Shown here in pieces: positions 1-64,000 of a stretch of DNA of 64,000 bases. Position numbers and translations under genes: made by a program. The DNA is from Cognatundibacterium jejuense (GTDB lineage: Bacteria; Pseudomonadota; Gammaproteobacteria; Burkholderiales; Burkholderiaceae_D), in contig NZ_JACOFV010000008.1 in the NCBI RefSeq assembly GCF_014284255.1, forward strand, positions 62,001-126,000, read 5' to 3'. Positions within the stretch are counted from its first letter, which is position 1. Every line of letters begins with the position of its first letter. The notes under the pieces are model-generated. The model saw only the letters and a list, made by a program, of their open reading frames with translations. It had not been told where the DNA came from and made no database searches.

Positions 1-2
1 CA

Positions 3-1102
<1,100 letters not shown>

Positions 1103-1243
1103 TGTGCTTCCCCTAAAATGTAAAAAACATAAATGTTGGTAAGAAACTGCGTTGAACTCACTCCGTGAACCTCAACACAAAGTCAGAAGATCATCCGTGA
1201 CCCCGCGGGAAATGAACTCGGTAATGCCTGTTGTCTCCGTATA

Positions 1244-1260
1244 AGCAGAAGTCGTGCCAG
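1244..1260 (-). promoter_or_regulatory. Candidate sigma-54 promoter of torF-glnK
   Basis: Read on the minus strand the sequence is CTGGCACGACTTCTGCTT. It has the -24 GG and -12 GC dinucleotides with the 12-base spacing that sigma-54 requires and a perfect TGGCACG block. It lies about 140 bp upstream of torF, the right place for a nitrogen-controlled glnK operon. The -12 block (CTGCT) is one or two bases off the consensus TTGCA. Confidence 0.6.
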
Positions 1261-1458
1261 CTTCCTCAAAAGAAATATATTTAAATTTGTTACATGTTTT
1301 TTTTGCATCTACTCGTAGCCTAGTCTAGCTAAATGACACCCTTGTTACGCCTTGTAATAGTTGAATTTGGAAGAAGATGGGAAGTAAGCTAGCTTTAGGT
1401 TATGATTTCTGTTTAGGCAAAACAGCAATAAGTGCCTTTGCACGGAATAGACTTAATT

Positions 1459-1525
1459 TGCACCAATTTGCGGCAAGCGATTTTGGATAAACTAACAGCA
1501 AATTGCGGCGCACCATTAACGTGCA
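1459..1525. promoter_or_regulatory. Two candidate NtrC enhancer sites
   Basis: The NtrC consensus is TGCACC-N5-GGTGCA. TGCACC-AATTT-GCGGCA (1459-1475) matches 10 of 12 defined bases, and CGCACC-ATTAA-CGTGCA (1509-1525) matches 10 of 12. Their centres are 50 bp apart, about five helical turns, and lie 200-270 bp upstream of the sigma-54-like promoter, a normal enhancer position. The rest of the 1261-1553 interval shows no gene. The sites also sit just before ubiK, and a TATAAT box at 1534-1539 may belong to ubiK. Confidence 0.4.
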
Positions 1526-1553
1526 CACGACCCTATAATGAGGATAAAAGACG

Positions 1554-1796
1554 ATGAACAAACAAAATTTTTTTGAAGACATGCAGGCAAAAATCAGCCA
1601 GGCATTTGAAAATTCACCAGCGAAAGACATAGAAAAAAATGTCAAAGCCATGATGACGCAAGGTTTTTCTAAGCTGGATCTGGTCACTCGTGAAGAATTC
1701 GATATTCAGGCTCAAGTTTTAGCTAAAACCCGCGCTAAGCTGGAGGCACTAGAGGAACGTGTGGCTGCCTTGGAAGCACAGATCTCGCAAAAATAA
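1554..1796 (+). CDS. ubiK: Ubiquinone biosynthesis accessory factor UbiK (BMFP family)
   Basis: An 80-residue protein of the YqiC/BMFP family, predicted to be helical and to form a C-terminal coiled coil (LAKTRAKLEALEERVAALEA, residues about 56-75). UbiK assists aerobic ubiquinone synthesis by working with UbiJ, and family members can associate with membranes. The N-terminal part carries the family's FFEDMQAKISQAFENSPAKD pattern. It starts at ATG 1554 behind GAGGAT and ends 9 bp before comM, the gene order common in Burkholderiales. Confidence 0.9.
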   Translation: MNKQNFFEDMQAKISQAFENSPAKDIEKNVKAMMTQGFSKLDLVTREEFDIQAQVLAKTRAKLEALEERVAALEAQISQK

Positions 1797-1805
1797 GACT
1801 GCCTT

Positions 1806-2687
1806 ATGTCGTTGGCGGTTCTCAAAAGTCGCGCCTTAAACGGCATGCACGCTCCGCAAGTAACCGTGGAAGTGCATCTGGCCAACGGGCTTCCGGCTTT
1901 TACGATAGTTGGCTTACCGGAAACCGAAGTCAAAGAATCCAAAGACCGGGTGCGTGCAGCATTACAAAATGCGCGGTTTGAATTTCCTGCTAAACGTATT
2001 ACTGTTAATCTCGCCCCGGCTGATTTACCCAAAGAGTCCGGGCGCTTCGATTTGCCCATTGCACTAGGCATCTTAGCGGCATCTGGCCAGATCCCGGCTG
2101 AAATGCTTGCACATTACGAATTTGCCGGTGAGCTTTCACTTTCCGGCGAACTGCGCCCGATTCGCGGCGCCTTGGCGATGACTTTTGCTATTTGCCAAAG
2201 CAGTCACGAAACAAAGCAAGAATCCGGGCGCAAAGCTGCTTTTATTTTACCTTCAGCCAATGCAGACGAAGCTGCCCTGGTCACCGAAGCAGCAATTTAC
2301 CCCGCAGACTCATTGCTACAAGTTTGCGCTCACTTTGCTGCAATCGATAATGACAGCAAGCTTTCACGTCATCGTCCTTCGCAAAACCGCAAGCAAGCCA
2401 ACTACCCGGATTTTAGCGAAGTCAAAGGCCAGCTACAGGCGAAACGCGCGCTAGAAGTGGCAGCCGCAGGTAGCCATTCGGTGTTAATGGTCGGTCCGCC
2501 AGGAACCGGTAAATCAATGTTAGCAGCCCGTTTTGCCAGCATTTTGCCGACCATGACAGATCAGGAGGCACTGGAATCGGCAGCGGTGCAATCGCTGACT
2601 TCAGGATTTTCCATAGAAAAGTGGAAAGTTCGTCCCTTCCGCTCACCTCATCACACTGCATCGGCAGTGGCATTGGTCGGTGGTGGA
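1806..2687 (+). pseudogene. comM: comM (yifB) 5' portion, interrupted by the Tn7-like element
   Basis: The first 294 codons of a YifB/ComM-family AAA+ ATPase (magnesium-chelatase-like), a DNA branch-migration helicase that extends recombination during natural transformation. The ChlI-like domain occupies about residues 20-140. The Walker A motif GPPGTGKS is at residues 230-237, and the conserved RSPHHTASAVALVGGG is the last part present. Reading enters the transposon at base 2688 and stops two codons later (C, then TAA), so any product lacks Walker B and the C-terminal domain. The matching 3' part begins at 32541; joining the two gives 511 codons, the normal length. Confidence 0.97.
2683..2687. 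repeat. Target-site duplication, left copy (GTGGA)
   Basis: GTGGA immediately precedes the TGT end of the element and recurs immediately after the ACA end at 32536-32540. Five-base duplications are the hallmark of Tn7-family insertion. One copy belongs to the original comM sequence. Confidence 0.95.
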
Positions 2688-2712
2688 TGTTAATTCCATC
2701 TAATTACACGAT
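2688..2712 (+). repeat. Left terminal inverted repeat
   Basis: The end reads TGTTAATTCCATCTAATTAC followed by ACGAT. It matches the inverted right end (TGTCAATTCCATTTATTAAC then CCGAT) at 20 of 25 positions, including the 5'-TGT and the AATTCCAT block. Confidence 0.92.
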
Positions 2713-2735
2713 CGCACAATAAAAAAGGCGACTGC
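2713..2735 (+). repeat. Candidate TnsB-binding site, left end
   Basis: The core ACAATAAAAAAGGCGACTGC closely resembles the right-end repeat ACAATAAATAAGGCGACTAA in inverted orientation. Repeated ~22-bp sites near the ends are what TnsB binds in Tn7; the assignment here rests on that similarity. Confidence 0.6.
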
Positions 2736-2749
2736 TGTATGTTATTTTT

Positions 2750-2893
2750 TTGGAGCTTAACTTAATTTCAGTCCAGTCTACTAAGTCCATCGAAACATTG
2801 ACGAAAAAAGATTTTTCCAGGCAAGTATTGCTAGCATTTGTCCAGCAGTATCAGGATGCCGACGTCGCAACTCTAAGGGAATTAAGCACTTAA
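2750..2893 (+). other. Short open frame, possible gene remnant
   Basis: An open frame from TTG 2750 to TAA at 2891-2893 encodes 47 residues ending in a plausible helical tail (KDFSRQVLLAFVQQYQDADV, then ATLRELST). It has no good start codon or ribosome-binding site and lies inside the left transposon end. It looks more like the 3' end of a lost cargo gene than a complete gene; I do not recognise the family. Confidence 0.25.
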
Positions 2894-2979
2894 ATAAGTA
2901 TTTATCTGTCATGACTTTCTTCTTAATGAAAGTAGCGATCCGAGTTAACTAAGTAGCGGAATTGACTTAAATTGAAACT

Positions 2980-3012
2980 AAAAAGGCCTAGATATATTGC
3001 CTAGGCCTTTTT
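2980..3012. terminator. Bidirectional hairpin terminator
   Basis: A perfect 12-bp stem, AAAAAGGCCTAG pairing with CTAGGCCTTTTT, with a 9-base loop. There is a T-run on each strand, so it can end the small minus-strand gene at 3020 and block transcription entering from comM. Confidence 0.8.
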
Positions 3013-3019
3013 TGGAAAT

Positions 3020-3220
3020 TCAACGTATTTTTTTCGCAGCTTTCCGGACATCGTGCTCACTCTCTTTGCCCGTCTTCTCACGCATCACTTTTAAGGTCTG
3101 ATTTGGCCCAAACTCTGGAATTTGACCACCTGGCAAATTCTTGTTCAGAGTATCGCTGCGTTTTTTATGTATTGTACCGTCTTGGTCGCGATGTCGATTA
3201 TCTAGTCCTGGTTGCTTCAT
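3020..3220 (-). CDS. Small conserved hypothetical protein (MKxPGLDNRHRDxDG type)
   Basis: A 66-residue, very basic and hydrophilic protein. The start is placed at the ATG of 3218-3220 because it follows a GAAAGGG ribosome-binding site and because proteins of this type begin MKxPGLDNRHRDxDGxI; a longer frame from 3256 is therefore not used. The family is widespread on plasmids and in chromosomes of Proteobacteria; its function is not known. The C-terminus here (KESEHDVRKAAKKIR) differs from the more common relatives. It ends 8 bp before the bidirectional terminator. Confidence 0.7.
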   Translation of the reverse strand: MKQPGLDNRHRDQDGTIHKKRSDTLNKNLPGGQIPEFGPNQTLKVMREKTGKESEHDVRKAAKKIR

Positions 3221-3647
3221 GTAATGCCCTTTCTCTTGGAAAATTTTAGCGTTCAATCTGCGTCAAGCCATTTGCGAAACAGTTTGGCTCAAAAACTGAA
3301 ATAGGGGTACGCAGCAAAATTTCAAGTTAATTGATCAAATTATATGAAAAATTGAGTATTTGCATCAAAACAGCAATCAATTAGCAAAGAAATCATTTTC
3401 TCTAACCTACGGTTTTTTTTCATTTAAAAACTCGCTCTTATTTTTCTTTCGGTGGAAAACAGATTTTTCACACCGCTTCGATATAAAACAATGATACCGA
3501 ACATCAACATTGTGACATCACGATTTTTTCATGTAATTAGAAATTTCGTTTTCAAAAAATACCTTTAAAAGAGCAATTTGGTTCTATAAACGTTGAATTA
3601 AACCAAATATTCTTTCCGGACCTAAACAACTGGATGTGGGTATTTTT
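3221..3647. other. AT-rich promoter region of the diaminobutyrate cassette
   Basis: About 430 bp without a gene, markedly AT-rich. It must contain divergent promoters for the small minus-strand gene and the aminotransferase gene. I see no clear Fur box, no riboswitch-like fold and no strong -35/-10 pair. Confidence 0.4.
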
Positions 3648-4964
3648 ATGTCAAATAATCTTGTAATGCTTGATCAAAAATTCAGTATTTTTGAATTTTA
3701 CGAATCAAAGGTTCGCTCATACTGTCGCGACTTTCCTGTAAAAATTCATCGCGCTAAAGGTTCGGTCATTCACAGTGTTGAAAATTATTCTTATATCGAT
3801 TTTTTCTCCGGAGCTGGTGCACTAAATTATGGCCACAATTGCGAGCCATTGAAGAAAAAACTCATGGCTTACCTTGACGATGATGGCGTCACGCATAGTC
3901 TAGATTTCTATACGGAAGCCAAAGAGGATTTTATTAAAACTTTTCAAGAAAAAATCCTCATACCTCGCAACATGAGATACAAGGTTCAATTCACTGGTCC
4001 GACCGGTACTAACGCGGTAGAAGCTGCCCTTAAGCTTGCGCGCAAAGTCACTAAGCGAACCAACGTGATTGCGTTTTCTAATGCGTTTCACGGAATGAGT
4101 TTAGGCTCATTGGCCGCCACTTCAAATCCCAAAAAGCGTCAGGGCGCCGGTGTTTCTCTCGGTGGCGTTACATTTATGCCCTACGAAAGATATTTAGGCG
4201 AGCATTACGACTCCCTAGATTTTATCGATCAAATGCTCAAACCTGGCGGTGGCATTGAGGCGCCGGCAGCATTTTTGATAGAAACCATCCAGGGCGAAGG
4301 TGGTTTGCGTTGTGTTAGCGCGAACTGGCTACAAAGATTGCAGGCACTGGCGCGTGAACATGGTGCTTTATTAATTATTGACGATATCCAGTCTGGCTGT
4401 GGCCGCAGTGGACGTTTCTTTAGCTTCGAGGAAATGGACGTGGCTCCCGATATCATCTGTTTATCTAAATCGCTGAGTGGCTACGGACTGCCATTTTCCA
4501 TGAATTTGATCAACCCAGATTTCGACATATGGGAGCCTGGTGAGCACAACGGCACTTTCAGAGGTAATAACCTAGCGTTTGTGACAGCTAAGGCTGCTGT
4601 CGAGGAATTCTGGAGCGAGCCAGTGTTTGAGCAGGCTCTACATCAGAAAATAGGGTATTTGCACGTAAGACTAGAAGCACTTGCCGAGCGAACCCGTTTG
4701 CTCGTTCCTGAAGCTCACTTTCTTGGCCGTGGCTTCATGTGTGGTATTTCAGTAGGAAGCGAAGATATCGCATCAAAAATTTCCCAGGCAGCATTCTCCG
4801 CAGGTCTTATTGTCGAGACCTGTGGCGTACATGGGCAAGTTGTTAAATTGCTACCAGCATTAACTATCGAATTAGATATTCTCGCTCAAGGGCTCGATAT
4901 TCTTGAGACTGCGTTTGACCAAGTGCTCGGCTTTTATTCATATTGTGAGGAAAAAACGGCATGA
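3648..4964 (+). CDS. L-2,4-diaminobutyrate-2-oxoglutarate aminotransferase (EctB-like)
   Basis: A 438-residue class III, PLP-dependent aminotransferase very close to EctB/DABA aminotransferases, which convert aspartate semialdehyde and an amino donor into L-2,4-diaminobutyrate. Diagnostic stretches: RSYCRDFPV, the FFSGAGALNYGH block, DDGVTHSLDFYTEA, GPTGTNAVEAALKLARK, SFEEMDVAPDI, the PLP-lysine motif SKSLSGYGLP, and EHNGTFRGNNLAFVTA. ATG 3648 fits the family N-terminus; an upstream GTG at 3636 is possible. The stop overlaps the next gene by ATGA, so the two are translationally coupled. There is no ectA, ectC or diaminobutyrate decarboxylase nearby, so ectoine or diaminopropane is not the end product. 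The role is to supply diaminobutyrate for the following enzymes. Confidence 0.9.
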   Translation: MSNNLVMLDQKFSIFEFYESKVRSYCRDFPVKIHRAKGSVIHSVENYSYIDFFSGAGALNYGHNCEPLKKKLMAYLDDDGVTHSLDFYTEAKEDFIKTFQEKILIPRNMRYKVQFTGPTGTNAVEAALKLARKVTKRTNVIAFSNAFHGMSLGSLAATSNPKKRQGAGVSLGGVTFMPYERYLGEHYDSLDFIDQMLKPGGGIEAPAAFLIETIQGEGGLRCVSANWLQRLQALAREHGALLIIDDIQSGCGRSGRFFSFEEMDVAPDIICLSKSLSGYGLPFSMNLINPDFDIWEPGEHNGTFRGNNLAFVTAKAAVEEFWSEPVFEQALHQKIGYLHVRLEALAERTRLLVPEAHFLGRGFMCGISVGSEDIASKISQAAFSAGLIVETCGVHGQVVKLLPALTIELDILAQGLDILETAFDQVLGFYSYCEEKTA

Positions 4965-5467
4965 CTTCCAATTCAGAAGTAATTATTAGGTACGCGACTC
5001 TGGATGACATAGAGGAGATTGCCTCTCTCTTCGATTCCTACAGGCAGTTCTACGGCGAAAAGTCAAATTATGTTGCTTCATTGCATTTCCTGCGTGAGCG
5101 GGTTTTCCTTGGTGAGTCGCAAATTATTGTTGCGGTAATTTTGGATGAGATCGTAGGTTTTACCCAACTTTTTCCGAGCTTTTCTAGCGTGACCATGCAG
5201 CGCCTCTGGATTTTGAATGACCTGTATGTAACGCAAGCATTCCGTAGTCTTGGTGTTGGTGAAAAATTGCTCGAGGGAGCTGCTGATTTTGCCTGTCAGG
5301 CTGGAGCAAAACAGCTTTTTATTGAGGGGGCCATCGATAATATTCGAGCCTGCGGTTTGTACGAGCGGTTCGGCTTCATTCGTAACCGAGGCTATTATTA
5401 CTATCACTATCCATTGCATACATTGGCGAATACCCCGGATGAACAAACTCACGTCACACTTAAATAG
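4961..5467 (+). CDS. GNAT-family N-acetyltransferase
   Basis: A 168-residue single-domain GNAT acetyltransferase: N-terminal IIRYATLDDIEEIASLF, strand-4 segment LNDLYVTQAFRSLGVGEKLL containing the acetyl-CoA loop (RSLGVG), and C-terminal LYERFGFIRNRGYYYYHY. It overlaps the aminotransferase gene by 4 bp and precedes the monooxygenase by 10 bp, so it is the middle gene of an operon. It does not look like EctA but like generic small-amine acetyltransferases. The inferred substrate is diaminobutyrate or its N-hydroxy form, giving an acetyl-hydroxamate; this is not proven by sequence. Confidence 0.82.
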   Translation: MTSNSEVIIRYATLDDIEEIASLFDSYRQFYGEKSNYVASLHFLRERVFLGESQIIVAVILDEIVGFTQLFPSFSSVTMQRLWILNDLYVTQAFRSLGVGEKLLEGAADFACQAGAKQLFIEGAIDNIRACGLYERFGFIRNRGYYYYHYPLHTLANTPDEQTHVTLK

Positions 5468-5477
5468 AAGAAAAACA

Positions 5478-6818
5478 ATGACATCGAATATTTATGATCT
5501 ATTAGGAATTGGTTTTGGACCATCCAACTTGGCACTCGCAATTTGTCTAGAAGAGGAAGCCGCGCTTACGAATGTGCGCTTTATTGAAGGGCAGGAGAGC
5601 GCCGTATGGCAAAAGGATATGTTGTTAAACGGCTCGGATATCCAAAATAACCCGATCCGGGATCTGGTTACGCTGCGTAATCCGAAAAGTCACTACACGT
5701 TTATAAACTACCTTAAGGAAAATGACCGTCTTCTGGAGTATTTAAACTTGGGCTTGGAATATCCCCTTCGCAAGGAATTCTCCAACTATATTGAGTGGGT
5801 TTCAGCAAGTTTTGCGCCTTTCGTTCAATACAACACGCGCGCCGAGTCAATGAATATCAGGGTGATTAACCAAGAGTACGTGTGGGAAGTTATCTGCAAT
5901 GACGGGGAGCGGCTGCTAGCACGGTCAGTCGTCGTGGGAACCGGCAGGACGGCGAACATTCCGGAAGTATTTGCACCCCTACAAGGGAAAAATGTTTTCC
6001 ATCTGACCAAATACTTGAGCCATGTTTCCGCACTTCCCTATAGTTGCAAGAAGATTGGCGTACTGGGTGCTAGTCAGAGTGCGGTGGAACTGTTGCTCGA
6101 TTTGATGGACCGATTCCCAGACAAGGAAATCTATTCATTGCAACGAGGTTTCGGATTCCGTCTGAAGGACACCAGTCCGTTTAGCGATCGCGTTTATTTC
6201 CCGGAATTTATTGACTATTTTTATGGTTTGTCTTCCGCTGCGAAATCTAATCTCAGTAACCAATTGCGCGGGACCAATTACTCGTCGGCGGATGCAGATG
6301 TGATACATCAGCTTTACGTTCGGATTTATGAAGAAAAATTGCATGGAAAAAATCGATTTCACCTATTAACTAACCAGGCCATCGACAGCGCCACCATATC
6401 CAACGACGGTATCGCAGTTCAATTGCGGGAGGTAAATACCGGAGCATCATCTTCAGTTGAACTTAACGCCCTGGTTCTAGCAACTGGTTTCCTCGACTTT
6501 TCAAAGGCACCACGTGGCGAGCCGTATCCACGTATTTTAGACTCAGTCTCTAATTTGCTTCCTCTAGACGACAACGGTGTCGTGGCCGTATCGCGTGACT
6601 ACAGTGTCATTCTTAAAGATCCGGTATCCCCGCGCCTATTTCTAAATGGTCTGTGCGAATCGTCCCACGGATTGGGTGATGCCGGTTCGTTTAGCCTCGT
6701 GTCATTGCGCGCCAAAGTGATTACCGAAAGCCTGCTTGCACCTCGCCTGACACGTCAAACTCAAGTGTTAAATTTGGCGAGTGATCAACCAGAACTCGAA
6801 GCACTTCTCGAAGAGTAA
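5478..6818 (+). CDS. Lysine/ornithine/diamine N-monooxygenase (SidA/IucD/PvdA family)
   Basis: A 446-residue flavin-dependent N-hydroxylating monooxygenase, usual length for the family. Seen: the FAD-binding motif GIGFGPSNLALA (residues 10-21), the family's QKDMLLNGSDIQNNPIRDLV region, an NADPH-binding motif GVLGASQSAVELL near residue 195, and the C-terminal ATGFLDF-type motif (LVLATGFLDFSKAP). These enzymes hydroxylate the side-chain amine of ornithine, lysine or related diamines. In the operon the likely substrate is the diaminobutyrate made by the first gene. Start is ATG 5478 behind AGAAGAAAAA; a longer frame from 5250 only overlaps the previous gene. No NRPS or IucA/IucC-type synthetase accompanies it. 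Confidence 0.9.
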   Translation: MTSNIYDLLGIGFGPSNLALAICLEEEAALTNVRFIEGQESAVWQKDMLLNGSDIQNNPIRDLVTLRNPKSHYTFINYLKENDRLLEYLNLGLEYPLRKEFSNYIEWVSASFAPFVQYNTRAESMNIRVINQEYVWEVICNDGERLLARSVVVGTGRTANIPEVFAPLQGKNVFHLTKYLSHVSALPYSCKKIGVLGASQSAVELLLDLMDRFPDKEIYSLQRGFGFRLKDTSPFSDRVYFPEFIDYFYGLSSAAKSNLSNQLRGTNYSSADADVIHQLYVRIYEEKLHGKNRFHLLTNQAIDSATISNDGIAVQLREVNTGASSSVELNALVLATGFLDFSKAPRGEPYPRILDSVSNLLPLDDNGVVAVSRDYSVILKDPVSPRLFLNGLCESSHGLGDAGSFSLVSLRAKVITESLLAPRLTRQTQVLNLASDQPELEALLEE

Positions 6819-6905
6819 TTTAATTACATTACTTTTATTACAATGTATTTTTATGTGAATTCGTGGACAAACTGACCCTCGGATTCACTAAATAGGAGAT
6901 TGAAA

Positions 6906-7535
6906 ATGTTTTCACCTGCACTCGTGTACATTACCGCTGTGATTAGCCCTGGTCCAAACTTTATCCTTGTAAGCCGATTCGCTGCATCCAACTCGATCCT
7001 TTCTGGAATTGGTGCTTCACTAGGTATTTGGTGCGTTGGACTGATTTTTTCTACATCGTCAATATTAGGACTCGCGCTTCTGCTTAATCAATTTCCCGCC
7101 TTAAGCAGAATCGCGTCTATATTAGGAGCCATCTATCTTTTGTACATTGCGTTTTTGCTCATCAAGAGCGCATTGCTGAGCCGGAGAAATAAAAATTCAA
7201 ACTCAAGCGGACAATCAACTAGCGTTCAACCACTCAGCACATCCTTCTTTAAGAGCTTCAAGATGGGATTTACCACCAATATCATGAATGTAAAGACAAT
7301 TGCATTTATGATCAGTATTTTCTCGTCATTCCTAGCACACTCTTCAACCGTTATAGATAAGGTGACGATTATCGCCATTTGTAGTTCGTTTGAAATTTTC
7401 TGGTACTCGTTTGTCGCATTCGTTTTCGGACAAGAAGGAATTAGACGCCTTTATTTGAAGTTTAACAGTGCCATTGACTTATTCCTTGGTGTTTTTCTTG
7501 CATTTTTCGCAGCAAGTAATGTTTGGTTTATGTGA
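6906..7535 (+). CDS. LysE/RhtB-family amino-acid exporter
   Basis: A 209-residue inner-membrane protein with about six hydrophobic segments and the LysE/RhtB N-terminal signature (VISPGPNFILVSRFAASNS). The ATG at 6906 is chosen because an AGGAG ribosome-binding site lies 7 bp before it; a TTG at 6900 is too close. The family exports amino acids and close derivatives. It stands 87 bp after the N-monooxygenase and is followed by an overlapping small gene, so it most probably exports the cassette's product, which may be a modified amino acid rather than a peptide. Confidence 0.85.
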   Translation: MFSPALVYITAVISPGPNFILVSRFAASNSILSGIGASLGIWCVGLIFSTSSILGLALLLNQFPALSRIASILGAIYLLYIAFLLIKSALLSRRNKNSNSSGQSTSVQPLSTSFFKSFKMGFTTNIMNVKTIAFMISIFSSFLAHSSTVIDKVTIIAICSSFEIFWYSFVAFVFGQEGIRRLYLKFNSAIDLFLGVFLAFFAASNVWFM

Positions 7536-7858
7536 TGAAATTAACGGCTAAAACTTCCATTTTGCCACTGACTTATGAGATCAAAGATCGAGTGGTTATT
7601 CTGACGCGATACACTGGTTGGATTCCCGCCCGTGGGAGAGGTCTAATATTTTGGAGCAATGGTAACTCCTTCCTCGTGCATACAAAGACGCCTCTTAAGC
7701 GCCACGAAACATCCATACTGGAAGAGGTTAGGAAGATGTTTTTAGAGAGATCACATTTTTTTATACCACATATGAGTCAGCATGTTGTCGATCTGGAACA
7801 CGTCATGCCTAAGGCGTCATCATGCGCAATGGAGGATACCTCTTGCATTGCGTGTTAG
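7534..7858 (+). CDS. Unrecognised small protein coupled to the exporter
   Basis: A 107-residue protein whose ATG overlaps the exporter stop (TGATG), indicating translational coupling. It starts MKLTAKTSILPLTYEIKDRV and is basic, with several histidines (HFFIPHMSQHVVDLEH). It ends in a cysteine-rich tail with CAM and a terminal CIAC. No signal peptide, membrane segment or known domain is visible. The Cys/His content could bind a metal and would suit a metallophore-related role, but that is a guess. Confidence 0.6.
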
Positions 7859-7861
7859 TTC

Positions 7862-8374
7862 TCACACCGTGATTGACTTTGGGCCAGATTTGATCTGGCC
7901 CAATAGCCAATATAATCCTGCCAGATGTTGTTGATCATGGCTACACAGAAAATGCATTAAGCCTTCGACCGTTACTGAGCCATAGCCATCAAAAAAGCCA
8001 CTGCGACGCCATTGGTTTTCTGTGAGTGATTCGAGCAAGTTCACCGTCATTTTTCTAGCATCGCGGAATGCGGAAAATATATCGTGTATTTGCGCATCGG
8101 GATACTTGCGATGCCTCGCCATTTGATAACTGTCGATCGATACTAGAACCGGCTTGTCTTCATTAAGCAGGCGGTGTAGACGTAAATGATAGCCTTCAAC
8201 CTCGATATCGCGGATATGGCAGATTTGCTCAACAGCTGTGAATGTTTCGCTTGGAATCCCATCCCAAGAGGATGGAATCCAACAGGTATAGGTTTCAGGG
8301 AAAACAGCGTACAATTCTTCGAGTTTATTCGGAAATGTGCTCAAGGAAGAAATAGTCGATAAGTGCATAGTCAT
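7862..8374 (-). CDS. DinB/YfiT-like four-helix-bundle protein
   Basis: A 170-residue protein of the DinB superfamily. The three metal-binding histidine positions can be placed: one in EQICHIRDIE near residue 52 and two in SHDQQHLAGL near residues 145-148. Members include bacillithiol/mycothiol-dependent transferases and many stress-associated proteins without known substrate; the gene is not the DinB polymerase. It is convergent with the cassette, ending 3 bp after the preceding small gene, and lies just downstream of the AraC regulator on the same strand, so it may be regulated with it. Confidence 0.75.
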   Translation of the reverse strand: MTMHLSTISSLSTFPNKLEELYAVFPETYTCWIPSSWDGIPSETFTAVEQICHIRDIEVEGYHLRLHRLLNEDKPVLVSIDSYQMARHRKYPDAQIHDIFSAFRDARKMTVNLLESLTENQWRRSGFFDGYGSVTVEGLMHFLCSHDQQHLAGLYWLLGQIKSGPKSITV

Positions 8375-8435
8375 TTCTATTTATATGTGACAATAAAGTG
8401 CGAACCTATAATAAAAGTATAGATTATTTGAACAA

Positions 8436-9281
8436 CTACGGCATAGTTAACTTATTATTTTCCCTGTAGACAGCAGGTGTCACTCCGTAGCAAGCTTTTA
8501 GCCAACGTGTCAAATGGCTTTGATCGGCGAAACCAGTTATGAGTGCGATTGATGATAGGTTGCCACCCTGTCGTAACAGAGATTTTGCCATAGATGTACG
8601 ACGTGCCTGAACAAATGCAATGGGAGTAACTCCTATCGATTTCCGGAACCGCCGGATGAAGTGGAAGCGACTCATATTCGCTATATCGGCCAGCTCGTCG
8701 ACCCTCAGCGTTTCCCCTAAATTAGCGTCGACGTACTGAATGATCGTAGAAATACGTGGAAAATCGTGAAGCCCTTCCGCCACTTCACTTCGCAAGCCGC
8801 GGCCGTAGCGCTCGGCTATATCGAAAATCAATGCCTCCATGATGCTGTCGTACGCAAGTGGCTCTGTAGTTCTCGCAAGTGTGTCAAGCGCAAGTTTCAA
8901 GCGCTTGCCCAGCATTGGATCGTGAACAACAGGTTCAGGAAAGTAAATAGTAGAACCTGTTATCTTTTTCATTGCATCGGTGGATACGAAAATATTACGA
9001 TAGGTGACGCCATGTCGCTCAGCTGCTCCGCCGGTATGCATTTGGTCCGGATTGATGAATACCAAATCCGTTGTCGTTGCGTAGCGCTCCGCACCACGCC
9101 AATGGAAACGCTCAACACCCGTCTCGACCACGCCGATCACGTAGCCGTCATGAACATGCGGTGAAAAAACTTTTCGCACGATTTGCGCACGTAACAGCTC
9201 AACATCATCTCTGTGTAGTGCTGAATTGAACTCAACCAATTCGCCAAACTCACTAAATATATCAGTATCAATTACCGTCAT
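8436..9281 (-). CDS. AraC-family transcriptional regulator
   Basis: A 281-residue regulator: an N-terminal cupin-type AraC-binding domain (FSPHVHDGYVIGVVETGVER, then the NPDQMHTGGA segment) and a C-terminal double helix-turn-helix (LADIANMSRFHFIRRFRKSI and the AGFADQSHLTRW-like second HTH, here TGFADQSHLTRWLKACYGVT). The start is ATG 9279-9281, behind AAGAGAA; an in-frame upstream extension to 9347 has no family similarity. It is the only regulator in the left cargo, so it may control dinB and possibly the amino-acid derivative cassette. The inducer is unknown. Confidence 0.88.
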   Translation of the reverse strand: MTVIDTDIFSEFGELVEFNSALHRDDVELLRAQIVRKVFSPHVHDGYVIGVVETGVERFHWRGAERYATTTDLVFINPDQMHTGGAAERHGVTYRNIFVSTDAMKKITGSTIYFPEPVVHDPMLGKRLKLALDTLARTTEPLAYDSIMEALIFDIAERYGRGLRSEVAEGLHDFPRISTIIQYVDANLGETLRVDELADIANMSRFHFIRRFRKSIGVTPIAFVQARRTSMAKSLLRQGGNLSSIALITGFADQSHLTRWLKACYGVTPAVYRENNKLTMP

Positions 9282-9820
9282 AATTCTCTTCTTATACACC
9301 AAGTATCGAAGTTTGGAATGACAACGTGCCCACCGTGGTTTGCACATGCCGTACCGTATTCAAATTTGTTAATAAAAAATTATTTTACTTGATTTTTAGA
9401 AACAGTAAGAAGTCTTTTTATGTAAATATTGCAATAATTTTGTGATTAAAATTTCTATTATTTTTGTCAAAAAATTTTATCACGCGATTGGCAACAATCA
9501 ATTTCACACAATGGTCTGCTAGGATCAATCTCTCTGGTAATTTCAGGGGTAATGTTCGTGTCGAATATTAATTCCACCGTCTTTTGATTATCTCCCCGCT
9601 TCTACCTTGGTTAGCGTGTCTAGGACTTGCTAAGTGCAGTGAAGCCCTCAATGCCGGTTTTTCATTGGGCGAAAAATCCAAAATAAGTTTCATCCCCCCT
9701 TTGAAAAACAAGCGCCGCCCCAATTTGTCCCTCGAATAAGAATCGATCGTCGTCAAGACAATCGATTCCGCCTATTGGGCCACAATATCGCCAACAAATT
9801 TCGACCACCTGGAGCGGCCG
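9282..9820. other. Intergenic region with a sharp composition change
   Basis: About 540 bp with no convincing gene. From 9282 to about 9540 it is very AT-rich, then near 9570 the base composition jumps towards the GC-rich style of the next gene. The frame of the following gene stays open upstream of its ATG back to about 9743, with protein-like codons but no start, so that gene may once have been longer. The jump marks a probable junction between separately acquired cargo pieces. Confidence 0.5.
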
Positions 9821-11398
9821 ATGCCTTCCCTTTTGTCTAACAAAGAATTCCGAAAAGCCTTCTTGGTCGACACCATCGCCATCGACTGCAAAGATATTTT
9901 GCTCACACAAAACGGAGTCGACGCGCCGAAGAAATACTCGGGCCCAGGGACGATCATTGCGAGCGCCAGCTCCGGCATTTCGTCGCGCTTCATCTTGTTC
10001 CAACCGTGCGACCCAACCGAAAGCCTCATCGAGCGATTGATAAACATCGAGAAAGTAAAATCCGGTCAGATCTTTCCAGACGACCACTACTACAGCCTGC
10101 ACGCCGTCGAAGCAACGGGCGAGGTATGGACCTGCGATGACGTCAGAGTCGAGGTCGCGCAGCACAGAGAGCACTCCGTCGTCGAATTCAAATGCGATTG
10201 GATAAAGAAGCAGACCTCAGCCGAAGGGCAGAAGGATACCGTCCACATCCTTCTCACGAGCGCAATCGAGTTTCCACCGAATGCTTTTGAGCACCATGAG
10301 GTCAAGAGAGACGGAAGGCTGTTGCACGAGGTCAAGGGCATCGGATCGAGCGGCCAAGCCGCCGGAGCGAAAATACGATACCGGCATCACGAAGCGCCCG
10401 AAGAGTGCTTTGAGCTCATTGCCGAGCCCATCGAAGGTGCCCTGCCACAAGTATTCGCCACCAAGATCATCGAAACCATCAGGTTCATGACCGCAAGCGT
10501 GGTGACATTTTTCGTAAGCGAAACCATTCACGGCGGCGTCCGGACCTTCGAGATCGCGAAGCCGCGAGAATTGAAAAAGGGCCTCTTTCCCGAGCCGCTG
10601 AGGGACCGCCGCGACCTCGCCAAAGATTTTTACCATCTATTGGACTGCTATTTCAAATATTCATTGCAGGACCAGCCGAACGGCGATTTCAGCTTCATCT
10701 CGCAGGCGATGCATCCACTCTACAACTTAGGCGAGGCATCGTTGGATGCGATCGCCCTGTTGATTTGCGTGGCAATCGAGAGCGTCGTCCAGCATGAGTT
10801 CAAGGAATTTGGAAAGCCAAACCCTGCGATGCTCGCAGATTTGCAAGTGATCCAGAGCGCGATCAAGGACCTCGACATCGCGGAAGCCGCTAAGAACCGC
10901 GCCAAGGGCTCGCTCGGCGGCTGGAAAGATAGCCGGATCACGGACAAGCTCTTCGACTTGCGCGACAGAGGCAAGGTCTCGGACAACGATATCACCAATT
11001 GGAAAAACCTGCGCAACAAGGCGGCCCATGGAAACCTGCATGGCTCGAACAAGAGTTACCAGGAACTACTCGATGGCGTCTACAAAGCGTCCACCTTCTT
11101 GCACAAGCTGGTGTTTCTCGCCATTGGATACAAGGGCAAGTTCACAGATTATTCGACTCACGGTTGGCCCGAAAAAGATTTCGGAATTGCGCTGCAAGAT
11201 CCCCTTCCCGCGGAAGTTCCTGTTGCGAGTCCCGACACAACGCTCCCGACCCCGCCTCCTTCGCAGAGAGATGGGCTTTTCCGACGAATTGCGAACCGCC
11301 TTCGGAATTTGTGGAGGCGAGTCTTGGAAGGTTTGTCGGGCCTACTTATCGCCCATCGTTATGCTGTCGACCTTCTTTCGAAGAGCAGCGACGGGTAA
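9821..11398 (+). CDS. Large HEPN-domain protein (ApeA-like), candidate defence RNase
   Basis: A 525-residue protein. The C-terminal half has the HEPN ribonuclease signature Rx4H in LRNKAAHGN (Arg398, His403), followed about 40 residues later by the IGYKGKFTDYSTHGWP tail typical of ApeA-like HEPN proteins. The first ~290 residues form an uncharacterised domain that may sense a trigger. HEPN proteins of this kind are mostly toxins or abortive-infection effectors acting on RNA. The gene is much richer in GC than its neighbours, which suggests separate origin. ATG 9821 follows a GGAG site; the in-frame upstream extension leaves the true start uncertain. It appears to stand alone with no partner on its strand. 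Confidence 0.72.
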   Translation: MPSLLSNKEFRKAFLVDTIAIDCKDILLTQNGVDAPKKYSGPGTIIASASSGISSRFILFQPCDPTESLIERLINIEKVKSGQIFPDDHYYSLHAVEATGEVWTCDDVRVEVAQHREHSVVEFKCDWIKKQTSAEGQKDTVHILLTSAIEFPPNAFEHHEVKRDGRLLHEVKGIGSSGQAAGAKIRYRHHEAPEECFELIAEPIEGALPQVFATKIIETIRFMTASVVTFFVSETIHGGVRTFEIAKPRELKKGLFPEPLRDRRDLAKDFYHLLDCYFKYSLQDQPNGDFSFISQAMHPLYNLGEASLDAIALLICVAIESVVQHEFKEFGKPNPAMLADLQVIQSAIKDLDIAEAAKNRAKGSLGGWKDSRITDKLFDLRDRGKVSDNDITNWKNLRNKAAHGNLHGSNKSYQELLDGVYKASTFLHKLVFLAIGYKGKFTDYSTHGWPEKDFGIALQDPLPAEVPVASPDTTLPTPPPSQRDGLFRRIANRLRNLWRRVLEGLSGLLIAHRYAVDLLSKSSDG

Positions 11399-11802
11399 TT
11401 CGGAGAACCAACTTTTACGGTTGTGGCCGGATTTGCTTTCAAGGATCTTCGCTACCAAATCATCCGCCCCCACTAGGCTCGGGCCAAGCTCCGTGAGCCC
11501 TCCAGCAGCTTTTATAGCTTCCCGGCGATGCGAACTCTCGGACGGGCTCCGCCCTCCCTCGGATCTCCCCGACCGTTTTCGCCCTCACGCACAGCGAACT
11601 GAGCTAGCTAGCAAAGTTTGATGTTCAAATCGACGTTTATGATGTAATGATAGTAGAAGTCAGGGCGGTCTCTTACACGATAAACTCAGAGGACTCGTTT
11701 GAATCCGTCGGCGAAAGCAGTCATTGAAAATAATGAAGATCAATATTTGATTAAAACCAGGCAGGCGCACTGTTTGGATTTAGCACAGAGGGAGTATATG
11801 AA
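11399..11802. other. Intergenic region after the HEPN gene
   Basis: About 400 bp. The GC-rich style continues to about 11,620 and then reverts to AT-rich. Other open frames here only overlap the HEPN gene end and show no protein-like features. The last 100 bp should contain the promoter of the next gene; its ribosome-binding site GAGGGAG is clear. Confidence 0.45.
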
Positions 11803-12837
11803 ATGGCGATGCCAGCATTGGATGCAGAAAAATTAAAGGAAAACGCACTGACATCAATTCGTCTTGGAATTGAAGATTTTCAGCGCAGCCGCCTTGCACC
11901 GGAACAAAACGGCGACCCTGCTCGCGCTCTATCAGCCATACGCAATTTATTTGCGGGTGTTTTACTTTTATTTAAATACAAGATTGCCACGTCAGTCGAT
12001 GATCCGGAGGATGCCACCACCCTCATCTTTAACCCGCCCGAGGTGTTACCCCAATCTGATGGAAATGGCGGAGTTGAATGGCAGCCCGTAGGAAAGTTCA
12101 AACGCACAACCATTGATGTGGCAACGATAAAAAAACGCTTCGAAGGTTTCGCCATTGAAATGGATTGGGCCACGATCGACAAACTGCAAGAATGCCGCAA
12201 CCATCTGGAACACTTGCATCCAGCGAATACGCTTGGTGAGGTTGCAGACTTTGTTGCCGAGCTTTTTCCGATATTGCGTGATTTTGTTCAGACACAGATG
12301 AACGAACAACCTGCGGAACTGTTGGGTGCAGCATGGTTGATCATGCTTGAGCATCACACATTCTTTATGGATACCAAAGTGGAGTGTGTCACCGCCTGGA
12401 AAGAGGCTGGCGTACCTGATCTGATGCAGCACTGGCTTGATGAATGCCAATGTGAGGATTGTAGTTCGTCGCTGCTACGCCCTCATGCTGAAGATATAGA
12501 AAACGGTATAAGTGTTGAAGGGCACGATGACGCGTTCAGGTACGTCTGCGTCGCCTGCAGCCATTCCGATCTCATCGGGCCATTGATGATTAAGAATCTC
12601 GATGACGCCTATGACTACGATCCTCGTGATGGTGAAGAACCTGGTATCGAGACCTGCAATGAATGCGAGCGCGATACGTTCATTATTGGCGAGCAACACT
12701 GTTTATGGTGCGAAGCAGAACTTGTTTACACGGAATGTGACCTCTGCGGAGAGGCACTCCGACAGGATGACCAGTTTAATGATGGACTTTGCGGATACCA
12801 TCATCATGTGCACGAAAAGATGATGCGCGATGATTGA
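11803..12837 (+). CDS. HEPN-like protein with C-terminal zinc ribbons
   Basis: A 344-residue protein. The N-terminal ~190 residues are helical and contain Rx4H in ECRNHLEHLH (Arg132, His137), the arrangement of HEPN ribonucleases. The C-terminal ~140 residues hold several Cys pairs: CQCEDC, CVAC, CNEC, CLWC, CDLC, and a final CGYHHH. Together they would form two or three zinc ribbons, possibly for RNA or protein binding. I do not recognise a named family. The start follows GAGGGAG; a second ATG lies two codons in. The gene stands alone on its strand. A role as an RNA-targeting defence or toxin protein is inferred from the motif and the neighbourhood. Confidence 0.65.
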   Translation: MAMPALDAEKLKENALTSIRLGIEDFQRSRLAPEQNGDPARALSAIRNLFAGVLLLFKYKIATSVDDPEDATTLIFNPPEVLPQSDGNGGVEWQPVGKFKRTTIDVATIKKRFEGFAIEMDWATIDKLQECRNHLEHLHPANTLGEVADFVAELFPILRDFVQTQMNEQPAELLGAAWLIMLEHHTFFMDTKVECVTAWKEAGVPDLMQHWLDECQCEDCSSSLLRPHAEDIENGISVEGHDDAFRYVCVACSHSDLIGPLMIKNLDDAYDYDPRDGEEPGIETCNECERDTFIIGEQHCLWCEAELVYTECDLCGEALRQDDQFNDGLCGYHHHVHEKMMRDD

Positions 12838-12914
12838 CCGTCAGACACGATGAGTCATCAGTCTATCTGTTGTTCGTCGTCATTTTTTTAATTACAAACA
12901 ATGAAGGTAATAAC

Positions 12915-13373
12915 CTATATTGGTCGTGAGGATATTGAAAGACAATTCCTCAATCGCCCTTCGGCTTGTTCGTCGAAGCCTGTCGGGGAATTGGTTTTAA
13001 TTAGATTTTTTAGAAACGGTTTAAAAAGATAAGGTTTATCATCAATCGCCAGCCAGTTTATCCAAGGCCGACAAGACTTTCTCAACCAACCTTCAATTTC
13101 AGCATGCCGCTGATACCCGATGGTATCCATAATCTCTGGAATTTCTCTCCATGCTGGTGTAGTACCTATGATCCTGTCAGCGATATCTTCTGAGAAGAAT
13201 GCTTTAAGTTCTATAAGTGAGCGTTTGTCTCTCCATGTACTAGAAATAACAATCTGTACTTCAGGGAAATCTCTTAAAACATTTTCCAATCGAGGAAGAC
13301 AGGAGAATAGCTGTGCCTCTTCATAGCAGGGTTCTGGATGCAAAACGCCATCAAAATCTAAAAACAAGATCAT
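12915..13373 (-). CDS. HAD-like hydrolase domain protein
   Basis: A 152-residue protein beginning MILFLDFDGVLHP, where DFDG is the HAD nucleophile motif (DxD). The segment VISSTWRDKRSL is the motif II region, and the LAIDDKPYLF segment near the C-terminus supplies the acidic motif IV. This compact form resembles the HAD domain found in RNA-repair and nucleic-acid-processing proteins. It is usually of unknown substrate. ATG 13373 is preferred to a TTG at 13388 because of an AGG site 8 bp before it. It is convergent with the HEPN-zinc gene, 77 bp away. Confidence 0.75.
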   Translation of the reverse strand: MILFLDFDGVLHPEPCYEEAQLFSCLPRLENVLRDFPEVQIVISSTWRDKRSLIELKAFFSEDIADRIIGTTPAWREIPEIMDTIGYQRHAEIEGWLRKSCRPWINWLAIDDKPYLFKPFLKNLIKTNSPTGFDEQAEGRLRNCLSISSRPI

Positions 13374-13886
13374 TTTTTTAACCTGCAAAAATTAGGTTAA
13401 GTAAATTAAAAAACTCCATATCAATACACACTTGAATGGTGCTTTATTAGTTAACCACAGACACACTCGTCATAAATAACTTAAGTAGGAGAACTGAAAG
13501 ATACTATTTGCTTTGTTTGTGATTCATGCAAATAAACACGGATAATTCACTCGTTTGCCGTTAGCAATACGTAAATTTCAATGGTACATCACAATGAAGC
13601 AGCCTTTATAGAAGTCATCGCACGACTACGAGAGCACGATGAAGAAAATTGGTATATATATTTGCATAAAAAGCATGTAAATATGAAAATTTAGCTGCTA
13701 ATTTAAAGTATAATTTTTTCTTAACAAAAGATCTTAGCCAAATCATTTTTCGAGACACTCGTTAAAAACCTTAATAAAATACGTCCGCTTCTTACCTTAG
13801 ATCTTAAATATTCGAAAAATAATGATATTTTTTTTTGATTGTTATTTAAAAAGCAAACGCCCATCAAAATTGGTGAGCGTCTAAAT
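13374..13886. other. Intergenic region upstream of the PRTase operon
   Basis: About 510 bp, very AT-rich. It holds one short open frame (13581-13694, ATG start, 37 residues, MVHHNEAAFIEVIARLREHD then EENWYIYLHKKHVNMKI) that may be a gene remnant or a small peptide gene; it has no clear ribosome-binding site. The remainder presumably carries divergent promoters for the HAD gene and the three-gene operon. Confidence 0.4.
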
Positions 13887-14804
13887 ATGTCTTTTGAAGT
13901 TCCTACTGATTCACGATCAGAATATTACAACTCAGTATGTAGAAAAACTGAGTTATTAATAAAGAACAATATTCTTGTCGGAATAAAACATTTCCAGCTA
14001 AGAGCGTGGCTCAACAATTTTGAGAGTACGCGCGAACAATATTTAGCGGCTCATTTGCTTGACGCAATGATTTACCGCTCTGACGATATGCTCAAAAGTA
14101 TGTTGAGACATTTGCTGGAAATGGAACTTCCAGCAGCATTGGAGGAGTGTGGTTACGACACATCATCTTCAATGAGAAATTTTCTCGATTCACTATCCAG
14201 TGCATCTGATAATGGCTCGATCAAATTCGTCGCTTTAGACGGAGAATTTGATCGAGTACCAGGTAAGTCTGGTGCTGCAATAATCCGAGATTTACGTGAC
14301 TCTGGATTGGTTAACAAAATTAAGACAGTTAGACCAGAAAATGTTGTCACGCTCCCAGATAAAATTAAATATTTAGTGATGATCGACGATTTCGTTGGAA
14401 CAGGTTCACAATTCGAAAAATTTGCCAATCATTATGATATTGAATCTTGGGCTAAAAAATTCAAGCTCATTTATCTCTCTTATATGGCTTACGAGGACGG
14501 ACTCAAATCAATAAAAGACAAATTTCCATATATAACGCTTCGTTGCGGCGAATTATTATCAACAGCAAATAATTTTTTTGCCGCTTCAAAAATCGATAGC
14601 AATTTGTGGGGACGTGACTCCTATAACAGCGTTGACGACGTAAAAAAGTTTTATGACGGAGTATTAAAGAAAAAAGGAATTTCCGATACGGTCAAATTAT
14701 TTGACCTAGGTTTAACAGTAGTAACTTCGATGTCAGTCCCAAACAATACACTTAAAGCTTACTGGAGTGACAAAGGTCAATGGTCTCCCATAAGGAGTAG
14801 ATAA
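13887..14804 (+). CDS. Phosphoribosyltransferase-like protein, first gene of a three-gene putative defence operon
   Basis: A 305-residue protein with a recognisable PRPP-binding loop, LVMIDDFVGTGS (about residues 163-174). It has the two adjacent acidic residues and the GTG turn of type I phosphoribosyltransferases. It resembles the PRTase-CE group, described as effectors of bacterial conflict systems rather than nucleotide salvage enzymes. ATG 13887 is chosen because GGTGAG lies 8 bp upstream; a TTG at 13839 would add 16 residues. The stop abuts the ATPase start behind an AAGGAG site, so all three genes are co-expressed. A nucleotide-modifying or nucleotide-depleting effector role is inferred. 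Confidence 0.72.
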   Translation: MSFEVPTDSRSEYYNSVCRKTELLIKNNILVGIKHFQLRAWLNNFESTREQYLAAHLLDAMIYRSDDMLKSMLRHLLEMELPAALEECGYDTSSSMRNFLDSLSSASDNGSIKFVALDGEFDRVPGKSGAAIIRDLRDSGLVNKIKTVRPENVVTLPDKIKYLVMIDDFVGTGSQFEKFANHYDIESWAKKFKLIYLSYMAYEDGLKSIKDKFPYITLRCGELLSTANNFFAASKIDSNLWGRDSYNSVDDVKKFYDGVLKKKGISDTVKLFDLGLTVVTSMSVPNNTLKAYWSDKGQWSPIRSR

Positions 14805-16811
14805 ATGAAAAACCAGCACTATTCAGAAGCTTTTTTAAAAAACAGAGCTGAGCTACTTCCGGATGATGTTTGGGGGCAGTTTGTTGTCCCTCATTTCATT
14901 GGTAGTTCCCCGGTTCTAAAAGAAAAAAAAGCGGTCAAGATCGAGGGTGGACGTGGGTGTGGTAAAACAATGTTAATGCGGTATCTATGCCATTCGACCA
15001 CCTTTAGTCGTAAAAGGAAATTAATTCCTGACAGTGCTTTAGAGTTCATTGGCTTATATTGGAAACCAGATATTCGTTTTTGTAAGCTTCTTAAAAGTGC
15101 TTGGCTCGGAGACGAGGCGGATGTAGCTTTCGCTCATTACTTCACCATCAGCGTTCTGGAGGCATTATGTGATTGTGTCGAAAGTATGGCCATGGCTGAT
15201 TTTGAGAGCGGCATCCTAGACTTGCGGAAAGTTGCCCTGCCAAATACGCTGCGTTCATATTTTCCAAAAGATATTTTGACGTTTGATTTGCTACGTAACC
15301 ATATTAAGAGTGAACGGAGTGCTCTAGATCTTTGGGTGCAAAATCCTAAACTAGAAAGACCACTAATGTTCGGATTTAAGGATGTTTTAAATAATATTCT
15401 TGAAGTATTTTTGAATGCGGACAAGCGATTAAAAGACAGTTTTTATCGAATTTTTGTAGATGAATTTGAAAATTTACAACCGTCTCAGCAGCGTATTATT
15501 AACGACTATATCAAACAACCTCAAACACTATTTTGCGTTAGTTTCTCTGTTCGCTCGCATGCAATTTCTGAGTTTTTTACTAGTACTGACGAACAACTTA
15601 TAGATCCTCATGATTACCGAACTATAAATATCGAAGAACAACTTTTGAAGGGTGGTCGAAAGAATTTCGAATTACTTGCAGCTGAAGTTGTTTTACTCAG
15701 ACTCAGTAATGAAGGCTTCGATATTCAGTTTCCGAACTTTAAAAGAGAATTTTTATTTGACCCAAGATTTCTGCCAGAAAGAAATGAAGATCTATATAAA
15801 TCAGCGGTATTAAATCGTGTAAAGGAAATTTTTCCTCAAACATCTGTTAGCGAGATTGCTTCCCACGCTTGTAACGATCCGGCGCTAAAAAATCGGTTAG
15901 AGAAAACAATTAAATTAGCCTTGAAACAAAGGGGTATTCATGACATCACGACCGATATATTTTTCGACAAAGTTCATCCAACTGTCAGTATTGTAGCGGC
16001 ATCTGTTCTACATCGTGGTAAGTTGAAGACCAGTTACATCCTTGAGCAGCTGGAGTTGTCCATTAGTAGTCCTGAAAGAAGCGAATTTACAAAAAGAGAC
16101 GGTGGTTGGGTAGAAAACACGCTGCATGGATCAATCCTGTACTTGTACAAAGGTTTACCCAATAGAGAAAATCTACTTTATAGCGGATTTGGTCGTTACT
16201 GCGGGATGACTCGTCCTAATCTGCGATATTTCCAGGAGCTCTGTCATCAGGCTTTTTTAGAGTCAGAGCTACGTAAGGACAGCTTAGTACCAATGGTTGT
16301 GTCCCCTGAAATTCAGGCTTTTGCGGCAAAGCAAGTAAGTACAAAATTATTAAATGAAGTAGAGAGAGCTGGTGCAAACGGCAAAAATTTACACAAATTG
16401 ATTATGCGACTTGGGCATCTTTTCGAGGCTGCTCAGCGCAGGCCAAGTCAGGGAGAGTCGGAAGTAAACCATTTTTCAATTGATGACGCTGGTAGCATAG
16501 GTTTAAAGAATGAAGTGAGCTTATTACTTAAAGATGCACTTATGTGGTCTGTTTTATACCGCACAGACGACACTAAAAATAAGGTTGATTACGATATCGT
16601 ACAAAATGACTATGTTCCAAATCCTATTTATGCACCCTACTTTGGCATTAGCTATCGTAAAAAACGTAAATTGGCGCTTACTGCAGTTGAGATAAATACC
16701 ATCTTTCTTGGAACTGGTATGGAATATCAGAACTTACTCAGGTCTTATACTGAAAAATGGGAGATAAATTCTGAAAACGATTCACGCAAAAATTACGACC
16801 TATTTACATGA
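14805..16811 (+). CDS. AAA/STAND-like ATPase, second gene of the PRTase operon
   Basis: A 668-residue protein. Walker A is GGRGCGKT at residues 48-55 and Walker B is RIFVDEFENL around residues 216-223, followed by CVSFSVRSH, a sensor-like strand. The layout agrees with the ORC-CDC6-like ATPases often found beside PRTase-CE genes. The C-terminal ~400 residues are helical with no recognised domain and may sense infection. It starts one base after the PRTase stop and overlaps the third gene by ATGA. The likely role is a nucleotide-dependent switch that senses a trigger and controls the PRTase. Confidence 0.72.
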   Translation: MKNQHYSEAFLKNRAELLPDDVWGQFVVPHFIGSSPVLKEKKAVKIEGGRGCGKTMLMRYLCHSTTFSRKRKLIPDSALEFIGLYWKPDIRFCKLLKSAWLGDEADVAFAHYFTISVLEALCDCVESMAMADFESGILDLRKVALPNTLRSYFPKDILTFDLLRNHIKSERSALDLWVQNPKLERPLMFGFKDVLNNILEVFLNADKRLKDSFYRIFVDEFENLQPSQQRIINDYIKQPQTLFCVSFSVRSHAISEFFTSTDEQLIDPHDYRTINIEEQLLKGGRKNFELLAAEVVLLRLSNEGFDIQFPNFKREFLFDPRFLPERNEDLYKSAVLNRVKEIFPQTSVSEIASHACNDPALKNRLEKTIKLALKQRGIHDITTDIFFDKVHPTVSIVAASVLHRGKLKTSYILEQLELSISSPERSEFTKRDGGWVENTLHGSILYLYKGLPNRENLLYSGFGRYCGMTRPNLRYFQELCHQAFLESELRKDSLVPMVVSPEIQAFAAKQVSTKLLNEVERAGANGKNLHKLIMRLGHLFEAAQRRPSQGESEVNHFSIDDAGSIGLKNEVSLLLKDALMWSVLYRTDDTKNKVDYDIVQNDYVPNPIYAPYFGISYRKKRKLALTAVEINTIFLGTGMEYQNLLRSYTEKWEINSENDSRKNYDLFT

Positions 16812-17740
16812 TTGAATTCCAAATGCAGTCCACTTATGTGCGTGATAGATGCGGTGATCTTTTCGACGTCGCTTTTATTGCTGAACCACTTGATCAAAGA
16901 GGGGAGTTCACAATTGAGGAAGCCAAATACTTAGCAAGGAAAACATGCAAAATTTCCTACGATCCTAAAACGTTTATACTCAATATTGATGATCTTACTG
17001 TTCGCCCAAACCAACTTGAAAAAGTTGTCGCAACTTATCCTGCTCTAAACGTCCTCCTCGACGCAACGACTTTAGATTTTCCTGACATTCTCTTAATTAT
17101 CAGGGCATATGTTTCACAACGAAAAAAAGTTTGCTTTTCCTTTTTATACGCTGAACCTGAAGAATATCAGACTAAGCCCTCTGAAGATGAAAACGATGCC
17201 CCACATTTTGTGCTCAGCGATTCATTCGAGGCGGAACATCACCCTATACCTGGTTTCACGCCTTTAAATCGCGGTAATAAAAGTCAAGCATGGATTACTG
17301 TTTTTCTCGGTTTTGAGGGACGTCGATTGAGAAATCTAATTGCTGATGCAGAAGCAGAAGATAGGAAACACTACAACCTCGTATTTGGAGTTCCTCCATA
17401 CCGAACTGTCTGGGAGAACCACTCTTTGATTGAGAATTGCCACGTTTTAGACGATATTGGCCGCGATGATATCCTCTACGCAGGTGCGAACAACCCATTT
17501 TCATGTTTTAACATCATTCAAAAACTTTACGAAGCAACTAGGAATCCCAGCGTTGTTTTTGAACTATCTCCTCTTGGAACTAAGCCGGCTGCTATTGCTT
17601 GTGCTGTGTTTGCAGGTTGCCACAGAGAAGTTGGCATCCGTTACGACTACCCCAAAAGATCTTCCGGACGCACCAAAGGAGTAGGGAAAGTGCATCTCTT
17701 TGTTGTTCAAGCCGACGGTGCTGAACTTGGCGAATATTAA
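16808..17740 (+). CDS. Unrecognised third protein of the PRTase operon
   Basis: A 310-residue protein overlapping the ATPase gene by 4 bp, so it is translated with it. No transmembrane segment or signal peptide. The pattern of hydrophobic strands (AWITVFLGFEGRRLRNLI, HYNLVFGVPPYRTVW, PSVVFELSPLGTKPAAIACA) suggests an alpha/beta Rossmann-like fold. Near the C-terminus is a basic, polar stretch (YDYPKRSSGRTKGVGKVH). I do not recognise a family. It could be a nucleotide-binding sensor, an enzyme acting on the PRTase product or a structural partner. The gene ends 7 bp from the convergent methyltransferase gene. Confidence 0.7.
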   Translation: MIEFQMQSTYVRDRCGDLFDVAFIAEPLDQRGEFTIEEAKYLARKTCKISYDPKTFILNIDDLTVRPNQLEKVVATYPALNVLLDATTLDFPDILLIIRAYVSQRKKVCFSFLYAEPEEYQTKPSEDENDAPHFVLSDSFEAEHHPIPGFTPLNRGNKSQAWITVFLGFEGRRLRNLIADAEAEDRKHYNLVFGVPPYRTVWENHSLIENCHVLDDIGRDDILYAGANNPFSCFNIIQKLYEATRNPSVVFELSPLGTKPAAIACAVFAGCHREVGIRYDYPKRSSGRTKGVGKVHLFVVQADGAELGEY

Positions 17741-17747
17741 GTTAAAT

Positions 17748-18947
17748 CTACGTGATTAAAGGCATCTGCATTATGTCCGTAACTGTCAAATATTTTGCAC
17801 ACGTACCGCGAGCATGAGCTTGACGCCAACGCTGGCCAATTTCATGCTGCAATGATTGGAGAATAGTTTCTGCAAACCCTTCATTTGGTCGAATTCGGTA
17901 AATACAGTCTGTTATGGAGCGACCACCCCTCTGAACAATAGCTTGCCTAAGAAGACAGCGAGAACCAACACGAGGAACTAGAATGTCGCCGGCACGAGCA
18001 TGAACCCCAGAAATCTCTGATGCATCTCCAAAATCTATTTCATCAAAATCCGATGGGAAATCTGTCGTATGAAAATGTTCTCGTCCCATTTTAACGAATT
18101 CTATTTTACTTAATGACCCGCGCTGAAAGTCTTGAACAACATCAGCTAGTCGTAGCATCGAAGATTCATCTGCTAAATTAAGTTCTTGAAGCAATTTATA
18201 ATGAGAGAAGTCCATTCTATCAATAGCACTTGAAAATGATACTGATAGGTCTGCTACAACCTCACCTTCAAGGTTCACTTTCCCTAATCGTACATTGTTA
18301 ATGGTAGGCGCCTGATTTCGCAATAATAGGAAGGTAGTATCGACTTCTATCCCTTCAAAAGTAGCAGAGTCTAATTCGGCCACAAAGTCACACTGGTAAC
18401 GCTTCACTAAATCTTGGCGAAACATGCGAAACCCAGGATCAGAAAAAAATGTCTTAGGTAAAATAAAAGCTAGAACTCCCCCTCGTTGAATTAACGACAG
18501 ACTGGCAGCTAGAAAAGCAAGATCCAAACGAGACAACTTGTTTATAGGGATGGTTCTTATAGAAGGAAATGCCCGGTATATTTGGCTTAGTGAATTGCTG
18601 TTTAATATATGGCGTGTGTAAGGTGGATTTCCAATAGCTGCGCTAAAAGGTGCGCAGTGCTGTAACTTACGAAAAGTCCTCATAGATAACGCATCTCCTA
18701 AAAGCACGGACTTTTCAGGAATTTTACCAATCGCCAATTTGTGCCATTTTCGGTCTAACTCAACGCCGACATAATTCATGTTTGGAAATCGGCTTAAGGC
18801 AGACTTGCCAAACGTCCCCTCCCCACATCCCAACTCCAAAATACTCGTTGTATCTGCATCCAAAAAACTGATTATAAAATCAGTAATTCTTTCAGGTGTA
18901 AAGAATTGACCAAGTTTTTGCCGATTACTTACGTATGAGGTTCGCAT
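17748..18947 (-). CDS. Adenine-N6 DNA methyltransferase (Eco57I-like, class I SAM-dependent)
   Basis: A 399-residue enzyme with the SAM-binding motif ILELGCGEGTFG (residues 36-47) and the catalytic NPPY of N6-adenine methyltransferases (residues 107-110, IGNPPYTRH). The conserved N-terminal KLGQFFTPERI is typical of Eco57I/TaqI-type enzymes. The C-terminal ~170 residues would recognise the target. No endonuclease domain is fused and no clear restriction partner adjoins, though a PD-(D/E)XK-like protein lies at 20463. Start is the ATG behind AATAAGGCGAC. It is divergent from the integrase-like gene and convergent with the PRTase operon. Confidence 0.85.
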   Translation of the reverse strand: MRTSYVSNRQKLGQFFTPERITDFIISFLDADTTSILELGCGEGTFGKSALSRFPNMNYVGVELDRKWHKLAIGKIPEKSVLLGDALSMRTFRKLQHCAPFSAAIGNPPYTRHILNSNSLSQIYRAFPSIRTIPINKLSRLDLAFLAASLSLIQRGGVLAFILPKTFFSDPGFRMFRQDLVKRYQCDFVAELDSATFEGIEVDTTFLLLRNQAPTINNVRLGKVNLEGEVVADLSVSFSSAIDRMDFSHYKLLQELNLADESSMLRLADVVQDFQRGSLSKIEFVKMGREHFHTTDFPSDFDEIDFGDASEISGVHARAGDILVPRVGSRCLLRQAIVQRGGRSITDCIYRIRPNEGFAETILQSLQHEIGQRWRQAHARGTCAKYLTVTDIMQMPLIT

Positions 18948-19028
18948 TTTGTCGCCTTATTTTTTACTTGATTATTATAATAATCTTTGATTAAATTGCA
19001 AATGAAATATGTACTCGGAGCAAAAAAT

Positions 19029-19979
19029 ATGAGCGACAAACAACGTGATCTTGAAGAACTAGTGGATGAATGGCTCGCGACAAAGTCATTGTCCCCTCAT
19101 ACCTTGCGAAGCTATACCAATTCGATGCGTCGACTGAGTAACTGGCTAGCTCAATCCGGAGAAACTTTGGGAGAAATGAAAACTTCAAGCTACGAAAATT
19201 TTCTCGAGTGGCTTTCAAATACCTCTTACGACGGAGGGCGCGGCCTTTCTCACCCAAGCGTCGTACAAATTCAGCGGATTACAGGAAATTTTTTCCAGTG
19301 GGCAGTTGAGCATGGCCTTTTGATCCGAAGTCCATCTTGGGGTATAAAATTGCCATCAAGTCCAATTTTAAATCCTCAAATAACTGCATTAAGCAACAAT
19401 AAAGAAACTACTAAATTGGGGGGGGCAGATGGCGCAAGAGTTGATGATATATTGGGCAAACCAATTACAAATTGTCAGGAAAAATATCAACAGAGCGCAT
19501 TAATTTGTAACTTAATTGTATGGACTGGATTAAATCTTGAAGAAATAGCAAAGGCTAGGCTAGTTGCTACTCTAGAGCATGAAAACACAGCCGAAATTAC
19601 ATTAAATTTAGGAAACTCTAACGAAGAGGTAACTGCATCCGTACCTCTGCATGTAGTAACTTGGTTGTATAAATTTTACGGATTGTCACCGAACCGGAGA
19701 CTTCCAGAACAAGGACTTCCCCTAATCCCCCCAAAGAGACGTACGAATGTAAGTTCGTCAACTTTATATAGAATATTACGTAACCTTAGTTTTAGAGATG
19801 GAAGATCCGTCAGCATTCGAAGCCTGCGTGCGCATGTAAGGAAAATTGCGAACGAGCAAGAAATACCACCTGCGACTATCGCCTATCTGCAAAGAGTTAG
19901 CAATTTTTTGATTAACGCACAAAGACCTCGATCTATAGATACGACAATAAAAATATTACTGTGTTCATTTCGGAACTGA
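19029..19979 (+). CDS. Integrase-like (tyrosine recombinase fold) protein lacking catalytic residues
   Basis: A 316-residue protein. The N-terminal part matches the core-binding (SAM-like) domain of phage integrases (LVDEWLATKSLSPHTLRSYT). The C-terminal part follows the catalytic-domain pattern, but the first catalytic Arg is replaced (TGLNLEEIAK instead of TGLRxxE). The HxLRH box reads RSLRAH, and no Tyr nucleophile is present at the end, so recombination is very unlikely. ATG 19029 follows GGAG; an upstream TTG at 18987 is less likely. It is divergent from the methyltransferase gene. A DNA-binding or regulatory role, or an inactivated resolvase of the element, is inferred. Confidence 0.7.
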   Translation: MSDKQRDLEELVDEWLATKSLSPHTLRSYTNSMRRLSNWLAQSGETLGEMKTSSYENFLEWLSNTSYDGGRGLSHPSVVQIQRITGNFFQWAVEHGLLIRSPSWGIKLPSSPILNPQITALSNNKETTKLGGADGARVDDILGKPITNCQEKYQQSALICNLIVWTGLNLEEIAKARLVATLEHENTAEITLNLGNSNEEVTASVPLHVVTWLYKFYGLSPNRRLPEQGLPLIPPKRRTNVSSSTLYRILRNLSFRDGRSVSIRSLRAHVRKIANEQEIPPATIAYLQRVSNFLINAQRPRSIDTTIKILLCSFRN

Positions 19980-20462
19980 CACGTTTCTATCTAGTCGAAT
20001 TCATTCATCAATGATCGAAACGAAGATTCAGAGCTCGCGCTGAGATAGAAATTTTTGTGCACCCGTCGATATACATGACACGACCTATAGCGCATGGGCG
20101 TTTGTCTATTCATCAAGTCAGCGTTCGCGCCAAACTTGTTTGCTAGAAATCAAGAAAGATGATTGCGTTTAATATGTATTTGACATAGAAAAGCGACACA
20201 AAAATAACAAATATGCGATTTTAGTGTTTGTAACTTTGGGAGGATTACTTGACGCAACGTTAGCGCAAAGATTATTTCATCGTTGTGAATATAAACAAGT
20301 TCGTTTCACCAATGACCCTAACGCAGGCCTGCAAAGCGAGTTTGTCTGGGAAAAAGCATTAAATGATATTGAGGGCAAATTGATTGATCCGTAAAAAGTT
20401 CTAAGCGCAGTAGATCGTACAATCGCATAACTAAAATTTAAATGAATTACGAAACATAAAAA
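19980..20462. other. Intergenic region with a probable gene remnant
   Basis: About 480 bp. A protein-like open frame from about 20174 to TAA 20392-20394 on the plus strand reads ...YAILVFVTLGGLLDATLAQR, then a hydrophilic tail ending in IEGKLIDP. It has no ATG start and no ribosome-binding site; the only in-frame start is TTG 20236 (52 residues). It looks like the 3' end of a lost gene, unrecognised. The rest shows no feature beyond AT-rich sequence. Confidence 0.35.
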
Positions 20463-21275
20463 ATGACTAGCAACGATAAGTTCATCCGTGACATGGAGCA
20501 AGACATCATCCAGATTTTTTCAGGGCAAGTTCAGTCTAAATTTCTTGAAATAAATAAAAATGGCGACGTTTTACCATATGTTGTTGGAACGGCCCTATGT
20601 GGGCAAGATCAAGCCCTAGCTGATTACCTAATTGCTGCAAATAGTAGATTTACCCTTATTGAATTTAAAGCAAATGAAAACGCACTGTCGTCCGAAGGAG
20701 AAAAGAAATTACGCGTAAAATTATTGGACGCTTGCGAAACTAATTCGGCATTACGGGCGCGGTCACAAGCTATGCATTGTGCTGCTTGGGGTGAGCTTAC
20801 AGAAATTACTATACCTGGATTGGTTGCCCCCCAATCACAAGTTCAAATAACTGTTTGCCGCTATATACCCCAAATTGCAAAGATTCTTAACAAAGAAATT
20901 CCAAATATTAAATGCAAAGAATGGCAATCTGAGGATTTTATATCAACCTTTCTAGAAAGTATGACCAATGGAGGAGGTCTTAAAAGATTTAAAAGATACC
21001 TTCAAGATCTTTACGAAATTGCCGGAACATCAGGTACCGAAGGTCTAGAAAATTTTCAGGGGTCAATATGTGTTTGGGTTCCGCCCACAAATGGAATTAG
21101 CAGTAAAATTCAAGTATTAAAATTCTCAAGTTTTGAACATCTAATGAAATTAACCATTCATTTTGATAATGAATATTTAATGAGATTGGAACGAAATTCA
21201 AAAATAAAAATTGAAAGAAAGAAAGAAATCGAGCGTGAAATAGGTAAGTCACAAGACTGGTCACCCTCAATTTAA
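20463..21275 (+). CDS. PD-(D/E)XK nuclease-like protein, unrecognised family
   Basis: A 270-residue protein. The segment ADYLIAANSRFTLIEFKANE carries Asp54 followed 13 residues later by Glu67-x-Lys69 on a predicted strand, the typical D...ExK active-site layout of PD-(D/E)XK nucleases. The C-terminal region is helical and highly charged (about residues 235-270, RLERNSKIKIERKKEIEREI). No DNA-binding domain is obvious. It could be the restriction partner of the methyltransferase at 17748 or a stand-alone effector. The upstream ribosome-binding site is poor. Assignment is by local motif only. Confidence 0.5.
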   Translation: MTSNDKFIRDMEQDIIQIFSGQVQSKFLEINKNGDVLPYVVGTALCGQDQALADYLIAANSRFTLIEFKANENALSSEGEKKLRVKLLDACETNSALRARSQAMHCAAWGELTEITIPGLVAPQSQVQITVCRYIPQIAKILNKEIPNIKCKEWQSEDFISTFLESMTNGGGLKRFKRYLQDLYEIAGTSGTEGLENFQGSICVWVPPTNGISSKIQVLKFSSFEHLMKLTIHFDNEYLMRLERNSKIKIERKKEIEREIGKSQDWSPSI

Positions 21276-21353
21276 TTTTATAGAATTGACAGTTTATATT
21301 ACACTTCAAAAGCAATCATATTTACGTGCTTAAATTTTGACACTCTCCAAACC

Positions 21354-21983
21354 TTATTTCTTGTCTTCTCTTTTTCTATTCGATTGGGTACCACGCTTTA
21401 AAATAGTTTCGATAATTTTTTTTTCATTTGCATTCGCATTTGTAATCAAAATTTCTTGGACCTTACCTTGTTCGATATATTGTAAATCGATCGGATTAAC
21501 TATACGATCTAAATAAAATAAATGCGTCAAATATGCAGCTCCGGCAGTAAAAATAATTAAAACAATAGGATAAAGAATCATAAGTATTGAAATACGATTT
21601 ATTTGTTTTTCTAGTTTTAAGTTAACGACATCAACTGTTTTTTCAGCATCTGTAATATCTCGCAAGATGCCTTTTCCCACTTCCTTCGCCTTCGTCGTAG
21701 CTACAGTTCCTGCATTTTCTCCGGCAACTTTGACAATTGAATCTATTCTGTTCTCGACATCAGATATTTTTGACAATTGAATTTTGATAAATTGAGCATA
21801 TCCTTCCAAGTTTTTTCCAATTTGTTTGGATTCGCCAATTGCTTTTTCAAAACCTATGAGGTCATCATAAAATCGATCAATTTCAGTCGTATATTGTTCT
21901 GTTTTTTCGTGAAAATATGTAAATAGTTTAGAAAACTGCATATTTTTATTGGAAATATCTGTTACGTCATCTTTGGAGGGCAT
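21354..21983 (-). CDS. Coiled-coil protein with one transmembrane segment
   Basis: A 209-residue protein of unknown family. Residues about 15-130 are predicted amphipathic helix/coiled coil rich in Lys, Glu and Ile. A single hydrophobic segment (ISILMILYPIVLIIFTAGAA) lies at about residues 131-155, followed by a short polar tail with a basic end. The architecture suits a membrane-anchored partner or effector of a defence system. It is convergent with the nuclease-like gene, 78 bp away. Codon use is strongly AT-rich. No function can be assigned. Confidence 0.55.
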   Translation of the reverse strand: MPSKDDVTDISNKNMQFSKLFTYFHEKTEQYTTEIDRFYDDLIGFEKAIGESKQIGKNLEGYAQFIKIQLSKISDVENRIDSIVKVAGENAGTVATTKAKEVGKGILRDITDAEKTVDVVNLKLEKQINRISILMILYPIVLIIFTAGAAYLTHLFYLDRIVNPIDLQYIEQGKVQEILITNANANEKKIIETILKRGTQSNRKREDKK

Positions 21984-22059
21984 ATGAGGTTCTCTATTAT
22001 TTTTTATTTGATTATTTTAAATATAAAACAACTATTGTGAGACACTATTTTTAATAAAA

Positions 22060-22318
22060 TTCAGTGGTGAGTCACATGGCACCATCGATAAAATCGGTCT
22101 CGACATATTACGCTAATGACTTGGTATCAGCGGCGTACGCTTCAAATTTAGACGCTCTTGCTGCAAAAGCAGACCTTTGGATACATGGACATATGCATGA
22201 GTCCTTTGATTACAGCATTGATCAATGCAGAATGGTATGCAATCCGTGTGGTTATCAGACAAAAGGTGGCACACCGGAAAACGTCAATTTCAATCCGAAT
22301 TTGATTATTGAGATTTGA
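22060..22318 (+). pseudogene. Metallophosphoesterase, C-terminal fragment
   Basis: The frame beginning VVSHMAPS carries the second-half motifs of a calcineurin-like phosphoesterase: SHMAPS (the histidine motif) and WIHGHMHESFDY (the GHxH metal-binding motif), then CNPCGY. The first half, with the DxH and GNHD motifs, is missing upstream; related N-terminal sequence survives at 23022 on the other side of the exonuclease gene. The remaining 85 codons cannot form an active enzyme. Confidence 0.75.
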
Positions 22319-22463
22319 GTTCGCCGTCAAAAGCATTTGAACTATTATTGATTGATGCAGGTAATTTTGAACAAAGATTTCTTCAATGATTTTGTTCTTC
22401 CACGGATTTGTATTAGTTATCGCATCGGTTTGACGTAATGCATATTTTAGATTGAGAAAAGCG

Positions 22464-22928
22464 ATGGTAAATATTTTTATCGATACTGAATTTACAGATT
22501 TCATTGATACGCATTTAATCAGCATCGGTATGGTGACGGCGAAAGGAGAGGAGTTCTATGCTGAAGTTCCTTACCCTGAAAATGCGTGCTCACCCTTTGT
22601 TCGAGAAGCCGTCATTCCTTTGCTTGGAAAATACCCGCAGTGCATTTTTTCAGCGAAGGATTTACAAACGAAAATGTTAGATTGGCTATCATCATTGCGC
22701 CCGATTGGGCAACGAGTCAACATCTGTTTTGATTATCAGACCGACTGGGATTTGTTTGCCGATGCGCTTGATTATTGCGTCCCAGAATGGTGTGCCGCAT
22801 GTTTAGTCGCTGAACAAATCAATGAAATTTCGCGGTATGAGTTTTATGAAAGAAGCCGATTGCCAAGACATCACGCGTTATACGATGCAAGAGCAAATTG
22901 CATTGCGTTTATTGAAGAAAAATCATGA
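22464..22928 (+). CDS. DEDDh 3'-5' exoribonuclease-like protein (Rv2179c type)
   Basis: A 154-residue protein with the order of RNase-T-like exonuclease motifs: IFIDTEFTDF at the N-terminus (Exo I, DxE), CFDYQTDWDLF in the middle (Exo II Asp), and RHHALYDARANC near the C-terminus (Exo III His and Asp). Length and spacing match small stand-alone DEDDh proteins that trim RNA 3' ends. The start is ATG 22464 (GAGAA upstream) instead of TTG 22452. It is the only intact gene between two halves of a broken metallophosphoesterase gene. Its role here is unknown. Confidence 0.82.
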   Translation: MVNIFIDTEFTDFIDTHLISIGMVTAKGEEFYAEVPYPENACSPFVREAVIPLLGKYPQCIFSAKDLQTKMLDWLSSLRPIGQRVNICFDYQTDWDLFADALDYCVPEWCAACLVAEQINEISRYEFYERSRLPRHHALYDARANCIAFIEEKS

Positions 22929-23021
22929 AGGATCTGGGCTTTTTTGAAATATACGATGAATTACTAACAAACCAATGTGCGTAAGGATTTTGGTTAATGA
23001 TGAATGAAAAAGGCTCGTTAG

Positions 23022-23214
23022 ATGATCTTCCTTTGTGGTGACGTCCACGGAAATTTTGAGCAAGTGACACAAAATGTTATTACGTACTCGCCTGCAGCAA
23101 TTATTTTTTTTAGGCGATTTGCAATGACAGCGACCGTTGGAGATAGAGCTTGAAAAGATTCCGGATAAAACCGATATCTGGCTTATTTCAGTTGTCATTT
23201 GGCGGCTTATTTGA
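23022..23214 (+). pseudogene. Metallophosphoesterase, N-terminal fragment with frameshift
   Basis: From ATG 23022 the frame reads MIFLCGDVHGNFEQVTQNV, containing the GDVHG metal-binding motif of metallophosphoesterases. At a T7 run near 23105 the frame is broken: the shifted frame reads IIFLGDLQ, then a TGA, then RPLEIELEKIPDKTDIWLI, after which family similarity ends before GNHD. The frameshift, stop and truncation make it a pseudogene. With the C-terminal piece at 22060 it suggests rearrangement of one former gene or decay of two related genes. Confidence 0.7.
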
Positions 23215-23737
23215 AATGCTAATCACTCGCTTATTTACATTGTCAATTAACGGCTCATTTGATGCCAATGCACATAGGTAACGTCCTATGCGATTTTGCT
23301 CAAAAAACCGCTATAAAACAACGTTAATCGGATTTCTTCTTTTGTCACTTAAATGGTAAAAAAATTAGTCTACAAACAGGACCATTTGAGTACATTGATA
23401 CTCAATAGATAGATTTTGAGTATTATTATGAGCAAATTAACGCTGCAACTAGTCGTTGCCAGAAAAGCTAAAAAGTTCACTCGATCTAAACCTGAAGAGC
23501 AGGTCTGGCTTTATTCGAATGACAGTTGTACGTACGAAGCTTGAGAAAATTTATCCAAGTTTTTATTCGTATCACCACTTTTATCGAAAATGCCATGTCG
23601 CTTGATAGCAGCCACAACACCATGCCCGCGATCAATAACCTGCTAAATTGCTTCTGCTTTGAGTTCTGCTGTGTAGCGATTATTTCCCATTTGGATTTTT
23701 CCCTTCTTAGTTTCGACATTATGAAATTTCTACTAAA
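23215..23737. other. Decayed intergenic stretch with an inverted repeat and a short open frame
   Basis: About 520 bp. An inverted repeat TTGAGTA-N6-TACTCAA lies at 23386-23405, with another half-site TTGAGTA at 23417-23423, immediately before a short open frame (23428-23544, 38 residues, MSKLTLQLVVARKAKKFTRS...). The repeat could be an operator for a lost small regulator or toxin-antitoxin gene; the peptide is not recognised. Nothing else in the stretch looks coding. Confidence 0.3.
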
Positions 23738-24145
23738 CTAGCGGAAGTCCAAAACTCGGGGAAGTTCAGAGTCACCTTGCAGAGCATCATATGGCAGGCC
23801 TTTGGGAGCAAAAGTTGAAACAGGTACTCCAATTGCATGTGCTGTCCGAAGTACTTGTTCTACCAATTGCGTAGTCGGACAAAGATAGACCACAGGCTTG
23901 CGCATATAGCGACGACGCATCATTTCTGCATAAGCCAGGCCAAAAAACGTTTTCTCCGATCCGGTGCTCATCTTTATAACAAGATCGCGAATCTCTGAAT
24001 TTGTATCAAGTGAACCCAATGCCGACAACTGCGGTGGCCTTAAACTAGTATGAGTAGCCTTACGGTCAAGCTGTTCAAATAATGCCGCAAGTGTTGCAGG
24101 TGCATCTGATGAAGTTATGGTCGCTAAGCTTTTAAAATCAAACAT
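23738..24145 (-). pseudogene. DEAD/DEAH-box helicase, N-terminal stub
   Basis: A 135-codon frame beginning MFDFKSLATITSSDAPATLA. It has a superfamily 2 helicase N-terminus with the Q-like RPPQLSALGSL segment, then VIKMSTGSEKTFFGL, where the expected Walker A TGSGKT is changed to TGSEKT. The segment YLCPTTQLVEQ is motif Ia. The frame stops before motif II (DEAD/DEAH), so more than three quarters of a normal helicase is missing. The Gly-to-Glu change and truncation show decay. Confidence 0.75.
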
Positions 24146-24433
24146 CTGTTGATCAAGTTCTGCTATTGGTCGGTGATGTTAATTTTTACAGACAATTATC
24201 AATTAAACAATGCTATGAATCAAAAAATTCATAACTTTTAACTATTCTCATTGGTTGCAGAAATTTATTTACTTTTACTCACTATATTCCCTGAATGAAA
24301 CAGATCCGGTATGCTTTATTGATGAACTTGATTTTTAGCAGCGTTTTAACGATGCATGCAATAAATTCAATTCATAGCAGTCCACAAAACCAGCCTTGTA
24401 TTTTGATCAGTGTCTACGTTTGGATGTTGCCTT
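24146..24433. other. Leader region of the TnsE-like gene
   Basis: About 290 bp. It contains a possible upstream short frame (24295-24441, ATG start, 48 residues, hydrophobic N-terminus MKQIRYALLMNLIFSSVLTM) whose TGA overlaps the start of the next gene. It may be a leader peptide coupling translation or a chance frame. No other feature seen. Confidence 0.3.
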
Positions 24434-26260
24434 ATGGATGAAAATGAAGCTTCCGTTGAATCAGATGTCCTTTTTCAAAAATTTCCTTCAGGAGGAGGCC
24501 TTTACCGAATCCACTATGCTGGGAGCTATATCCATCCAAAATCCGAACATCACACTCCCAGAGTCGGTATTTGGCTATCAGAAGTGAATTTAAACTCTCA
24601 CGGCGAGTTCATTACAAAAAGTATCTCCAAAAACGGATCTGTCTTCCCGGAATTGACGTTTCTCGTTGAGTCTGCTGGCTCAATTCCATCACTTGCGATT
24701 GGAACATATTGGCAAGATGGACACCGAGTAAAAATCGGGGGAGTACCAGAAGACATTTCCGAATCCTTTGAAATTGGAGCACACGAACTATGGGACATGG
24801 TTGTTGCCACAGACACCATTTCTAGCCAGCGAGAAATGTGGATTCCAACTCATAGCTACCAATTTTGCGGAATAGACGTAAGTGACGCATTCCATAATTT
24901 TGCAAAAGCCCCCATGGTGAGAGTCACCGCTAAGTGTGGTACGCAGCTACTTATTCCCCCATATGAAATCTTCCGCGCTTATTTTTGTCCTTGCTCTGAG
25001 TTGGCAAGAGAGTTACTTTCGCACCGGTTTGACGACGCAGTAGCTGCACTTGCAAAGCACTATAAGCTTCCAAATTTGGATTCAAATATCTTTGAAATTG
25101 AACTCAATAAAAACATTCCAGAAATTGCTGCTCGCTATCTCGCTCTTTTTCTAGGAACTGACGTGGGGACAATGCGAGCAACATCAGTTCGCATTGATGT
25201 TGTAAATCAATGGCGTAGTGACCCGATGGGTACGCACTGGATAAAGGCGTTACCTCCTTTTCCTGACCACGATATACAAATAAAATTGGCAGGCAAGTGG
25301 ATAACCAAAAGAGGGGAAAATTCTCATCGAAAATCAAGCAGAGAAGACCGGTTCTTCGCATTTCGAATTACCGACTCGACCTTTCCATCTCTACCATACC
25401 AAATCAATCATGTATCCGAAACCAAGTACATTCCAACTTATACCAATGAGCAACCCAATGCTGAAACTGGTTCTACACAAGAGAAGGAGGCAAAACATCG
25501 CTCAGTAACTCAATTGATCGGTGACGAAGACGCAGAAATTGGCGCGGCTATTCTGCATTTGCCATCGCTGTCAGTCAATTGGTTGCGAGACAGTCTCCCT
25601 GAAATCAATCGCGTGTATAGAAAAATACAGGAGTATCCAGGTGGAGTGCGCGCCCAGCAATCATCACCGGAAAGAAATCGCGCAAGTACTGGCAGCAAAG
25701 GCGCTAAAGGAACTTTTCCACAAGCGAGTCTCAGTTCTCAAGACAGTGAACAAGTTATTGAACGTTTCATGGCGTTAGAGCTCTGCCTTAACACCTTGAA
25801 AAAAAATAATATAATTTCTGACTGGCAGGAACATGCGATTGTTCGTCCTATAAATAAGTTAGGTCGAAATTACTGTGCCTTAGTAGACAAGGACGCCACG
25901 ATTTACTACAAATGGTCATTAGTGTACGATCCCTTTATTCGTTCTCGGTTAGTTTGGCTGATTCAACTTGAACGAAAGGGGCATCTTATATACTTGTTGG
26001 ACATCGAGCCTCGATCCAAATCAGATACATATGCAATTTTGGTTTTCGTTCCCGCAAGTAAAACTTTAGAGCTCAAAGTTATAGAACGGCTATTCAATCA
26101 TTGCATTACAAAAGAAGGGCGGTTCAGTAACTACTCGTCTTCTGGCTTTCAAGGTGACCTGCTTTGGACCAAAGCCTTTCATAAATTTGAAGAGAATCAG
26201 CTTGACCCAGAAAAACTTCTCGGGGCAATTGATGAGGTTATTGAACTCTCTACGTCTTAA
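24434..26260 (+). CDS. TnsE-like transposition protein (tentative)
   Basis: A 608-residue protein in the transposition module, convergent with and overlapping the zinc-ribbon gene by 11 bp. Compared from memory with Tn7 TnsE, several features fall in the same order. There is an IPPYEIFRAYFCPCSELAREL segment (residues about 170-190), similar to the IPxxELxR...FxxS region of TnsE; a Trp followed by a PP-rich strand (HWIKALPPFPDHDIQIKLAG); and a C-terminal domain with strands and helices comparable to the DNA-binding TnsE C-terminus. TnsE directs Tn7 into replication forks on conjugal plasmids. Start: ATG 24434 (GTG 24410 possible). Without a profile search this remains tentative. Confidence 0.45.
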   Translation: MDENEASVESDVLFQKFPSGGGLYRIHYAGSYIHPKSEHHTPRVGIWLSEVNLNSHGEFITKSISKNGSVFPELTFLVESAGSIPSLAIGTYWQDGHRVKIGGVPEDISESFEIGAHELWDMVVATDTISSQREMWIPTHSYQFCGIDVSDAFHNFAKAPMVRVTAKCGTQLLIPPYEIFRAYFCPCSELARELLSHRFDDAVAALAKHYKLPNLDSNIFEIELNKNIPEIAARYLALFLGTDVGTMRATSVRIDVVNQWRSDPMGTHWIKALPPFPDHDIQIKLAGKWITKRGENSHRKSSREDRFFAFRITDSTFPSLPYQINHVSETKYIPTYTNEQPNAETGSTQEKEAKHRSVTQLIGDEDAEIGAAILHLPSLSVNWLRDSLPEINRVYRKIQEYPGGVRAQQSSPERNRASTGSKGAKGTFPQASLSSQDSEQVIERFMALELCLNTLKKNNIISDWQEHAIVRPINKLGRNYCALVDKDATIYYKWSLVYDPFIRSRLVWLIQLERKGHLIYLLDIEPRSKSDTYAILVFVPASKTLELKVIERLFNHCITKEGRFSNYSSSGFQGDLLWTKAFHKFEENQLDPEKLLGAIDEVIELSTS

Positions 26261-27884
26261 GTATCGATTTCCTGGCTTTTGATAGACGGTAGTTCAAGGA
26301 TGAAATTGACAAAAAATCAATCGCACCACGACCAGGGAATAGTCTCATTTCATTATTCGACAGGGAAACTTTCATAAGTAAAAATTTACTGATGATTGGC
26401 AAAAGTCTGGAATCCAGGTCTAGCCAATTTTCGTTTAGACGAATTTTTTGAGAATGAGGAAGTAAACTTAGATCATTTTTACCGATACTCAACACTTGCT
26501 TTAACGGTACTCCAAAGAGAATACTCAGTAATTTAACCAAGACCGCTTGAAATTCTTTGAACGGTAAGTCAGTGCTAGACATCTCGAGCAATTCAGCGAT
26601 GTCTAAGGCATATAATTTATCGACAGGCTTTTTCCGAGAGCCAGTCAATTTAAGCGGAACCTTGAATTTCACTTGAACAAATGAAACAAACGCATGCAAA
26701 GAAGCGCGTTGCCCAGGGCACTTTCTTAAGTACGCATTGAGATGCTGAAGTCTGAGGTTCTCCACACAGGTAACATTGGCATGCTCCATTAAGCTACATG
26801 CTGCGTGGATATAAAGTCGGATCGTCCGGTTTGCAAGCTGCTTTTCATTTTTTTTCTGCAACCACAAATAGAATTTTCCAATTTGATCTCCCCAAGATTT
26901 ATCTGCGCATTTTTCTAGGGTAGCTTCGATTCTACGTTCTTCTGACCATTCTTCTCTTAAAAGACTTGATGTAGTGAGATATCCCTCTTCGGCCAAAAAT
27001 TTCGTCAGATATCCGTAACGCCTTAATTCTTCAGCAGTAAATTTTTCCTTAATTAATGCATCATTAATTGAATCTTCAACTGTCTCGTTCAATCGCGTAA
27101 AAAATTGCGCATACTCAGAAAATCTCTTACTTATAGGCCCAATATGCTTCTGTCTTTGAGTCCAACTCATGAAATGACTAAGTATTTCTTGAACCGCTGG
27201 CTTACTAAGAGCGGTGTAAAGAAATTTACCTTTTAGTTTCAAACTACGTATAGACGCACATGGCAGACAGCTTTCATAGCCAACCCCATTTACGCAGCAT
27301 CCGCAATCAGGACATATATGGTCTGACAAGCTGTTATCCAAACAACTTTTACATATCGGCCGTTTATTCATAAGATAAAAATGCTGTTTCCTATGCTTCC
27401 CACAATGTGAGCAAGTAGCAAATGCAAGCTTGCGTTGACATGGTTCACAAACTGGTTCATCACTAATGCCTGTGATCCGAGAAAGTCTTGAACTTAGCGA
27501 ATTACAGCGTGAGCACTCTTTCTTTTCTCTGAAATGTGGAGCGCAGCTATTACAAGCTACCAAGCCATTTACAGTAAGACCAGCTCTAGGTGTCAATTTT
27601 CCACAACGGCAGCATTTCCTGCCCTTGATCATACAAGAGTTACATATTGGTACCGCATCATTTCGATGCGCCTTAGTGAAGTTTCCGCATTTAGAGCAAC
27701 GTTTTTTGACAAAAACTTTCGGATAACAAGTACCGCAAATCGGTGTACCTTTATGAAGACGGTGAGCCTTGTCAATATTCTCTCCGCACTCGCCGCATCG
27801 TCGCGAAGTATCTTGATTATCGGAATTTGTAAGGATATTCAATGGTCGCTCTCTTTCTTCCGACCGCTCTGTGTGAATTTCCAT
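26250..27884 (-). CDS. Zinc-ribbon array fused to a non-catalytic tyrosine-recombinase-like fold; candidate targeting protein
   Basis: A 544-residue protein, last gene of the tnsA-tnsB-tnsC-tniQ operon, overlapping tniQ by 46 bp. Residues 30-209 contain twelve CxxC pairs (for example CGEC, CGTC, CSKC, CNSC, CCRC, CSHC, CPDC, CLPC), which would make six zinc ribbons in tandem. Residues about 330-410 look like an integrase core-binding domain (KFYLWLQKKNEKQLANRTIR...). Residues about 425-544 follow the start of a tyrosine-recombinase catalytic domain, but the first Arg position is LFGVPLKQVL, and the protein ends after LFPGRG...SLNYRLSKARKS, before the HxxR and Tyr boxes. In position it corresponds to the fifth tni gene (tniE) of comM-targeting Tn6022-type elements. 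A role in recognising comM is inferred. Confidence 0.72.
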   Translation of the reverse strand: MEIHTERSEERERPLNILTNSDNQDTSRRCGECGENIDKAHRLHKGTPICGTCYPKVFVKKRCSKCGNFTKAHRNDAVPICNSCMIKGRKCCRCGKLTPRAGLTVNGLVACNSCAPHFREKKECSRCNSLSSRLSRITGISDEPVCEPCQRKLAFATCSHCGKHRKQHFYLMNKRPICKSCLDNSLSDHICPDCGCCVNGVGYESCLPCASIRSLKLKGKFLYTALSKPAVQEILSHFMSWTQRQKHIGPISKRFSEYAQFFTRLNETVEDSINDALIKEKFTAEELRRYGYLTKFLAEEGYLTTSSLLREEWSEERRIEATLEKCADKSWGDQIGKFYLWLQKKNEKQLANRTIRLYIHAACSLMEHANVTCVENLRLQHLNAYLRKCPGQRASLHAFVSFVQVKFKVPLKLTGSRKKPVDKLYALDIAELLEMSSTDLPFKEFQAVLVKLLSILFGVPLKQVLSIGKNDLSLLPHSQKIRLNENWLDLDSRLLPIISKFLLMKVSLSNNEMRLFPGRGAIDFLSISSLNYRLSKARKSILKT

Positions 27885-28909
27885 TTATGAATTACGGAAA
27901 ATGCTTCATCAAGGAGAATTTTTTCCCTGAGGGTAGATTTAGCTACTCCTTTTGGCATACGGACATATTGAAGTATTTTTGCTCTGCTATCGCTATTTCT
28001 TGCTTTACGGGGCGGAGAATATCTTTCGGGAAGAAGCATTACTGCATCTTTTAACCATCCGGGACCAATATCAAAATCATTGAGCCCTGCCTGTGAAAGC
28101 CGATGTGTTTCCGCCCATAAGAAAAACGAATCTGGCCAATTTTGTTTTAAAGTGGTTGCAAACTCGAACAACCTGACCCTAGCCAGTAGTCGCCACTGAA
28201 ACCATCCTCCAGGATCACCTGCAAAGCATTGATCGTTCCGTGCAATTATTGAAAGTAGTCTATGCCAACTATTGAATTCGTGAAGTGACAATGAATCCGA
28301 ATACAAAGCATTCTGCATCTTTTTTTGAAAATTCAAAGCACCTTCACAAGTGCAAGAAGATCCAGATGATATTAACGTATTGCTGCAAACGTGACATTTG
28401 AGATTTATTAGGCTTCCGTTCCGGTGGGGATGGAAAGGAGCGCCGCAACTTGGACAGCAATCCCGGAGACTGAGGTTATGAACCGGGCATTGAATATTAA
28501 ACGCGAGTCGCCAGGCACGGAGACAAATAGGTTCATTCTCTGCGAGACACTCACTACAATACTGTTGCCCGAATGCTCCCCGAGTTCGATGAAACACACC
28601 CAACGGCAATATCCATCTGCTTATACCATTTCGGCAAATTCGCCCATCCATGATCATCATGAATGGGCGAAGTGTCATTTCTAAGATGACAGAAGCATCA
28701 AAACCAGTTTTACGAGATAAATCGTTAACTAGTTGCATGTTAGAACAACGATCAATATCGCGCGTCCAAATCTCATGACCAGGAAGCACAGTGCTACAAA
28801 ACGTATGCAAGTTTAATTTATGTTTGTGCGCAAGCCGAATCAAAAAGGATGACAACAGTTCATCGTGACCTATTGCCGGGATCCGTCCTAGTCGCTTTGG
28901 CACATACAT
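27839..28909 (-). CDS. tniQ: TniQ/TnsD-family target-selection protein
   Basis: A 356-residue TniQ-domain protein. The N-terminal IPAIGHDELLSSFLIRLA matches the family start. Zinc-binding segments follow: QQYCSECLAENEP, then LRAWRLAFNIQCPVHNLSL and DCCPSCGAPFHPHR, then a further CHVC...CTCE pair. TniQ/TnsD proteins bind the attachment sequence or an RNA-guided complex and recruit TnsC. At 356 residues it is shorter than Tn7 TnsD (about 508), so it may need the zinc-ribbon partner for site recognition. It starts 4 bp after the tnsC stop. Confidence 0.9.
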   Translation of the reverse strand: MYVPKRLGRIPAIGHDELLSSFLIRLAHKHKLNLHTFCSTVLPGHEIWTRDIDRCSNMQLVNDLSRKTGFDASVILEMTLRPFMMIMDGRICRNGISRWILPLGVFHRTRGAFGQQYCSECLAENEPICLRAWRLAFNIQCPVHNLSLRDCCPSCGAPFHPHRNGSLINLKCHVCSNTLISSGSSCTCEGALNFQKKMQNALYSDSLSLHEFNSWHRLLSIIARNDQCFAGDPGGWFQWRLLARVRLFEFATTLKQNWPDSFFLWAETHRLSQAGLNDFDIGPGWLKDAVMLLPERYSPPRKARNSDSRAKILQYVRMPKGVAKSTLREKILLDEAFSVIHKWKFTQSGRKKESDH

Positions 28910-28913
28910 AATG

Positions 28914-29795
28914 CTAAGCCTTGCTCATTGAGCGCTCGTTTAACGATTGAATGGCATCAGTGAGAATTGTGTAGCTAATCGATTCCAGATTTGACTCAAT
29001 CGCATTGACGGCGGCCTGGGTAATAATTTTCTTTACGCCACCAATTGCACCACCCGAAGCGTTAAATATTGCTATCGTCTTTTCCCTACTCGCCAGATCA
29101 GATGGCTCAGCCAAAGGGAGAATGGATTCAAATGTCGCAAGTAAATTTCGAAATTGTTGATTCAATTTCCATCGCGGTAAGGCCATTTGTTCGAAACGGG
29201 TAAGAAATTGACTATCGGATGCCAAAGCCCTCGCAACATCAGATGTTCCAGCAACGACTAAAACAACTCCTAATCTGTTAACCATAGATTTTAATGCGGC
29301 TAAAAACTGTCGTTGTAACCTAGCCGTGCCATGAAGCATATTGTGAAACTCGTCCACAATGATCATTTTCACTCCCAAGTCGAATAATTCTGACATCGCT
29401 TGAGCCTCAAGCTTTTCTACAATCCCCGCAGGGTTATGGACGATGAGCATGGACTGAAGTACTGCGCTCCAAAACCGGCCTTCGTCTGGCTCTGGCGGCA
29501 TTTCAACCGAAATAACATGACATATCTCTTTGTTCGCTGAGTCCATATAAATTGGATGTCTTATGATGAACTCTTTCAAAAGAGTGGTTTTCCCACTTTG
29601 GCTATCTCCAATCAATGCCCTGCAGGGCATACGGTTGGTTTTGGGATGGTTGATCAAATCTTCCAACTCACGTAGATGTGCATCTCCCATGTCGTATGAC
29701 AAAAAGTGATCTCTACGAATGAAGGTTATTCTCTCAACTTTTGCCCGATCAACGTAATCTAATATAGCTGGAGACAGATGATGATTTAAGCTCAT
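28914..29795 (-). CDS. tnsC: Transposition ATPase TnsC/TniB
   Basis: A 293-residue AAA+ ATPase. Walker A GDSQSGKT is at residues 63-70 and Walker B IIVDEF at about 144-149, followed by HNMLHGTARLQRQFLAALKS, the typical TniB/TnsC sequence. It links TniQ at the target with the TnsAB transposase and contributes target immunity. It is much shorter than Tn7 TnsC (555 residues) and close to the compact TniB form. ATG overlaps the tnsB stop as ATGA. Confidence 0.92.
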   Translation of the reverse strand: MSLNHHLSPAILDYVDRAKVERITFIRRDHFLSYDMGDAHLRELEDLINHPKTNRMPCRALIGDSQSGKTTLLKEFIIRHPIYMDSANKEICHVISVEMPPEPDEGRFWSAVLQSMLIVHNPAGIVEKLEAQAMSELFDLGVKMIIVDEFHNMLHGTARLQRQFLAALKSMVNRLGVVLVVAGTSDVARALASDSQFLTRFEQMALPRWKLNQQFRNLLATFESILPLAEPSDLASREKTIAIFNASGGAIGGVKKIITQAAVNAIESNLESISYTILTDAIQSLNERSMSKA

Positions 29796-31732
29796 GAACT
29801 AATCCTAACGTTACGTATAGGCGCCACTGGAGCATCAAACAAATCGTCTAACTCATCTCTTGGTTCTGGCCGCTTTTTAGTTTGACTTTCGTCTACGTTT
29901 TTCGATTCAGTTTTATTCAGAGTAACGGTATAGGCTTCTTTTCTTTCTTTAGTCTTTTTTGAATTCGTCTGGCGCCCTCGCTTAACACTTATCGTTTGCG
30001 TGATCGCATGCTCAGTTCTTTCACGATTTCGCTTGATTGATTCAAAGATAACGTCTTCGTCAATATTTTCGCGGCCTTCCTGCTTTAATTTACGCGAGAT
30101 CTCGGTATATTCGGCACGGCTTATGTCAGGGTTCGACAGATTTCTATATGGGATTTCGAAGTACTGATTGGCTTCTGGGTCAAAAAACCATATTTTAGAC
30201 AGATGTCTTGGATCCGTTCTGCAAATAAAAAGCCTTTTTTTCTTTGGATCGTCAGGACTGAGAGCATTAATCCAGCGATTAAGTACCTCACTGTAATAGG
30301 TCACTGTTCCAATTTGGATGCCATAATTCTGGACCGTTCGCATTGTAATTGGCAAAAAGTCGATCACTAGCTTTTGAGGATCAGGAGGTATTAATGGTAG
30401 CCCATGCCCCAAGTGTTTATCATCGCCTAGAATTGCTAGTTCCCATTTCCTTATCGGGGACATATTGAGTGCGGAATGAATCTTTTGATGATATTGATTC
30501 ACAATCCATTCAACGATATGGGTCTCTATTTCCTTTAAGGTCAATGCGGCCTTCTTTTTCGAATCGTAGCCTTTACGATCAGCGGGTTTTGCAAACGTCG
30601 TTCCAGGCAACTTATGTACTACCCTATTTACATTACCAATCATCCTCTCTATGTGGCCACCATAACGAGGAGTTTTAACTGGCCGCAATTGAAGGCTAAT
30701 GCTGTATTGATCGCAAGCACGTGTTAAATTTTTCCCTTTAAAATCTTTCCCATTGTCGCAATGAACTTTCTGCATTTTTCCATACACTGGCCAGCGTCCG
30801 CTTATCCCAAGACTGGCCAGATAGTCTTTTTTGGGAAGCATCGCCATTGACAAGCAACAACCAACGGCTACGTATGACGGAGCATCCAGTGAAATATAGA
30901 TTCCAACAATCATTCTTGAGTAGACATCAACTGCCAAGGTAAGCCATGGGCGTTTCAAGGGCTCACGTGTTTCCTCATCTACTACAATGAAATCCAGTGG
31001 TGTATGGTCAATCTGCACTACTGATAGTGGTCCATCAGCACCTGGAAATGATCCTAATATCGCTTTAGATATTTTATTGGCATCCTCAACAAATCCTTGC
31101 GCCCGCAATACTTTTTCCTGAGGTAGAGATGCAAGGCGATTTCGGATTGTATTCGGGTGAGGCATTTTTATTTTTTGGTCACGACATTTTTCTCGGACCG
31201 CCTCGATGATTTCTGCTGCATTGAGTCTTTGACTATCGAGATATATATCTTCAATTACTTGCTCAATGATCAATTCAGCATCCGGATCAATTAGTTTGAT
31301 GCCTTTTTTTCGACCAGGTGTCATTGGTACCAATGAAGACATGTGACCGCTAGATGAATACAATTTGATCCACTCATAAACTGTCGCAGGATGGACTTTC
31401 GCCCTGATTGCAGCTTGCTCCACTTGTGCGCGAGTACGATTAGCAATCAGCAAAGGCTCAATAACATCATAGATCTCTTTTGCTTTGGCCCAATCTTTAT
31501 CCGAATAGTCCTCAAGATCATTGGTTATTGGTTTTTGAAGCTCTCGCGGCATGACCTCAGTTATTGGCCTTAATTCCTCAGTGGCCACTCGCTCCGTCTC
31601 GTCAGTATCCAGTGACTGTACGACGACACTGTCTAATGACAAAACACGTCTTATTCGTACTGGGCGCCCACGATAGCTGAACAGAGCGCCAGCCTCAACC
31701 TTGAAAAAACCGCCTGAGGCAAGATTAGTCAT
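29792..31732 (-). CDS. tnsB: Transposase TnsB (DDE, retroviral-integrase fold)
   Basis: A 646-residue transposase. N-terminal helix-turn-helix domains (AIRAKVHPATVYEWIKLYSS) bind the ends. The catalytic DDE triad can be placed: Asp242 in VVQIDHTPLDF, Asp326 in VHCDNGKDF and Glu362 in RYGGHIERMIG, with 35 residues between the last two. The C-terminus is a long charged tail that would contact TnsC. ATG 31732 is preferred, overlapping the end of tnsA by 8 bp; a TTG at 31747 would add five residues. TnsB joins the 3' ends to the target. Confidence 0.95.
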   Translation of the reverse strand: MTNLASGGFFKVEAGALFSYRGRPVRIRRVLSLDSVVVQSLDTDETERVATEELRPITEVMPRELQKPITNDLEDYSDKDWAKAKEIYDVIEPLLIANRTRAQVEQAAIRAKVHPATVYEWIKLYSSSGHMSSLVPMTPGRKKGIKLIDPDAELIIEQVIEDIYLDSQRLNAAEIIEAVREKCRDQKIKMPHPNTIRNRLASLPQEKVLRAQGFVEDANKISKAILGSFPGADGPLSVVQIDHTPLDFIVVDEETREPLKRPWLTLAVDVYSRMIVGIYISLDAPSYVAVGCCLSMAMLPKKDYLASLGISGRWPVYGKMQKVHCDNGKDFKGKNLTRACDQYSISLQLRPVKTPRYGGHIERMIGNVNRVVHKLPGTTFAKPADRKGYDSKKKAALTLKEIETHIVEWIVNQYHQKIHSALNMSPIRKWELAILGDDKHLGHGLPLIPPDPQKLVIDFLPITMRTVQNYGIQIGTVTYYSEVLNRWINALSPDDPKKKRLFICRTDPRHLSKIWFFDPEANQYFEIPYRNLSNPDISRAEYTEISRKLKQEGRENIDEDVIFESIKRNRERTEHAITQTISVKRGRQTNSKKTKERKEAYTVTLNKTESKNVDESQTKKRPEPRDELDDLFDAPVAPIRNVRISS

Positions 31733-32429
31733 TTTCGTCTTCCTCAATTGCCCAGACTTGGGTTTCCATTGTTAAAGGATTTGTTATATCGGCACCTATC
31801 TTTTTAGCATAAATTAAATGCCAAAAAACTCCTACGGCAGCCATTCGTCGATCCTTATTCCAGAAGGCCGCCGCAAGTAGTTCAGATGGTGTGGATATCT
31901 TTAAGGCATCCATTGTTTCCAGCAGCACAATAGACATATTTTCTGAATCTGACCATTCGACGTATCGTTTGAGAAAGTATACATTCTTCAAATAGTCCGT
32001 CCGAATAAAATCATCGGTTGCGATACGAAAGCGCCAATTCCGCTCTTTACACAATTGCGCTGCCGCTTGAAATTTTGGTCTCAATTGCTCCCAACGCTCC
32101 TCTAGCTCTTCACGATACTTAATTTCGTATAAGCAAGGTGTCCAAGCACGCCTATTTCCCACCTTATTAAACTCAACGAGAAAGTCAGGTGTGTAATGCC
32201 TGATTTCTCCATTACCGTCTTTGTATTGAATCTTGAGAGGCTGGGCGGTTACCTTCTTAGTTCTTGCGGCGAAACTAGCCAATACAAGGAAGTCTCGTTC
32301 AAGTGTTCCTTCATAGGGAACGAAGTCACCATTTGGGATTTTTTCGTATCCAGTGCATACGCGCCTATTAGAAATCACATCGCGAACACCGTTTTTTGAT
32401 TCAGTAGTCTTAATTAATGTAATTTTCAA
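31725..32429 (-). CDS. tnsA: Transposition endonuclease TnsA
   Basis: A 234-residue protein starting at TTG 32427-32429 behind an AAGG site that lies within a candidate TnsB-binding repeat. The nuclease residues are Glu44 (GTLERDFL), Asp82 (HYTPDFLVEF) and EIK at 102-104 (CLYEIKYRE), as in Tn7 TnsA. It cuts the 5' ends of the element so that transposition is cut-and-paste. Because its promoter and start overlap the right-end TnsB sites, expression is probably self-regulated. Confidence 0.93.
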   Translation of the reverse strand: MKITLIKTTESKNGVRDVISNRRVCTGYEKIPNGDFVPYEGTLERDFLVLASFAARTKKVTAQPLKIQYKDGNGEIRHYTPDFLVEFNKVGNRRAWTPCLYEIKYREELEERWEQLRPKFQAAAQLCKERNWRFRIATDDFIRTDYLKNVYFLKRYVEWSDSENMSIVLLETMDALKISTPSELLAAAFWNKDRRMAAVGVFWHLIYAKKIGADITNPLTMETQVWAIEEDEND

Positions 32430-32430
32430 T

Positions 32431-32476
32431 TTAGTCGCCTTATTTATTGTAAATAATTCGGATAATTCATTGTAAT
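32431..32476 (-). repeat. Two adjoining candidate TnsB-binding sites, right end
   Basis: On the minus strand two 23-bp repeats abut: ATTACAATGAATTATCCGAA (32454-32476, plus TTA) and TTTACAATAAATAAGGCGAC (32431-32453, plus TAA), identical at 16 of 23 positions. The second closely matches the left-end site. Dense, adjoining sites at the tnsA end recall the Tn7 right end. They overlap the tnsA leader. Confidence 0.6.
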
Positions 32477-32510
32477 ATTATGCAACAACCACGGGCATTA
32501 GCAAATTGAA

Positions 32511-32535
32511 ATCGGGTTAATAAATGGAATTGACA
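32511..32535 (-). repeat. Right terminal inverted repeat
   Basis: Read inward on the minus strand the end is TGTCAATTCCATTTATTAAC then CCGAT, matching the left end at 20 of 25 positions. It is directly followed by the GTGGA duplication. Confidence 0.92.
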
Positions 32536-32540
32536 GTGGA
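32536..32540. repeat. Target-site duplication, right copy (GTGGA)
   Basis: Second copy of the 5-bp duplication; comM sequence GGC AAT CCT resumes at 32541. Confidence 0.95.
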
Positions 32541-33194
32541 GGCAATCCTCGCCCCGGTGAAATCTCTCTCGCCCATCGTGGCGTACTGTTCCTTGATGAA
32601 CTGCCAGAATTTGATCGTAAAGTATTAGAGGTCTTACGTGAGCCATTGGAATCGGGGCATATCACGATCTCACGCGCGGCGCGGCAGGCGGATTTTCCGG
32701 CACGTTTTCAACTGATCGCCGCCATGAACCCGTGCCCGTGCGGCTATTTCGGACACAGCAATGGTAAGTGCCGTTGCACGCCAGACATCATCAATCGTTA
32801 TCAAGATAAAATTTCTGGTCCCTTGCTCGATCGCATCGATATACAAATCCAGGTTGCCGCATTACCGCAAACTGATTTGCTCAAACAAGCCAGCGGCGAA
32901 CCAAGCATCCACATTCTTGCTCGTGTAGAAGCCGCCTTTGACCGCCAACAGCAAAGACAAGGCAAAGCCAATAATCTGCTCAGCACAACAGAGATTGATA
33001 CGCTGTGCCAGCCCGATACAGAAGCAGAAAAAATACTCAAGCACGCCATGAATAAATTCGACTGGTCAGCCCGCGCTTATCATCGGGTGCTCAAGGTTGC
33101 CCGCACCATTGCCGATCTGGCTGCCTCCGAACACATTTGCGCACCCCACGTGGCGGAAGCGATTCAATACCGCCGTGCGTTGAAAGAACGCTAG
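32541..33194 (+). pseudogene. comM: comM (yifB) 3' portion
   Basis: The remaining 217 codons of ComM, in frame with the 5' part at 1806-2687 once the element and one GTGGA are removed (the junction then reads VGGGGNPRPGEI). It contains the Walker B region (GVLFLDELPEFDRKVLEVLR), the conserved AAMNPCPCGYFGH zinc-like cysteines and the C-terminal lid (FDWSARAYHRVLKVARTIAD). It has no start of its own, though fusion to transposon-driven transcripts cannot be excluded. Loss of ComM would be expected to reduce natural transformation, reversible only if the element excises precisely. Confidence 0.97.
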
Positions 33195-33368
33195 GACATA
33201 GCGCCCCGCACTCTTTTACAGCATTCCCAAGATCAGGCAGCAAATATGAACCTCAATTTCAGCCCTGGATTTTCAAAGACAGAATTTTTCACACAGTTCA
33301 ACGCCGGGATTGAAATCTGTGTTCCCATGACCAGATACAGGCCACATCGCTCACTTCAGGAGAAAACC

Positions 33369-34127
33369 ATGTCCCCGCAGGAAATCCAGATTTTGCAGAA
33401 CTTTCTTGATCAATTAATACAAGTTCAGGGTGTCAATAAAGACCCGGTTGCGCTCGAAATGATCACGGCTGCCGTCAGCAAGCAAGCAGATGCGAGCTAT
33501 TTATTGGTACAACGCGCATTGTTACTGGATCAAGCAATGGCCAATGCCAATAGCCAAATTGCCAGCCTGCAAGCGGATTTGCGTGAGCAAAAAGCACTGG
33601 TTGCAGCACTCAGCGCGAGTTCAGGCGGTTCTTCAAATTCCAGCTTTCTGGATCCAGCCGTCAGTGGCTGGGGAAATAGCGCGCACAGCCGGCCATTGAA
33701 TGTGCAGCCAATCGGTAACACCAGCGATTATCCCTCTACAACGACTTCCGTCACAGGGGCGCCATTAGCCGCGTATCCGGCCATGGGGGCAGCGCCAGTG
33801 CAATCCACCCAGCCCGTGCAATATGCTCAGTCAGCATCTCCTAGCTTTTTTGGTGGCAATACTGGCAGCGTCTTAGGCACGGTTGCCACCGCAGCGGCAG
33901 GCGTTGCCGCAGGTGCGTTTTTATACGAGGGTATCAGCCATCTGATGGGTGGCAATGAGCGTCACGGAATGGGAAATAATTTCAGTGACATCAACCCAGG
34001 CAACAATCTGAATAACAGTAATGATGGTGGCTTGATACCAGGTTATTTTGATCAGGGTCAAAATCAAGCATCCGCGCTTGATAGCGTGTCCGATGATAGT
34101 AGCGATAACGGTAGCGATGACACGTAA
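33369..34127 (+). CDS. DUF2076-containing protein
   Basis: A 252-residue protein beginning MSPQEIQILQNFLDQLIQVQ, the DUF2076 pattern, with an N-terminal helical domain (residues 1-120), an Ala/Ser/Pro-rich middle and an Asp/Asn/Gly-rich tail (GSDDT end). A hydrophobic stretch (GTVATAAAGVAAGAFLYEGI) lies near residue 185. The family is thought to act in the cell envelope; the function is not known. The start is ATG 33369 behind CAGGAG; an in-frame extension to 33246 does not match the family. Confidence 0.82.
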   Translation: MSPQEIQILQNFLDQLIQVQGVNKDPVALEMITAAVSKQADASYLLVQRALLLDQAMANANSQIASLQADLREQKALVAALSASSGGSSNSSFLDPAVSGWGNSAHSRPLNVQPIGNTSDYPSTTTSVTGAPLAAYPAMGAAPVQSTQPVQYAQSASPSFFGGNTGSVLGTVATAAAGVAAGAFLYEGISHLMGGNERHGMGNNFSDINPGNNLNNSNDGGLIPGYFDQGQNQASALDSVSDDSSDNGSDDT

Positions 34128-34263
34128 GCCGTTACAGCCTGCTCAATAAAGTCTTACACATTTACAAAAAAATACACAGCCACTTTCTGCTCCGGTCATC
34201 TATTTTGGGGATAATTCGTTGTATCCTCATATTCTTTGAATGTGACCGGAGAACAGAAAGCCC

Positions 34264-35844
34264 ATGCTTACCTCTACAACAATACAACGGTTGGCCAGTG
34301 CCACGCTGATATGTTTGCTAAGTGCATGTTCCTCTTCTTTGTTGCAACAGGGCGCAAAGAACAACTACGTTAAAGAATTGCCTCCCATTGGTAACACGCT
34401 GACCAAAGCCAATGTCAATCCAAATCAATTATTGAACCGTCTGACCTTCGGCAGTAACTTTTCTTCTGACCAGCAACTGCAAACTGTCAATATGGACCGT
34501 TATCTGGATCAGCAATTACGTTCCCGTGGCAGCGTCGTACCTAACGTGATCCAGACGCAAATCAGCGCCATGACGATTTCCCAAACCTCGCTGGAGGATT
34601 TAATACACAAGCTGGAGGCACAACGGATTGCCGCTGACCAGCAAAAAGGGGTAGATGACAGTCTCAATAAGCAATACCAGCAAGAACTGAGTCGCCTGCA
34701 ACGCGAAGCAGCAACCCGTTCATTGTTGCGCGACATTTATTCCCCCAACCAGTTACAGGAACAAATGACCTGGTTCTGGATGAACCATTTCAATATTCAC
34801 AGCGGCAAACACAATATCCGCGCCATGTTGGGTGACTTTGAAGAAAATGCAATTCGTCCTTACGCCTTAGGTAATTTCCGCGATTTATTGCGTGCCACTG
34901 CTTACCATCCTGCAATGCTGCGCTACCTCGACAATGAGTACAATGCCAGCGGCCACATCAATGAAAACTATGCGCGTGAAATCATGGAGTTGCATACCAT
35001 GGGCGTTAATAGCGGCTACACACAAAAGGATGTGCAAGAGTTGGCGCGGGTGCTGACAGGTGTCGGTATCAACCTCAACGGCAATGCCCCGAAAATCAAA
35101 CCTGAGCTGAGCAAATTTTATGTTCGTCGAGGTTTATTTGAGTTCAATCCGCAAAGACATGATTTTGGCGATAAGCAGTTTTTAGGTACCACCATTCACG
35201 GCCGCGGCTTAAATGAGATGGAAGAAGTGTTGAGCATGTTGACCAGACAGCCAGCTACCGCACGCTACATCAGCAAAGAGTTAGCGACCTACTTTGTGTC
35301 CGACAACCCATCCGATGCGCTGATTCAAAGCATGGCAAAGAGCTTTTTACAAAGCGATGGCAATATCCCCATCACTTTACGTACCATGTTTGACTCGCCG
35401 GAATTTATCGCCTCGCTCGGTCACAAATTCAAAGATCCTCTGCATTACGTCGTGGGTGTTGTACGTCTTGCTTATGACGGTAATTCCATCGTTAATACTG
35501 GTCCGATGTTGAACTGGCTCAATATGATGGGACAGCCTTTCAATGGTCATCAGACGCCAGATGGTTATTCTATGCAAGAAAGCGCCTGGGCAAGCCCGGG
35601 GCAGATGAGTGTGCGCTTTGATATTGCTCGCTCTATGGCATTCGGCACGCCTGGTCTGTTTAAGATCGAGAATCAGCCGGCGCCAGCAGAAAAACCACCA
35701 GCACCCGCTTTGGCCAGCTCTATGTATGCCAAAAACATGAGTAATACCTTTAGCAAAGAAACCCGGGACGCTTTGCTACAAGCGAAGAATCCTAACGAAT
35801 GGAATATCTTTTTCCTCGCCTCACCAGAAATGATGCGACGCTAA
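34264..35844 (+). CDS. DUF1800-containing lipoprotein
   Basis: A 526-residue protein with a lipoprotein signal (lipobox LLSAC near residue 22). DUF1800 hallmarks: the MTWFWMNHFNIHSGK segment, the YDN/LDNEYNASGHINENYAREIMELHTMG region, and TGVGINLNG. These proteins are exported and regularly occur as a pair with a DUF1501 protein, as here, 61 bp upstream of it. The biochemical role is unknown. The intergenic region after it contains short repeated TTCATTCAATTT units (about 35847-35885). Confidence 0.85.
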   Translation: MLTSTTIQRLASATLICLLSACSSSLLQQGAKNNYVKELPPIGNTLTKANVNPNQLLNRLTFGSNFSSDQQLQTVNMDRYLDQQLRSRGSVVPNVIQTQISAMTISQTSLEDLIHKLEAQRIAADQQKGVDDSLNKQYQQELSRLQREAATRSLLRDIYSPNQLQEQMTWFWMNHFNIHSGKHNIRAMLGDFEENAIRPYALGNFRDLLRATAYHPAMLRYLDNEYNASGHINENYAREIMELHTMGVNSGYTQKDVQELARVLTGVGINLNGNAPKIKPELSKFYVRRGLFEFNPQRHDFGDKQFLGTTIHGRGLNEMEEVLSMLTRQPATARYISKELATYFVSDNPSDALIQSMAKSFLQSDGNIPITLRTMFDSPEFIASLGHKFKDPLHYVVGVVRLAYDGNSIVNTGPMLNWLNMMGQPFNGHQTPDGYSMQESAWASPGQMSVRFDIARSMAFGTPGLFKIENQPAPAEKPPAPALASSMYAKNMSNTFSKETRDALLQAKNPNEWNIFFLASPEMMRR

Positions 35845-35905
35845 TTCATTCGACTTCATTCAATTTTATTCAATTTCATTCAATTATCAGTCTGAAGGAA
35901 CCATC

Positions 35906-37108
35906 ATGAACCGCCGTGACCTGCTTAAATCCATGCTGGCGATGACTGCATTGCCAGCCACGGGATTTTGCACCAGTGCGCTGGCAGAACCAGCAACGCA
36001 AAGTCGATTTTTATTGGTTTTTTTGCGTGGTGGTTATGACGCATGTAATTTACTGGTACCTACTTCCAGCAGTTTTTATTACGAATCCCGTCCCAACATT
36101 GCGATTGCCCGTCCCAGCGATAATCCGCAATCAGCACTGGCGCTCAATGCCGACTGGGGACTCCATCCGGCACTGCGTGACACCATTTATCCCATGTACA
36201 AAAATGGTGAAGTCGCATTTATCCCTTTCGCAGGAACCGACGACCTGACCCGCAGCCATTTTGAAACACAGGATACGATAGAACTCGGTCAACCATTGAA
36301 TACGTCGCGCAATTACCATTCTGGCTTTATGAATCGTTTAGCCAGCGTAATCAATGGTGGCAAAGGCATTCCGGCGATGGCATTCACCGATCAATTGCCG
36401 ATTTCCATGCAAGGCACTGCCAGCGTAGGCAATACGTCTTTGCGTAACTTGTCCAAATCCAGCGTCGATCCACGCCAAACCGACATCATTCAAAAAATGT
36501 ACGGCAAAACCGGCTTAGCCCAGCAAGTCAATGAAGGGTTTGCAGTAAGGCAGGATATCGCGATGGAAATGCAAGATGAAATGAATGCCGCGAATCGCGA
36601 TGCGATCACCACCAAAGGTTTTGCACTGGAAGCCAAACGTATCGCAAAAATGATGCGTGAAAAGTATGCGCTCGGCTTTATCGATGTTGGTGGTTGGGAT
36701 ACGCACGTAGACCAGGGCGGTGCGAAAGGCGCATTGGCGGGTAAATTTGAAGAACTTGGTCGCGGACTGGCTGCTTATAAAGAAGAAATGGGCGACGCCT
36801 GGCATGACACCACAGTGGTCGTGATCAGCGAATTCGGCCGTACCTTCCGCGAGAACGGCAAGCGCGGCACCGATCACGGACACGGTAGTGTCTATTGGGT
36901 CATGGGTGGTGGCGTCAAAGGCGGACAAGTCCTCGGCGACCAGATTAAACTAACATCCGGCCAATTATTTCAAAACCGCGATTTCCCGGTATTGAATGAA
37001 TATCGCGCCGTGCTAGGTGGCTTGTTTTCGCGGATTTACGGTTTGAACAATCAGCAATTGACTACCGTGTTCAATGGCGTTAAAGCACGGGATCTGGGCT
37101 TAATTTAA
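35906..37108 (+). CDS. DUF1501-containing exported protein (Tat signal)
   Basis: A 400-residue protein with a twin-arginine signal peptide (MNRRDLLKSMLAMTALPATG...), so it is exported folded. It has sulfatase/alkaline-phosphatase-like features: a FLRGGYDACNLLVP start, a DVGGWDTHVDQGGAKG motif and a VISEFGRTFRENGKRGTDHG metal-binding region. DUF1501 proteins are partners of DUF1800 proteins. The substrate is unknown. Its 3' end overlaps the convergent kinase gene by 29 bp. Confidence 0.87.
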   Translation: MNRRDLLKSMLAMTALPATGFCTSALAEPATQSRFLLVFLRGGYDACNLLVPTSSSFYYESRPNIAIARPSDNPQSALALNADWGLHPALRDTIYPMYKNGEVAFIPFAGTDDLTRSHFETQDTIELGQPLNTSRNYHSGFMNRLASVINGGKGIPAMAFTDQLPISMQGTASVGNTSLRNLSKSSVDPRQTDIIQKMYGKTGLAQQVNEGFAVRQDIAMEMQDEMNAANRDAITTKGFALEAKRIAKMMREKYALGFIDVGGWDTHVDQGGAKGALAGKFEELGRGLAAYKEEMGDAWHDTTVVVISEFGRTFRENGKRGTDHGHGSVYWVMGGGVKGGQVLGDQIKLTSGQLFQNRDFPVLNEYRAVLGGLFSRIYGLNNQQLTTVFNGVKARDLGLI

Positions 37109-39287
37109 TACTACCTTGTTGGTTCGACAATGGCAGATCTACATAAAAAATAGCGCCGCCACCTTGATCTGCAGGGAGATTATAAAAGTCGATATCTCCC
37201 TGCATTTGTTGAATAATCACTTTAGAAATTGCCAAGCCAAGGCCAGTTCCGCCTTTCGCACGCGTATCTGACGAATCAGCCTGAGAAAATTTTTGGAAAA
37301 TCCTGTCACGGAAGCTATCTGGCACTCCGCTGCCCTGATCTTCCACCGAAATTCGAACCGTGTCCTGTCCCAATCTGCTGGCACGCAAATTAACTACGCC
37401 ACCTTGTGGTGAATATTTGCAGGCATTAGAAATCAGGTTTGCCATCACTTGCTGAAAACGCCCCTGATCCACATTGACCGCAGTCAGTTTGGCGGCATTG
37501 TCCTCATCTGCAATGTACAAGCCAACACCAAGTTCTTGGGCTAAGGCCTGATTATTTTGCACTGCCGCTTGCAGTAAAACACTGAGATTAACGCGCTCCA
37601 TCAAAAAGTCCATTTTACCGGCTTCAATTTTTTGAATATCGAGTAAATCATTAATCAGGCGGGTCAGGCTGGTACTATTTTTGTGTGCCATTGTCAGTAG
37701 CGGCAATATTTTTTCCGGTAATGCGCCCATTGCGCCCCCCATCAACAAACCCAGTGCGCCTCGTATCGCAGTCAGTGGCGTACGAAGTTCGTGGCTGACG
37801 GTGGAAATAAATTCATTCTTCATGCGTTCAATTTTGCGGCGATCAGAAATGTCGCGCACAAATACGATGAGTTTTTGTTTTCCGCCCAGATGATATTCGC
37901 TCATAGCCAACTCAGCCGGAAATAATTCGCCATTTTTTCTGCGTCTCTCGGTTTCAAGCAACAGACGCCCAGTCTTTAAAAATTCGCGCTGGTTAGTGGC
38001 CAGCGTCAATAAATCAGCTTGCCCTTTGGGAGAAAATAATTGATTATCTTTTCCTACAACATCGTCAGCTGAATAACCATAAATCAATGAAGCTGCTGGA
38101 TTGATCGCTTCCACGATACCCTCCTCATCAATCATCACAATACCGTCAACCGCATTTTGAAAAATCGCCTGCAAACGATCAGAAGACTCTTTCAATGCGC
38201 CTTGTTGTTCGGTCAAGTTTTGCAACAGGCCGGTTTGACTGCGATTAATAATATCCGCCTCGCGTTTGAGTTCGGTCATCACCCGCATATCTGTTTCACG
38301 CTGCAAAAATAGCTGAATTAATATACGGAACGCCGCCAGCACGGCAGCGATAGCAGCGGCGGTGACGATTGTGATAGCGACACTGATTTTCCACCAATCT
38401 GACAAATACAAATCTTCATCGATTGAAAAATTCACGATCAGCGGGTACTTGTCCAGTGCTTGGATCGCCTCCATACGGCGAACCATTGTCTGATTACCGG
38501 TATGGGTATCTGCTTCAGAGATGATGACGCCGGAACGTCTCTTTAAATCATTGAGCAAATGGTAGGCGCTGCCCTTTCGATTTGTGCGCCCCATGTCGGT
38601 ATCACTTTCTGGCCATTTAGCAAGATAAATAAAGTCATCACGCATCAAACTGATGGCTGCGTGTCCGTCAACGCTAAGTTTTTGATAAAAATTAGAATAA
38701 AAGTCAGGTGAAATACCCATGATGACGGCACCAATAAATTCACCGTCGCTGCCAGTTAATCTATGGCTTAAAAAGAATATCCAACGGCCCGTGGTTTTGC
38801 TGTGCACCGGGTCACTGAGATAAATTTTTTGCATTGCATTATTACGCTGCACCTGAAAATAATCGCGATCCCCCAGATTATAAGTTGGTGCCGGAAATTC
38901 TCTCGATGTACTAATCACATTACCATCGACATCAAGCACAGAAATAACTTCGATGGCTGGAAATAACGCGACTTTATCCTTGAGGTACTGATGGAAATCA
39001 TTCGAGCCAAGTTGCGACGATAAGTATTCGGCACTGATGCTCCATCTGTCTTCAATACGATCGGCAATATTACTCAGGGCCGTATAAGCAAAATCCATTT
39101 GCTGACTGGTGTTTTCAGCTAGAACAATACTGAAGGTTTCTGTTTGCTTTTCCCATTTACCAATTTCTTGTGTACGTAATGTCCATATAAAAGCAGCTGC
39201 TGCCAACAAAATTGCAACAACCAAGCCCACGGCAAGCGCGTTAGCGATACGACTGGCATGTATTCCTGCTAATCTCATAGTCAACAT
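37080..39287 (-). CDS. Membrane sensor histidine kinase with Cache-like and PAS domains
   Basis: A 735-residue hybrid-free kinase. Two membrane segments (residues about 16-38 and 305-328) bracket a periplasmic Cache/PDC-like sensor domain. A PAS domain follows (about 365-475, AIFQNAVDGIVMIDEEGIVE), then HisKA with the phospho-acceptor H in FISTVSHELRTPLTAI and a HATPase (NLISNACKYSP, DQGSGVPDSFRDRIF, GGTGLGLAIS). No receiver domain and no adjacent response regulator were found, so it is an orphan. The signal is unknown. The 3' end overlaps the DUF1501 gene. Confidence 0.9.
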   Translation of the reverse strand: MLTMRLAGIHASRIANALAVGLVVAILLAAAAFIWTLRTQEIGKWEKQTETFSIVLAENTSQQMDFAYTALSNIADRIEDRWSISAEYLSSQLGSNDFHQYLKDKVALFPAIEVISVLDVDGNVISTSREFPAPTYNLGDRDYFQVQRNNAMQKIYLSDPVHSKTTGRWIFFLSHRLTGSDGEFIGAVIMGISPDFYSNFYQKLSVDGHAAISLMRDDFIYLAKWPESDTDMGRTNRKGSAYHLLNDLKRRSGVIISEADTHTGNQTMVRRMEAIQALDKYPLIVNFSIDEDLYLSDWWKISVAITIVTAAAIAAVLAAFRILIQLFLQRETDMRVMTELKREADIINRSQTGLLQNLTEQQGALKESSDRLQAIFQNAVDGIVMIDEEGIVEAINPAASLIYGYSADDVVGKDNQLFSPKGQADLLTLATNQREFLKTGRLLLETERRRKNGELFPAELAMSEYHLGGKQKLIVFVRDISDRRKIERMKNEFISTVSHELRTPLTAIRGALGLLMGGAMGALPEKILPLLTMAHKNSTSLTRLINDLLDIQKIEAGKMDFLMERVNLSVLLQAAVQNNQALAQELGVGLYIADEDNAAKLTAVNVDQGRFQQVMANLISNACKYSPQGGVVNLRASRLGQDTVRISVEDQGSGVPDSFRDRIFQKFSQADSSDTRAKGGTGLGLAISKVIIQQMQGDIDFYNLPADQGGGAIFYVDLPLSNQQGSIKLSPDPVL

Positions 39288-39545
39288 TTCTATCCGTCAA
39301 ACAAAATGGCAAATGGCCTTAAATATTTCTGAATAACAACGACTTTTATTGTTTAAATTGTAAAGTTTGTAAAATAATAGTATCTTCATAATCATGCATT
39401 CTGTTAGCGCTCCGGCATAATTTTCGCTTAGATACAGTGCGACAAAGGTGAAGCAATGCCATCCCGAATTCGCCCAATCTTTGGTTATGACAGTATTGGA
39501 TTTGTTTGCTAAAACCCAGCCATCCTACACAGATAAGAAAGTACC

Positions 39546-41036
39546 ATGATCAGACGCTTTTTTTTCTTTCTCGCCAGTATTTTATTAGTGCTGATCATTG
39601 TTTTAGCTGGCAACACGCTACTACAGCGTTCGCAGCAAATCGAGGTGAGATCAATCGCACAGGTTACCATTGATGAGCAAGCAGCCGCAGATCGTCTCGC
39701 ACATTCGCTGCGCTTCGTCACCATTTCCAGTCAAACCGATGAGAATGCAAACGCTGCTGAATTCCAAAAGCTCCATGCTTTCATGGATCAATCGTACCTC
39801 CATATTCGCACCGCACTAAAGCGTGAAACTATAGGTGCAAACAGCCTTTTGTACAAATGGGAAGGGACTGACGTAAGCTTAAAGCCGATTTTATTGATGG
39901 CACATCAGGACGTGGTACCAATCGCACCTGGTACCGAACATTCATGGCAACAACTACCATTTGCTGGCAACATTCAAGACGGCTTTATCTGGGGTCGCGG
40001 GGCGTGGGATGACAAAGGCAATTTATTTGCCATCCTGGAGGCAGTAGAAATGCTGTTGGCTTCAGGCTATCAACCACAAAGAACGGTTTATCTTTCATTC
40101 GGACATGATGAAGAAGTCAGTGGTTTGCATGGCGCGAAAGCGGTCGCCGAACTGCTTAAGTCACGTCAAATTCAATTTGAATACGTGCTGGACGAAGGCA
40201 TGCTGGTGACCGAAGGCATTTTGCAAGGACTAGACAAATCAGCAGCACTAATTGGGGTGGCTGAAAAAGGTTATGCCAGCGTTCAGTTAAGTCTGGATGC
40301 AACACCAGGGCATTCCTCTATGCCACCGCAGCAAACTGCCATAGGCATGATGAGTCTGGCACTAAGCAAACTGGAGCAACATCAGTTACCCGCTGATATA
40401 CGTGGCGTAGCGTTGGATATGTTCAACACCATCGCACCTGAAATGCACGGTATCAATCGCGTCGTTTTGTCCAACTTGTGGTTGTTCAGTCCTTTGCTAC
40501 AGCATGAGCTGGAGAAAAGCGGCAGTACCAATGCTATGTTGCGTACAACAACCGCGCTGACGATGGTACACGCAGGCAACAAAGACAATGTATTACCAGG
40601 AAATATTCAAGCAACGGTGAACTTCAGAACGCTGCCCGGTGATACACAGGCGAGTGTGATGGCGCACGTCAAAAGCACGATAGACAATACCAAAATCCAT
40701 ATTCAAAGTCTGATGGGAAATTCCGAACCATCCAAAGTATCGCCGACCACTGGCAAAGCATACGAAACGATCAATCGTACGATTCGCGAGACCTTTACCA
40801 ACACCATAGTAGCGCCAGGTTTGATGCTAGGGGCGACGGATTCTCGCTATTTTGAAGGTTTGAGTGAGAACATCTTCAAATTCTCACCGGTGCGCGCAGG
40901 CAGCGAAGATTTGCCAAGATTTCACGGAACCAATGAACGTATTTCCATCAAAAATTATGCGGAAATGATTCGGTTTTACCACCAACTTATTTTAAACAGC
41001 AGCAAACCATCCAATGAAAAGGAGAAGACGAAATGA
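39546..41036 (+). CDS. M20 family metallopeptidase, membrane-anchored
   Basis: A 496-residue M20/M25/M40 zinc peptidase similar to PM20D1-type carboxypeptidases. An N-terminal membrane anchor (RRFFFFLASILLVLIIVLAG) is followed by metal-ligand motifs LMAHQDVVPI, GRGAWDDKGNL, and HDEEVSGLHGA, then a dimerisation domain with TPGHSSMPP. The enzyme would cleave N-acyl amino acids or peptides in the periplasm. The stop overlaps the DUF1161 gene by ATGA. Confidence 0.88.
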   Translation: MIRRFFFFLASILLVLIIVLAGNTLLQRSQQIEVRSIAQVTIDEQAAADRLAHSLRFVTISSQTDENANAAEFQKLHAFMDQSYLHIRTALKRETIGANSLLYKWEGTDVSLKPILLMAHQDVVPIAPGTEHSWQQLPFAGNIQDGFIWGRGAWDDKGNLFAILEAVEMLLASGYQPQRTVYLSFGHDEEVSGLHGAKAVAELLKSRQIQFEYVLDEGMLVTEGILQGLDKSAALIGVAEKGYASVQLSLDATPGHSSMPPQQTAIGMMSLALSKLEQHQLPADIRGVALDMFNTIAPEMHGINRVVLSNLWLFSPLLQHELEKSGSTNAMLRTTTALTMVHAGNKDNVLPGNIQATVNFRTLPGDTQASVMAHVKSTIDNTKIHIQSLMGNSEPSKVSPTTGKAYETINRTIRETFTNTIVAPGLMLGATDSRYFEGLSENIFKFSPVRAGSEDLPRFHGTNERISIKNYAEMIRFYHQLILNSSKPSNEKEKTK

Positions 41037-41308
41037 ACAAGCGTGTATTAACAACAAGTCTGCTATTGAGTCTGATGCTAAGCAGTACCTCAGTATTAGC
41101 TGCGGTGACTTCTTGCGATGCCATTATGGATAAAATCAATGCCAAACTCGAACATAAAAACGTCAATGATTACTCACTCAAAGTAATTTCCAAAGACACT
41201 GAAACCTCTTTACGTGTGGTGGGCGTCTGCGAGGGCGGGAGCAAAAAGATCATTTACAAAAAACATAAAGCAAAAAAATCCGAAAAAGCTGACAAGACTG
41301 AAGAGTAA
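41033..41308 (+). CDS. DUF1161 small periplasmic protein
   Basis: A 91-residue protein with a signal peptide cleaved after VLA (residue 23). The mature part has the DUF1161 pattern CDAIMDKINAKL...YSLKVI...VGVCEGGSKKIIY, with two cysteines likely forming a disulfide, and a Lys-rich tail. Overlaps the peptidase stop by 4 bp, so it is co-translated. Function unknown. Confidence 0.8.
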   Translation: MNKRVLTTSLLLSLMLSSTSVLAAVTSCDAIMDKINAKLEHKNVNDYSLKVISKDTETSLRVVGVCEGGSKKIIYKKHKAKKSEKADKTEE

Positions 41309-41387
41309 TCAGATCTGTTTTTTTTGACTGACGAACTGTGTTCAAATAGTCCTGGCAAAACACTGCCGGGGCGATTTCTTGTCCGCA

Positions 41388-41894
41388 TTAATTTGATAAT
41401 TTTTTGCTGCAGTAATACGCCGGACCGAAATAGGTCAACAATAAAGATGACTGCTCAGGGCTGAGATCTTTATCCTCCGCAAATCCTAACTTTTCCCAAA
41501 ACGACAAGCTATCTTGCACGGAAACCAGACATACATATTGAAAATCTCTGCTCTGCGCGCAAGACAATGCTCGTTGAACCAATGCCACGGCGACGCCCTG
41601 TCCCGCCATTCGCGGTGCAACCGCAACATCATGAACGTACAAAGCATCAGGTATCGACGGTAGATCGAAGTCACTGCCTAAAGCTGATATTTTGCCGCGT
41701 TGAGAAGGATAAGCGACCAGATAAGCACCGATACCATCTTTATTTTCGGCGACCCATGCCGTTTCTGGCGATGCATGCAAGCGCGCTTTGAGGATATGCA
41801 ACGACTCTATCATTTCGGGAATATACGCTAAGGCCTGTACTGCATGAACTGCAATCAGATCCGATTCACGCATCAGACGGATATTGAATGACAT
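41388..41894 (-). CDS. GNAT-family N-acetyltransferase
   Basis: A 168-residue acetyltransferase with N-terminal IRLMRESDLIAVHAVQ and the acetyl-CoA motif VAPRMAGQGVAVALVQRAL, then the LSFWEKLGFAEDKD end typical of GNAT enzymes. It lies 9 bp downstream of a small lipoprotein gene on the same strand and may share its transcript. Substrate unknown. Confidence 0.82.
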   Translation of the reverse strand: MSFNIRLMRESDLIAVHAVQALAYIPEMIESLHILKARLHASPETAWVAENKDGIGAYLVAYPSQRGKISALGSDFDLPSIPDALYVHDVAVAPRMAGQGVAVALVQRALSCAQSRDFQYVCLVSVQDSLSFWEKLGFAEDKDLSPEQSSLLLTYFGPAYYCSKKLSN

Positions 41895-41903
41895 TGACTG
41901 AAC

Positions 41904-42275
41904 TTATTTTTTAGATTTAGCAGAGGCAGAAGCGGACGCCGACGCTGATTCCGAAGCACTGTCCTCCTCCTGTACAGAGGCTGCCGCCGGATGCGCAGGC
42001 AACTCTGGTTTAACGACGTCAATTTTATTGTCGCGCATGTAGTCGTTCATTTCTTTCCAGCCAGCATAGATTGCAGCCCTCGATGCTTCAGGATTTAACG
42101 CATAGCAGTCTTCGATCGCTCGCCCTGCATGACGACAAGCACTTCCCGTGGCGCGGGCATCGGCTTCTTTTTGTTCCGCTTCTTTCGCAGGATCAGCAAT
42201 ACCCAGACGCTCGCAAGCACTCAGCAAAGTCAAAGAAAACAGAGCAATTAAGACAGAATGGCGTGGCAACATCAT
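41904..42275 (-). CDS. Small lipoprotein with low-complexity C-terminus
   Basis: A 123-residue lipoprotein: signal segment LIALFSLTLLSAC with lipobox LSAC near residue 21. The central part (ATGSACRHAGRAIEDCYALN) has two further cysteines and a C-terminal ASASASASAKSKK repeat. Found widely in Burkholderiales as a conserved hypothetical; function unknown. Either of two adjacent Met codons could start it. Confidence 0.72.
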   Translation of the reverse strand: MMLPRHSVLIALFSLTLLSACERLGIADPAKEAEQKEADARATGSACRHAGRAIEDCYALNPEASRAAIYAGWKEMNDYMRDNKIDVVKPELPAHPAAASVQEEDSASESASASASASAKSKK

Positions 42276-42576
42276 GGCACCAGTTTAAGTATGAGAAAAT
42301 GCAAATCAGCAACGCCTTCCGGGTCTGAGACTCGAAAAGCAAGCTGCAAGAATAACTTATGATACCTTAGTGTAGACAAGTTTCGATAGCATTGAATTAA
42401 GAGACAGAACAAGGAAGATAGCGCTAATCAAAAACTCGTCGTGTTTGTATAGCGCCATACTTTTAAAAAAAATCTGATGCTATCGACTTGAAAAATCTCT
42501 GATTGACGATCGTTATTGTCCTTGTCTGATAGGTTTTTTCTTTGCGTTTTAAAATAACTATTTCTGGCGAAGATTT
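42276..42576. other. Intergenic region
   Basis: About 300 bp between divergent lipoprotein genes. No gene, hairpin with T-run or recognised operator is seen; it should contain both promoters. Confidence 0.4.
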
Positions 42577-43083
42577 ATGGCAATCAAAAAACTACGGATG
42601 TCGGCGTTGATACTTTTATCAGCGTTACTGTTATCTGCCTGTAACCCGCAATTTAACTGGCGTGAAATACATAGCAATGATGCGCCCTTCAGTGTGTTAA
42701 TGCCTGGCAAAGCAGATAGTTTCTCGCAGGATATTCAACTTGCGGGCGTTACAGTCAAAATGACGATGACGGCAACCGATGTCGGCGGACTCAATTTTGC
42801 GGTTGGTAGTCTCAAGCTCGCTGATGTCAGTAAAACCACAGAAGTTCTGGCAGCGATGCAAAACGGTATGATAAAAAATATTCAGGGTCGTATCATCAAA
42901 CCAGTAAGCGCAACGAATGCGGTCTTGGAAGTACAAGGCAAAGCCGGTGGTTCAGATGTTGTTATGGCGGCACGATTTTTAAACCGCGGTAATTGGGTCT
43001 ATCAAGTGATCGTTCTTGGGCCTCAAAATAAAATGACACCGGAAATCATAGAAACATTTATGAGTTCATTCGTCGCAAACTGA
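42577..43083 (+). CDS. Hypothetical lipoprotein
   Basis: A 168-residue protein with a lipoprotein signal (LILLSALLLSAC, cleavage before Cys 22). The mature domain (NDAPFSVLMPGKAD..., about 145 residues) has alternating strands and no metal or catalytic motif that I recognise. Monocistronic, with a usable ribosome-binding site (GGCGAAG) before ATG 42577. Confidence 0.72.
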   Translation: MAIKKLRMSALILLSALLLSACNPQFNWREIHSNDAPFSVLMPGKADSFSQDIQLAGVTVKMTMTATDVGGLNFAVGSLKLADVSKTTEVLAAMQNGMIKNIQGRIIKPVSATNAVLEVQGKAGGSDVVMAARFLNRGNWVYQVIVLGPQNKMTPEIIETFMSSFVAN

Positions 43084-43207
43084 AACACCGCATCGTCCGA
43101 TTTGGGATTATCATTGTCTAAAGCGTTGGTGCTAAATTTCACTGCTTCGTAATGATTTCGGCAACAGTATATAAAAATTCGATAATTTTTCTCAAGGGAA
43201 TCTGAAC

Positions 43208-43552
43208 ATGTTGATTACGTTTAAATCTAAAGCGGCAACTGAAGTAACGATGTATAAAGAACACGCTCGCCGCATTCTGGAACTGTTAGAAAAAGACGTA
43301 GAGCGTGGCATCATTACTCCAGCTGAATTGCCGCACGCCATAGAAAAAATTGAAGCGGCTGTCGCTGACAGTAAAGCTCATCCTATTTCTGACGAAGTCA
43401 GTCGTGACGTCAACGCCCATCACAATGAAAATGGTGATGACAACGAACACGAAAAGCCAGAACACGTTACATTTGCGACCCGCGTTTTTCCTGTATTGGA
43501 AATGTTGCATGCTGCTAACAAGATGCAAAGAGAAGTGATGTGGGGGGTTTAA
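43208..43552 (+). CDS. DUF1840 protein
   Basis: A 114-residue cytoplasmic protein starting MLITFKSKAATEVTMYKEHA, the DUF1840 pattern common in Burkholderiales. The first ~60 residues are helical, the rest Asp/His/Glu-rich. Starts behind CAAGGGAA and ends 3 bp before the hydrolase GTG, so they are likely one transcript. Function unknown. Confidence 0.82.
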   Translation: MLITFKSKAATEVTMYKEHARRILELLEKDVERGIITPAELPHAIEKIEAAVADSKAHPISDEVSRDVNAHHNENGDDNEHEKPEHVTFATRVFPVLEMLHAANKMQREVMWGV

Positions 43553-43555
43553 CCC

Positions 43556-44476
43556 GTGACCGCGCATATAGAAAACACGATTGAATTCGAGCTTTGCGCT
43601 GACGACGAAACACCTATCTTTGTTCGTGATTGGCCTGTGACAGCAAAGGACAATGCGACCAAGCTGAATTCAGACAAGGTGCAAGGCGTGGTCATCATGC
43701 ATGGTTTGGGTGAACACTGTGGACGATATGCACATGTGGCGCGTTTTTTTAATGCGCTGGGATTTGTGGTTCGCACTTATGACCACCGCGGACATGGTAA
43801 ATCTGGCGGCAATGCCGGCGACGTACCAGATGATACAGCGATGTTGCGAGATGCCGCCTTGGTCGTTAATGATTTTCGTCGTCAGTTAGCAGAACCGCCC
43901 ATTTTGTTAGGCCACAGCATGGGTGGCTTGTTTGCAGCGCGCTTTGCCGTCGCTGCCATTGCGCCGCTGCGGGCACTGATACTATCCTCGCCAGCACTGG
44001 CAATTTATATGTCTGACCTCCAACGTGGCTTATTGCGTTTTGCCACGGCAATATTTCCCGGCATCGGCATACCAAATGGTTTAAAAACACGCTATTTGTC
44101 GCATGATGCCGAAGTCATCAGCGCTTACAAAAATGACCGCCTGGTCCATTCAAAAATCAGTGCGCGATTATTGAATAGTATGTTATCTGCGATGGATTTC
44201 AGTTTTCAGCATGCAAAGAATCTGCAGATTCCGCTATTAATGCTGGTCGCCTTAGACGACCATTTGGTAGATCCAGAAGGCAGCAAACGGTTTTTTAATC
44301 TATGCAATCAACAGCAAGACAAGCAAAGTCGTGATTTTGTGACTGCACATTTTTATCCTGATTTTTATCACGAAATATTGAACGAACTGGACGCTACCCA
44401 AGTATTTGACGATATTCGGACTTGGCTAGAAATACAGCGATTCACCCCAGTCTTGACTGAGTCGGTAGCCGTCTGA
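43556..44476 (+). CDS. Alpha/beta hydrolase, monoacylglycerol-lipase-like
   Basis: A 306-residue hydrolase starting at GTG 43556. HGLGEHCGRYAHVARFFNAL and the oxyanion-hole region are followed by YDHRGHGKS and the nucleophile elbow GHSMGGLFA (Ser). The acid and histidine lie near the C-terminus (LVALDDHLVDPEG and DFYHEILNE). The pattern (HG-GEHCGRY) is that of monoacylglycerol lipases and lysophospholipases. No signal peptide. Probably co-transcribed with the DUF1840 gene. Confidence 0.87.
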   Translation: MTAHIENTIEFELCADDETPIFVRDWPVTAKDNATKLNSDKVQGVVIMHGLGEHCGRYAHVARFFNALGFVVRTYDHRGHGKSGGNAGDVPDDTAMLRDAALVVNDFRRQLAEPPILLGHSMGGLFAARFAVAAIAPLRALILSSPALAIYMSDLQRGLLRFATAIFPGIGIPNGLKTRYLSHDAEVISAYKNDRLVHSKISARLLNSMLSAMDFSFQHAKNLQIPLLMLVALDDHLVDPEGSKRFFNLCNQQQDKQSRDFVTAHFYPDFYHEILNELDATQVFDDIRTWLEIQRFTPVLTESVAV

Positions 44477-44737
44477 CAGCGTCTGGTTAGCGCGACGAGT
44501 TGAAGTAATATTCATTGAAACTCACTGAAACGCGCATCAGGTGACTGTTTTTATTGTCAAAAAAAGAAATTTTACAGCACAGTCTCCGTGTGAAATGGCA
44601 GTACGAACTGTTTGACTGGTACACTAGCACTCCGCGCATTTACAATTCGTAATATAAATGGTGGCCGAAACGCTTTACCGGCAGTGCATTTATCACATTC
44701 ACCGCTTGCCGGATCAAATTGGTAATAAAAAACATAT

Positions 44738-46171
44738 ATGCAAGAACGCTCAAGAAAAATCCTTGGTAAACCCGCCAACAAAACTGTTGCTCCACATACA
44801 ACAGCGCCTGCCTCGGCTAGATACGCTTCGGCGCCCACTGCGGAAGCACCGGCAATAGAACTCAAACCAGATTCACTCGCGTTTAGTCTGATTGGCGCGG
44901 CACAAGCGGTTGCCTATGTGCTGGAAGGGACTGCCTTACCACAGGCTTTAGCGAAAGTGTTTACCCAGACCAATGCGCTGCCACAAGCGCGCGGCGCGAT
45001 TCAGGATATTTCTTACCGTACGATGCGTCAGGTCGGCAGGGTTGATGCCTTACTTAAGGCGATGACGAATAAAGCACCGGAGCCAGCACTGTTATATGGT
45101 TTGCTGTGTTGTGCACTGACCTTATTGGTCAACAAAGAAGATGAAACAGCACCATACGAAGATTTTGTCGTGGTTGACCAGGCAGTGACTGCCGCCACGT
45201 CCAGCCCGCATATGGTGTTCGCCAAAGGTATGGTGAATGCCGTTTTACGCCGCTTCTTGCGCGAAAAAGATGAATTATTAAAGCTGGTTATGAAACAGCC
45301 GGCTGCTGTCTGGAATTATCCACAATGGTGGGTAGATCAGACCAAAGCCGCCTACCCGGAAGACTGGCAAGCAATTTTGACCACGGGCAATCACGCTCCT
45401 CCATTAACGCTAAGGGTCAACCGCCGCTTGAGTACCGCGGCAGCGTATCTGGAGCGTTTGGCTGCGGAACAGATAGAAGCGACGCAAATTGGGCCGTATG
45501 CCGTGCGTTTAGCAAAGCCAATACCAGTGACGAGTATTCCCGGCTTTGAAGAAGGTATGGTATCGGTACAGGATGCGGCCGCACAATTAGCCGGGCCGTT
45601 ACTGGACGTGCAAGCAGGCATGCGAGTATTGGATGCGTGTGCAGCACCTGGTGGTAAGACCTGCCATCTTTTGGAGTTGGCGGACTTAGATTTGCTGGCA
45701 CTCGAAATTGACGCAGCACGGATACAAAGAATTAATGAAAATCTGCAACGCCTGAAATTTACCGCAGATATCAAGCAAGGTGATGCGACCCGTTCCGGTT
45801 GGTGGGACAACAAACCCTTCGACCGGATTCTGGCTGATGTGCCATGTACCGCCTCCGGCGTGGTACGTCGCCACCCTGACAGCCGTTGGCTGCGTCGCAA
45901 AACAGACACCGCTCAATTGGCAGCGTTGTCATCGCGCATTCTTGACAATCTGTGGCGCATGTTAGCTCCGGGTGGAAAAATGTTGATGGTCACCTGCTCA
46001 ATTTGGCCGCAAGAGTCTGAGAAACAAGCCGCCGCTTTTGTAGAAAAACATGGCGCGATCCGCTTAGATGCCCCCGGACAATTATTGCCAACCATGGCCA
46101 ATTCGTCCGATGCAAACAACGAACATGACGGTTTGTTCTACGCCTTGTTCCAAAAACCCGAGCAAAGCTAA
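44738..46171 (+). CDS. rsmB: 16S rRNA (cytosine-967 C5)-methyltransferase RsmB
   Basis: A 477-residue protein with an N-terminal NusB-like domain (about residues 45-190, SLIGAAQAVAYVLEG...) and a SAM-dependent methyltransferase domain. The conserved ACAAPGGKTCHLLEL, the PCTASGVVRRHPDSRWLR segment with the catalytic Cys, and CSIWPQESEKQ (second Cys) match RsmB. It methylates C967 of 16S rRNA. The start at ATG 44738 leaves a longer, Ala/Pro-rich N-terminus than usual; a start further in is possible. Confidence 0.93.
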   Translation: MQERSRKILGKPANKTVAPHTTAPASARYASAPTAEAPAIELKPDSLAFSLIGAAQAVAYVLEGTALPQALAKVFTQTNALPQARGAIQDISYRTMRQVGRVDALLKAMTNKAPEPALLYGLLCCALTLLVNKEDETAPYEDFVVVDQAVTAATSSPHMVFAKGMVNAVLRRFLREKDELLKLVMKQPAAVWNYPQWWVDQTKAAYPEDWQAILTTGNHAPPLTLRVNRRLSTAAAYLERLAAEQIEATQIGPYAVRLAKPIPVTSIPGFEEGMVSVQDAAAQLAGPLLDVQAGMRVLDACAAPGGKTCHLLELADLDLLALEIDAARIQRINENLQRLKFTADIKQGDATRSGWWDNKPFDRILADVPCTASGVVRRHPDSRWLRRKTDTAQLAALSSRILDNLWRMLAPGGKMLMVTCSIWPQESEKQAAAFVEKHGAIRLDAPGQLLPTMANSSDANNEHDGLFYALFQKPEQS

Positions 46172-46280
46172 CTAAATTGAGAGCTTCACGTTATCATTAG
46201 AACTAATGCAAAACTGTTTCATTAAAGCATGGTGAAGACATCCCATCAAACGACGAATCAGTTTCGCCAAAGTCCATTTT

Positions 46281-46895
46281 GTGACTCCCGAACATATTTT
46301 AGATTGCATGCTCCTTCGACTGATCGCACCGCTACGCCAATTGATGCTGACATTATTGTTAGCATTAATGGCTATGCTCATTGCTCCCACAGTACATGCG
46401 ACCGAAGCAGAAGTGACCGCTGCCAAACTAGAAACAACGGATGAAGGTTATCGTATATCCGCAAGTTTTTCCTTTGAACTGAGTCGCGGACTGGTCGATG
46501 CAATTTCAAAAGAAATTCCGCTGTCTTTTACAACAGAAGTAGAAATGACCAGGCCGCGTTGGTATTGGTTTGATGAAAAAACCATACGTTCGACGCAAAC
46601 CGTCAGAATTGCCTACAATCCCTGGACCAGAAATTACACTGCAACCATCAATAATGGGCTGCAGCAAAACTTCCCGACGCTAGAAGACGCGCTAGCCTTA
46701 GTGCTTCGGCCACGGCGCTGGATTGTGGCGGAAAAAGGTAGTCTGACCCCCGGCGCAGTTTATAACGTGGGCATCAAACTAAAGCTGGATCTCAGCTATC
46801 TGCCTAAAACCTTCCTGATTACATCACTCAACGATAGTGACTGGCGCTTCTCCTCTGACTGGAAACGCTTTACTTTCAAGGTCGAAGAAAAGTGA
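46281..46895 (+). CDS. DUF4390 exported protein
   Basis: A 204-residue protein, or 195 if it starts at ATG 46308, which would put a signal peptide first (LRQLMLTLLLALMAMLIAPT, cleavage after HA). The mature domain with RPRWYWFDEKTIRSTQTVRI is the DUF4390 pattern. It always sits before the NtrY-type kinase gene in this group, overlapping it by 4 bp, and may act as an extracytoplasmic sensor partner; that role is inferred. Confidence 0.8.
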   Translation: MTPEHILDCMLLRLIAPLRQLMLTLLLALMAMLIAPTVHATEAEVTAAKLETTDEGYRISASFSFELSRGLVDAISKEIPLSFTTEVEMTRPRWYWFDEKTIRSTQTVRIAYNPWTRNYTATINNGLQQNFPTLEDALALVLRPRRWIVAEKGSLTPGAVYNVGIKLKLDLSYLPKTFLITSLNDSDWRFSSDWKRFTFKVEEK

Positions 46896-49246
46896 CAAAA
46901 TTTTTGCGGTATGCCTTAATTATTGGCGGTGCTCTGATGAGCATCTTGCTTTTTTTACTCACTACTGCCGCAGACAATTCAACGCGCTTTGAACATTACT
47001 ATGGCTGGCTGTTAGGCGCCAATGCCCTGGTGGCTTTCGCTTTGCTGATCCTGATCGCCACTTTGTTAGGGCGGCTGTTCAATCGCTTCCGCAATCGTGA
47101 ATTTGGCTCACGACTCATGACTCGTCTCGTATTATTGTTTGCGCTGGTGGGTATTTTGCCGGGCACAGTTATCTACGTGGTTTCAGTCACGTTTGTATCC
47201 AAATCAATTGAATCCTGGTTTGACGTCAAAGTCGAATCGGCTCTCGATTCTGGTAAAAATCTGGGGTTAAGCGCACTCGATTTCCTGCTGGCCGATTTGA
47301 AAAGCAAAGCCCGTGATATGACGAGCGAATTAAACTCGCCGTCAAGCTCATCTGCTTTGCAATTGTCACACCTGCGTGAACGTGCGGGCGTTCAGGAAGC
47401 GTGCATCGTCAATAGCAGAGGCCGCCTGATCGCCGCTGCGAACCAGAATTTTGATCGCTTAGTGCCAGAGTTACCAACCGCCGATATGATCAGGCAAGCG
47501 CGCAGTTCGCGTATCTACGCAGCGACCGATGAACAAATCAGCGATACAGGAACAGATAACGTAGCAACAGACGCCGCCACCAATGGTGCCAAACGTCCGG
47601 TATTAGCGCAGGAACCCAAAAAAATCCTGCGCTCACGCGTCGTGATACAACTTGAAGGCGTCGATACTGGCCTGTCTCTGCAGCGTGAAACTTATTTCCT
47701 GCAATTGATACAACCAGTACCGGCCAACATTGCCATGCACGCCGAGGCGCTACGTAACGCCTCGAGCGAATATCAAGTCCGCTCTCTGGGTCGTGGCAGC
47801 TTAAAGACCATGTACATCTTTACGCTGACGCTGACCTTATTGCTGGCGATCTTTGCTGCGATTACCAGCGCGTTTCTGATCTCCGGACAACTGGCGCGTC
47901 CCTTATTGTTGCTGGCGGAAGGCACGAAGGCGGTCACTGAGGGCAATTTCTCACCACGACCTATCGTTGCCAGTTCCGATGAGTTAGGCAGCCTGACGCA
48001 GTCATTTAATACCATGACGCGACAACTATTCGATGCGCGTGCGGCAGTAGAAAAAAACCGCAATGAACTGGAAAACGCCAAAGCCTATCTGGAATCCGTA
48101 TTGGCAAACATGTCGGCAGGTGTGATGGTATTAGATCAAGCCGGACATCTGGTCACTTGCAATGAATCTGTTGAACGTATTTTGCAACGCCCCCTAGAGA
48201 CTGAAATCGGCAAAGCGCTTGGTGAAATCGCCGGAATGACTGAATTTGCGACCGAAATTGACAAGGCTTTTTCCGAACAACATGCACAATCGGCAGCAGG
48301 CGGCAAAGACGAACACGAACAACATTGGCAACAACAAATCGAAGTTCCACGCCCGGATGCCGTCGCGACACAGGCACCAGCCTTCGATGCCATGCCGAAT
48401 GATGAAAAATCCAGCATCACTTTACTGGCGCGCGGCTCGCACTTACCGGTAGGTTCTGGTAATGGCTATGTGATCGTGTTCGATGACATCAGCAATATTA
48501 TTTCGGCTCAGCGGTCGATTGCGTGGGGTGAAGTGGCACGGCGTTTAGCGCATGAAATTAAAAATCCGCTGACACCTATCCAATTATCGGCAGAACGTTT
48601 GCAAATGAAATTGCAAGATAAGCTCAGTGAGACTGACGTCGCGATATTAAATAAGAGCACCACCACCATCGTCAATCAAGTAGCATCAATGAAGCGCATG
48701 GTCGATGATTTCCGTGATTACGCCAAGACGCCGCCTGCCGTTTTGTCCGAACTGAATCTGGGTGGTCTGATTGATGAAGTTTTACATCTTTATCTGGCTG
48801 GGGACGACCGCGATATCATACGACTCAATATGGCGCCTGATCTGCCAAAAATTATGGGGGATGCCACACAATTACGGCAGGTAATACATAATTTGCTACA
48901 AAATGCCCAAGACGCAGTGGCTGACAACCCGCATACTGGTGCTGCGCCGCGTATCGACGTCATTACCGAGGTGGTACGGTATAACACGAAAGGGAATGAT
49001 GTACAGTCAGCAGTAAGATTGTCTATCGTTGATAATGGCCCGGGATTTTCCAAGAAAATTCTGTCAAGAGCATTTGAACCATATGCAACATCGAAGCCAA
49101 AAGGTACAGGTTTAGGTCTGGCTATGGTCAAAAAAATCATTGATGAACATGGCGGTAGAATTGATATTCAAAATCGTAGTGATACAAACGGTGCAAAAGT
49201 AGCGATTTTGCTGTTAAAGTTAGCACCGGAATCAAAAGCAGTTTGA
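46892..49246 (+). CDS. ntrY: Nitrogen-regulation-type sensor histidine kinase NtrY
   Basis: A 784-residue membrane kinase. Several N-terminal transmembrane segments (about residues 5-105) precede a periplasmic region, another segment (about 308-332), HAMP (GQLARPLLLLAEGTKAVTEG...), PAS (about 395-470), HisKA with the active His in RRLAHEIKNPLTPIQLSAE, and HATPase (NLLQNAQDAVA, DNGPGFSKKILSRAF, GTGLGLAMVKKI). The order rsmB-DUF4390-ntrY-ntrX is typical of Burkholderiales. It probably phosphorylates the next gene product; the signal in this group is not settled (nitrogen or redox). Confidence 0.9.
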   Translation: MTKFLRYALIIGGALMSILLFLLTTAADNSTRFEHYYGWLLGANALVAFALLILIATLLGRLFNRFRNREFGSRLMTRLVLLFALVGILPGTVIYVVSVTFVSKSIESWFDVKVESALDSGKNLGLSALDFLLADLKSKARDMTSELNSPSSSSALQLSHLRERAGVQEACIVNSRGRLIAAANQNFDRLVPELPTADMIRQARSSRIYAATDEQISDTGTDNVATDAATNGAKRPVLAQEPKKILRSRVVIQLEGVDTGLSLQRETYFLQLIQPVPANIAMHAEALRNASSEYQVRSLGRGSLKTMYIFTLTLTLLLAIFAAITSAFLISGQLARPLLLLAEGTKAVTEGNFSPRPIVASSDELGSLTQSFNTMTRQLFDARAAVEKNRNELENAKAYLESVLANMSAGVMVLDQAGHLVTCNESVERILQRPLETEIGKALGEIAGMTEFATEIDKAFSEQHAQSAAGGKDEHEQHWQQQIEVPRPDAVATQAPAFDAMPNDEKSSITLLARGSHLPVGSGNGYVIVFDDISNIISAQRSIAWGEVARRLAHEIKNPLTPIQLSAERLQMKLQDKLSETDVAILNKSTTTIVNQVASMKRMVDDFRDYAKTPPAVLSELNLGGLIDEVLHLYLAGDDRDIIRLNMAPDLPKIMGDATQLRQVIHNLLQNAQDAVADNPHTGAAPRIDVITEVVRYNTKGNDVQSAVRLSIVDNGPGFSKKILSRAFEPYATSKPKGTGLGLAMVKKIIDEHGGRIDIQNRSDTNGAKVAILLLKLAPESKAV

Positions 49247-49330
49247 GCGTGCAGGTATTCACCTGACATCTTCGCAGAAAGATGCAGGTATAAAAAGGTA
49301 AAATCATAGGGGCGGTAATAGGGTAAATTT

Positions 49331-50053
49331 ATGGCAAATATTCTGGTCGTAGATGATGAAATGGGAATCCGGGAATTACTTTCGGAAATCCTGGGAGATG
49401 AAGGGCATGTGGTTCAACTTGCTGAAAATGCTCAGCAAGCACGTCTCGCGCGTCAAGAAGCAAAACCTGATCTGGTGCTATTAGATATCTGGATGCCAGA
49501 CACAGATGGTGTAACGCTGCTCAAAGAATGGCAACGCGATGGTCTGCTGACCATGCCTGTCATTATGATGTCAGGTCACGCCACGATTGATACTGCAGTC
49601 GAAGCAACTCGTATTGGTGCACTGAACTTTTTAGAAAAGCCTATCGCTTTACAAAAACTGTTAAAAGCCGTACAGCAGGGTTTGACCCGGACACCGGAAA
49701 CAAATCGTCCTGCAGTACCGCCGTTGCGCGTTATCAGCAGCGATCACGGCAACAACGTGAACAATGCACATAACTTGCAATCAGCGAACAGCAATTTTGA
49801 AAATCGTTCTTTCAACGTGGCTCAGGTAGCGGCGCCAGCGCCAGTGAATCAATTTGCCAGTTTGTCATTTGACTTACCTCTGCGCGAAGCCAGAGATGCC
49901 TTCGAAAGAATATATTTCGAATACCATCTGAATCGCGAAAGCGGCAGCATGACACGGGTGGCGGAAAAAACTGGTCTGGAACGCACACACTTGTATCGCA
50001 AATTGAAGCAATTGGGTGTTGAGTCCGTGAAATACGCGAAGCGCGGCGAATAA
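49331..50053 (+). CDS. ntrX: NtrX-like response regulator without AAA+ domain
   Basis: A 240-residue regulator: an N-terminal receiver with the phospho-acceptor Asp in LVLLDIWMPD and the conserved Lys in FLEKPIALQKL, a linker (about 125-185), and a Fis-type helix-turn-helix (REARDAFERIYFEYHLNRES, GLERTHLYRKLKQLGVE). The central sigma-54-activating AAA+ domain of classical NtrX is absent. It should therefore bind DNA but not activate sigma-54 promoters by itself. It follows the kinase gene by 84 bp. Confidence 0.85.
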   Translation: MANILVVDDEMGIRELLSEILGDEGHVVQLAENAQQARLARQEAKPDLVLLDIWMPDTDGVTLLKEWQRDGLLTMPVIMMSGHATIDTAVEATRIGALNFLEKPIALQKLLKAVQQGLTRTPETNRPAVPPLRVISSDHGNNVNNAHNLQSANSNFENRSFNVAQVAAPAPVNQFASLSFDLPLREARDAFERIYFEYHLNRESGSMTRVAEKTGLERTHLYRKLKQLGVESVKYAKRGE

Positions 50054-50085
50054 ACGTCCGCTTTATACATCCGTTTTCAACGTCC

Positions 50086-50466
50086 ATGTCTGAACGCCTA
50101 CCGCTGACCATCGTCAGCGGGGCTGATTACGCGCAAAGAGAAGCAGTGATTGCAGAAGCAAGCGCCGCTTTTCTGGCTGCGCAGCCCGCTAATGCAAAGA
50201 TTGCTGCAATTCTCGAAGGATTGCCATCGGGCAATTTTCTACTTCCTACTTCGCCACAAGTTTTCGTGCACCGGATTGCACCCGGTTGTTTTTGTTGCAT
50301 TGGTAATCTCACCATGCGCGTGACCCTAAATCGGGTACTCAGGCAAAAAATACAACATCTGTATCTCAGCGTTGCCAGCACGGAACATCTGGACAACATA
50401 CGCCAGACCTTAAAACTTCCCCCTTACGATCAGTTGCTACTGGAAGTATCGTTTATTTGCTTGTAG
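50086..50466 (+). CDS. COG0523-related GTPase fragment-like protein
   Basis: A 126-residue protein with the central GCFCCIGNLTMRVTLNRVLR motif of COG0523/CobW metal-chaperone GTPases (GCxCC). The N-terminus TIVSGADYAQREAV, however, lacks the GxxGxGK P-loop, and the C-terminal half is absent. It occurs in several Burkholderiales after ntrX as a short conserved gene. A GTP-independent remnant function is possible; a real role is not known. Confidence 0.55.
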   Translation: MSERLPLTIVSGADYAQREAVIAEASAAFLAAQPANAKIAAILEGLPSGNFLLPTSPQVFVHRIAPGCFCCIGNLTMRVTLNRVLRQKIQHLYLSVASTEHLDNIRQTLKLPPYDQLLLEVSFICL

Positions 50467-50639
50467 ACTAAAGACCGACACTGGTTCTGCCGTTACTACA
50501 GGCAAGACGAAAGAAAACATGCCAGTCGTCCATCGCTCTTTAGTGCCGTTTAGTTGCATAACACTTGAAATCCGCTGCCGTTAGCACCATGTCCGGTTCA
50601 ATCGGGGAAGTTTTTCCTCAAGCCAGAAAGGATGCAAAA

Positions 50640-50897
50640 ATGAATCTCATCTACAACAGCGAAAATTTCAGCGTCGTTGAGTATGGCGCAGACGCTGATC
50701 ACGAAGCCCTGCGCTTTGGCGGCTACGAAATCACCGATAAGTCCGTTCATCGTGAATGGTTTATTGCCGGTGCGAGAGCAATCGACTTTCGCCATGACGT
50801 CACACAACTGATTGCGAGCGAACCCAGCGTCGAAGAAATCGACGAATTTCTCGGTCAATATGACGCGTCGATGGCACAAAACGTCTATTTTCATTAA
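50640..50897 (+). CDS. DUF3567 family protein
   Basis: An 85-residue protein starting MNLIYNSENFSVVEYGADAD, the DUF3567 pattern confined to betaproteobacteria. The start is ATG 50640 behind AGAAAGGA; an in-frame extension to 50565 is not conserved. Small cytoplasmic alpha/beta protein; function unknown. Confidence 0.82.
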   Translation: MNLIYNSENFSVVEYGADADHEALRFGGYEITDKSVHREWFIAGARAIDFRHDVTQLIASEPSVEEIDEFLGQYDASMAQNVYFH

Positions 50898-51042
50898 ATC
50901 GATAAGCGAGTAGCCCGCATTTCAGCCATTCATTGTTACAGGCAATATTGCTAGTCAAATACGCAGCATCAGTGTTCATATATGGCGCTGACATGGCAAG
51001 CTGCTATCGTGGGTTCATTACCCGAAAAGGCTTGCCATAACT

Positions 51043-51930
51043 ATGAATACGAACATGAATTGGCTGGAAAGTTTGCGTCGACTGACACCGGCAGATAAGG
51101 CAGTTTTAATCACGGTGACGACAGTGCGGGGTTCAACCCCGCGCGGGGCAGGCACGCGCATGCTAGTCACCGCCAATAATCAATACGACACCATAGGCGG
51201 CGGCCATCTGGAATGGAAAGCCATCGCCAGCGCCCGTTTGTGGCTGGCAGAAGCTACTACGGTCAATGAAGAACCGCGACATATAGACCTGTCATTGGGC
51301 CCCAGTCTGGGTCAGTGTTGTGGCGGTGCACTGAGTCTCTGTCTGGAACGTGTCGATTGCTGGAGTTATGCAGACTGGCAAAACAAATTACTGACTTTTC
51401 AACAAGAACAAGCCAATTTACCGCATTTATATCTGTTTGGTGCGGGCCACGTAGGCGCTGCTCTTGTGAATATTTTGCAACAAGTGCCTTGTCGCATCAC
51501 CTGGGTTGATGAGCGTGACCATTTGTTCCCGACTGACTTACCTGCCAACATCAGTACCGAAGCCACCGACACCCCGGAAGCCGTCATTGCCAACGCTGAT
51601 AAAGGTGCGTATTTTCTGGTCATGACGCATCACCATGGGCTCGACCTCATCCTCAGTGAACATATTTTGCGCCAACCAGATGTTGCCTGGTTTGGCCTGA
51701 TTGGTTCCAAAACCAAACGGGCGCGCTTTGAAAACCGTCTGCAAGAACGTGGGATAAGCCAAGCACATTTAGAATCAATGGTGTGTCCGATAGGTATTCA
51801 TGGCATCAATGGTAAGGAACCCGGCGTGATTGCCGTTGCGGTCGCTGCGCAATTATTGCAACTCTGGGCGAAGCCCCCTACACTCTCTGCCATCTCAACA
51901 CCAACAATAAAAAGTGAAGTAAAACTATGA
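51043..51930 (+). CDS. xdhC: Xanthine dehydrogenase accessory protein XdhC
   Basis: A 295-residue XdhC-family protein: the N-terminal TTVRGSTPRGAGTRMLVT and GGGHLEWKA segments, the LGQCCGGALSLCLER cysteine motif, and a C-terminal Rossmann domain (LFGAGHVGAALV). XdhC loads the molybdenum cofactor, after sulfuration, into xanthine dehydrogenase. xdhA and xdhB are not in the window. It overlaps add by 4 bp, so purine catabolism genes are expressed together. Confidence 0.92.
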   Translation: MNTNMNWLESLRRLTPADKAVLITVTTVRGSTPRGAGTRMLVTANNQYDTIGGGHLEWKAIASARLWLAEATTVNEEPRHIDLSLGPSLGQCCGGALSLCLERVDCWSYADWQNKLLTFQQEQANLPHLYLFGAGHVGAALVNILQQVPCRITWVDERDHLFPTDLPANISTEATDTPEAVIANADKGAYFLVMTHHHGLDLILSEHILRQPDVAWFGLIGSKTKRARFENRLQERGISQAHLESMVCPIGIHGINGKEPGVIAVAVAAQLLQLWAKPPTLSAISTPTIKSEVKL

Positions 51931-52955
51931 GCACCTCTTTGCACGATTTCATTCAACACTTACCAAAAGCGGAACTCCATTTGCACATCGAAGGATCACT
52001 CGAACCTGAGATGATGTTCGAGCTGGCCAAAAAAAACCAGGTCAGCCTGCCCTACGCCAGCGTTGAAGAAGTCCGTGCGGCTTACGATTTTGCTGACTTG
52101 CAATCATTTTTGGATTTGTATTATGCGGGTGCAGCGGTGCTGCAAACCGAGCAGGATTTTTTTGACTTGACCCACGCTTATATTCAACGTGCTTTGGCCG
52201 ATCAGGTACGCCATGTAGAGTTATTTTTTGATCCACAAACGCATACTGCGCGTGGCATTGCGATAGCAACCGTATTTGCCGGTATTGCACGTGCCTTGCG
52301 TGAAGCCAAAGCACAACATGGCTTTTCTGGCACCATGATTATGTGCTTCCTGCGTCATCTGAGTGAAGAAGACGCGATTGCCACGCTGGAAGCGGCGCTG
52401 CCTTTGCGCGATGCCTATGCAGATGTCTGGATAGGCGTTGGCTTAGACTCGGCCGAAGTCGGCAATCCCCCAGAAAAATTCACGCACGTATTTACGTTGG
52501 CGCAAGCCATGGGTCTGCATCTGGTTGCCCATGCCGGCGAAGAAGGTCCACCAGCCTATATTCATGGCGCCTTAGATGTCTTGCAAGTAGAACGTATCGA
52601 CCACGGTGTACGCGCTGAAGAAGATGCAGCATTGATGCAGCGCTTGCAGCAGACCCGCATGCCGCTGACGGTCTGCCCTTTGTCCAACCTCAAGTTATGC
52701 GTGGTTAAAGATTTACGAGAACACAATCTGGCACGTATGTTGCGCGATGGTTTGTGTGTAACGATTAATTCGGATGATCCTGCGTATTTTGGTGGCTACA
52801 TGAATACCAATTTCATCGCTACCGCCGATGCGCTCGATTTGAGCAAAGCAGAATTAGTGCAACTGGCACGCAACAGCTTTGAAGCTGCTTTTGTTTCTGA
52901 TGAGCAAAAACAAGTCTGGTTTGATGAACTTGATCTGTATCTGAAAAACGCCTGA
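51927..52955 (+). CDS. add: Adenosine deaminase
   Basis: A 342-residue amidohydrolase. Zinc ligands: LHLHIEGSLEPEMM near residue 20, HAGEEGPPAYIHGAL, the catalytic IDHGVRAEED and SDDPAYFGGYM near residue 288, all in the order of adenosine deaminases (some relatives deaminate adenine; the sequence GxLEPE... is shared). Converts adenosine to inosine, feeding the xanthine and urate pathway. ATG overlaps the xdhC stop (ATGA). Confidence 0.92.
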   Translation: MSTSLHDFIQHLPKAELHLHIEGSLEPEMMFELAKKNQVSLPYASVEEVRAAYDFADLQSFLDLYYAGAAVLQTEQDFFDLTHAYIQRALADQVRHVELFFDPQTHTARGIAIATVFAGIARALREAKAQHGFSGTMIMCFLRHLSEEDAIATLEAALPLRDAYADVWIGVGLDSAEVGNPPEKFTHVFTLAQAMGLHLVAHAGEEGPPAYIHGALDVLQVERIDHGVRAEEDAALMQRLQQTRMPLTVCPLSNLKLCVVKDLREHNLARMLRDGLCVTINSDDPAYFGGYMNTNFIATADALDLSKAELVQLARNSFEAAFVSDEQKQVWFDELDLYLKNA

Positions 52956-52992
52956 TACCTTCCATAGCCTCGTCTCCAAGGGGAGTATCAGC

Positions 52993-53034
52993 AAAAAATG
53001 CCCCGTTATCCTGAGAAGATAAAGGGCATTTTTT
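52993..53034 (+). terminator. Rho-independent terminator of xdhC-add
   Basis: An 11-bp stem, AAAAAATGCCC pairing with GGGCATTTTTT, with a 20-base loop; the T-run is part of the stem. It lies 38 bp after the add stop. Confidence 0.85.
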
Positions 53035-53175
53035 ATTACTCCCTGTAGTATATTTTATTAAAATTTCGTCATCAAACAACCATCCAGTTCAGGTGTAAAG
53101 CTGCTATTCTTTTGCAACGTAGCTAAGCGTATTTCATTCCTTGTAATGTCAACCTGTGGCAAAGAAAGGGCACCC

Positions 53176-54354
53176 GTGGCAAATCCCTTCAATCAATTTT
53201 TTCAACGCTTGTTTGGCACTGAGCAAGAAAGTAAAACAAAGAGCCCGCCAGTTGCTGATTCTGTTACGCCTGAAACTGTACCCGCTGTTGAAAATGTACT
53301 TCCGGTGGTAGTTGAAAATACTTTGCCACCTTTAGCTGTGAATACCACCGTCGTGCCTGCTGCAGCCGCTACTCAAATAGTGGAAATCAATAACGCCACG
53401 CCCTCCACTGAAAAATTACAGATCTGGAAACCTGCGATCCCGATCGATACTTTATTTTTTGACTGGATTATGGGTTACCCCGGCGAAGGCAGTGTCGCTG
53501 ATACGGAACAAAAAGTGCTACAAGCCTTGTATGGTTTGTTGGCCTCCGATCTGAATGATGCGGTGGTCGTGCCGCGTATGCCCTCGGTCATTCCACAACT
53601 GTTGGCCAGCTTACGCAACAAGTCAGTAGCGGTGCATGAATTAACCCGGCTCATCATCAAAGACGTGGTGTTGGTGGGTGAAGTTGTAAATTCCGTTAAT
53701 AGCGCGCTATACAATCCAGCTGATCGCATCAGTAGTCTGGAAAAAGCGGTGATCATGCTAGGTGAAGACGGCTTACGCTTTGTCATCGCCAAAGTCGCTT
53801 TCCGCCCCATCATTAATCTCAGTGCAGGCCCCTACACGCGCCGTGCCGCACCACACCTCTGGTTGCAATCCGAAAAATGCGCATTGGCCTGTCATGCGCT
53901 CAGCGATCACAAAGAAAACAATGGCTACGATGCATTTCAAGCGTTTCTGACTGGCTTGATGAAAAACGTTGGCCTCATCATCGCATTCCGTTTGCTGGAT
54001 CAGGAATGCGAACAACCGAAATTCAGATATTCGGCAGGATTCCAACACGCAATGGCCTCGGTCGCTGCGACATTGTCATACCGGATTGCACAGCGTTGGG
54101 ATTTCCCACCGACTGTGATACAAGCATTGCAGCAACAAGCCGGTGGCAGAAAAGCGGTTGAATGGACGGCTTTAGGACAACTCTTACATGACGCCGACCT
54201 GATTAGCAAAATGCGTGTTCTGGTCAATCAGGCGCAACTTAGTCGCAATGATCAGCAGCTCAAATCCGGCTTGAACCCGACAATGGCAGATTGTTTCGAT
54301 AACCTCAATACCCTGCAAGCATATGAGCTGCGTAACGTCAGCACCAACGGTTAG
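53176..54354 (+). CDS. HDOD-domain signalling protein
   Basis: A 392-residue protein. An Ala/Pro/Val-rich N-terminal part (about residues 15-90) precedes an HDOD domain (about 125-330, VPRMPSVIPQLLASLRNKSV..., VVNSVNSALYNPADRISSLE). HDOD proteins are cyclic-di-GMP or stress-signalling scaffolds without hydrolase activity. The GTG at 53176, with AAAGAAAGGG before it, is preferred to an ATG at 53146. Function in this organism unknown. Confidence 0.8.
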   Translation: MANPFNQFFQRLFGTEQESKTKSPPVADSVTPETVPAVENVLPVVVENTLPPLAVNTTVVPAAAATQIVEINNATPSTEKLQIWKPAIPIDTLFFDWIMGYPGEGSVADTEQKVLQALYGLLASDLNDAVVVPRMPSVIPQLLASLRNKSVAVHELTRLIIKDVVLVGEVVNSVNSALYNPADRISSLEKAVIMLGEDGLRFVIAKVAFRPIINLSAGPYTRRAAPHLWLQSEKCALACHALSDHKENNGYDAFQAFLTGLMKNVGLIIAFRLLDQECEQPKFRYSAGFQHAMASVAATLSYRIAQRWDFPPTVIQALQQQAGGRKAVEWTALGQLLHDADLISKMRVLVNQAQLSRNDQQLKSGLNPTMADCFDNLNTLQAYELRNVSTNG

Positions 54355-54548
54355 ATGAGCGTCAAACAAAAACGTATTTTAAGCATTTGCACATCGACAG
54401 AAATTGATAGAATGCAACGCGGTTATCTAAATCGATAACTGCTACGCGCCACGCTGAACTGGCGCAGCATCATCCGGCAAGCGTTTTTTTTCAAGCCGGA
54501 TCAATTCGATCAATACCATCCGTTGATGGATTTTTTTACAGGTTTGTT

Positions 54549-54926
54549 GTGGCCAGAACTCGTATTCTTATTGCAGCTGCCGTGGCAGTTGCCTATGTTG
54601 TTGTCGCAGTGGGTAGTTCTTTACTTAATATCTCAGCCAATAGCGATCATCTCAGCGTTAATCTTAGTTTTAGTCAACTGACAAACTGGCTCATCGCGAT
54701 CATTGGTTTGTTGATTGCGATTGGTTTGTGTGGGCGTTATGCGTGGGCATGGTGGCTGGGGTTAGCGGCCAGTGCGTTTCAACTTTATCGTCTGGTCAGT
54801 CGTGTTTGGGCGCAAAATAGTCTCAATCATTTGCCAGGTATGCATGTGTTTCTGCTGTTTGGCTTATTATTCATTTTTCTGTTGTTATTGATCTCCCCGA
54901 AGGCTATGTCTTCGTGTAATCGTTAA
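54549..54926 (+). CDS. Small integral membrane protein
   Basis: A 125-residue protein with about four hydrophobic segments (VAVAYVVVAVGSSLL near the start, LIAIIGLLIAIGLCG, WWLGLAASAFQLY, and FLLFGLLFIFLLLLI near the end). It starts at GTG 54549. No known domain. Lies upstream of two small genes on the same strand. Confidence 0.65.
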   Translation: MARTRILIAAAVAVAYVVVAVGSSLLNISANSDHLSVNLSFSQLTNWLIAIIGLLIAIGLCGRYAWAWWLGLAASAFQLYRLVSRVWAQNSLNHLPGMHVFLLFGLLFIFLLLLISPKAMSSCNR

Positions 54927-54959
54927 TGACATCGTCATCACATTTTAACTAGGATTTCT

Positions 54960-55487
54960 ATGCAAATCGCACCGCTTGGACTACTGACCGAAGATACAGA
55001 AAACGATTGGCTGGTCAGTGAACCTATCGCCGTCTCTGCGCTCAACAAGGAGTGCGAATTTTTGCTGGAAGGCTATGCACAAGACGCGCGCCCGCAAGAG
55101 TTTTCAGATGCCATCAGCCATTTTCTGGCGTTGGATAAAACGGTGCTGCTCGCCGTTGAAAATGAGATTTTTTCTTACTATCGGGATTGCGTCCAATTTG
55201 CCAAAAGTGAAGGATTTGATGTCGTCGATATCTCCAGCGCTGATCAAGTCTGGCAGCACATACAATTTGGCGACGAAATATTAGTATGCCGCCGCCAGAC
55301 CGGCGATCAAGGCGTGTACGTATTGCTGGAATGTGATTGCGACTGGAACGAAGAAGAAGGCTTACAAATCGTTTTCAAAAATGGCAACGTAATCAATAAG
55401 CTTGGCCCCTTTGATGATTTTTTAAGCAACGCGGACGTCTATGGACTACCTGAGCTGGAAAAAGTCATTTATCAAAGCCGCGGATAA
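54960..55487 (+). CDS. Hypothetical protein (DUF6985-like)
   Basis: A 175-residue acidic soluble protein; the segment YVLLECDCDWNEEEGLQIVF, then KNGNVINKLGPFDDFLSNAD resembles the DUF6985 group seen in immunity-type and stress proteins. No signal peptide or membrane segment. Ends 5 bp before the next gene, which probably shares the transcript. Confidence 0.6.
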   Translation: MQIAPLGLLTEDTENDWLVSEPIAVSALNKECEFLLEGYAQDARPQEFSDAISHFLALDKTVLLAVENEIFSYYRDCVQFAKSEGFDVVDISSADQVWQHIQFGDEILVCRRQTGDQGVYVLLECDCDWNEEEGLQIVFKNGNVINKLGPFDDFLSNADVYGLPELEKVIYQSRG

Positions 55488-55492
55488 TTTCT

Positions 55493-55987
55493 ATGATCAG
55501 ACTGGAGTCCATTCCACTTGCAGATCTGAGAAAATTGGCCGTATCTGACTACCCTGCGCATCTGTTACAAAGAGCACTACCTGATGCCCTGCCACCAAGT
55601 TTTGTCGCAGAGCGGTCATTGCAACAACTAGGCAGCGGTTTATCGGGAGCCTGGTGTTCGACTTTTTATATCGTGCGACTAGCTGACAACTCAATTGTCG
55701 GTAGTTGTGGTTTTAAAAGTGAACCACTGGATCAACAAGTGGAAATCGGGTATGGCGTGGCTCCGTCTGCACGCGCACAAGGTATAGCCAGTGCTGCCGT
55801 GGCTGAATTAATTCGCACCGCCACAAAACTTGGTAGTGCTAAGAGACTATTGGCGAGAGTAAATCCAGACAACTTACCATCTATCCACGTCGTGCAAAAG
55901 AATGGTTTTTTGTACGAGGAATTGATCATTGATGAAGATGGTGAACCTCTAGTGAATTGGATCAAGCACATTTCTGCCGATACCTGA
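55493..55987 (+). CDS. GNAT-family N-acetyltransferase (RimJ-like)
   Basis: A 164-residue GNAT protein with the acetyl-CoA motif APSARAQGIASAAVAELIR and the RVNPDNLPSIHVVQKNGFLY end, as in RimJ/RimL-type enzymes. It follows the DUF6985-like gene by 5 bp. Substrate unknown. Confidence 0.82.
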   Translation: MIRLESIPLADLRKLAVSDYPAHLLQRALPDALPPSFVAERSLQQLGSGLSGAWCSTFYIVRLADNSIVGSCGFKSEPLDQQVEIGYGVAPSARAQGIASAAVAELIRTATKLGSAKRLLARVNPDNLPSIHVVQKNGFLYEELIIDEDGEPLVNWIKHISADT

Positions 55988-56316
55988 GCCCAAAAAAGCT
56001 ACGTACGAAACCAAGCCTTAACAAAAAGTGTTGAAAACCGGGACAGTATGCCAACGATCTCAAGGTTGGGTTTTGATGGGGTACTTTATTTGCGATTGAA
56101 TTTAACTTCTCTATCAGTACACATCACCACCTGCCGCACCTTCTTCGCCACAAAAGAACATGGTATAACATATGGTGATTTGTTTCACAACAGCACAGAT
56201 TTGGCTTTTGCATGTCATGACGATTGACCGGATTGGCTGCGATGCGGCTATGTTCTTTTTTTTCTGTGGGCGGACATCCGATCATTTCAAACTTAGGTTC
56301 TTAACAGGAGACAATA
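55988..56316. other. Intergenic region
   Basis: About 330 bp. A short frame on the plus strand (56172-56399) overlaps the next gene and is not protein-like. No terminator or operator was recognised; the CAGGAG ribosome-binding site of the next gene is at its end. Confidence 0.4.
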
Positions 56317-57042
56317 ATGTTTTTGAGTGCAAGAGTAAAAGTAGTGACAGTCTTAATGGTCTTAAGCCTGATCCCTTGTTACACCTTTGCCCAAGATAAC
56401 CTCTATGCAAAGCTGACCGAGTTGGCACGACAAGGTAACGTCGATGCTCAATACCACGTTGGGATGCTGCTGAACAACGGTATAGGCGTATCGAAAGATT
56501 TTAAACAGGCCTATGAATGGTTTGAAAAAAGCTCCCGTAACGGTGATGCTCTGGCCTCATACAAAGTTGGATGCTATCTCGCAGGCCAATTTGGAAATGT
56601 CGTTCCATTGGACGCGGCCATGGCCTTTAACTATAAATTGAGGTCTGCGGAAGCGGGCTATTCTCTAGCCCAGCAGGATATTGCCGTTTCATATCTGCGA
56701 AAAAGTGAATTCGAGAAAGCAGTTCAGTGGAGCAAAGCAGCGGCGGACCAAGGATACCCAATGGCACTTTACAACCTATCGGTATTCTACAAAGATGGCA
56801 AAGGGGTTCCTGCTGACAAAACCCTCAGCTATGGTTACTTTAAATTAGCAAAGCTTGTCGCGGAGGGGAAAATCAATCCTAATGCACAGACCACGCTTGA
56901 AGATTTGAAGAAGTCGATGTCTGAAAATGAGATTGAAAGAGCAGAGCAGTTCGTCGCCCAGTGGAAAGCTGAGCTCACGCCCTTGACGTTGAGGGCACAA
57001 GAGGGTCTGAAGAGTGCTCAACGACTTGTCGGCGAAATGTAA
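56317..57042 (+). CDS. Sel1-repeat (SLR) exported protein
   Basis: A 241-residue protein with a signal peptide (LSARVKVVTVLMVLSLIPCY..., cleavage after FA near residue 25) and three or four Sel1-like repeats (GNVDAQYHVGMLLNNGIGV, NGDALASYKVGCYLAGQFG, YPMALYNLSVFYKDGKGVP). Such proteins act as scaffolds in periplasm or envelope. No partner is identifiable. Confidence 0.8.
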   Translation: MFLSARVKVVTVLMVLSLIPCYTFAQDNLYAKLTELARQGNVDAQYHVGMLLNNGIGVSKDFKQAYEWFEKSSRNGDALASYKVGCYLAGQFGNVVPLDAAMAFNYKLRSAEAGYSLAQQDIAVSYLRKSEFEKAVQWSKAAADQGYPMALYNLSVFYKDGKGVPADKTLSYGYFKLAKLVAEGKINPNAQTTLEDLKKSMSENEIERAEQFVAQWKAELTPLTLRAQEGLKSAQRLVGEM

Positions 57043-57275
57043 CAGTGTACCGACCTAACTCATCTATTTACACCGACGTTGAATGACCACTTCTCATATC
57101 TAATTAAGGCCGTTCAGGGTACGAAACTGCATAAATAAGTTATTGCCTGAAAGGTAAATTTCGGCACAAAGTTGAATTTCGCGACAACGCTACAATTTGT
57201 AGGAAGTGCACCGTGCTATTCAATGAATTTTCATCCCACTAAGGCTATTCAACCATTTATTAAACCCGAAAAAAT

Positions 57276-57902
57276 TTAATTATTAACCATGAAAAAATCT
57301 ATGAGACAAGCGGCGTCACCGTCTCCATCTGAAGTAATACGCATTGAACCGTGCATATACTTAATAAAATGATAATCAACCCAATACTGCGGATACATTC
57401 GAAGTTTAGAAGTCGATTCCCAACCATACTTTAATAAGGTGCTTTCCATTTTTTTCATTGGTATGCACATACCTCTAGGTGGCAACACGAGAGGACCGTC
57501 TCCCCAAGAAAAACTAAAGCTGATAGCCTTATGATTTTTCAAAACAGCGCCCATAGAAAAAAACCAATCCTTTCCCTGCGAAACCTGCCAGGCTTCAGTT
57601 TCAAATTTGGATATTTGTGGGTTTGAATAAGCTTCCCTCTCCAAACTCGTGGAAAAAATCTTATCTATATTGGTGCGAGTGAGTCCATCAGGAAAACTCG
57701 CAGCTACATTCAGCAACTTTTCCCACAATTCATCTGCAGTAAATGGGTACGGAGGATCAAATTTATTTATCTTATTTTTGCTAGCATTTGCAGCTTCATT
57801 TGCAGGTACAGGTAGATCTTGAGCATTTGAGTGAAGCGAAAATACACAAAGCATTTCTGCTAATAACAAAACAAAAATGTTGCGTGGATTATTTAAAGTC
57901 AT
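57276..57902 (-). CDS. Hypothetical exported protein
   Basis: A 208-residue protein with a signal peptide (IFVLLLAEMLCVFSLHSNAQ, cleavage near residue 28). The mature part has no motif I recognise; it contains three cysteines and a tail DGDGDAACLIDFFMVNN. Monocistronic and convergent with the Sel1 gene. Function unknown. Confidence 0.65.
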   Translation of the reverse strand: MTLNNPRNIFVLLLAEMLCVFSLHSNAQDLPVPANEAANASKNKINKFDPPYPFTADELWEKLLNVAASFPDGLTRTNIDKIFSTSLEREAYSNPQISKFETEAWQVSQGKDWFFSMGAVLKNHKAISFSFSWGDGPLVLPPRGMCIPMKKMESTLLKYGWESTSKLRMYPQYWVDYHFIKYMHGSMRITSDGDGDAACLIDFFMVNN

Positions 57903-58764
57903 TCAAGTACCTCCAAATTTTATTTTTTCGAACGAAGCTTATTTATCATCGAATCCTTAAATCCTTAGCATGCTGAACAACATGCTTGGGCATAATTTAT
58001 CAATTCAAATTAAAAATTTACTGTATCTGCATAAATGGGGATTTTTGAACACATGCCACAATTTCTGTAGGCTATTACGGCATCGTTTAGATCTGATAAT
58101 TTCTGACCGCATTAACTCGAACGAAGAAGGGAAATAAGTTTGAGCCTCGCCTCCATAGGTGTAAATCGACCAAATTGCAGCGGCTTTTTGTCGCGTATAA
58201 TTGAAACCAACCTGCCCAGCAAACCTTGCATTGATCACGGTTGGATTAGGCTGGATGCTCTCCATTTACGGTGGACTATCTCAATTGGGTGACCCTTCAC
58301 CATCTGCATCTAAATCCGATATTAGAGCACATGAACATCTAACACTTTTGCTATTTTTGAGCGGCGTATTTTTATTGGTTCGTCTAAGGCACTATCTCAT
58401 TTTATAAAACAAGAGAATGGCAATTGAACTTTACGGACTTGGTCGGTCCAGCGATATGGGTAATTTTCGTAAATATTGATTATTCACACCACTGGCTTCT
58501 GTAACTGTTCGTCTTCGGAATTTCCGCTCTTGCGACGCGCGACTGGCCGCACAGGTTAAGGCTTGTCAGTCGCTTTAAAACATAAATGTCTGCAAACCCT
58601 TGTTCACCGGTCATTATTGATCAATGAAGCAAAGCATTCTTTGGAATGTGACTGAGTAGCTTTTTTTGAAGACCATTCGAGTGCTTATTTCATCCTAATT
58701 CGCGCACTATTCATTTAAGTCAAATTGGTAGCAAAGACAAAATTAATTGCGGACTAAAGATAAA

Positions 58765-58788
58765 GAGGCCCAGATTTCTCTGGACCTC
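58765..58788 (-). terminator. Candidate porin terminator hairpin
   Basis: On the minus strand the RNA would fold GAGGUCCAGA with UCUGGGCCUC (one G-U pair, 4-base loop), followed by UUUAUCUUU. It lies about 140 bp after the porin stop. Confidence 0.5.
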
Positions 58789-58818
58789 TCAATTTGAATT
58801 AAAAAACTATGCTAGCCG

Positions 58819-58857
58819 GCTCAAAAAATAGTTCGACTCTTTTTTGAGCTTTTTTTC
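58819..58857. terminator. Strong hairpin with T-run
   Basis: A perfect 10-bp stem GCTCAAAAAA / TTTTTTGAGC with an 11-base loop, followed on the plus strand by TTTTTTT. Bidirectional by composition; it lies about 70 bp after the porin stop on the minus strand. Confidence 0.55.
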
Positions 58858-58926
58858 AAGGCTTGATTTAAATCACGTGGTTTTTTAAGTTCAACAAGCT
58901 ACGATGTTATACAAAAAACCAAGCAA

Positions 58927-60018
58927 TCAGAACTTGTGACGAATACCGACTGCAACGCTGTTAGCGCGGTCAGCCGTGTTGATTTTGTCGCTCATCAAGA
59001 CTGCATAAACGTCAGTACACTTAGACAGATCGTAGTCATAACCACCTGAGAATGTGTCACGGCTCAAATCTGCACCAACCAGACTGCCAGTACGTTTAGT
59101 GTCAGCGTATGCCAACAAAATATTGCCCCCAGCTGCTGGCACTTTCGCACCCAGACTGTAGGTTTTGTCAGTCATCGCTGCACTTGTGCTGCTGTCGTCT
59201 TTGGTGTTGGAATATGTCGCAAACAATTTAGCAACGTTCAGATCATAGCTACCACCAACGAAATACGATTTTTGATAGTTGATTGATGCGTAGTTGATCG
59301 GTGAGCTAGTCGCGTCAACAATCGCGCCAGGGGTCGGGTTACCGACTTGTACCTGGTGGTAGTAGGCAGTCAATGCCAGTGGACCATTGAAGTACAAGAC
59401 GTTCATACCGACGTTATTTACACCAGTCTGACCAGCTTTCTCACCTGCCTGATAATGGAAATTAGCACTCAAACCATTGTAGTTTGGCGTGGTGTAAATG
59501 ATTTCATTGCTCCAGCCAGAGTCGCCAGCGGAAGAATTCACCCAGGTACGTGCAGCGAAATTACCGTTAGGTACCCAGGTATGCAGTACCAATGGGGAAA
59601 AGTTAAACGAATCGCCGAACGGATTGAAAATAACGACTGGCAAGAAATTAGGCGACAAGTTGCGACCTAAAGAAACTTTACCAAAGGAACCAGAAATACC
59701 TACGTTGGCATCGCGTGAGAACAGCGTATCACCAGAAAAACGTCCGGATTCGCCAGTATCAGCGCGCAAGAAGCTGGTCAATGCGAAGTCAACTTTCATG
59801 CCGTTGCCTAAGTCTTCAACGCCTTTAAAACCCAACCACGAGGTCGTCATGCCGCCGCTGTTGACGGCAAGTGTTTTAGCTTTGTCACCACTGTACTTAA
59901 TTGACCCAGCCGACATATCGACCAGACCTTCAACGGATACAGTAGATTGCGCCAGTGCGCTACCCGCAGCTAAAGTAGCCGCAACTGCAATGACCAGACT
60001 GTTGAATTTACATTTCAT
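58927..60018 (-). CDS. Gram-negative general porin (betaproteobacterial type)
   Basis: A 363-residue outer-membrane porin with a signal peptide (SLVIAVAATLAAGSALAQ, cleavage after ALA near residue 23). The strands alternate as in 16-stranded OmpC-type porins of betaproteobacteria: the VSVEGLVDMSAGSI start, the LGFKGVEDLGNGMKVDFALT region, and the terminal VAVGIRHKF ending in Phe. Passive uptake of small hydrophilic solutes. Its position beside urate/allantoin genes makes purine-product uptake a possibility. Confidence 0.9.
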   Translation of the reverse strand: MKCKFNSLVIAVAATLAAGSALAQSTVSVEGLVDMSAGSIKYSGDKAKTLAVNSGGMTTSWLGFKGVEDLGNGMKVDFALTSFLRADTGESGRFSGDTLFSRDANVGISGSFGKVSLGRNLSPNFLPVVIFNPFGDSFNFSPLVLHTWVPNGNFAARTWVNSSAGDSGWSNEIIYTTPNYNGLSANFHYQAGEKAGQTGVNNVGMNVLYFNGPLALTAYYHQVQVGNPTPGAIVDATSSPINYASINYQKSYFVGGSYDLNVAKLFATYSNTKDDSSTSAAMTDKTYSLGAKVPAAGGNILLAYADTKRTGSLVGADLSRDTFSGGYDYDLSKCTDVYAVLMSDKINTADRANSVAVGIRHKF

Positions 60019-60131
60019 GGTTCTTCCTTTATCGAAGTAGTAAAAAAATTCTTTTGCAGCGGTGCGCGTTGCGCAAATCCTGGATCGTCTTTGACACGAA
60101 ATCGGCGAATAATCATTCTTAAGCAGGCGGC

Positions 60132-60650
60132 TTATGGTCTTATTAAATCAGCCAGCCGGAAGCCGCCAATACGGACAATTTGCTCGATACATTCCTGCAT
60201 TTCGGTGACGCGGTCTGAGTTCAGCCGCTGCGTGAAGTGCCGGATAATACTTTGTCTGTCGTGGCCTCGTACAGCGATGATGAAAGGAAAACCGAATTTT
60301 TTATTATATTCAGCGTTCAAACGTTGTAATTCCGCGAATTCGTCAGGACTACATTGATTCAGTCCGGCACCACTCTGTTCACGTGTCGATTCGGCAGTTA
60401 ACTCTCCGCGGACTGCCGCTTTACCCGCCAATTCCGGATGGGCACGGATCAAGGTCAGACGCGCTTCTTCATCCGCACTGCGTACCGCATGTGCCATCGC
60501 CGCGTGCAAATCATGCACGCTCAAAAATGGTCTTTGTGCTACAACCGCTTCGGCTACCCATGGCGAATGTTCAAAAATGCCACCCAGTATGCTGACAAAT
60601 TCTGTATCAGCAACCTGATTTATGGCTTCTAAGCTGTAAGTGTGGCTCAT
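60132..60650 (-). CDS. uraD: 2-oxo-4-hydroxy-4-carboxy-5-ureidoimidazoline (OHCU) decarboxylase
   Basis: A 172-residue helical protein with the OHCU decarboxylase pattern: LGGIFEHSPWVAEAV near the start, IRAHPELAGKAAVRG, LTAESTREQSGAGLNQCSPD, and the KFGFPFIIAVRGHDRQSI segment. It performs the third step of urate degradation, giving S-allantoin. Its start overlaps the puuE stop as ATGA, so the two form an operon. Confidence 0.93.
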   Translation of the reverse strand: MSHTYSLEAINQVADTEFVSILGGIFEHSPWVAEAVVAQRPFLSVHDLHAAMAHAVRSADEEARLTLIRAHPELAGKAAVRGELTAESTREQSGAGLNQCSPDEFAELQRLNAEYNKKFGFPFIIAVRGHDRQSIIRHFTQRLNSDRVTEMQECIEQIVRIGGFRLADLIRP

Positions 60651-61624
60651 GGTTTTACTCCTGTGTTTGCTACAGTATTTACCGCTGCTGCATACGGGTG
60701 CTGCTGCATCCAGTGCTGCGCAATATCAATCCGTCGGCAAATCCACACCTTGTCATGCGATTGCACATAATCCAAAAAGCGTTGCAAGGCGCGGAAGCGT
60801 CCCGGCCTGCCAAGCAAGCGGCAATGCATGCCTATCGATAGCATTTTTGGTGCGTTATCGCCTTGTGGATCCCCTTCCGCATACAACACATCAAAACTAT
60901 CTTTTAAGTAGGTATAAAACTGCTCGCCCGTATTAAATCCTTGTGGTGTGGCAAAGCGCATATCGTTGCTATCTAATGTATAAGGCACGACCAGATGCGG
61001 CTTGACTTCACCAACACTGGTGCTGACTTCAGTCCAGAATGGCAAATCATCACCGTAATAATCAGCGTCATACGCAAAACCACCATGCTCAACCACCAAC
61101 CGGCGCGTATTTGGTGAATCACGTCCGGTGTACCAGCCTAACGGCGCACTACCAGTGAGTTCACGCATGATCTGCACCGCTTGCTGCATATGTTCGCGCT
61201 CTATCGCCTCATCTAAATTTTGATAATGAATCCAGCGTAGACCGTGACACGCGATCTCATGACCTAATTCACCAAACGCTTGCGTCAGTTCCGGATGACG
61301 TTGCAATGCCATCGCCACGCCAAACACGGTCAGTGGCAAGCCACGTTTTTCAAATTCGCGCAAAATGCGCCAGACCCCGGCGCGTGAACCATATTCATAA
61401 ATCGATTCCATCGACATGTGCCGCGCTTCATACGCCGCCGCGCCGACGATTTCTGATAAAAACTGTTCTGAGGCTTTATCACCATGCAAGACGCAATTTT
61501 CGCCACCCTCTTCATAATTCAATACAAACTGCACGGCAATTCTTGCCTGCTCTGGCCATTGTGCGTGTGGCACGTGGCGGCCATAACCAATCAGATCACG
61601 CGGATAAGCTGAGGTGATTGTCAT
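60647..61624 (-). CDS. puuE: Allantoinase PuuE (polysaccharide-deacetylase family)
   Basis: A 325-residue metal-independent allantoinase of the polysaccharide deacetylase fold. It starts YPRDLIGYGRHVPHAQWPEQ and contains RIAVQFVLNYEEGGENCVL, EIACHGLRWI and ADYYGDDLPFW, characteristic of PuuE. It converts allantoin to allantoate. It is first in a puuE-uraD operon on the minus strand, just after the GntR-type regulator gene. Confidence 0.92.
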   Translation of the reverse strand: MTITSAYPRDLIGYGRHVPHAQWPEQARIAVQFVLNYEEGGENCVLHGDKASEQFLSEIVGAAAYEARHMSMESIYEYGSRAGVWRILREFEKRGLPLTVFGVAMALQRHPELTQAFGELGHEIACHGLRWIHYQNLDEAIEREHMQQAVQIMRELTGSAPLGWYTGRDSPNTRRLVVEHGGFAYDADYYGDDLPFWTEVSTSVGEVKPHLVVPYTLDSNDMRFATPQGFNTGEQFYTYLKDSFDVLYAEGDPQGDNAPKMLSIGMHCRLLGRPGRFRALQRFLDYVQSHDKVWICRRIDIAQHWMQQHPYAAAVNTVANTGVKP

Positions 61625-61676
61625 TCGTTGTTTTCTCCGTCAATGTGGAAACTGAACTTGTTTGTCTGTGATCGAC

Positions 61677-62396
61677 TTAACTATTTCTTTGTCCGAGTAC
61701 TGTTTTTAAATCAAAACTCTTCCCAACATTTTTCGGTGTACGGCATGCACACTGATGCAAATGTTGTGCCATTTCATGCAAAGCGGATTTTTTATCACGC
61801 CGTTCTAATGCTTCGAGTACCTTGAAATGCTCATCAAATGAGCAAGGACGAGTACCCGGCACGTCGTTACTCGAAATCATTAAAGTGGTACGTGAGACCA
61901 GACGCCGCAGCATATCGACCAGTAAATCATTGCCGCTAAGGCGTGCCAGCTCGATATGAAAATCAGCTGACAGCCTGATCCACTGTGGCCTGTCACCCTG
62001 CTGATAGGCGTCACGTTCGCGCTCTACCATCTGGCGCAATCCCTGCAAAGCCTGCCTATCATCATTCGCTAATACTTTTTCTAACGCTAACTGCTCCAGG
62101 TTATGGCGCAATTCAAACATGTCTTGTGCTTCTTTTTCGCCCGGACTGGCGATAAATGCACCGCGATTGGGCTCCAGATCGACCAAACCATCGGCTGCAA
62201 GCTGACTCAATACCTTGCGCACGCCATGGCGAGCCATGGCATAAATTTCGCTCAAGGATTGCTCGGTCAGTTTGGTACGCGCAGGCAGACGATGATCCAT
62301 GATGGCATCGTAAATATCGCGGTACATGCGCTGTTCCTTATCAAGGTTATCAGCGTTGTCTGTATTTTCTGCTTCCCCGGGGGTGTTACTGTTCAC
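61677..62396 (-). CDS. GntR/FadR-type (FCD domain) transcriptional regulator of purine catabolism
   Basis: A 239-residue regulator starting at GTG 62394-62396 (or a little further in). The winged helix-turn-helix is at about residues 28-95 (TKLTEQSLSEIYAMARHGVR...LAADGLVDLEPNRGAF) and the FCD ligand-binding domain follows (DMFELRHNLEQLALEKVL...). It lies between puuE-uraD and uraH-puuD and probably represses them; ligand likely a urate or allantoin intermediate. Two palindromic operators lie just upstream. Confidence 0.88.
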   Translation of the reverse strand: MNSNTPGEAENTDNADNLDKEQRMYRDIYDAIMDHRLPARTKLTEQSLSEIYAMARHGVRKVLSQLAADGLVDLEPNRGAFIASPGEKEAQDMFELRHNLEQLALEKVLANDDRQALQGLRQMVERERDAYQQGDRPQWIRLSADFHIELARLSGNDLLVDMLRRLVSRTTLMISSNDVPGTRPCSFDEHFKVLEALERRDKKSALHEMAQHLHQCACRTPKNVGKSFDLKTVLGQRNS

Positions 62397-62467
62397 GTTC
62401 TGGCTCTATGGATTAAGTGAAAACGAAGTAAATGATATTTTCCTCATTTAAGCACTTCATCCAATAA

Positions 62468-62607
62468 ATTGTCGACAATTTTTAAATGGAATACCAATTA
62501 TTTTTAGTTTCGCGTTGCTAAATAAGATAAATTTCACCGTAATAACAAGGCTTTACTGAAGTTTTGTTTGACATAGAGATTTTCAGAGGCTTAAGATTGT
62601 CGACAAT
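62468..62607. promoter_or_regulatory. Two identical palindromic operators (ATTGTCGACAAT)
   Basis: ATTGTCGACAAT occurs at 62468-62479 and 62596-62607, perfect 12-bp palindromes 128 bp apart in the divergent regulator-uraH region. The TTGTCGACAA core fits the FadR-class consensus TnGTnnACnA. They are placed to control both directions. The intergenic region itself (62397-62645) holds no gene. Confidence 0.7.
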
Positions 62608-62645
62608 ATTGTTGTTTTATTTTCGGTATTTTATAAAGGATAGGC

Positions 62646-62999
62646 ATGGGACGTCTCACGACACATGTACTCGACACTGCGCACGGCAAACCCGGACAAG
62701 GCATACAGGTACGCCTGTACCGCATCAAGGATCAGCAAAGACAGCTGTTATGTGAACGTTTAACCAATGCTGACGGTCGTTGTGACCAGCCTTTGTTAGA
62801 AGGCGATGCACTCATTAGCGGCACGTATGAACTCGATTTTGATATCGGTCGTTATTTTGCGGCGATGGGCGTCCAACTGACGGAGCCAGCATTTCTCGGC
62901 ATCGTAACTTTGCGCTTTGGCGTAGCCGATGCAAGTCAGCACTATCATGTACCCCTGGTGACGACGCCATGGAGTTACTCAACCTATCGCGGTAGTTAG
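62646..62999 (+). CDS. uraH: 5-hydroxyisourate hydrolase
   Basis: A 117-residue transthyretin-like protein: LTTHVLDTAHGKPGQGIQVR at the start and the YSTYRGS C-terminal signature. It hydrolyses 5-hydroxyisourate, the product of urate oxidation, to OHCU, the substrate of UraD. Followed 9 bp later by puuD. Confidence 0.95.
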   Translation: MGRLTTHVLDTAHGKPGQGIQVRLYRIKDQQRQLLCERLTNADGRCDQPLLEGDALISGTYELDFDIGRYFAAMGVQLTEPAFLGIVTLRFGVADASQHYHVPLVTTPWSYSTYRGS

Positions 63000-63008
63000 G
63001 AATCATCA

Positions 63009-64000
63009 ATGGAAGCGTATTTCTTAGATTGGGCTAACCTGCTATTGCGTTGGCTGCATGTGATTGTCGCCATTGCATGGATAGGCTCTTCATTTTATTT
63101 CGTGTGGCTGGATAACCATCTGACACCACCGACCGATGAGCAATTGAAAAAGCAAGGCGTTGGCGGAGAATTGTGGGCTGTGCATGGTGGGGGTTTTTAT
63201 AATCCACAAAAATATCTCGGCGCACCGCCACGTTTGCCAGAGCATCTGCACTGGTTTTACTGGGAATCGTATAGCACCTGGTTGTCTGGTTTCAGTTTGT
63301 TTTTATTGGTGTATATCTTTAATGCACGTACCTATCTGATCGATCCGTCAGTAGCACAACTCACACCAGCCATCGCGATTGCAGCTGCCTTAGGCTTTCT
63401 GGCGCTGGGCTGGATCGTATACGACATATTGTGTCGCGTGTTCGGCAAAAATGAAAAGCTCTTATCAGGCTTGATTATTGGCTATGTCGTTGCTGCGGCA
63501 TGGGGCGCCTGCCATTTGTTTTCAGGACGTGCCGCGTTTCTGATCATCGGTGCGATGATTGCGACCATCATGAGTGCCAATGTGTTCTTCTGGATTATTC
63601 CAGGTCAGCGCAAAGTTGTCGCTGCAATGAAAGCCGGTCAGCCTATTGATCCAGTACACGGACAACGTGGCAAACAACGCAGTGTTCACAATACGTATTT
63701 TACTTTGCCTGTCCTATTCGCGATGCTGTCCAACCATTACAGCATGACCTACAGCGCCAGCAATAATTGGGCAGTATTAGTGTTGATCATGGTTGCCGGA
63801 GTGCTGGTGCGGCAGTTTTTCATCCTGCGCCACAAAGGGAATACCCAACCGATTTATCCGATTTTGGCAATTGCTATTCTGGCCGGTGTAGCAGCGTGGA
63901 TTGCACCGAAACCAGTAGTAACAAATGCCGCGCAAACGACAGAAAATCAATTTGCAGAAGTACAAAAAATTGTTCAGGTACGTTGCATCCAATGTCACGC
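63009..64000 (+). CDS. puuD: Urate hydroxylase PuuD (partial, runs off the window)
   Basis: Starts at ATG 63009 behind AGGA and stays open to the window end (330 codons visible). It is an integral membrane protein with about eight hydrophobic segments; the start WANLLLRWLHVIVAIAWIGS and AVHGGGFYNPQKY fit PuuD. A c-type haem motif (CIQCH) appears at the very end, as in the cytochrome-c domain fused to PuuD. It oxidises urate to 5-hydroxyisourate at the membrane, replacing a soluble uricase. Confidence 0.93.
   Translation, partial: MEAYFLDWANLLLRWLHVIVAIAWIGSSFYFVWLDNHLTPPTDEQLKKQGVGGELWAVHGGGFYNPQKYLGAPPRLPEHLHWFYWESYSTWLSGFSLFLLVYIFNARTYLIDPSVAQLTPAIAIAAALGFLALGWIVYDILCRVFGKNEKLLSGLIIGYVVAAAWGACHLFSGRAAFLIIGAMIATIMSANVFFWIIPGQRKVVAAMKAGQPIDPVHGQRGKQRSVHNTYFTLPVLFAMLSNHYSMTYSASNNWAVLVLIMVAGVLVRQFFILRHKGNTQPIYPILAIAILAGVAAWIAPKPVVTNAAQTTENQFAEVQKIVQVRCIQCH

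Follow-up and report, generated by a model that had tools for sequence, protein, structure and literature searches.

A candidate four-gene defence locus with an ORC/CDC6-type ATPase and a CARF6-type protein in Cognatundibacterium jejuense

Cas10 produces cyclic oligonucleotides that are recognised by CARF domains; the messengers of CBASS are recognised by SAVED domains. A predicted receptor fold of this CARF/SAVED type, shared with CBASS and type III CRISPR, is found in a locus of Cognatundibacterium jejuense. The locus lies within a stretch of 64,000 nucleotides, the whole of which is referred to here as the window. It differs from CBASS in that the SMODS model has no match in the window's genome, and from type III CRISPR in that the sole match there to the Cas10 model (Csm1) is partial and below cut-off, at 20.2 bits against 170.

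Retrons of type III-A carry a phosphoribosyltransferase (PRTase), according to the excerpted text of one report (PMC12548924). The window PRTase has in common with this group a full-length match to the PRTase-CE family and a kept PRPP loop. It is instead partnered by the ATPase and the CARF6-type protein, and no reverse transcriptase was found among the ten window ORFs scanned. In one relative (L109), a PRTase-CE protein adjoins a reverse transcriptase (RVT_1). The DprA-PRTase system of P2-like phages is described in excerpts as protecting against T7 and lambda, and it joins a PRTase to a putative DNA-sensing partner, as does the window operon. There, DprA takes the place of the ORC-type ATPase, and those excerpts mention neither a CARF protein nor a methyltransferase (PMC9122126).

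BREX and BREX-related systems are similar in having an ORC/Cdc6-type ATPase alongside a DNA methyltransferase, whereas the window system also has a CARF6-type receptor and a PRTase. CARF_STK_AAA fusions within CARF6 were noted in 2014, in the excerpted text of another report (PMC4012209). The CARF6 profile and predicted fold recur in the window protein, and one relative (L118) encodes a single 1250-aa protein with kinase, ATPase and CARF6 regions. The window receptor is instead stand-alone, with a separate PRTase and no CRISPR or CBASS synthase found alongside. The parts were known to earlier computational studies, as is evident from the Pfam families PRTase-CE, HD-CE and ORC-CDC6-like and from CARF6 in PADLOC. 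Earlier papers reportedly named both CARF6 and the PRTase-CE/HD-CE/ORC-CDC6-like set. The combination of ATPase, CARF6, PRTase and methyltransferase was undescribed among the literature matches listed, which consisted of titles and some passages.

Table 1. Features of the locus and of the element that carries it (window positions)
Feature	Position	Strand	Remark
Tn7-like element carrying the system	2688..32535	.	29,848 bp, inserted in comM-type gene
PRTase-CE family phosphoribosyltransferase (ORF1), predicted effector	13887..14804	+	305 aa counted from ATG
ORC-CDC6-like AAA+ ATPase (ORF2), predicted switch	14805..16811	+	668 aa
CARF6-type receptor-like protein (ORF3), two Rossmann-like halves	16808..17740	+	310 aa
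Gamma-class N6-adenine DNA methyltransferase (M.TaqI-like), convergent fourth gene	17748..18947	-	profile matches

The first three genes form a tightly packed unit, as the sequence-only reading had stated. The TAA of ORF1 is followed directly by the ATG of ORF2 (TAAATG), and ORF2 overlaps ORF3 by ATGA. These junctions suggest co-transcription of ORF1 to ORF3. A longer alternative start for ORF1 is the TTG at 13839. Promoter-like sites (15 found, 15.3 expected) and terminator-like sites (2 found, 4.4 expected) were at chance level in a scan. That reading took the system to have three parts and overlooked the methyltransferase, which is a conserved fourth.

The PRTase matches Pfam PRTase-CE (PF24390) across profile positions 1-253 of 253 with 169.7 bits (cut-off 27; 1.4e-49), and the PADLOC PRTase_III-A model at 5.4e-22. 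The DDxxGTG motif, which we take to be the PRPP-binding loop, is present as VMIDDFVGTG. Its residues D167, D168, G171, T172 and G173 show no variation across the alignment, which took in 22 of 23 hits, in keeping with the intact loop claimed earlier. The description of the second protein as a 668-residue ORC-like ATPase also holds, with 324 bits to Pfam ORC-CDC6-like (PF24389; cut-off 27; profile 3-571 of 571) and an intact Walker A, GGRGCGKT. The P-loop and D219-E220 (Walker B) are invariant in 44 aligned rows, 44 of 99 hits having been taken in. Sequence searches of the PDB gave nothing convincing for the PRTase (best 0.18) or the ATPase (best 0.54). A collection of 50,697 phage records contained no full-length ATPase and two partial matches.

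The third protein, formerly called unrecognised, matches PADLOC CARF6 (PDLC01920) at 5.2e-60, and comparison of its modelled structure indicates a CARF-like fold with a Rossmann-like core. A new fold was rejected on these two results. A CARF6 model was also the first match in 10 of 10 neighbours tested, out of 28 fetched and covering all five effector types. All 29 CARF6-type proteins compared, which span every effector type, retain R31. The CARF superfamily is described as having a basic residue directly after strand 4 (PMC4012209, section 6, in excerpt); here K259, a lysine in 28 of the 29, follows the strand 249-255. The same excerpted source has S/T "often" ending strand 1, as a typical and not a defining feature (PMC4012209). 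This residue is absent from the window protein, where the strand is followed by G168-F169-E170. The protein is of CARF6 type and is predicted to bind a nucleotide-like ligand. The CARF6 alignments took in 103 and 27 of 105 hits, and a PDB sequence search with the CARF6 alignment returned 0 relatives up to an E of 1. Counting against the CARF-like assignment, no Foldseek match on its own reached 0.001 or lower, and unrelated rows, such as a ketoreductase at rank 1 and ferredoxin reductases, also stood in the Foldseek list.

The methyltransferase matches PF02384 (2.3e-12), PF07669 (2.2e-08) and PADLOC MTase_II (3.7e-41), and M.TaqI in a PDB sequence search (1.9e-07). The gene order PRTase-ATPase-third gene is repeated in 16 of the 16 relatives fetched first, and each also has a methyltransferase relative. 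The four-gene linkage covers these 16 loci (L002 and L003 being near-identical) and two more on plasmids (L119, L120). Across 23 four-gene loci, the divergence of the methyltransferase follows that of the ATPase (rho 0.78) as closely as that of CARF6 does (0.76); L003, nearly the same as L002, and L018, which repeats L058, were excluded from this calculation. As a point against the proposed marking role, the C-terminal half of the methyltransferase is not hypervariable, unlike a fast-switching specificity domain, in a per-block conservation run that included one locus twice (L018 = L058). No restriction-nuclease family was matched in the neighbouring ORFs scanned, some of which match nothing.

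A broader set of 30 loci was picked by the ATPase alone, leaving out ATPase matches below ~49 bits or below 300 of 571 positions. A CARF6-type gene adjoins the ATPase in 29 of these loci, L171 being the one without it. A DNA methyltransferase lies inside the fetched DNA at 26 (gamma-N6 in 11, PF01555 in 7, C5 in 6, D12 in 2), and none was found there in the branch with HAD and/or PfkB-type proteins (L113, L116, L117, L165). An effector domain is present in all 27 loci not cut upstream: PRTase in 15, and HD-CE, metallophosphoesterase, a fused kinase and a fused KGGVGR-ATPase in three each. The relatives exchange methyltransferase and effector for unrelated types and keep the ATPase-CARF6 pair. 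Chance neighbourhood was rejected for the methyltransferase, as the C5 class occurs in 6 of 30 ATPase loci against less than 1% expected per 16 kb. The background was 43 listed C5 places in ~102 Mb from 26 carrier genomes (~0.4 per Mb), a count that includes fragments and the operon's own copies, C5 being the sole class counted genome-wide.

Some arrangements, like L171 and the HAD/PfkB branch, count against a fixed four-gene system. In L132, L135 and L136, a member of the methyltransferase family has another, weakly related ATPase for its neighbour; no CARF6 was seen within the ~300 bases fetched beyond that ATPase, and a near-type search found none in the three genomes. Outside the 30, the borderline L178 (G988; 15 kb) has neither CARF6 nor methyltransferase by profiles, and the short loci L133 (G423) and L153 (G1238) have no CARF6. 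One of 11 CARF6 places (that of the window counted), L069, is fragmentary; it has a methyltransferase and lacks the ATPase.

It is more probable than not that the locus is a defence system of four genes, probably directed against phages, with three functional slots. In the first, the DNA methyltransferase, assigned by enzyme class, would mark the cell's own DNA. The second would be a switch made of the constant ORC/CDC6-type ATPase and CARF6 core, as suggested by predicted folds and conserved residues. The ATPase is predicted to engage DNA or to oligomerise, and the CARF6 protein may bind a nucleotide-like ligand and either license or restrain it. The trigger could be DNA that is foreign, carries the wrong modification or belongs to a replicating phage, or a nucleotide made during infection, or both. 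The triggered core would then release the third slot, the effector, which in the window is a putative PRPP-using phosphoribosyltransferase. With its PRPP loop present, this enzyme may deplete or corrupt the cell's supply of nucleotides or nucleobases, or else act by modifying a macromolecule, and growth and phage replication would stop as a result. Defence had also been the best guess of the sequence-only reading, and it is favoured by the models for the PRTase and third protein in PADLOC, which is a library of defence systems, the PRTase-CE relative beside a reverse transcriptase and the DprA-PRTase protection described in excerpt (PMC9122126).

Alternatively, the methyltransferase and ORC-type ATPase could block phage DNA replication directly, as in BREX, without cell death and with the PRTase as an accessory and not a toxin. 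This exclusion mechanism is unlikely: unrelated enzyme types fill the effector slot, fused to the ATPase in seven loci (L059, L061, L062, L071, L072, L170, L177), which better suits an active output than a passive block. These fusions and the single chain of L118 also argue for physical coupling of the parts.

The defence genes proposed here are cargo of a Tn7-like element, as had been stated. Its ends are TGTTAATTCCAT and ATGGAATTGACA, bordered by the 5-bp duplication GTGGA at 2683-2687 and 32536-32540. TniQ, TniB, Mu-transpos_C/rve and Tn7_TnsA-like proteins lie at 27839-32429, and the halves of the interrupted ChlI/Mg_chelatase (comM-type) gene flank the element at 1806-2693 and 32646-33194. 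Among 72,556 plasmid records, the CARF6 protein was found in 145 and the ATPase in 146, each at 80% or more of the query, and the plasmids are for the most part conjugative. This mobility is in line with a defence role, and it would also suit a module for maintenance or competition of mobile elements, selected because it retains the transposon or plasmid, such as an addiction pair whose antidote is the methyltransferase; phage defence would then be incidental. Such a role is improbable, since the system also occurs on long, presumably chromosomal contigs of 0.77 to 1.98 Mb (L012, L014, L016), its complexity exceeds that of a two-gene toxin-antitoxin, and its core has a receptor-like protein with conserved residues.

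No dedicated messenger synthase was recognised in the operon, a point against the proposed system. The 30 loci come from 29 genomes, of which 26 were covered here as in the C5 count (G164, G1048 and G1108 excluded). SMODS matched in two of the 26, outside the fetched loci, and the Csm1 model gave weak partial matches in six, the window's genome among them, and none over cut-off. The PRTase might, on these counts, make a nucleotide messenger read by the CARF6 protein with the ATPase as effector, but this is very improbable, and the PRTase is disfavoured as ligand source, because R31, D85, Y114 and K259 are about equally kept with PRTase, HD-CE, phosphoesterase, kinase or KGGVGR.

A wider reading of the three-slot system, put forward tentatively, is that of a modular immunity whose CARF-type receptor operates in the absence of any synthase for cyclic oligonucleotides. 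The fixed ORC/CDC6 ATPase and CARF6 core would couple DNA modification status, set by any of four methyltransferase classes, and a small nucleotide made during infection to any one of five or more effector enzymes. Such a system, if real, would be a two-key switch, requiring a wrong DNA mark and a nucleotide signal. The swap pattern offers an experimental handle, as one core can be tested with varied effectors and DNA marks. The CARF6 branch is scattered in proteobacterial genomes, with conserved pocket-type residues and no adjacent synthase, which raises the question of what ligand it binds. The system, if as proposed, would link DNA self-marking to a metabolic effector instead of a nuclease, and the Klebsiella version, which is found on conjugative plasmids, could affect the traffic of phages and plasmids.

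The operon of the window consists of three plus-strand ORFs joined by TAAATG and ATGA junctions, exactly as the sequence-only reading had placed them. The first ORF encodes a PRTase-CE protein, to which the PRTase_III-A models of PADLOC are related (5.4e-22), and the second an ORC-CDC6-like ATPase. The third protein had been taken as unrecognised; Pfam is indeed silent, but the CARF6 models of PADLOC match it. The P-loop of the window ATPase, GGRGCGKT, bears an arginine that is frequent, not universal, among its relatives, some of which contain K, P or Q.

Features of the window and of loci fetched for comparison (L-numbers)
Source	Feature	Coordinates	Strand	Evidence or remark
Window	ORF1, PRTase-CE	13887-14804	+	PF24390, 1.4e-49
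Window	ORF2, ORC-CDC6-like ATPase	14805-16811	+	PF24389, 2.6e-96
Window	ORF3, CARF6	16808-17740	+	PADLOC models, 5.2e-60
Window	N6-adenine methyltransferase	17748-18947	convergent with operon	M.TaqI likeness
Window	Tn7-like element	2688-32535		29,848 bp
Window	Aminotransferase III and L-lysine/ornithine monooxygenase genes	3636-6818		left end of element
Window	HEPN-domain match	9821-11398		weak; RiboL-PSP, E 0.01, under cut-off
Window	PDC-S64 (PADLOC candidate)	11803-12837		5e-37
Window	330-aa ORF	18987-19979		SAM-like N-terminal domain of tyrosine recombinases; no match to catalytic integrase domain
Window	Short ORF	23738-24145	-	looks like helicase N-terminal remnant, read by eye
Window	544-aa cysteine-rich ORF, within tns cluster	26250-27884	-	no Pfam hit at E ≤ 0.001
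L004	Second, weakly related ATPase and unmatched protein	2104-4888		ATPase weakly matches Sll1717 family
L064	Second, weakly related ATPase and unmatched protein	10059-12692		
L005	SIR2_2-type gene	8910-9896	-	flanked by CARF6 and methyltransferase
L109	PRTase-CE beside reverse transcriptase	7488-10169		retron-like pair
L120	dUTP diphosphatase gene	4344-5009		immediately upstream of PRTase

The claim of a three-gene system is not supported, as a methyltransferase is also present in all 16 loci found through the CARF6 protein. PRTase, ATPase, CARF6 and N6-adenine methyltransferase occur together in the fetched DNA of each (one on a Diaphorobacter plasmid, two near-identical ones on Klebsiella plasmids and 13 from the species-genome collection), a retrieval biased toward close relatives. 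All four genes were also found, via the ATPase, in Cupriavidus and Moraxella plasmid loci (L119 and L120). The side and orientation of the methyltransferase are not constant. Across 23 four-gene loci (the window and 22 others), pairwise identities follow those of the ATPase with a Spearman coefficient of 0.91 for the PRTase, 0.78 for the methyltransferase and, in the same type of comparison, 0.76 for CARF6; the Mantel rank is 1 of 1000 for every pairing. Hypervariability of the C-terminal half of the methyltransferase was tested and not seen.

In L132, L135 and L136, the methyltransferase family has a different, weakly related ATPase as its neighbour. CARF6 was not seen there in DNA fetched only ~300 bases past the ATPase, and a near-type search of these genomes found none. 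L004 and L064 carry such an ATPase in addition to the full system, alongside the methyltransferase and an unmatched protein of 290-330 aa. ORFs like the SIR2_2-type gene of L005 occur in three further Pseudomonas loci (L006, L009, L010; Pfam was run for L005 only).

The ATPase family was also searched alone in overlapping samples of 369 (class), 294 (family) and 349 (order) genomes, of which 7, 11 and 13 carry full-length loci, the window genome being counted in each. In the resulting set of 30 full-length loci, window included, a CARF6-type gene adjoins the ATPase in 29 by the report's own profile (exception L171). A CARF6 model was the first PADLOC match for 10/10 tested of the 28 fetched neighbours, covering all five effector types. 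A DNA methyltransferase, usually but not always adjacent, lies in the fetched DNA of 26 loci: gamma-class N6 in 11, PF01555 in seven, C5 (PF00145) in six and D12 (PF02086) in two. Three misses (L060, L063, L176) are contigs ending near the operon; L165 is a true exception. The effectors are PRTase-CE in 15 loci (own-profile calls, weakest in L165 at 4e-09), HD-CE in three, calcineurin-like phosphoesterase in three (one ATPase-fused), and ATPase-fused protein kinase and KGGVGR-type ATPase in three each, the region being cut off in L063, L171 and L176. L113, L116, L117 and L165, which form a distant branch and contain HAD and/or PfkB-type genes, yielded no methyltransferase match. Of these PRTase-ATPase loci, L117 lacks a CARF6-type match and the others show a weak one.

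Both outer modules are exchanged. The PRTase loci alone span three methyltransferase classes (7 gamma, 4 PF01555, 3 C5, 1 none). Conversely, C5 enzymes co-occur with PRTase, HD-CE and phosphoesterase, PF01555 enzymes with PRTase and kinase, and gamma enzymes with PRTase and KGGVGR. On the 30-row ATPase tree, methyltransferase class requires a minimum of four changes over 26 labelled rows with 4 states, and effector a minimum of six over 27 rows with 5 states; these counts are rough because the search was quick, branches are long and 7/27 inner branches are open. L118, at the place of L094, encodes a single 1250-aa protein uniting kinase, ORC-CDC6-like ATPase and CARF6 region; a 2014 paper noted a family of this sort, its AAA+ domain having a P-loop arginine (PMC4012209). 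The window ATPase shares that arginine.

The window operon contains no recognised synthase. Of the 29 genomes that contributed ATPase loci, 26 were scanned: SMODS occurs in two of them, while Cas10 (Csm1 model) exceeds its cut-off in none and gives weak partial matches in six. In 29 CARF6-type proteins R31 is invariant, and K259, Y114 and D85 are found in 28, 27 and 25. Their conservation is independent of the PRTase, which disfavours the PRTase as messenger synthase and favours a common, perhaps infection-derived ligand.

Among 72,556 plasmid records, the CARF6 protein is encoded by 145 and the ATPase by 146, counting matches that cover 80% or more of the query; most are conjugative Klebsiella plasmids. 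Among complete E. coli genomes (5,426), four carry the Klebsiella version, each time on a plasmid; the strain names denote two C600 and two J53 derivatives. No full ATPase was found in phage records.

In the window, the four genes travel as cargo on a Tn7-like element (G+C 41.9%, against 46.9% in the remaining window) whose ends read TGT...ACA and whose target site, GTGGA, is duplicated. The element lies between the halves of a comM-type gene, which match ChlI/Mg_chelatase. Its PDC-S64 match is a second defence candidate, and the genes at its left end resemble part of a siderophore pathway. Enrichment of defence genes in the cargo of Tn7-like elements is described in PMC8649781, which the window element fits in this respect only.

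Sequence or predicted structure shows the classes of the enzymes, the intactness of their catalytic loops, the linkage of the genes, the exchange of modules and the receptor fold. In the proposed mechanism, methylation would mark self, the ATPase would serve as DNA sensor and switch, CARF6 may gate it through a nucleotide, and the PRTase would strike nucleotide metabolism, leading to abortive infection. The candidate system is not categorically new, because its parts were already named by earlier computational work; what the analysis can show is a slot architecture with swappable methyltransferases and effectors.
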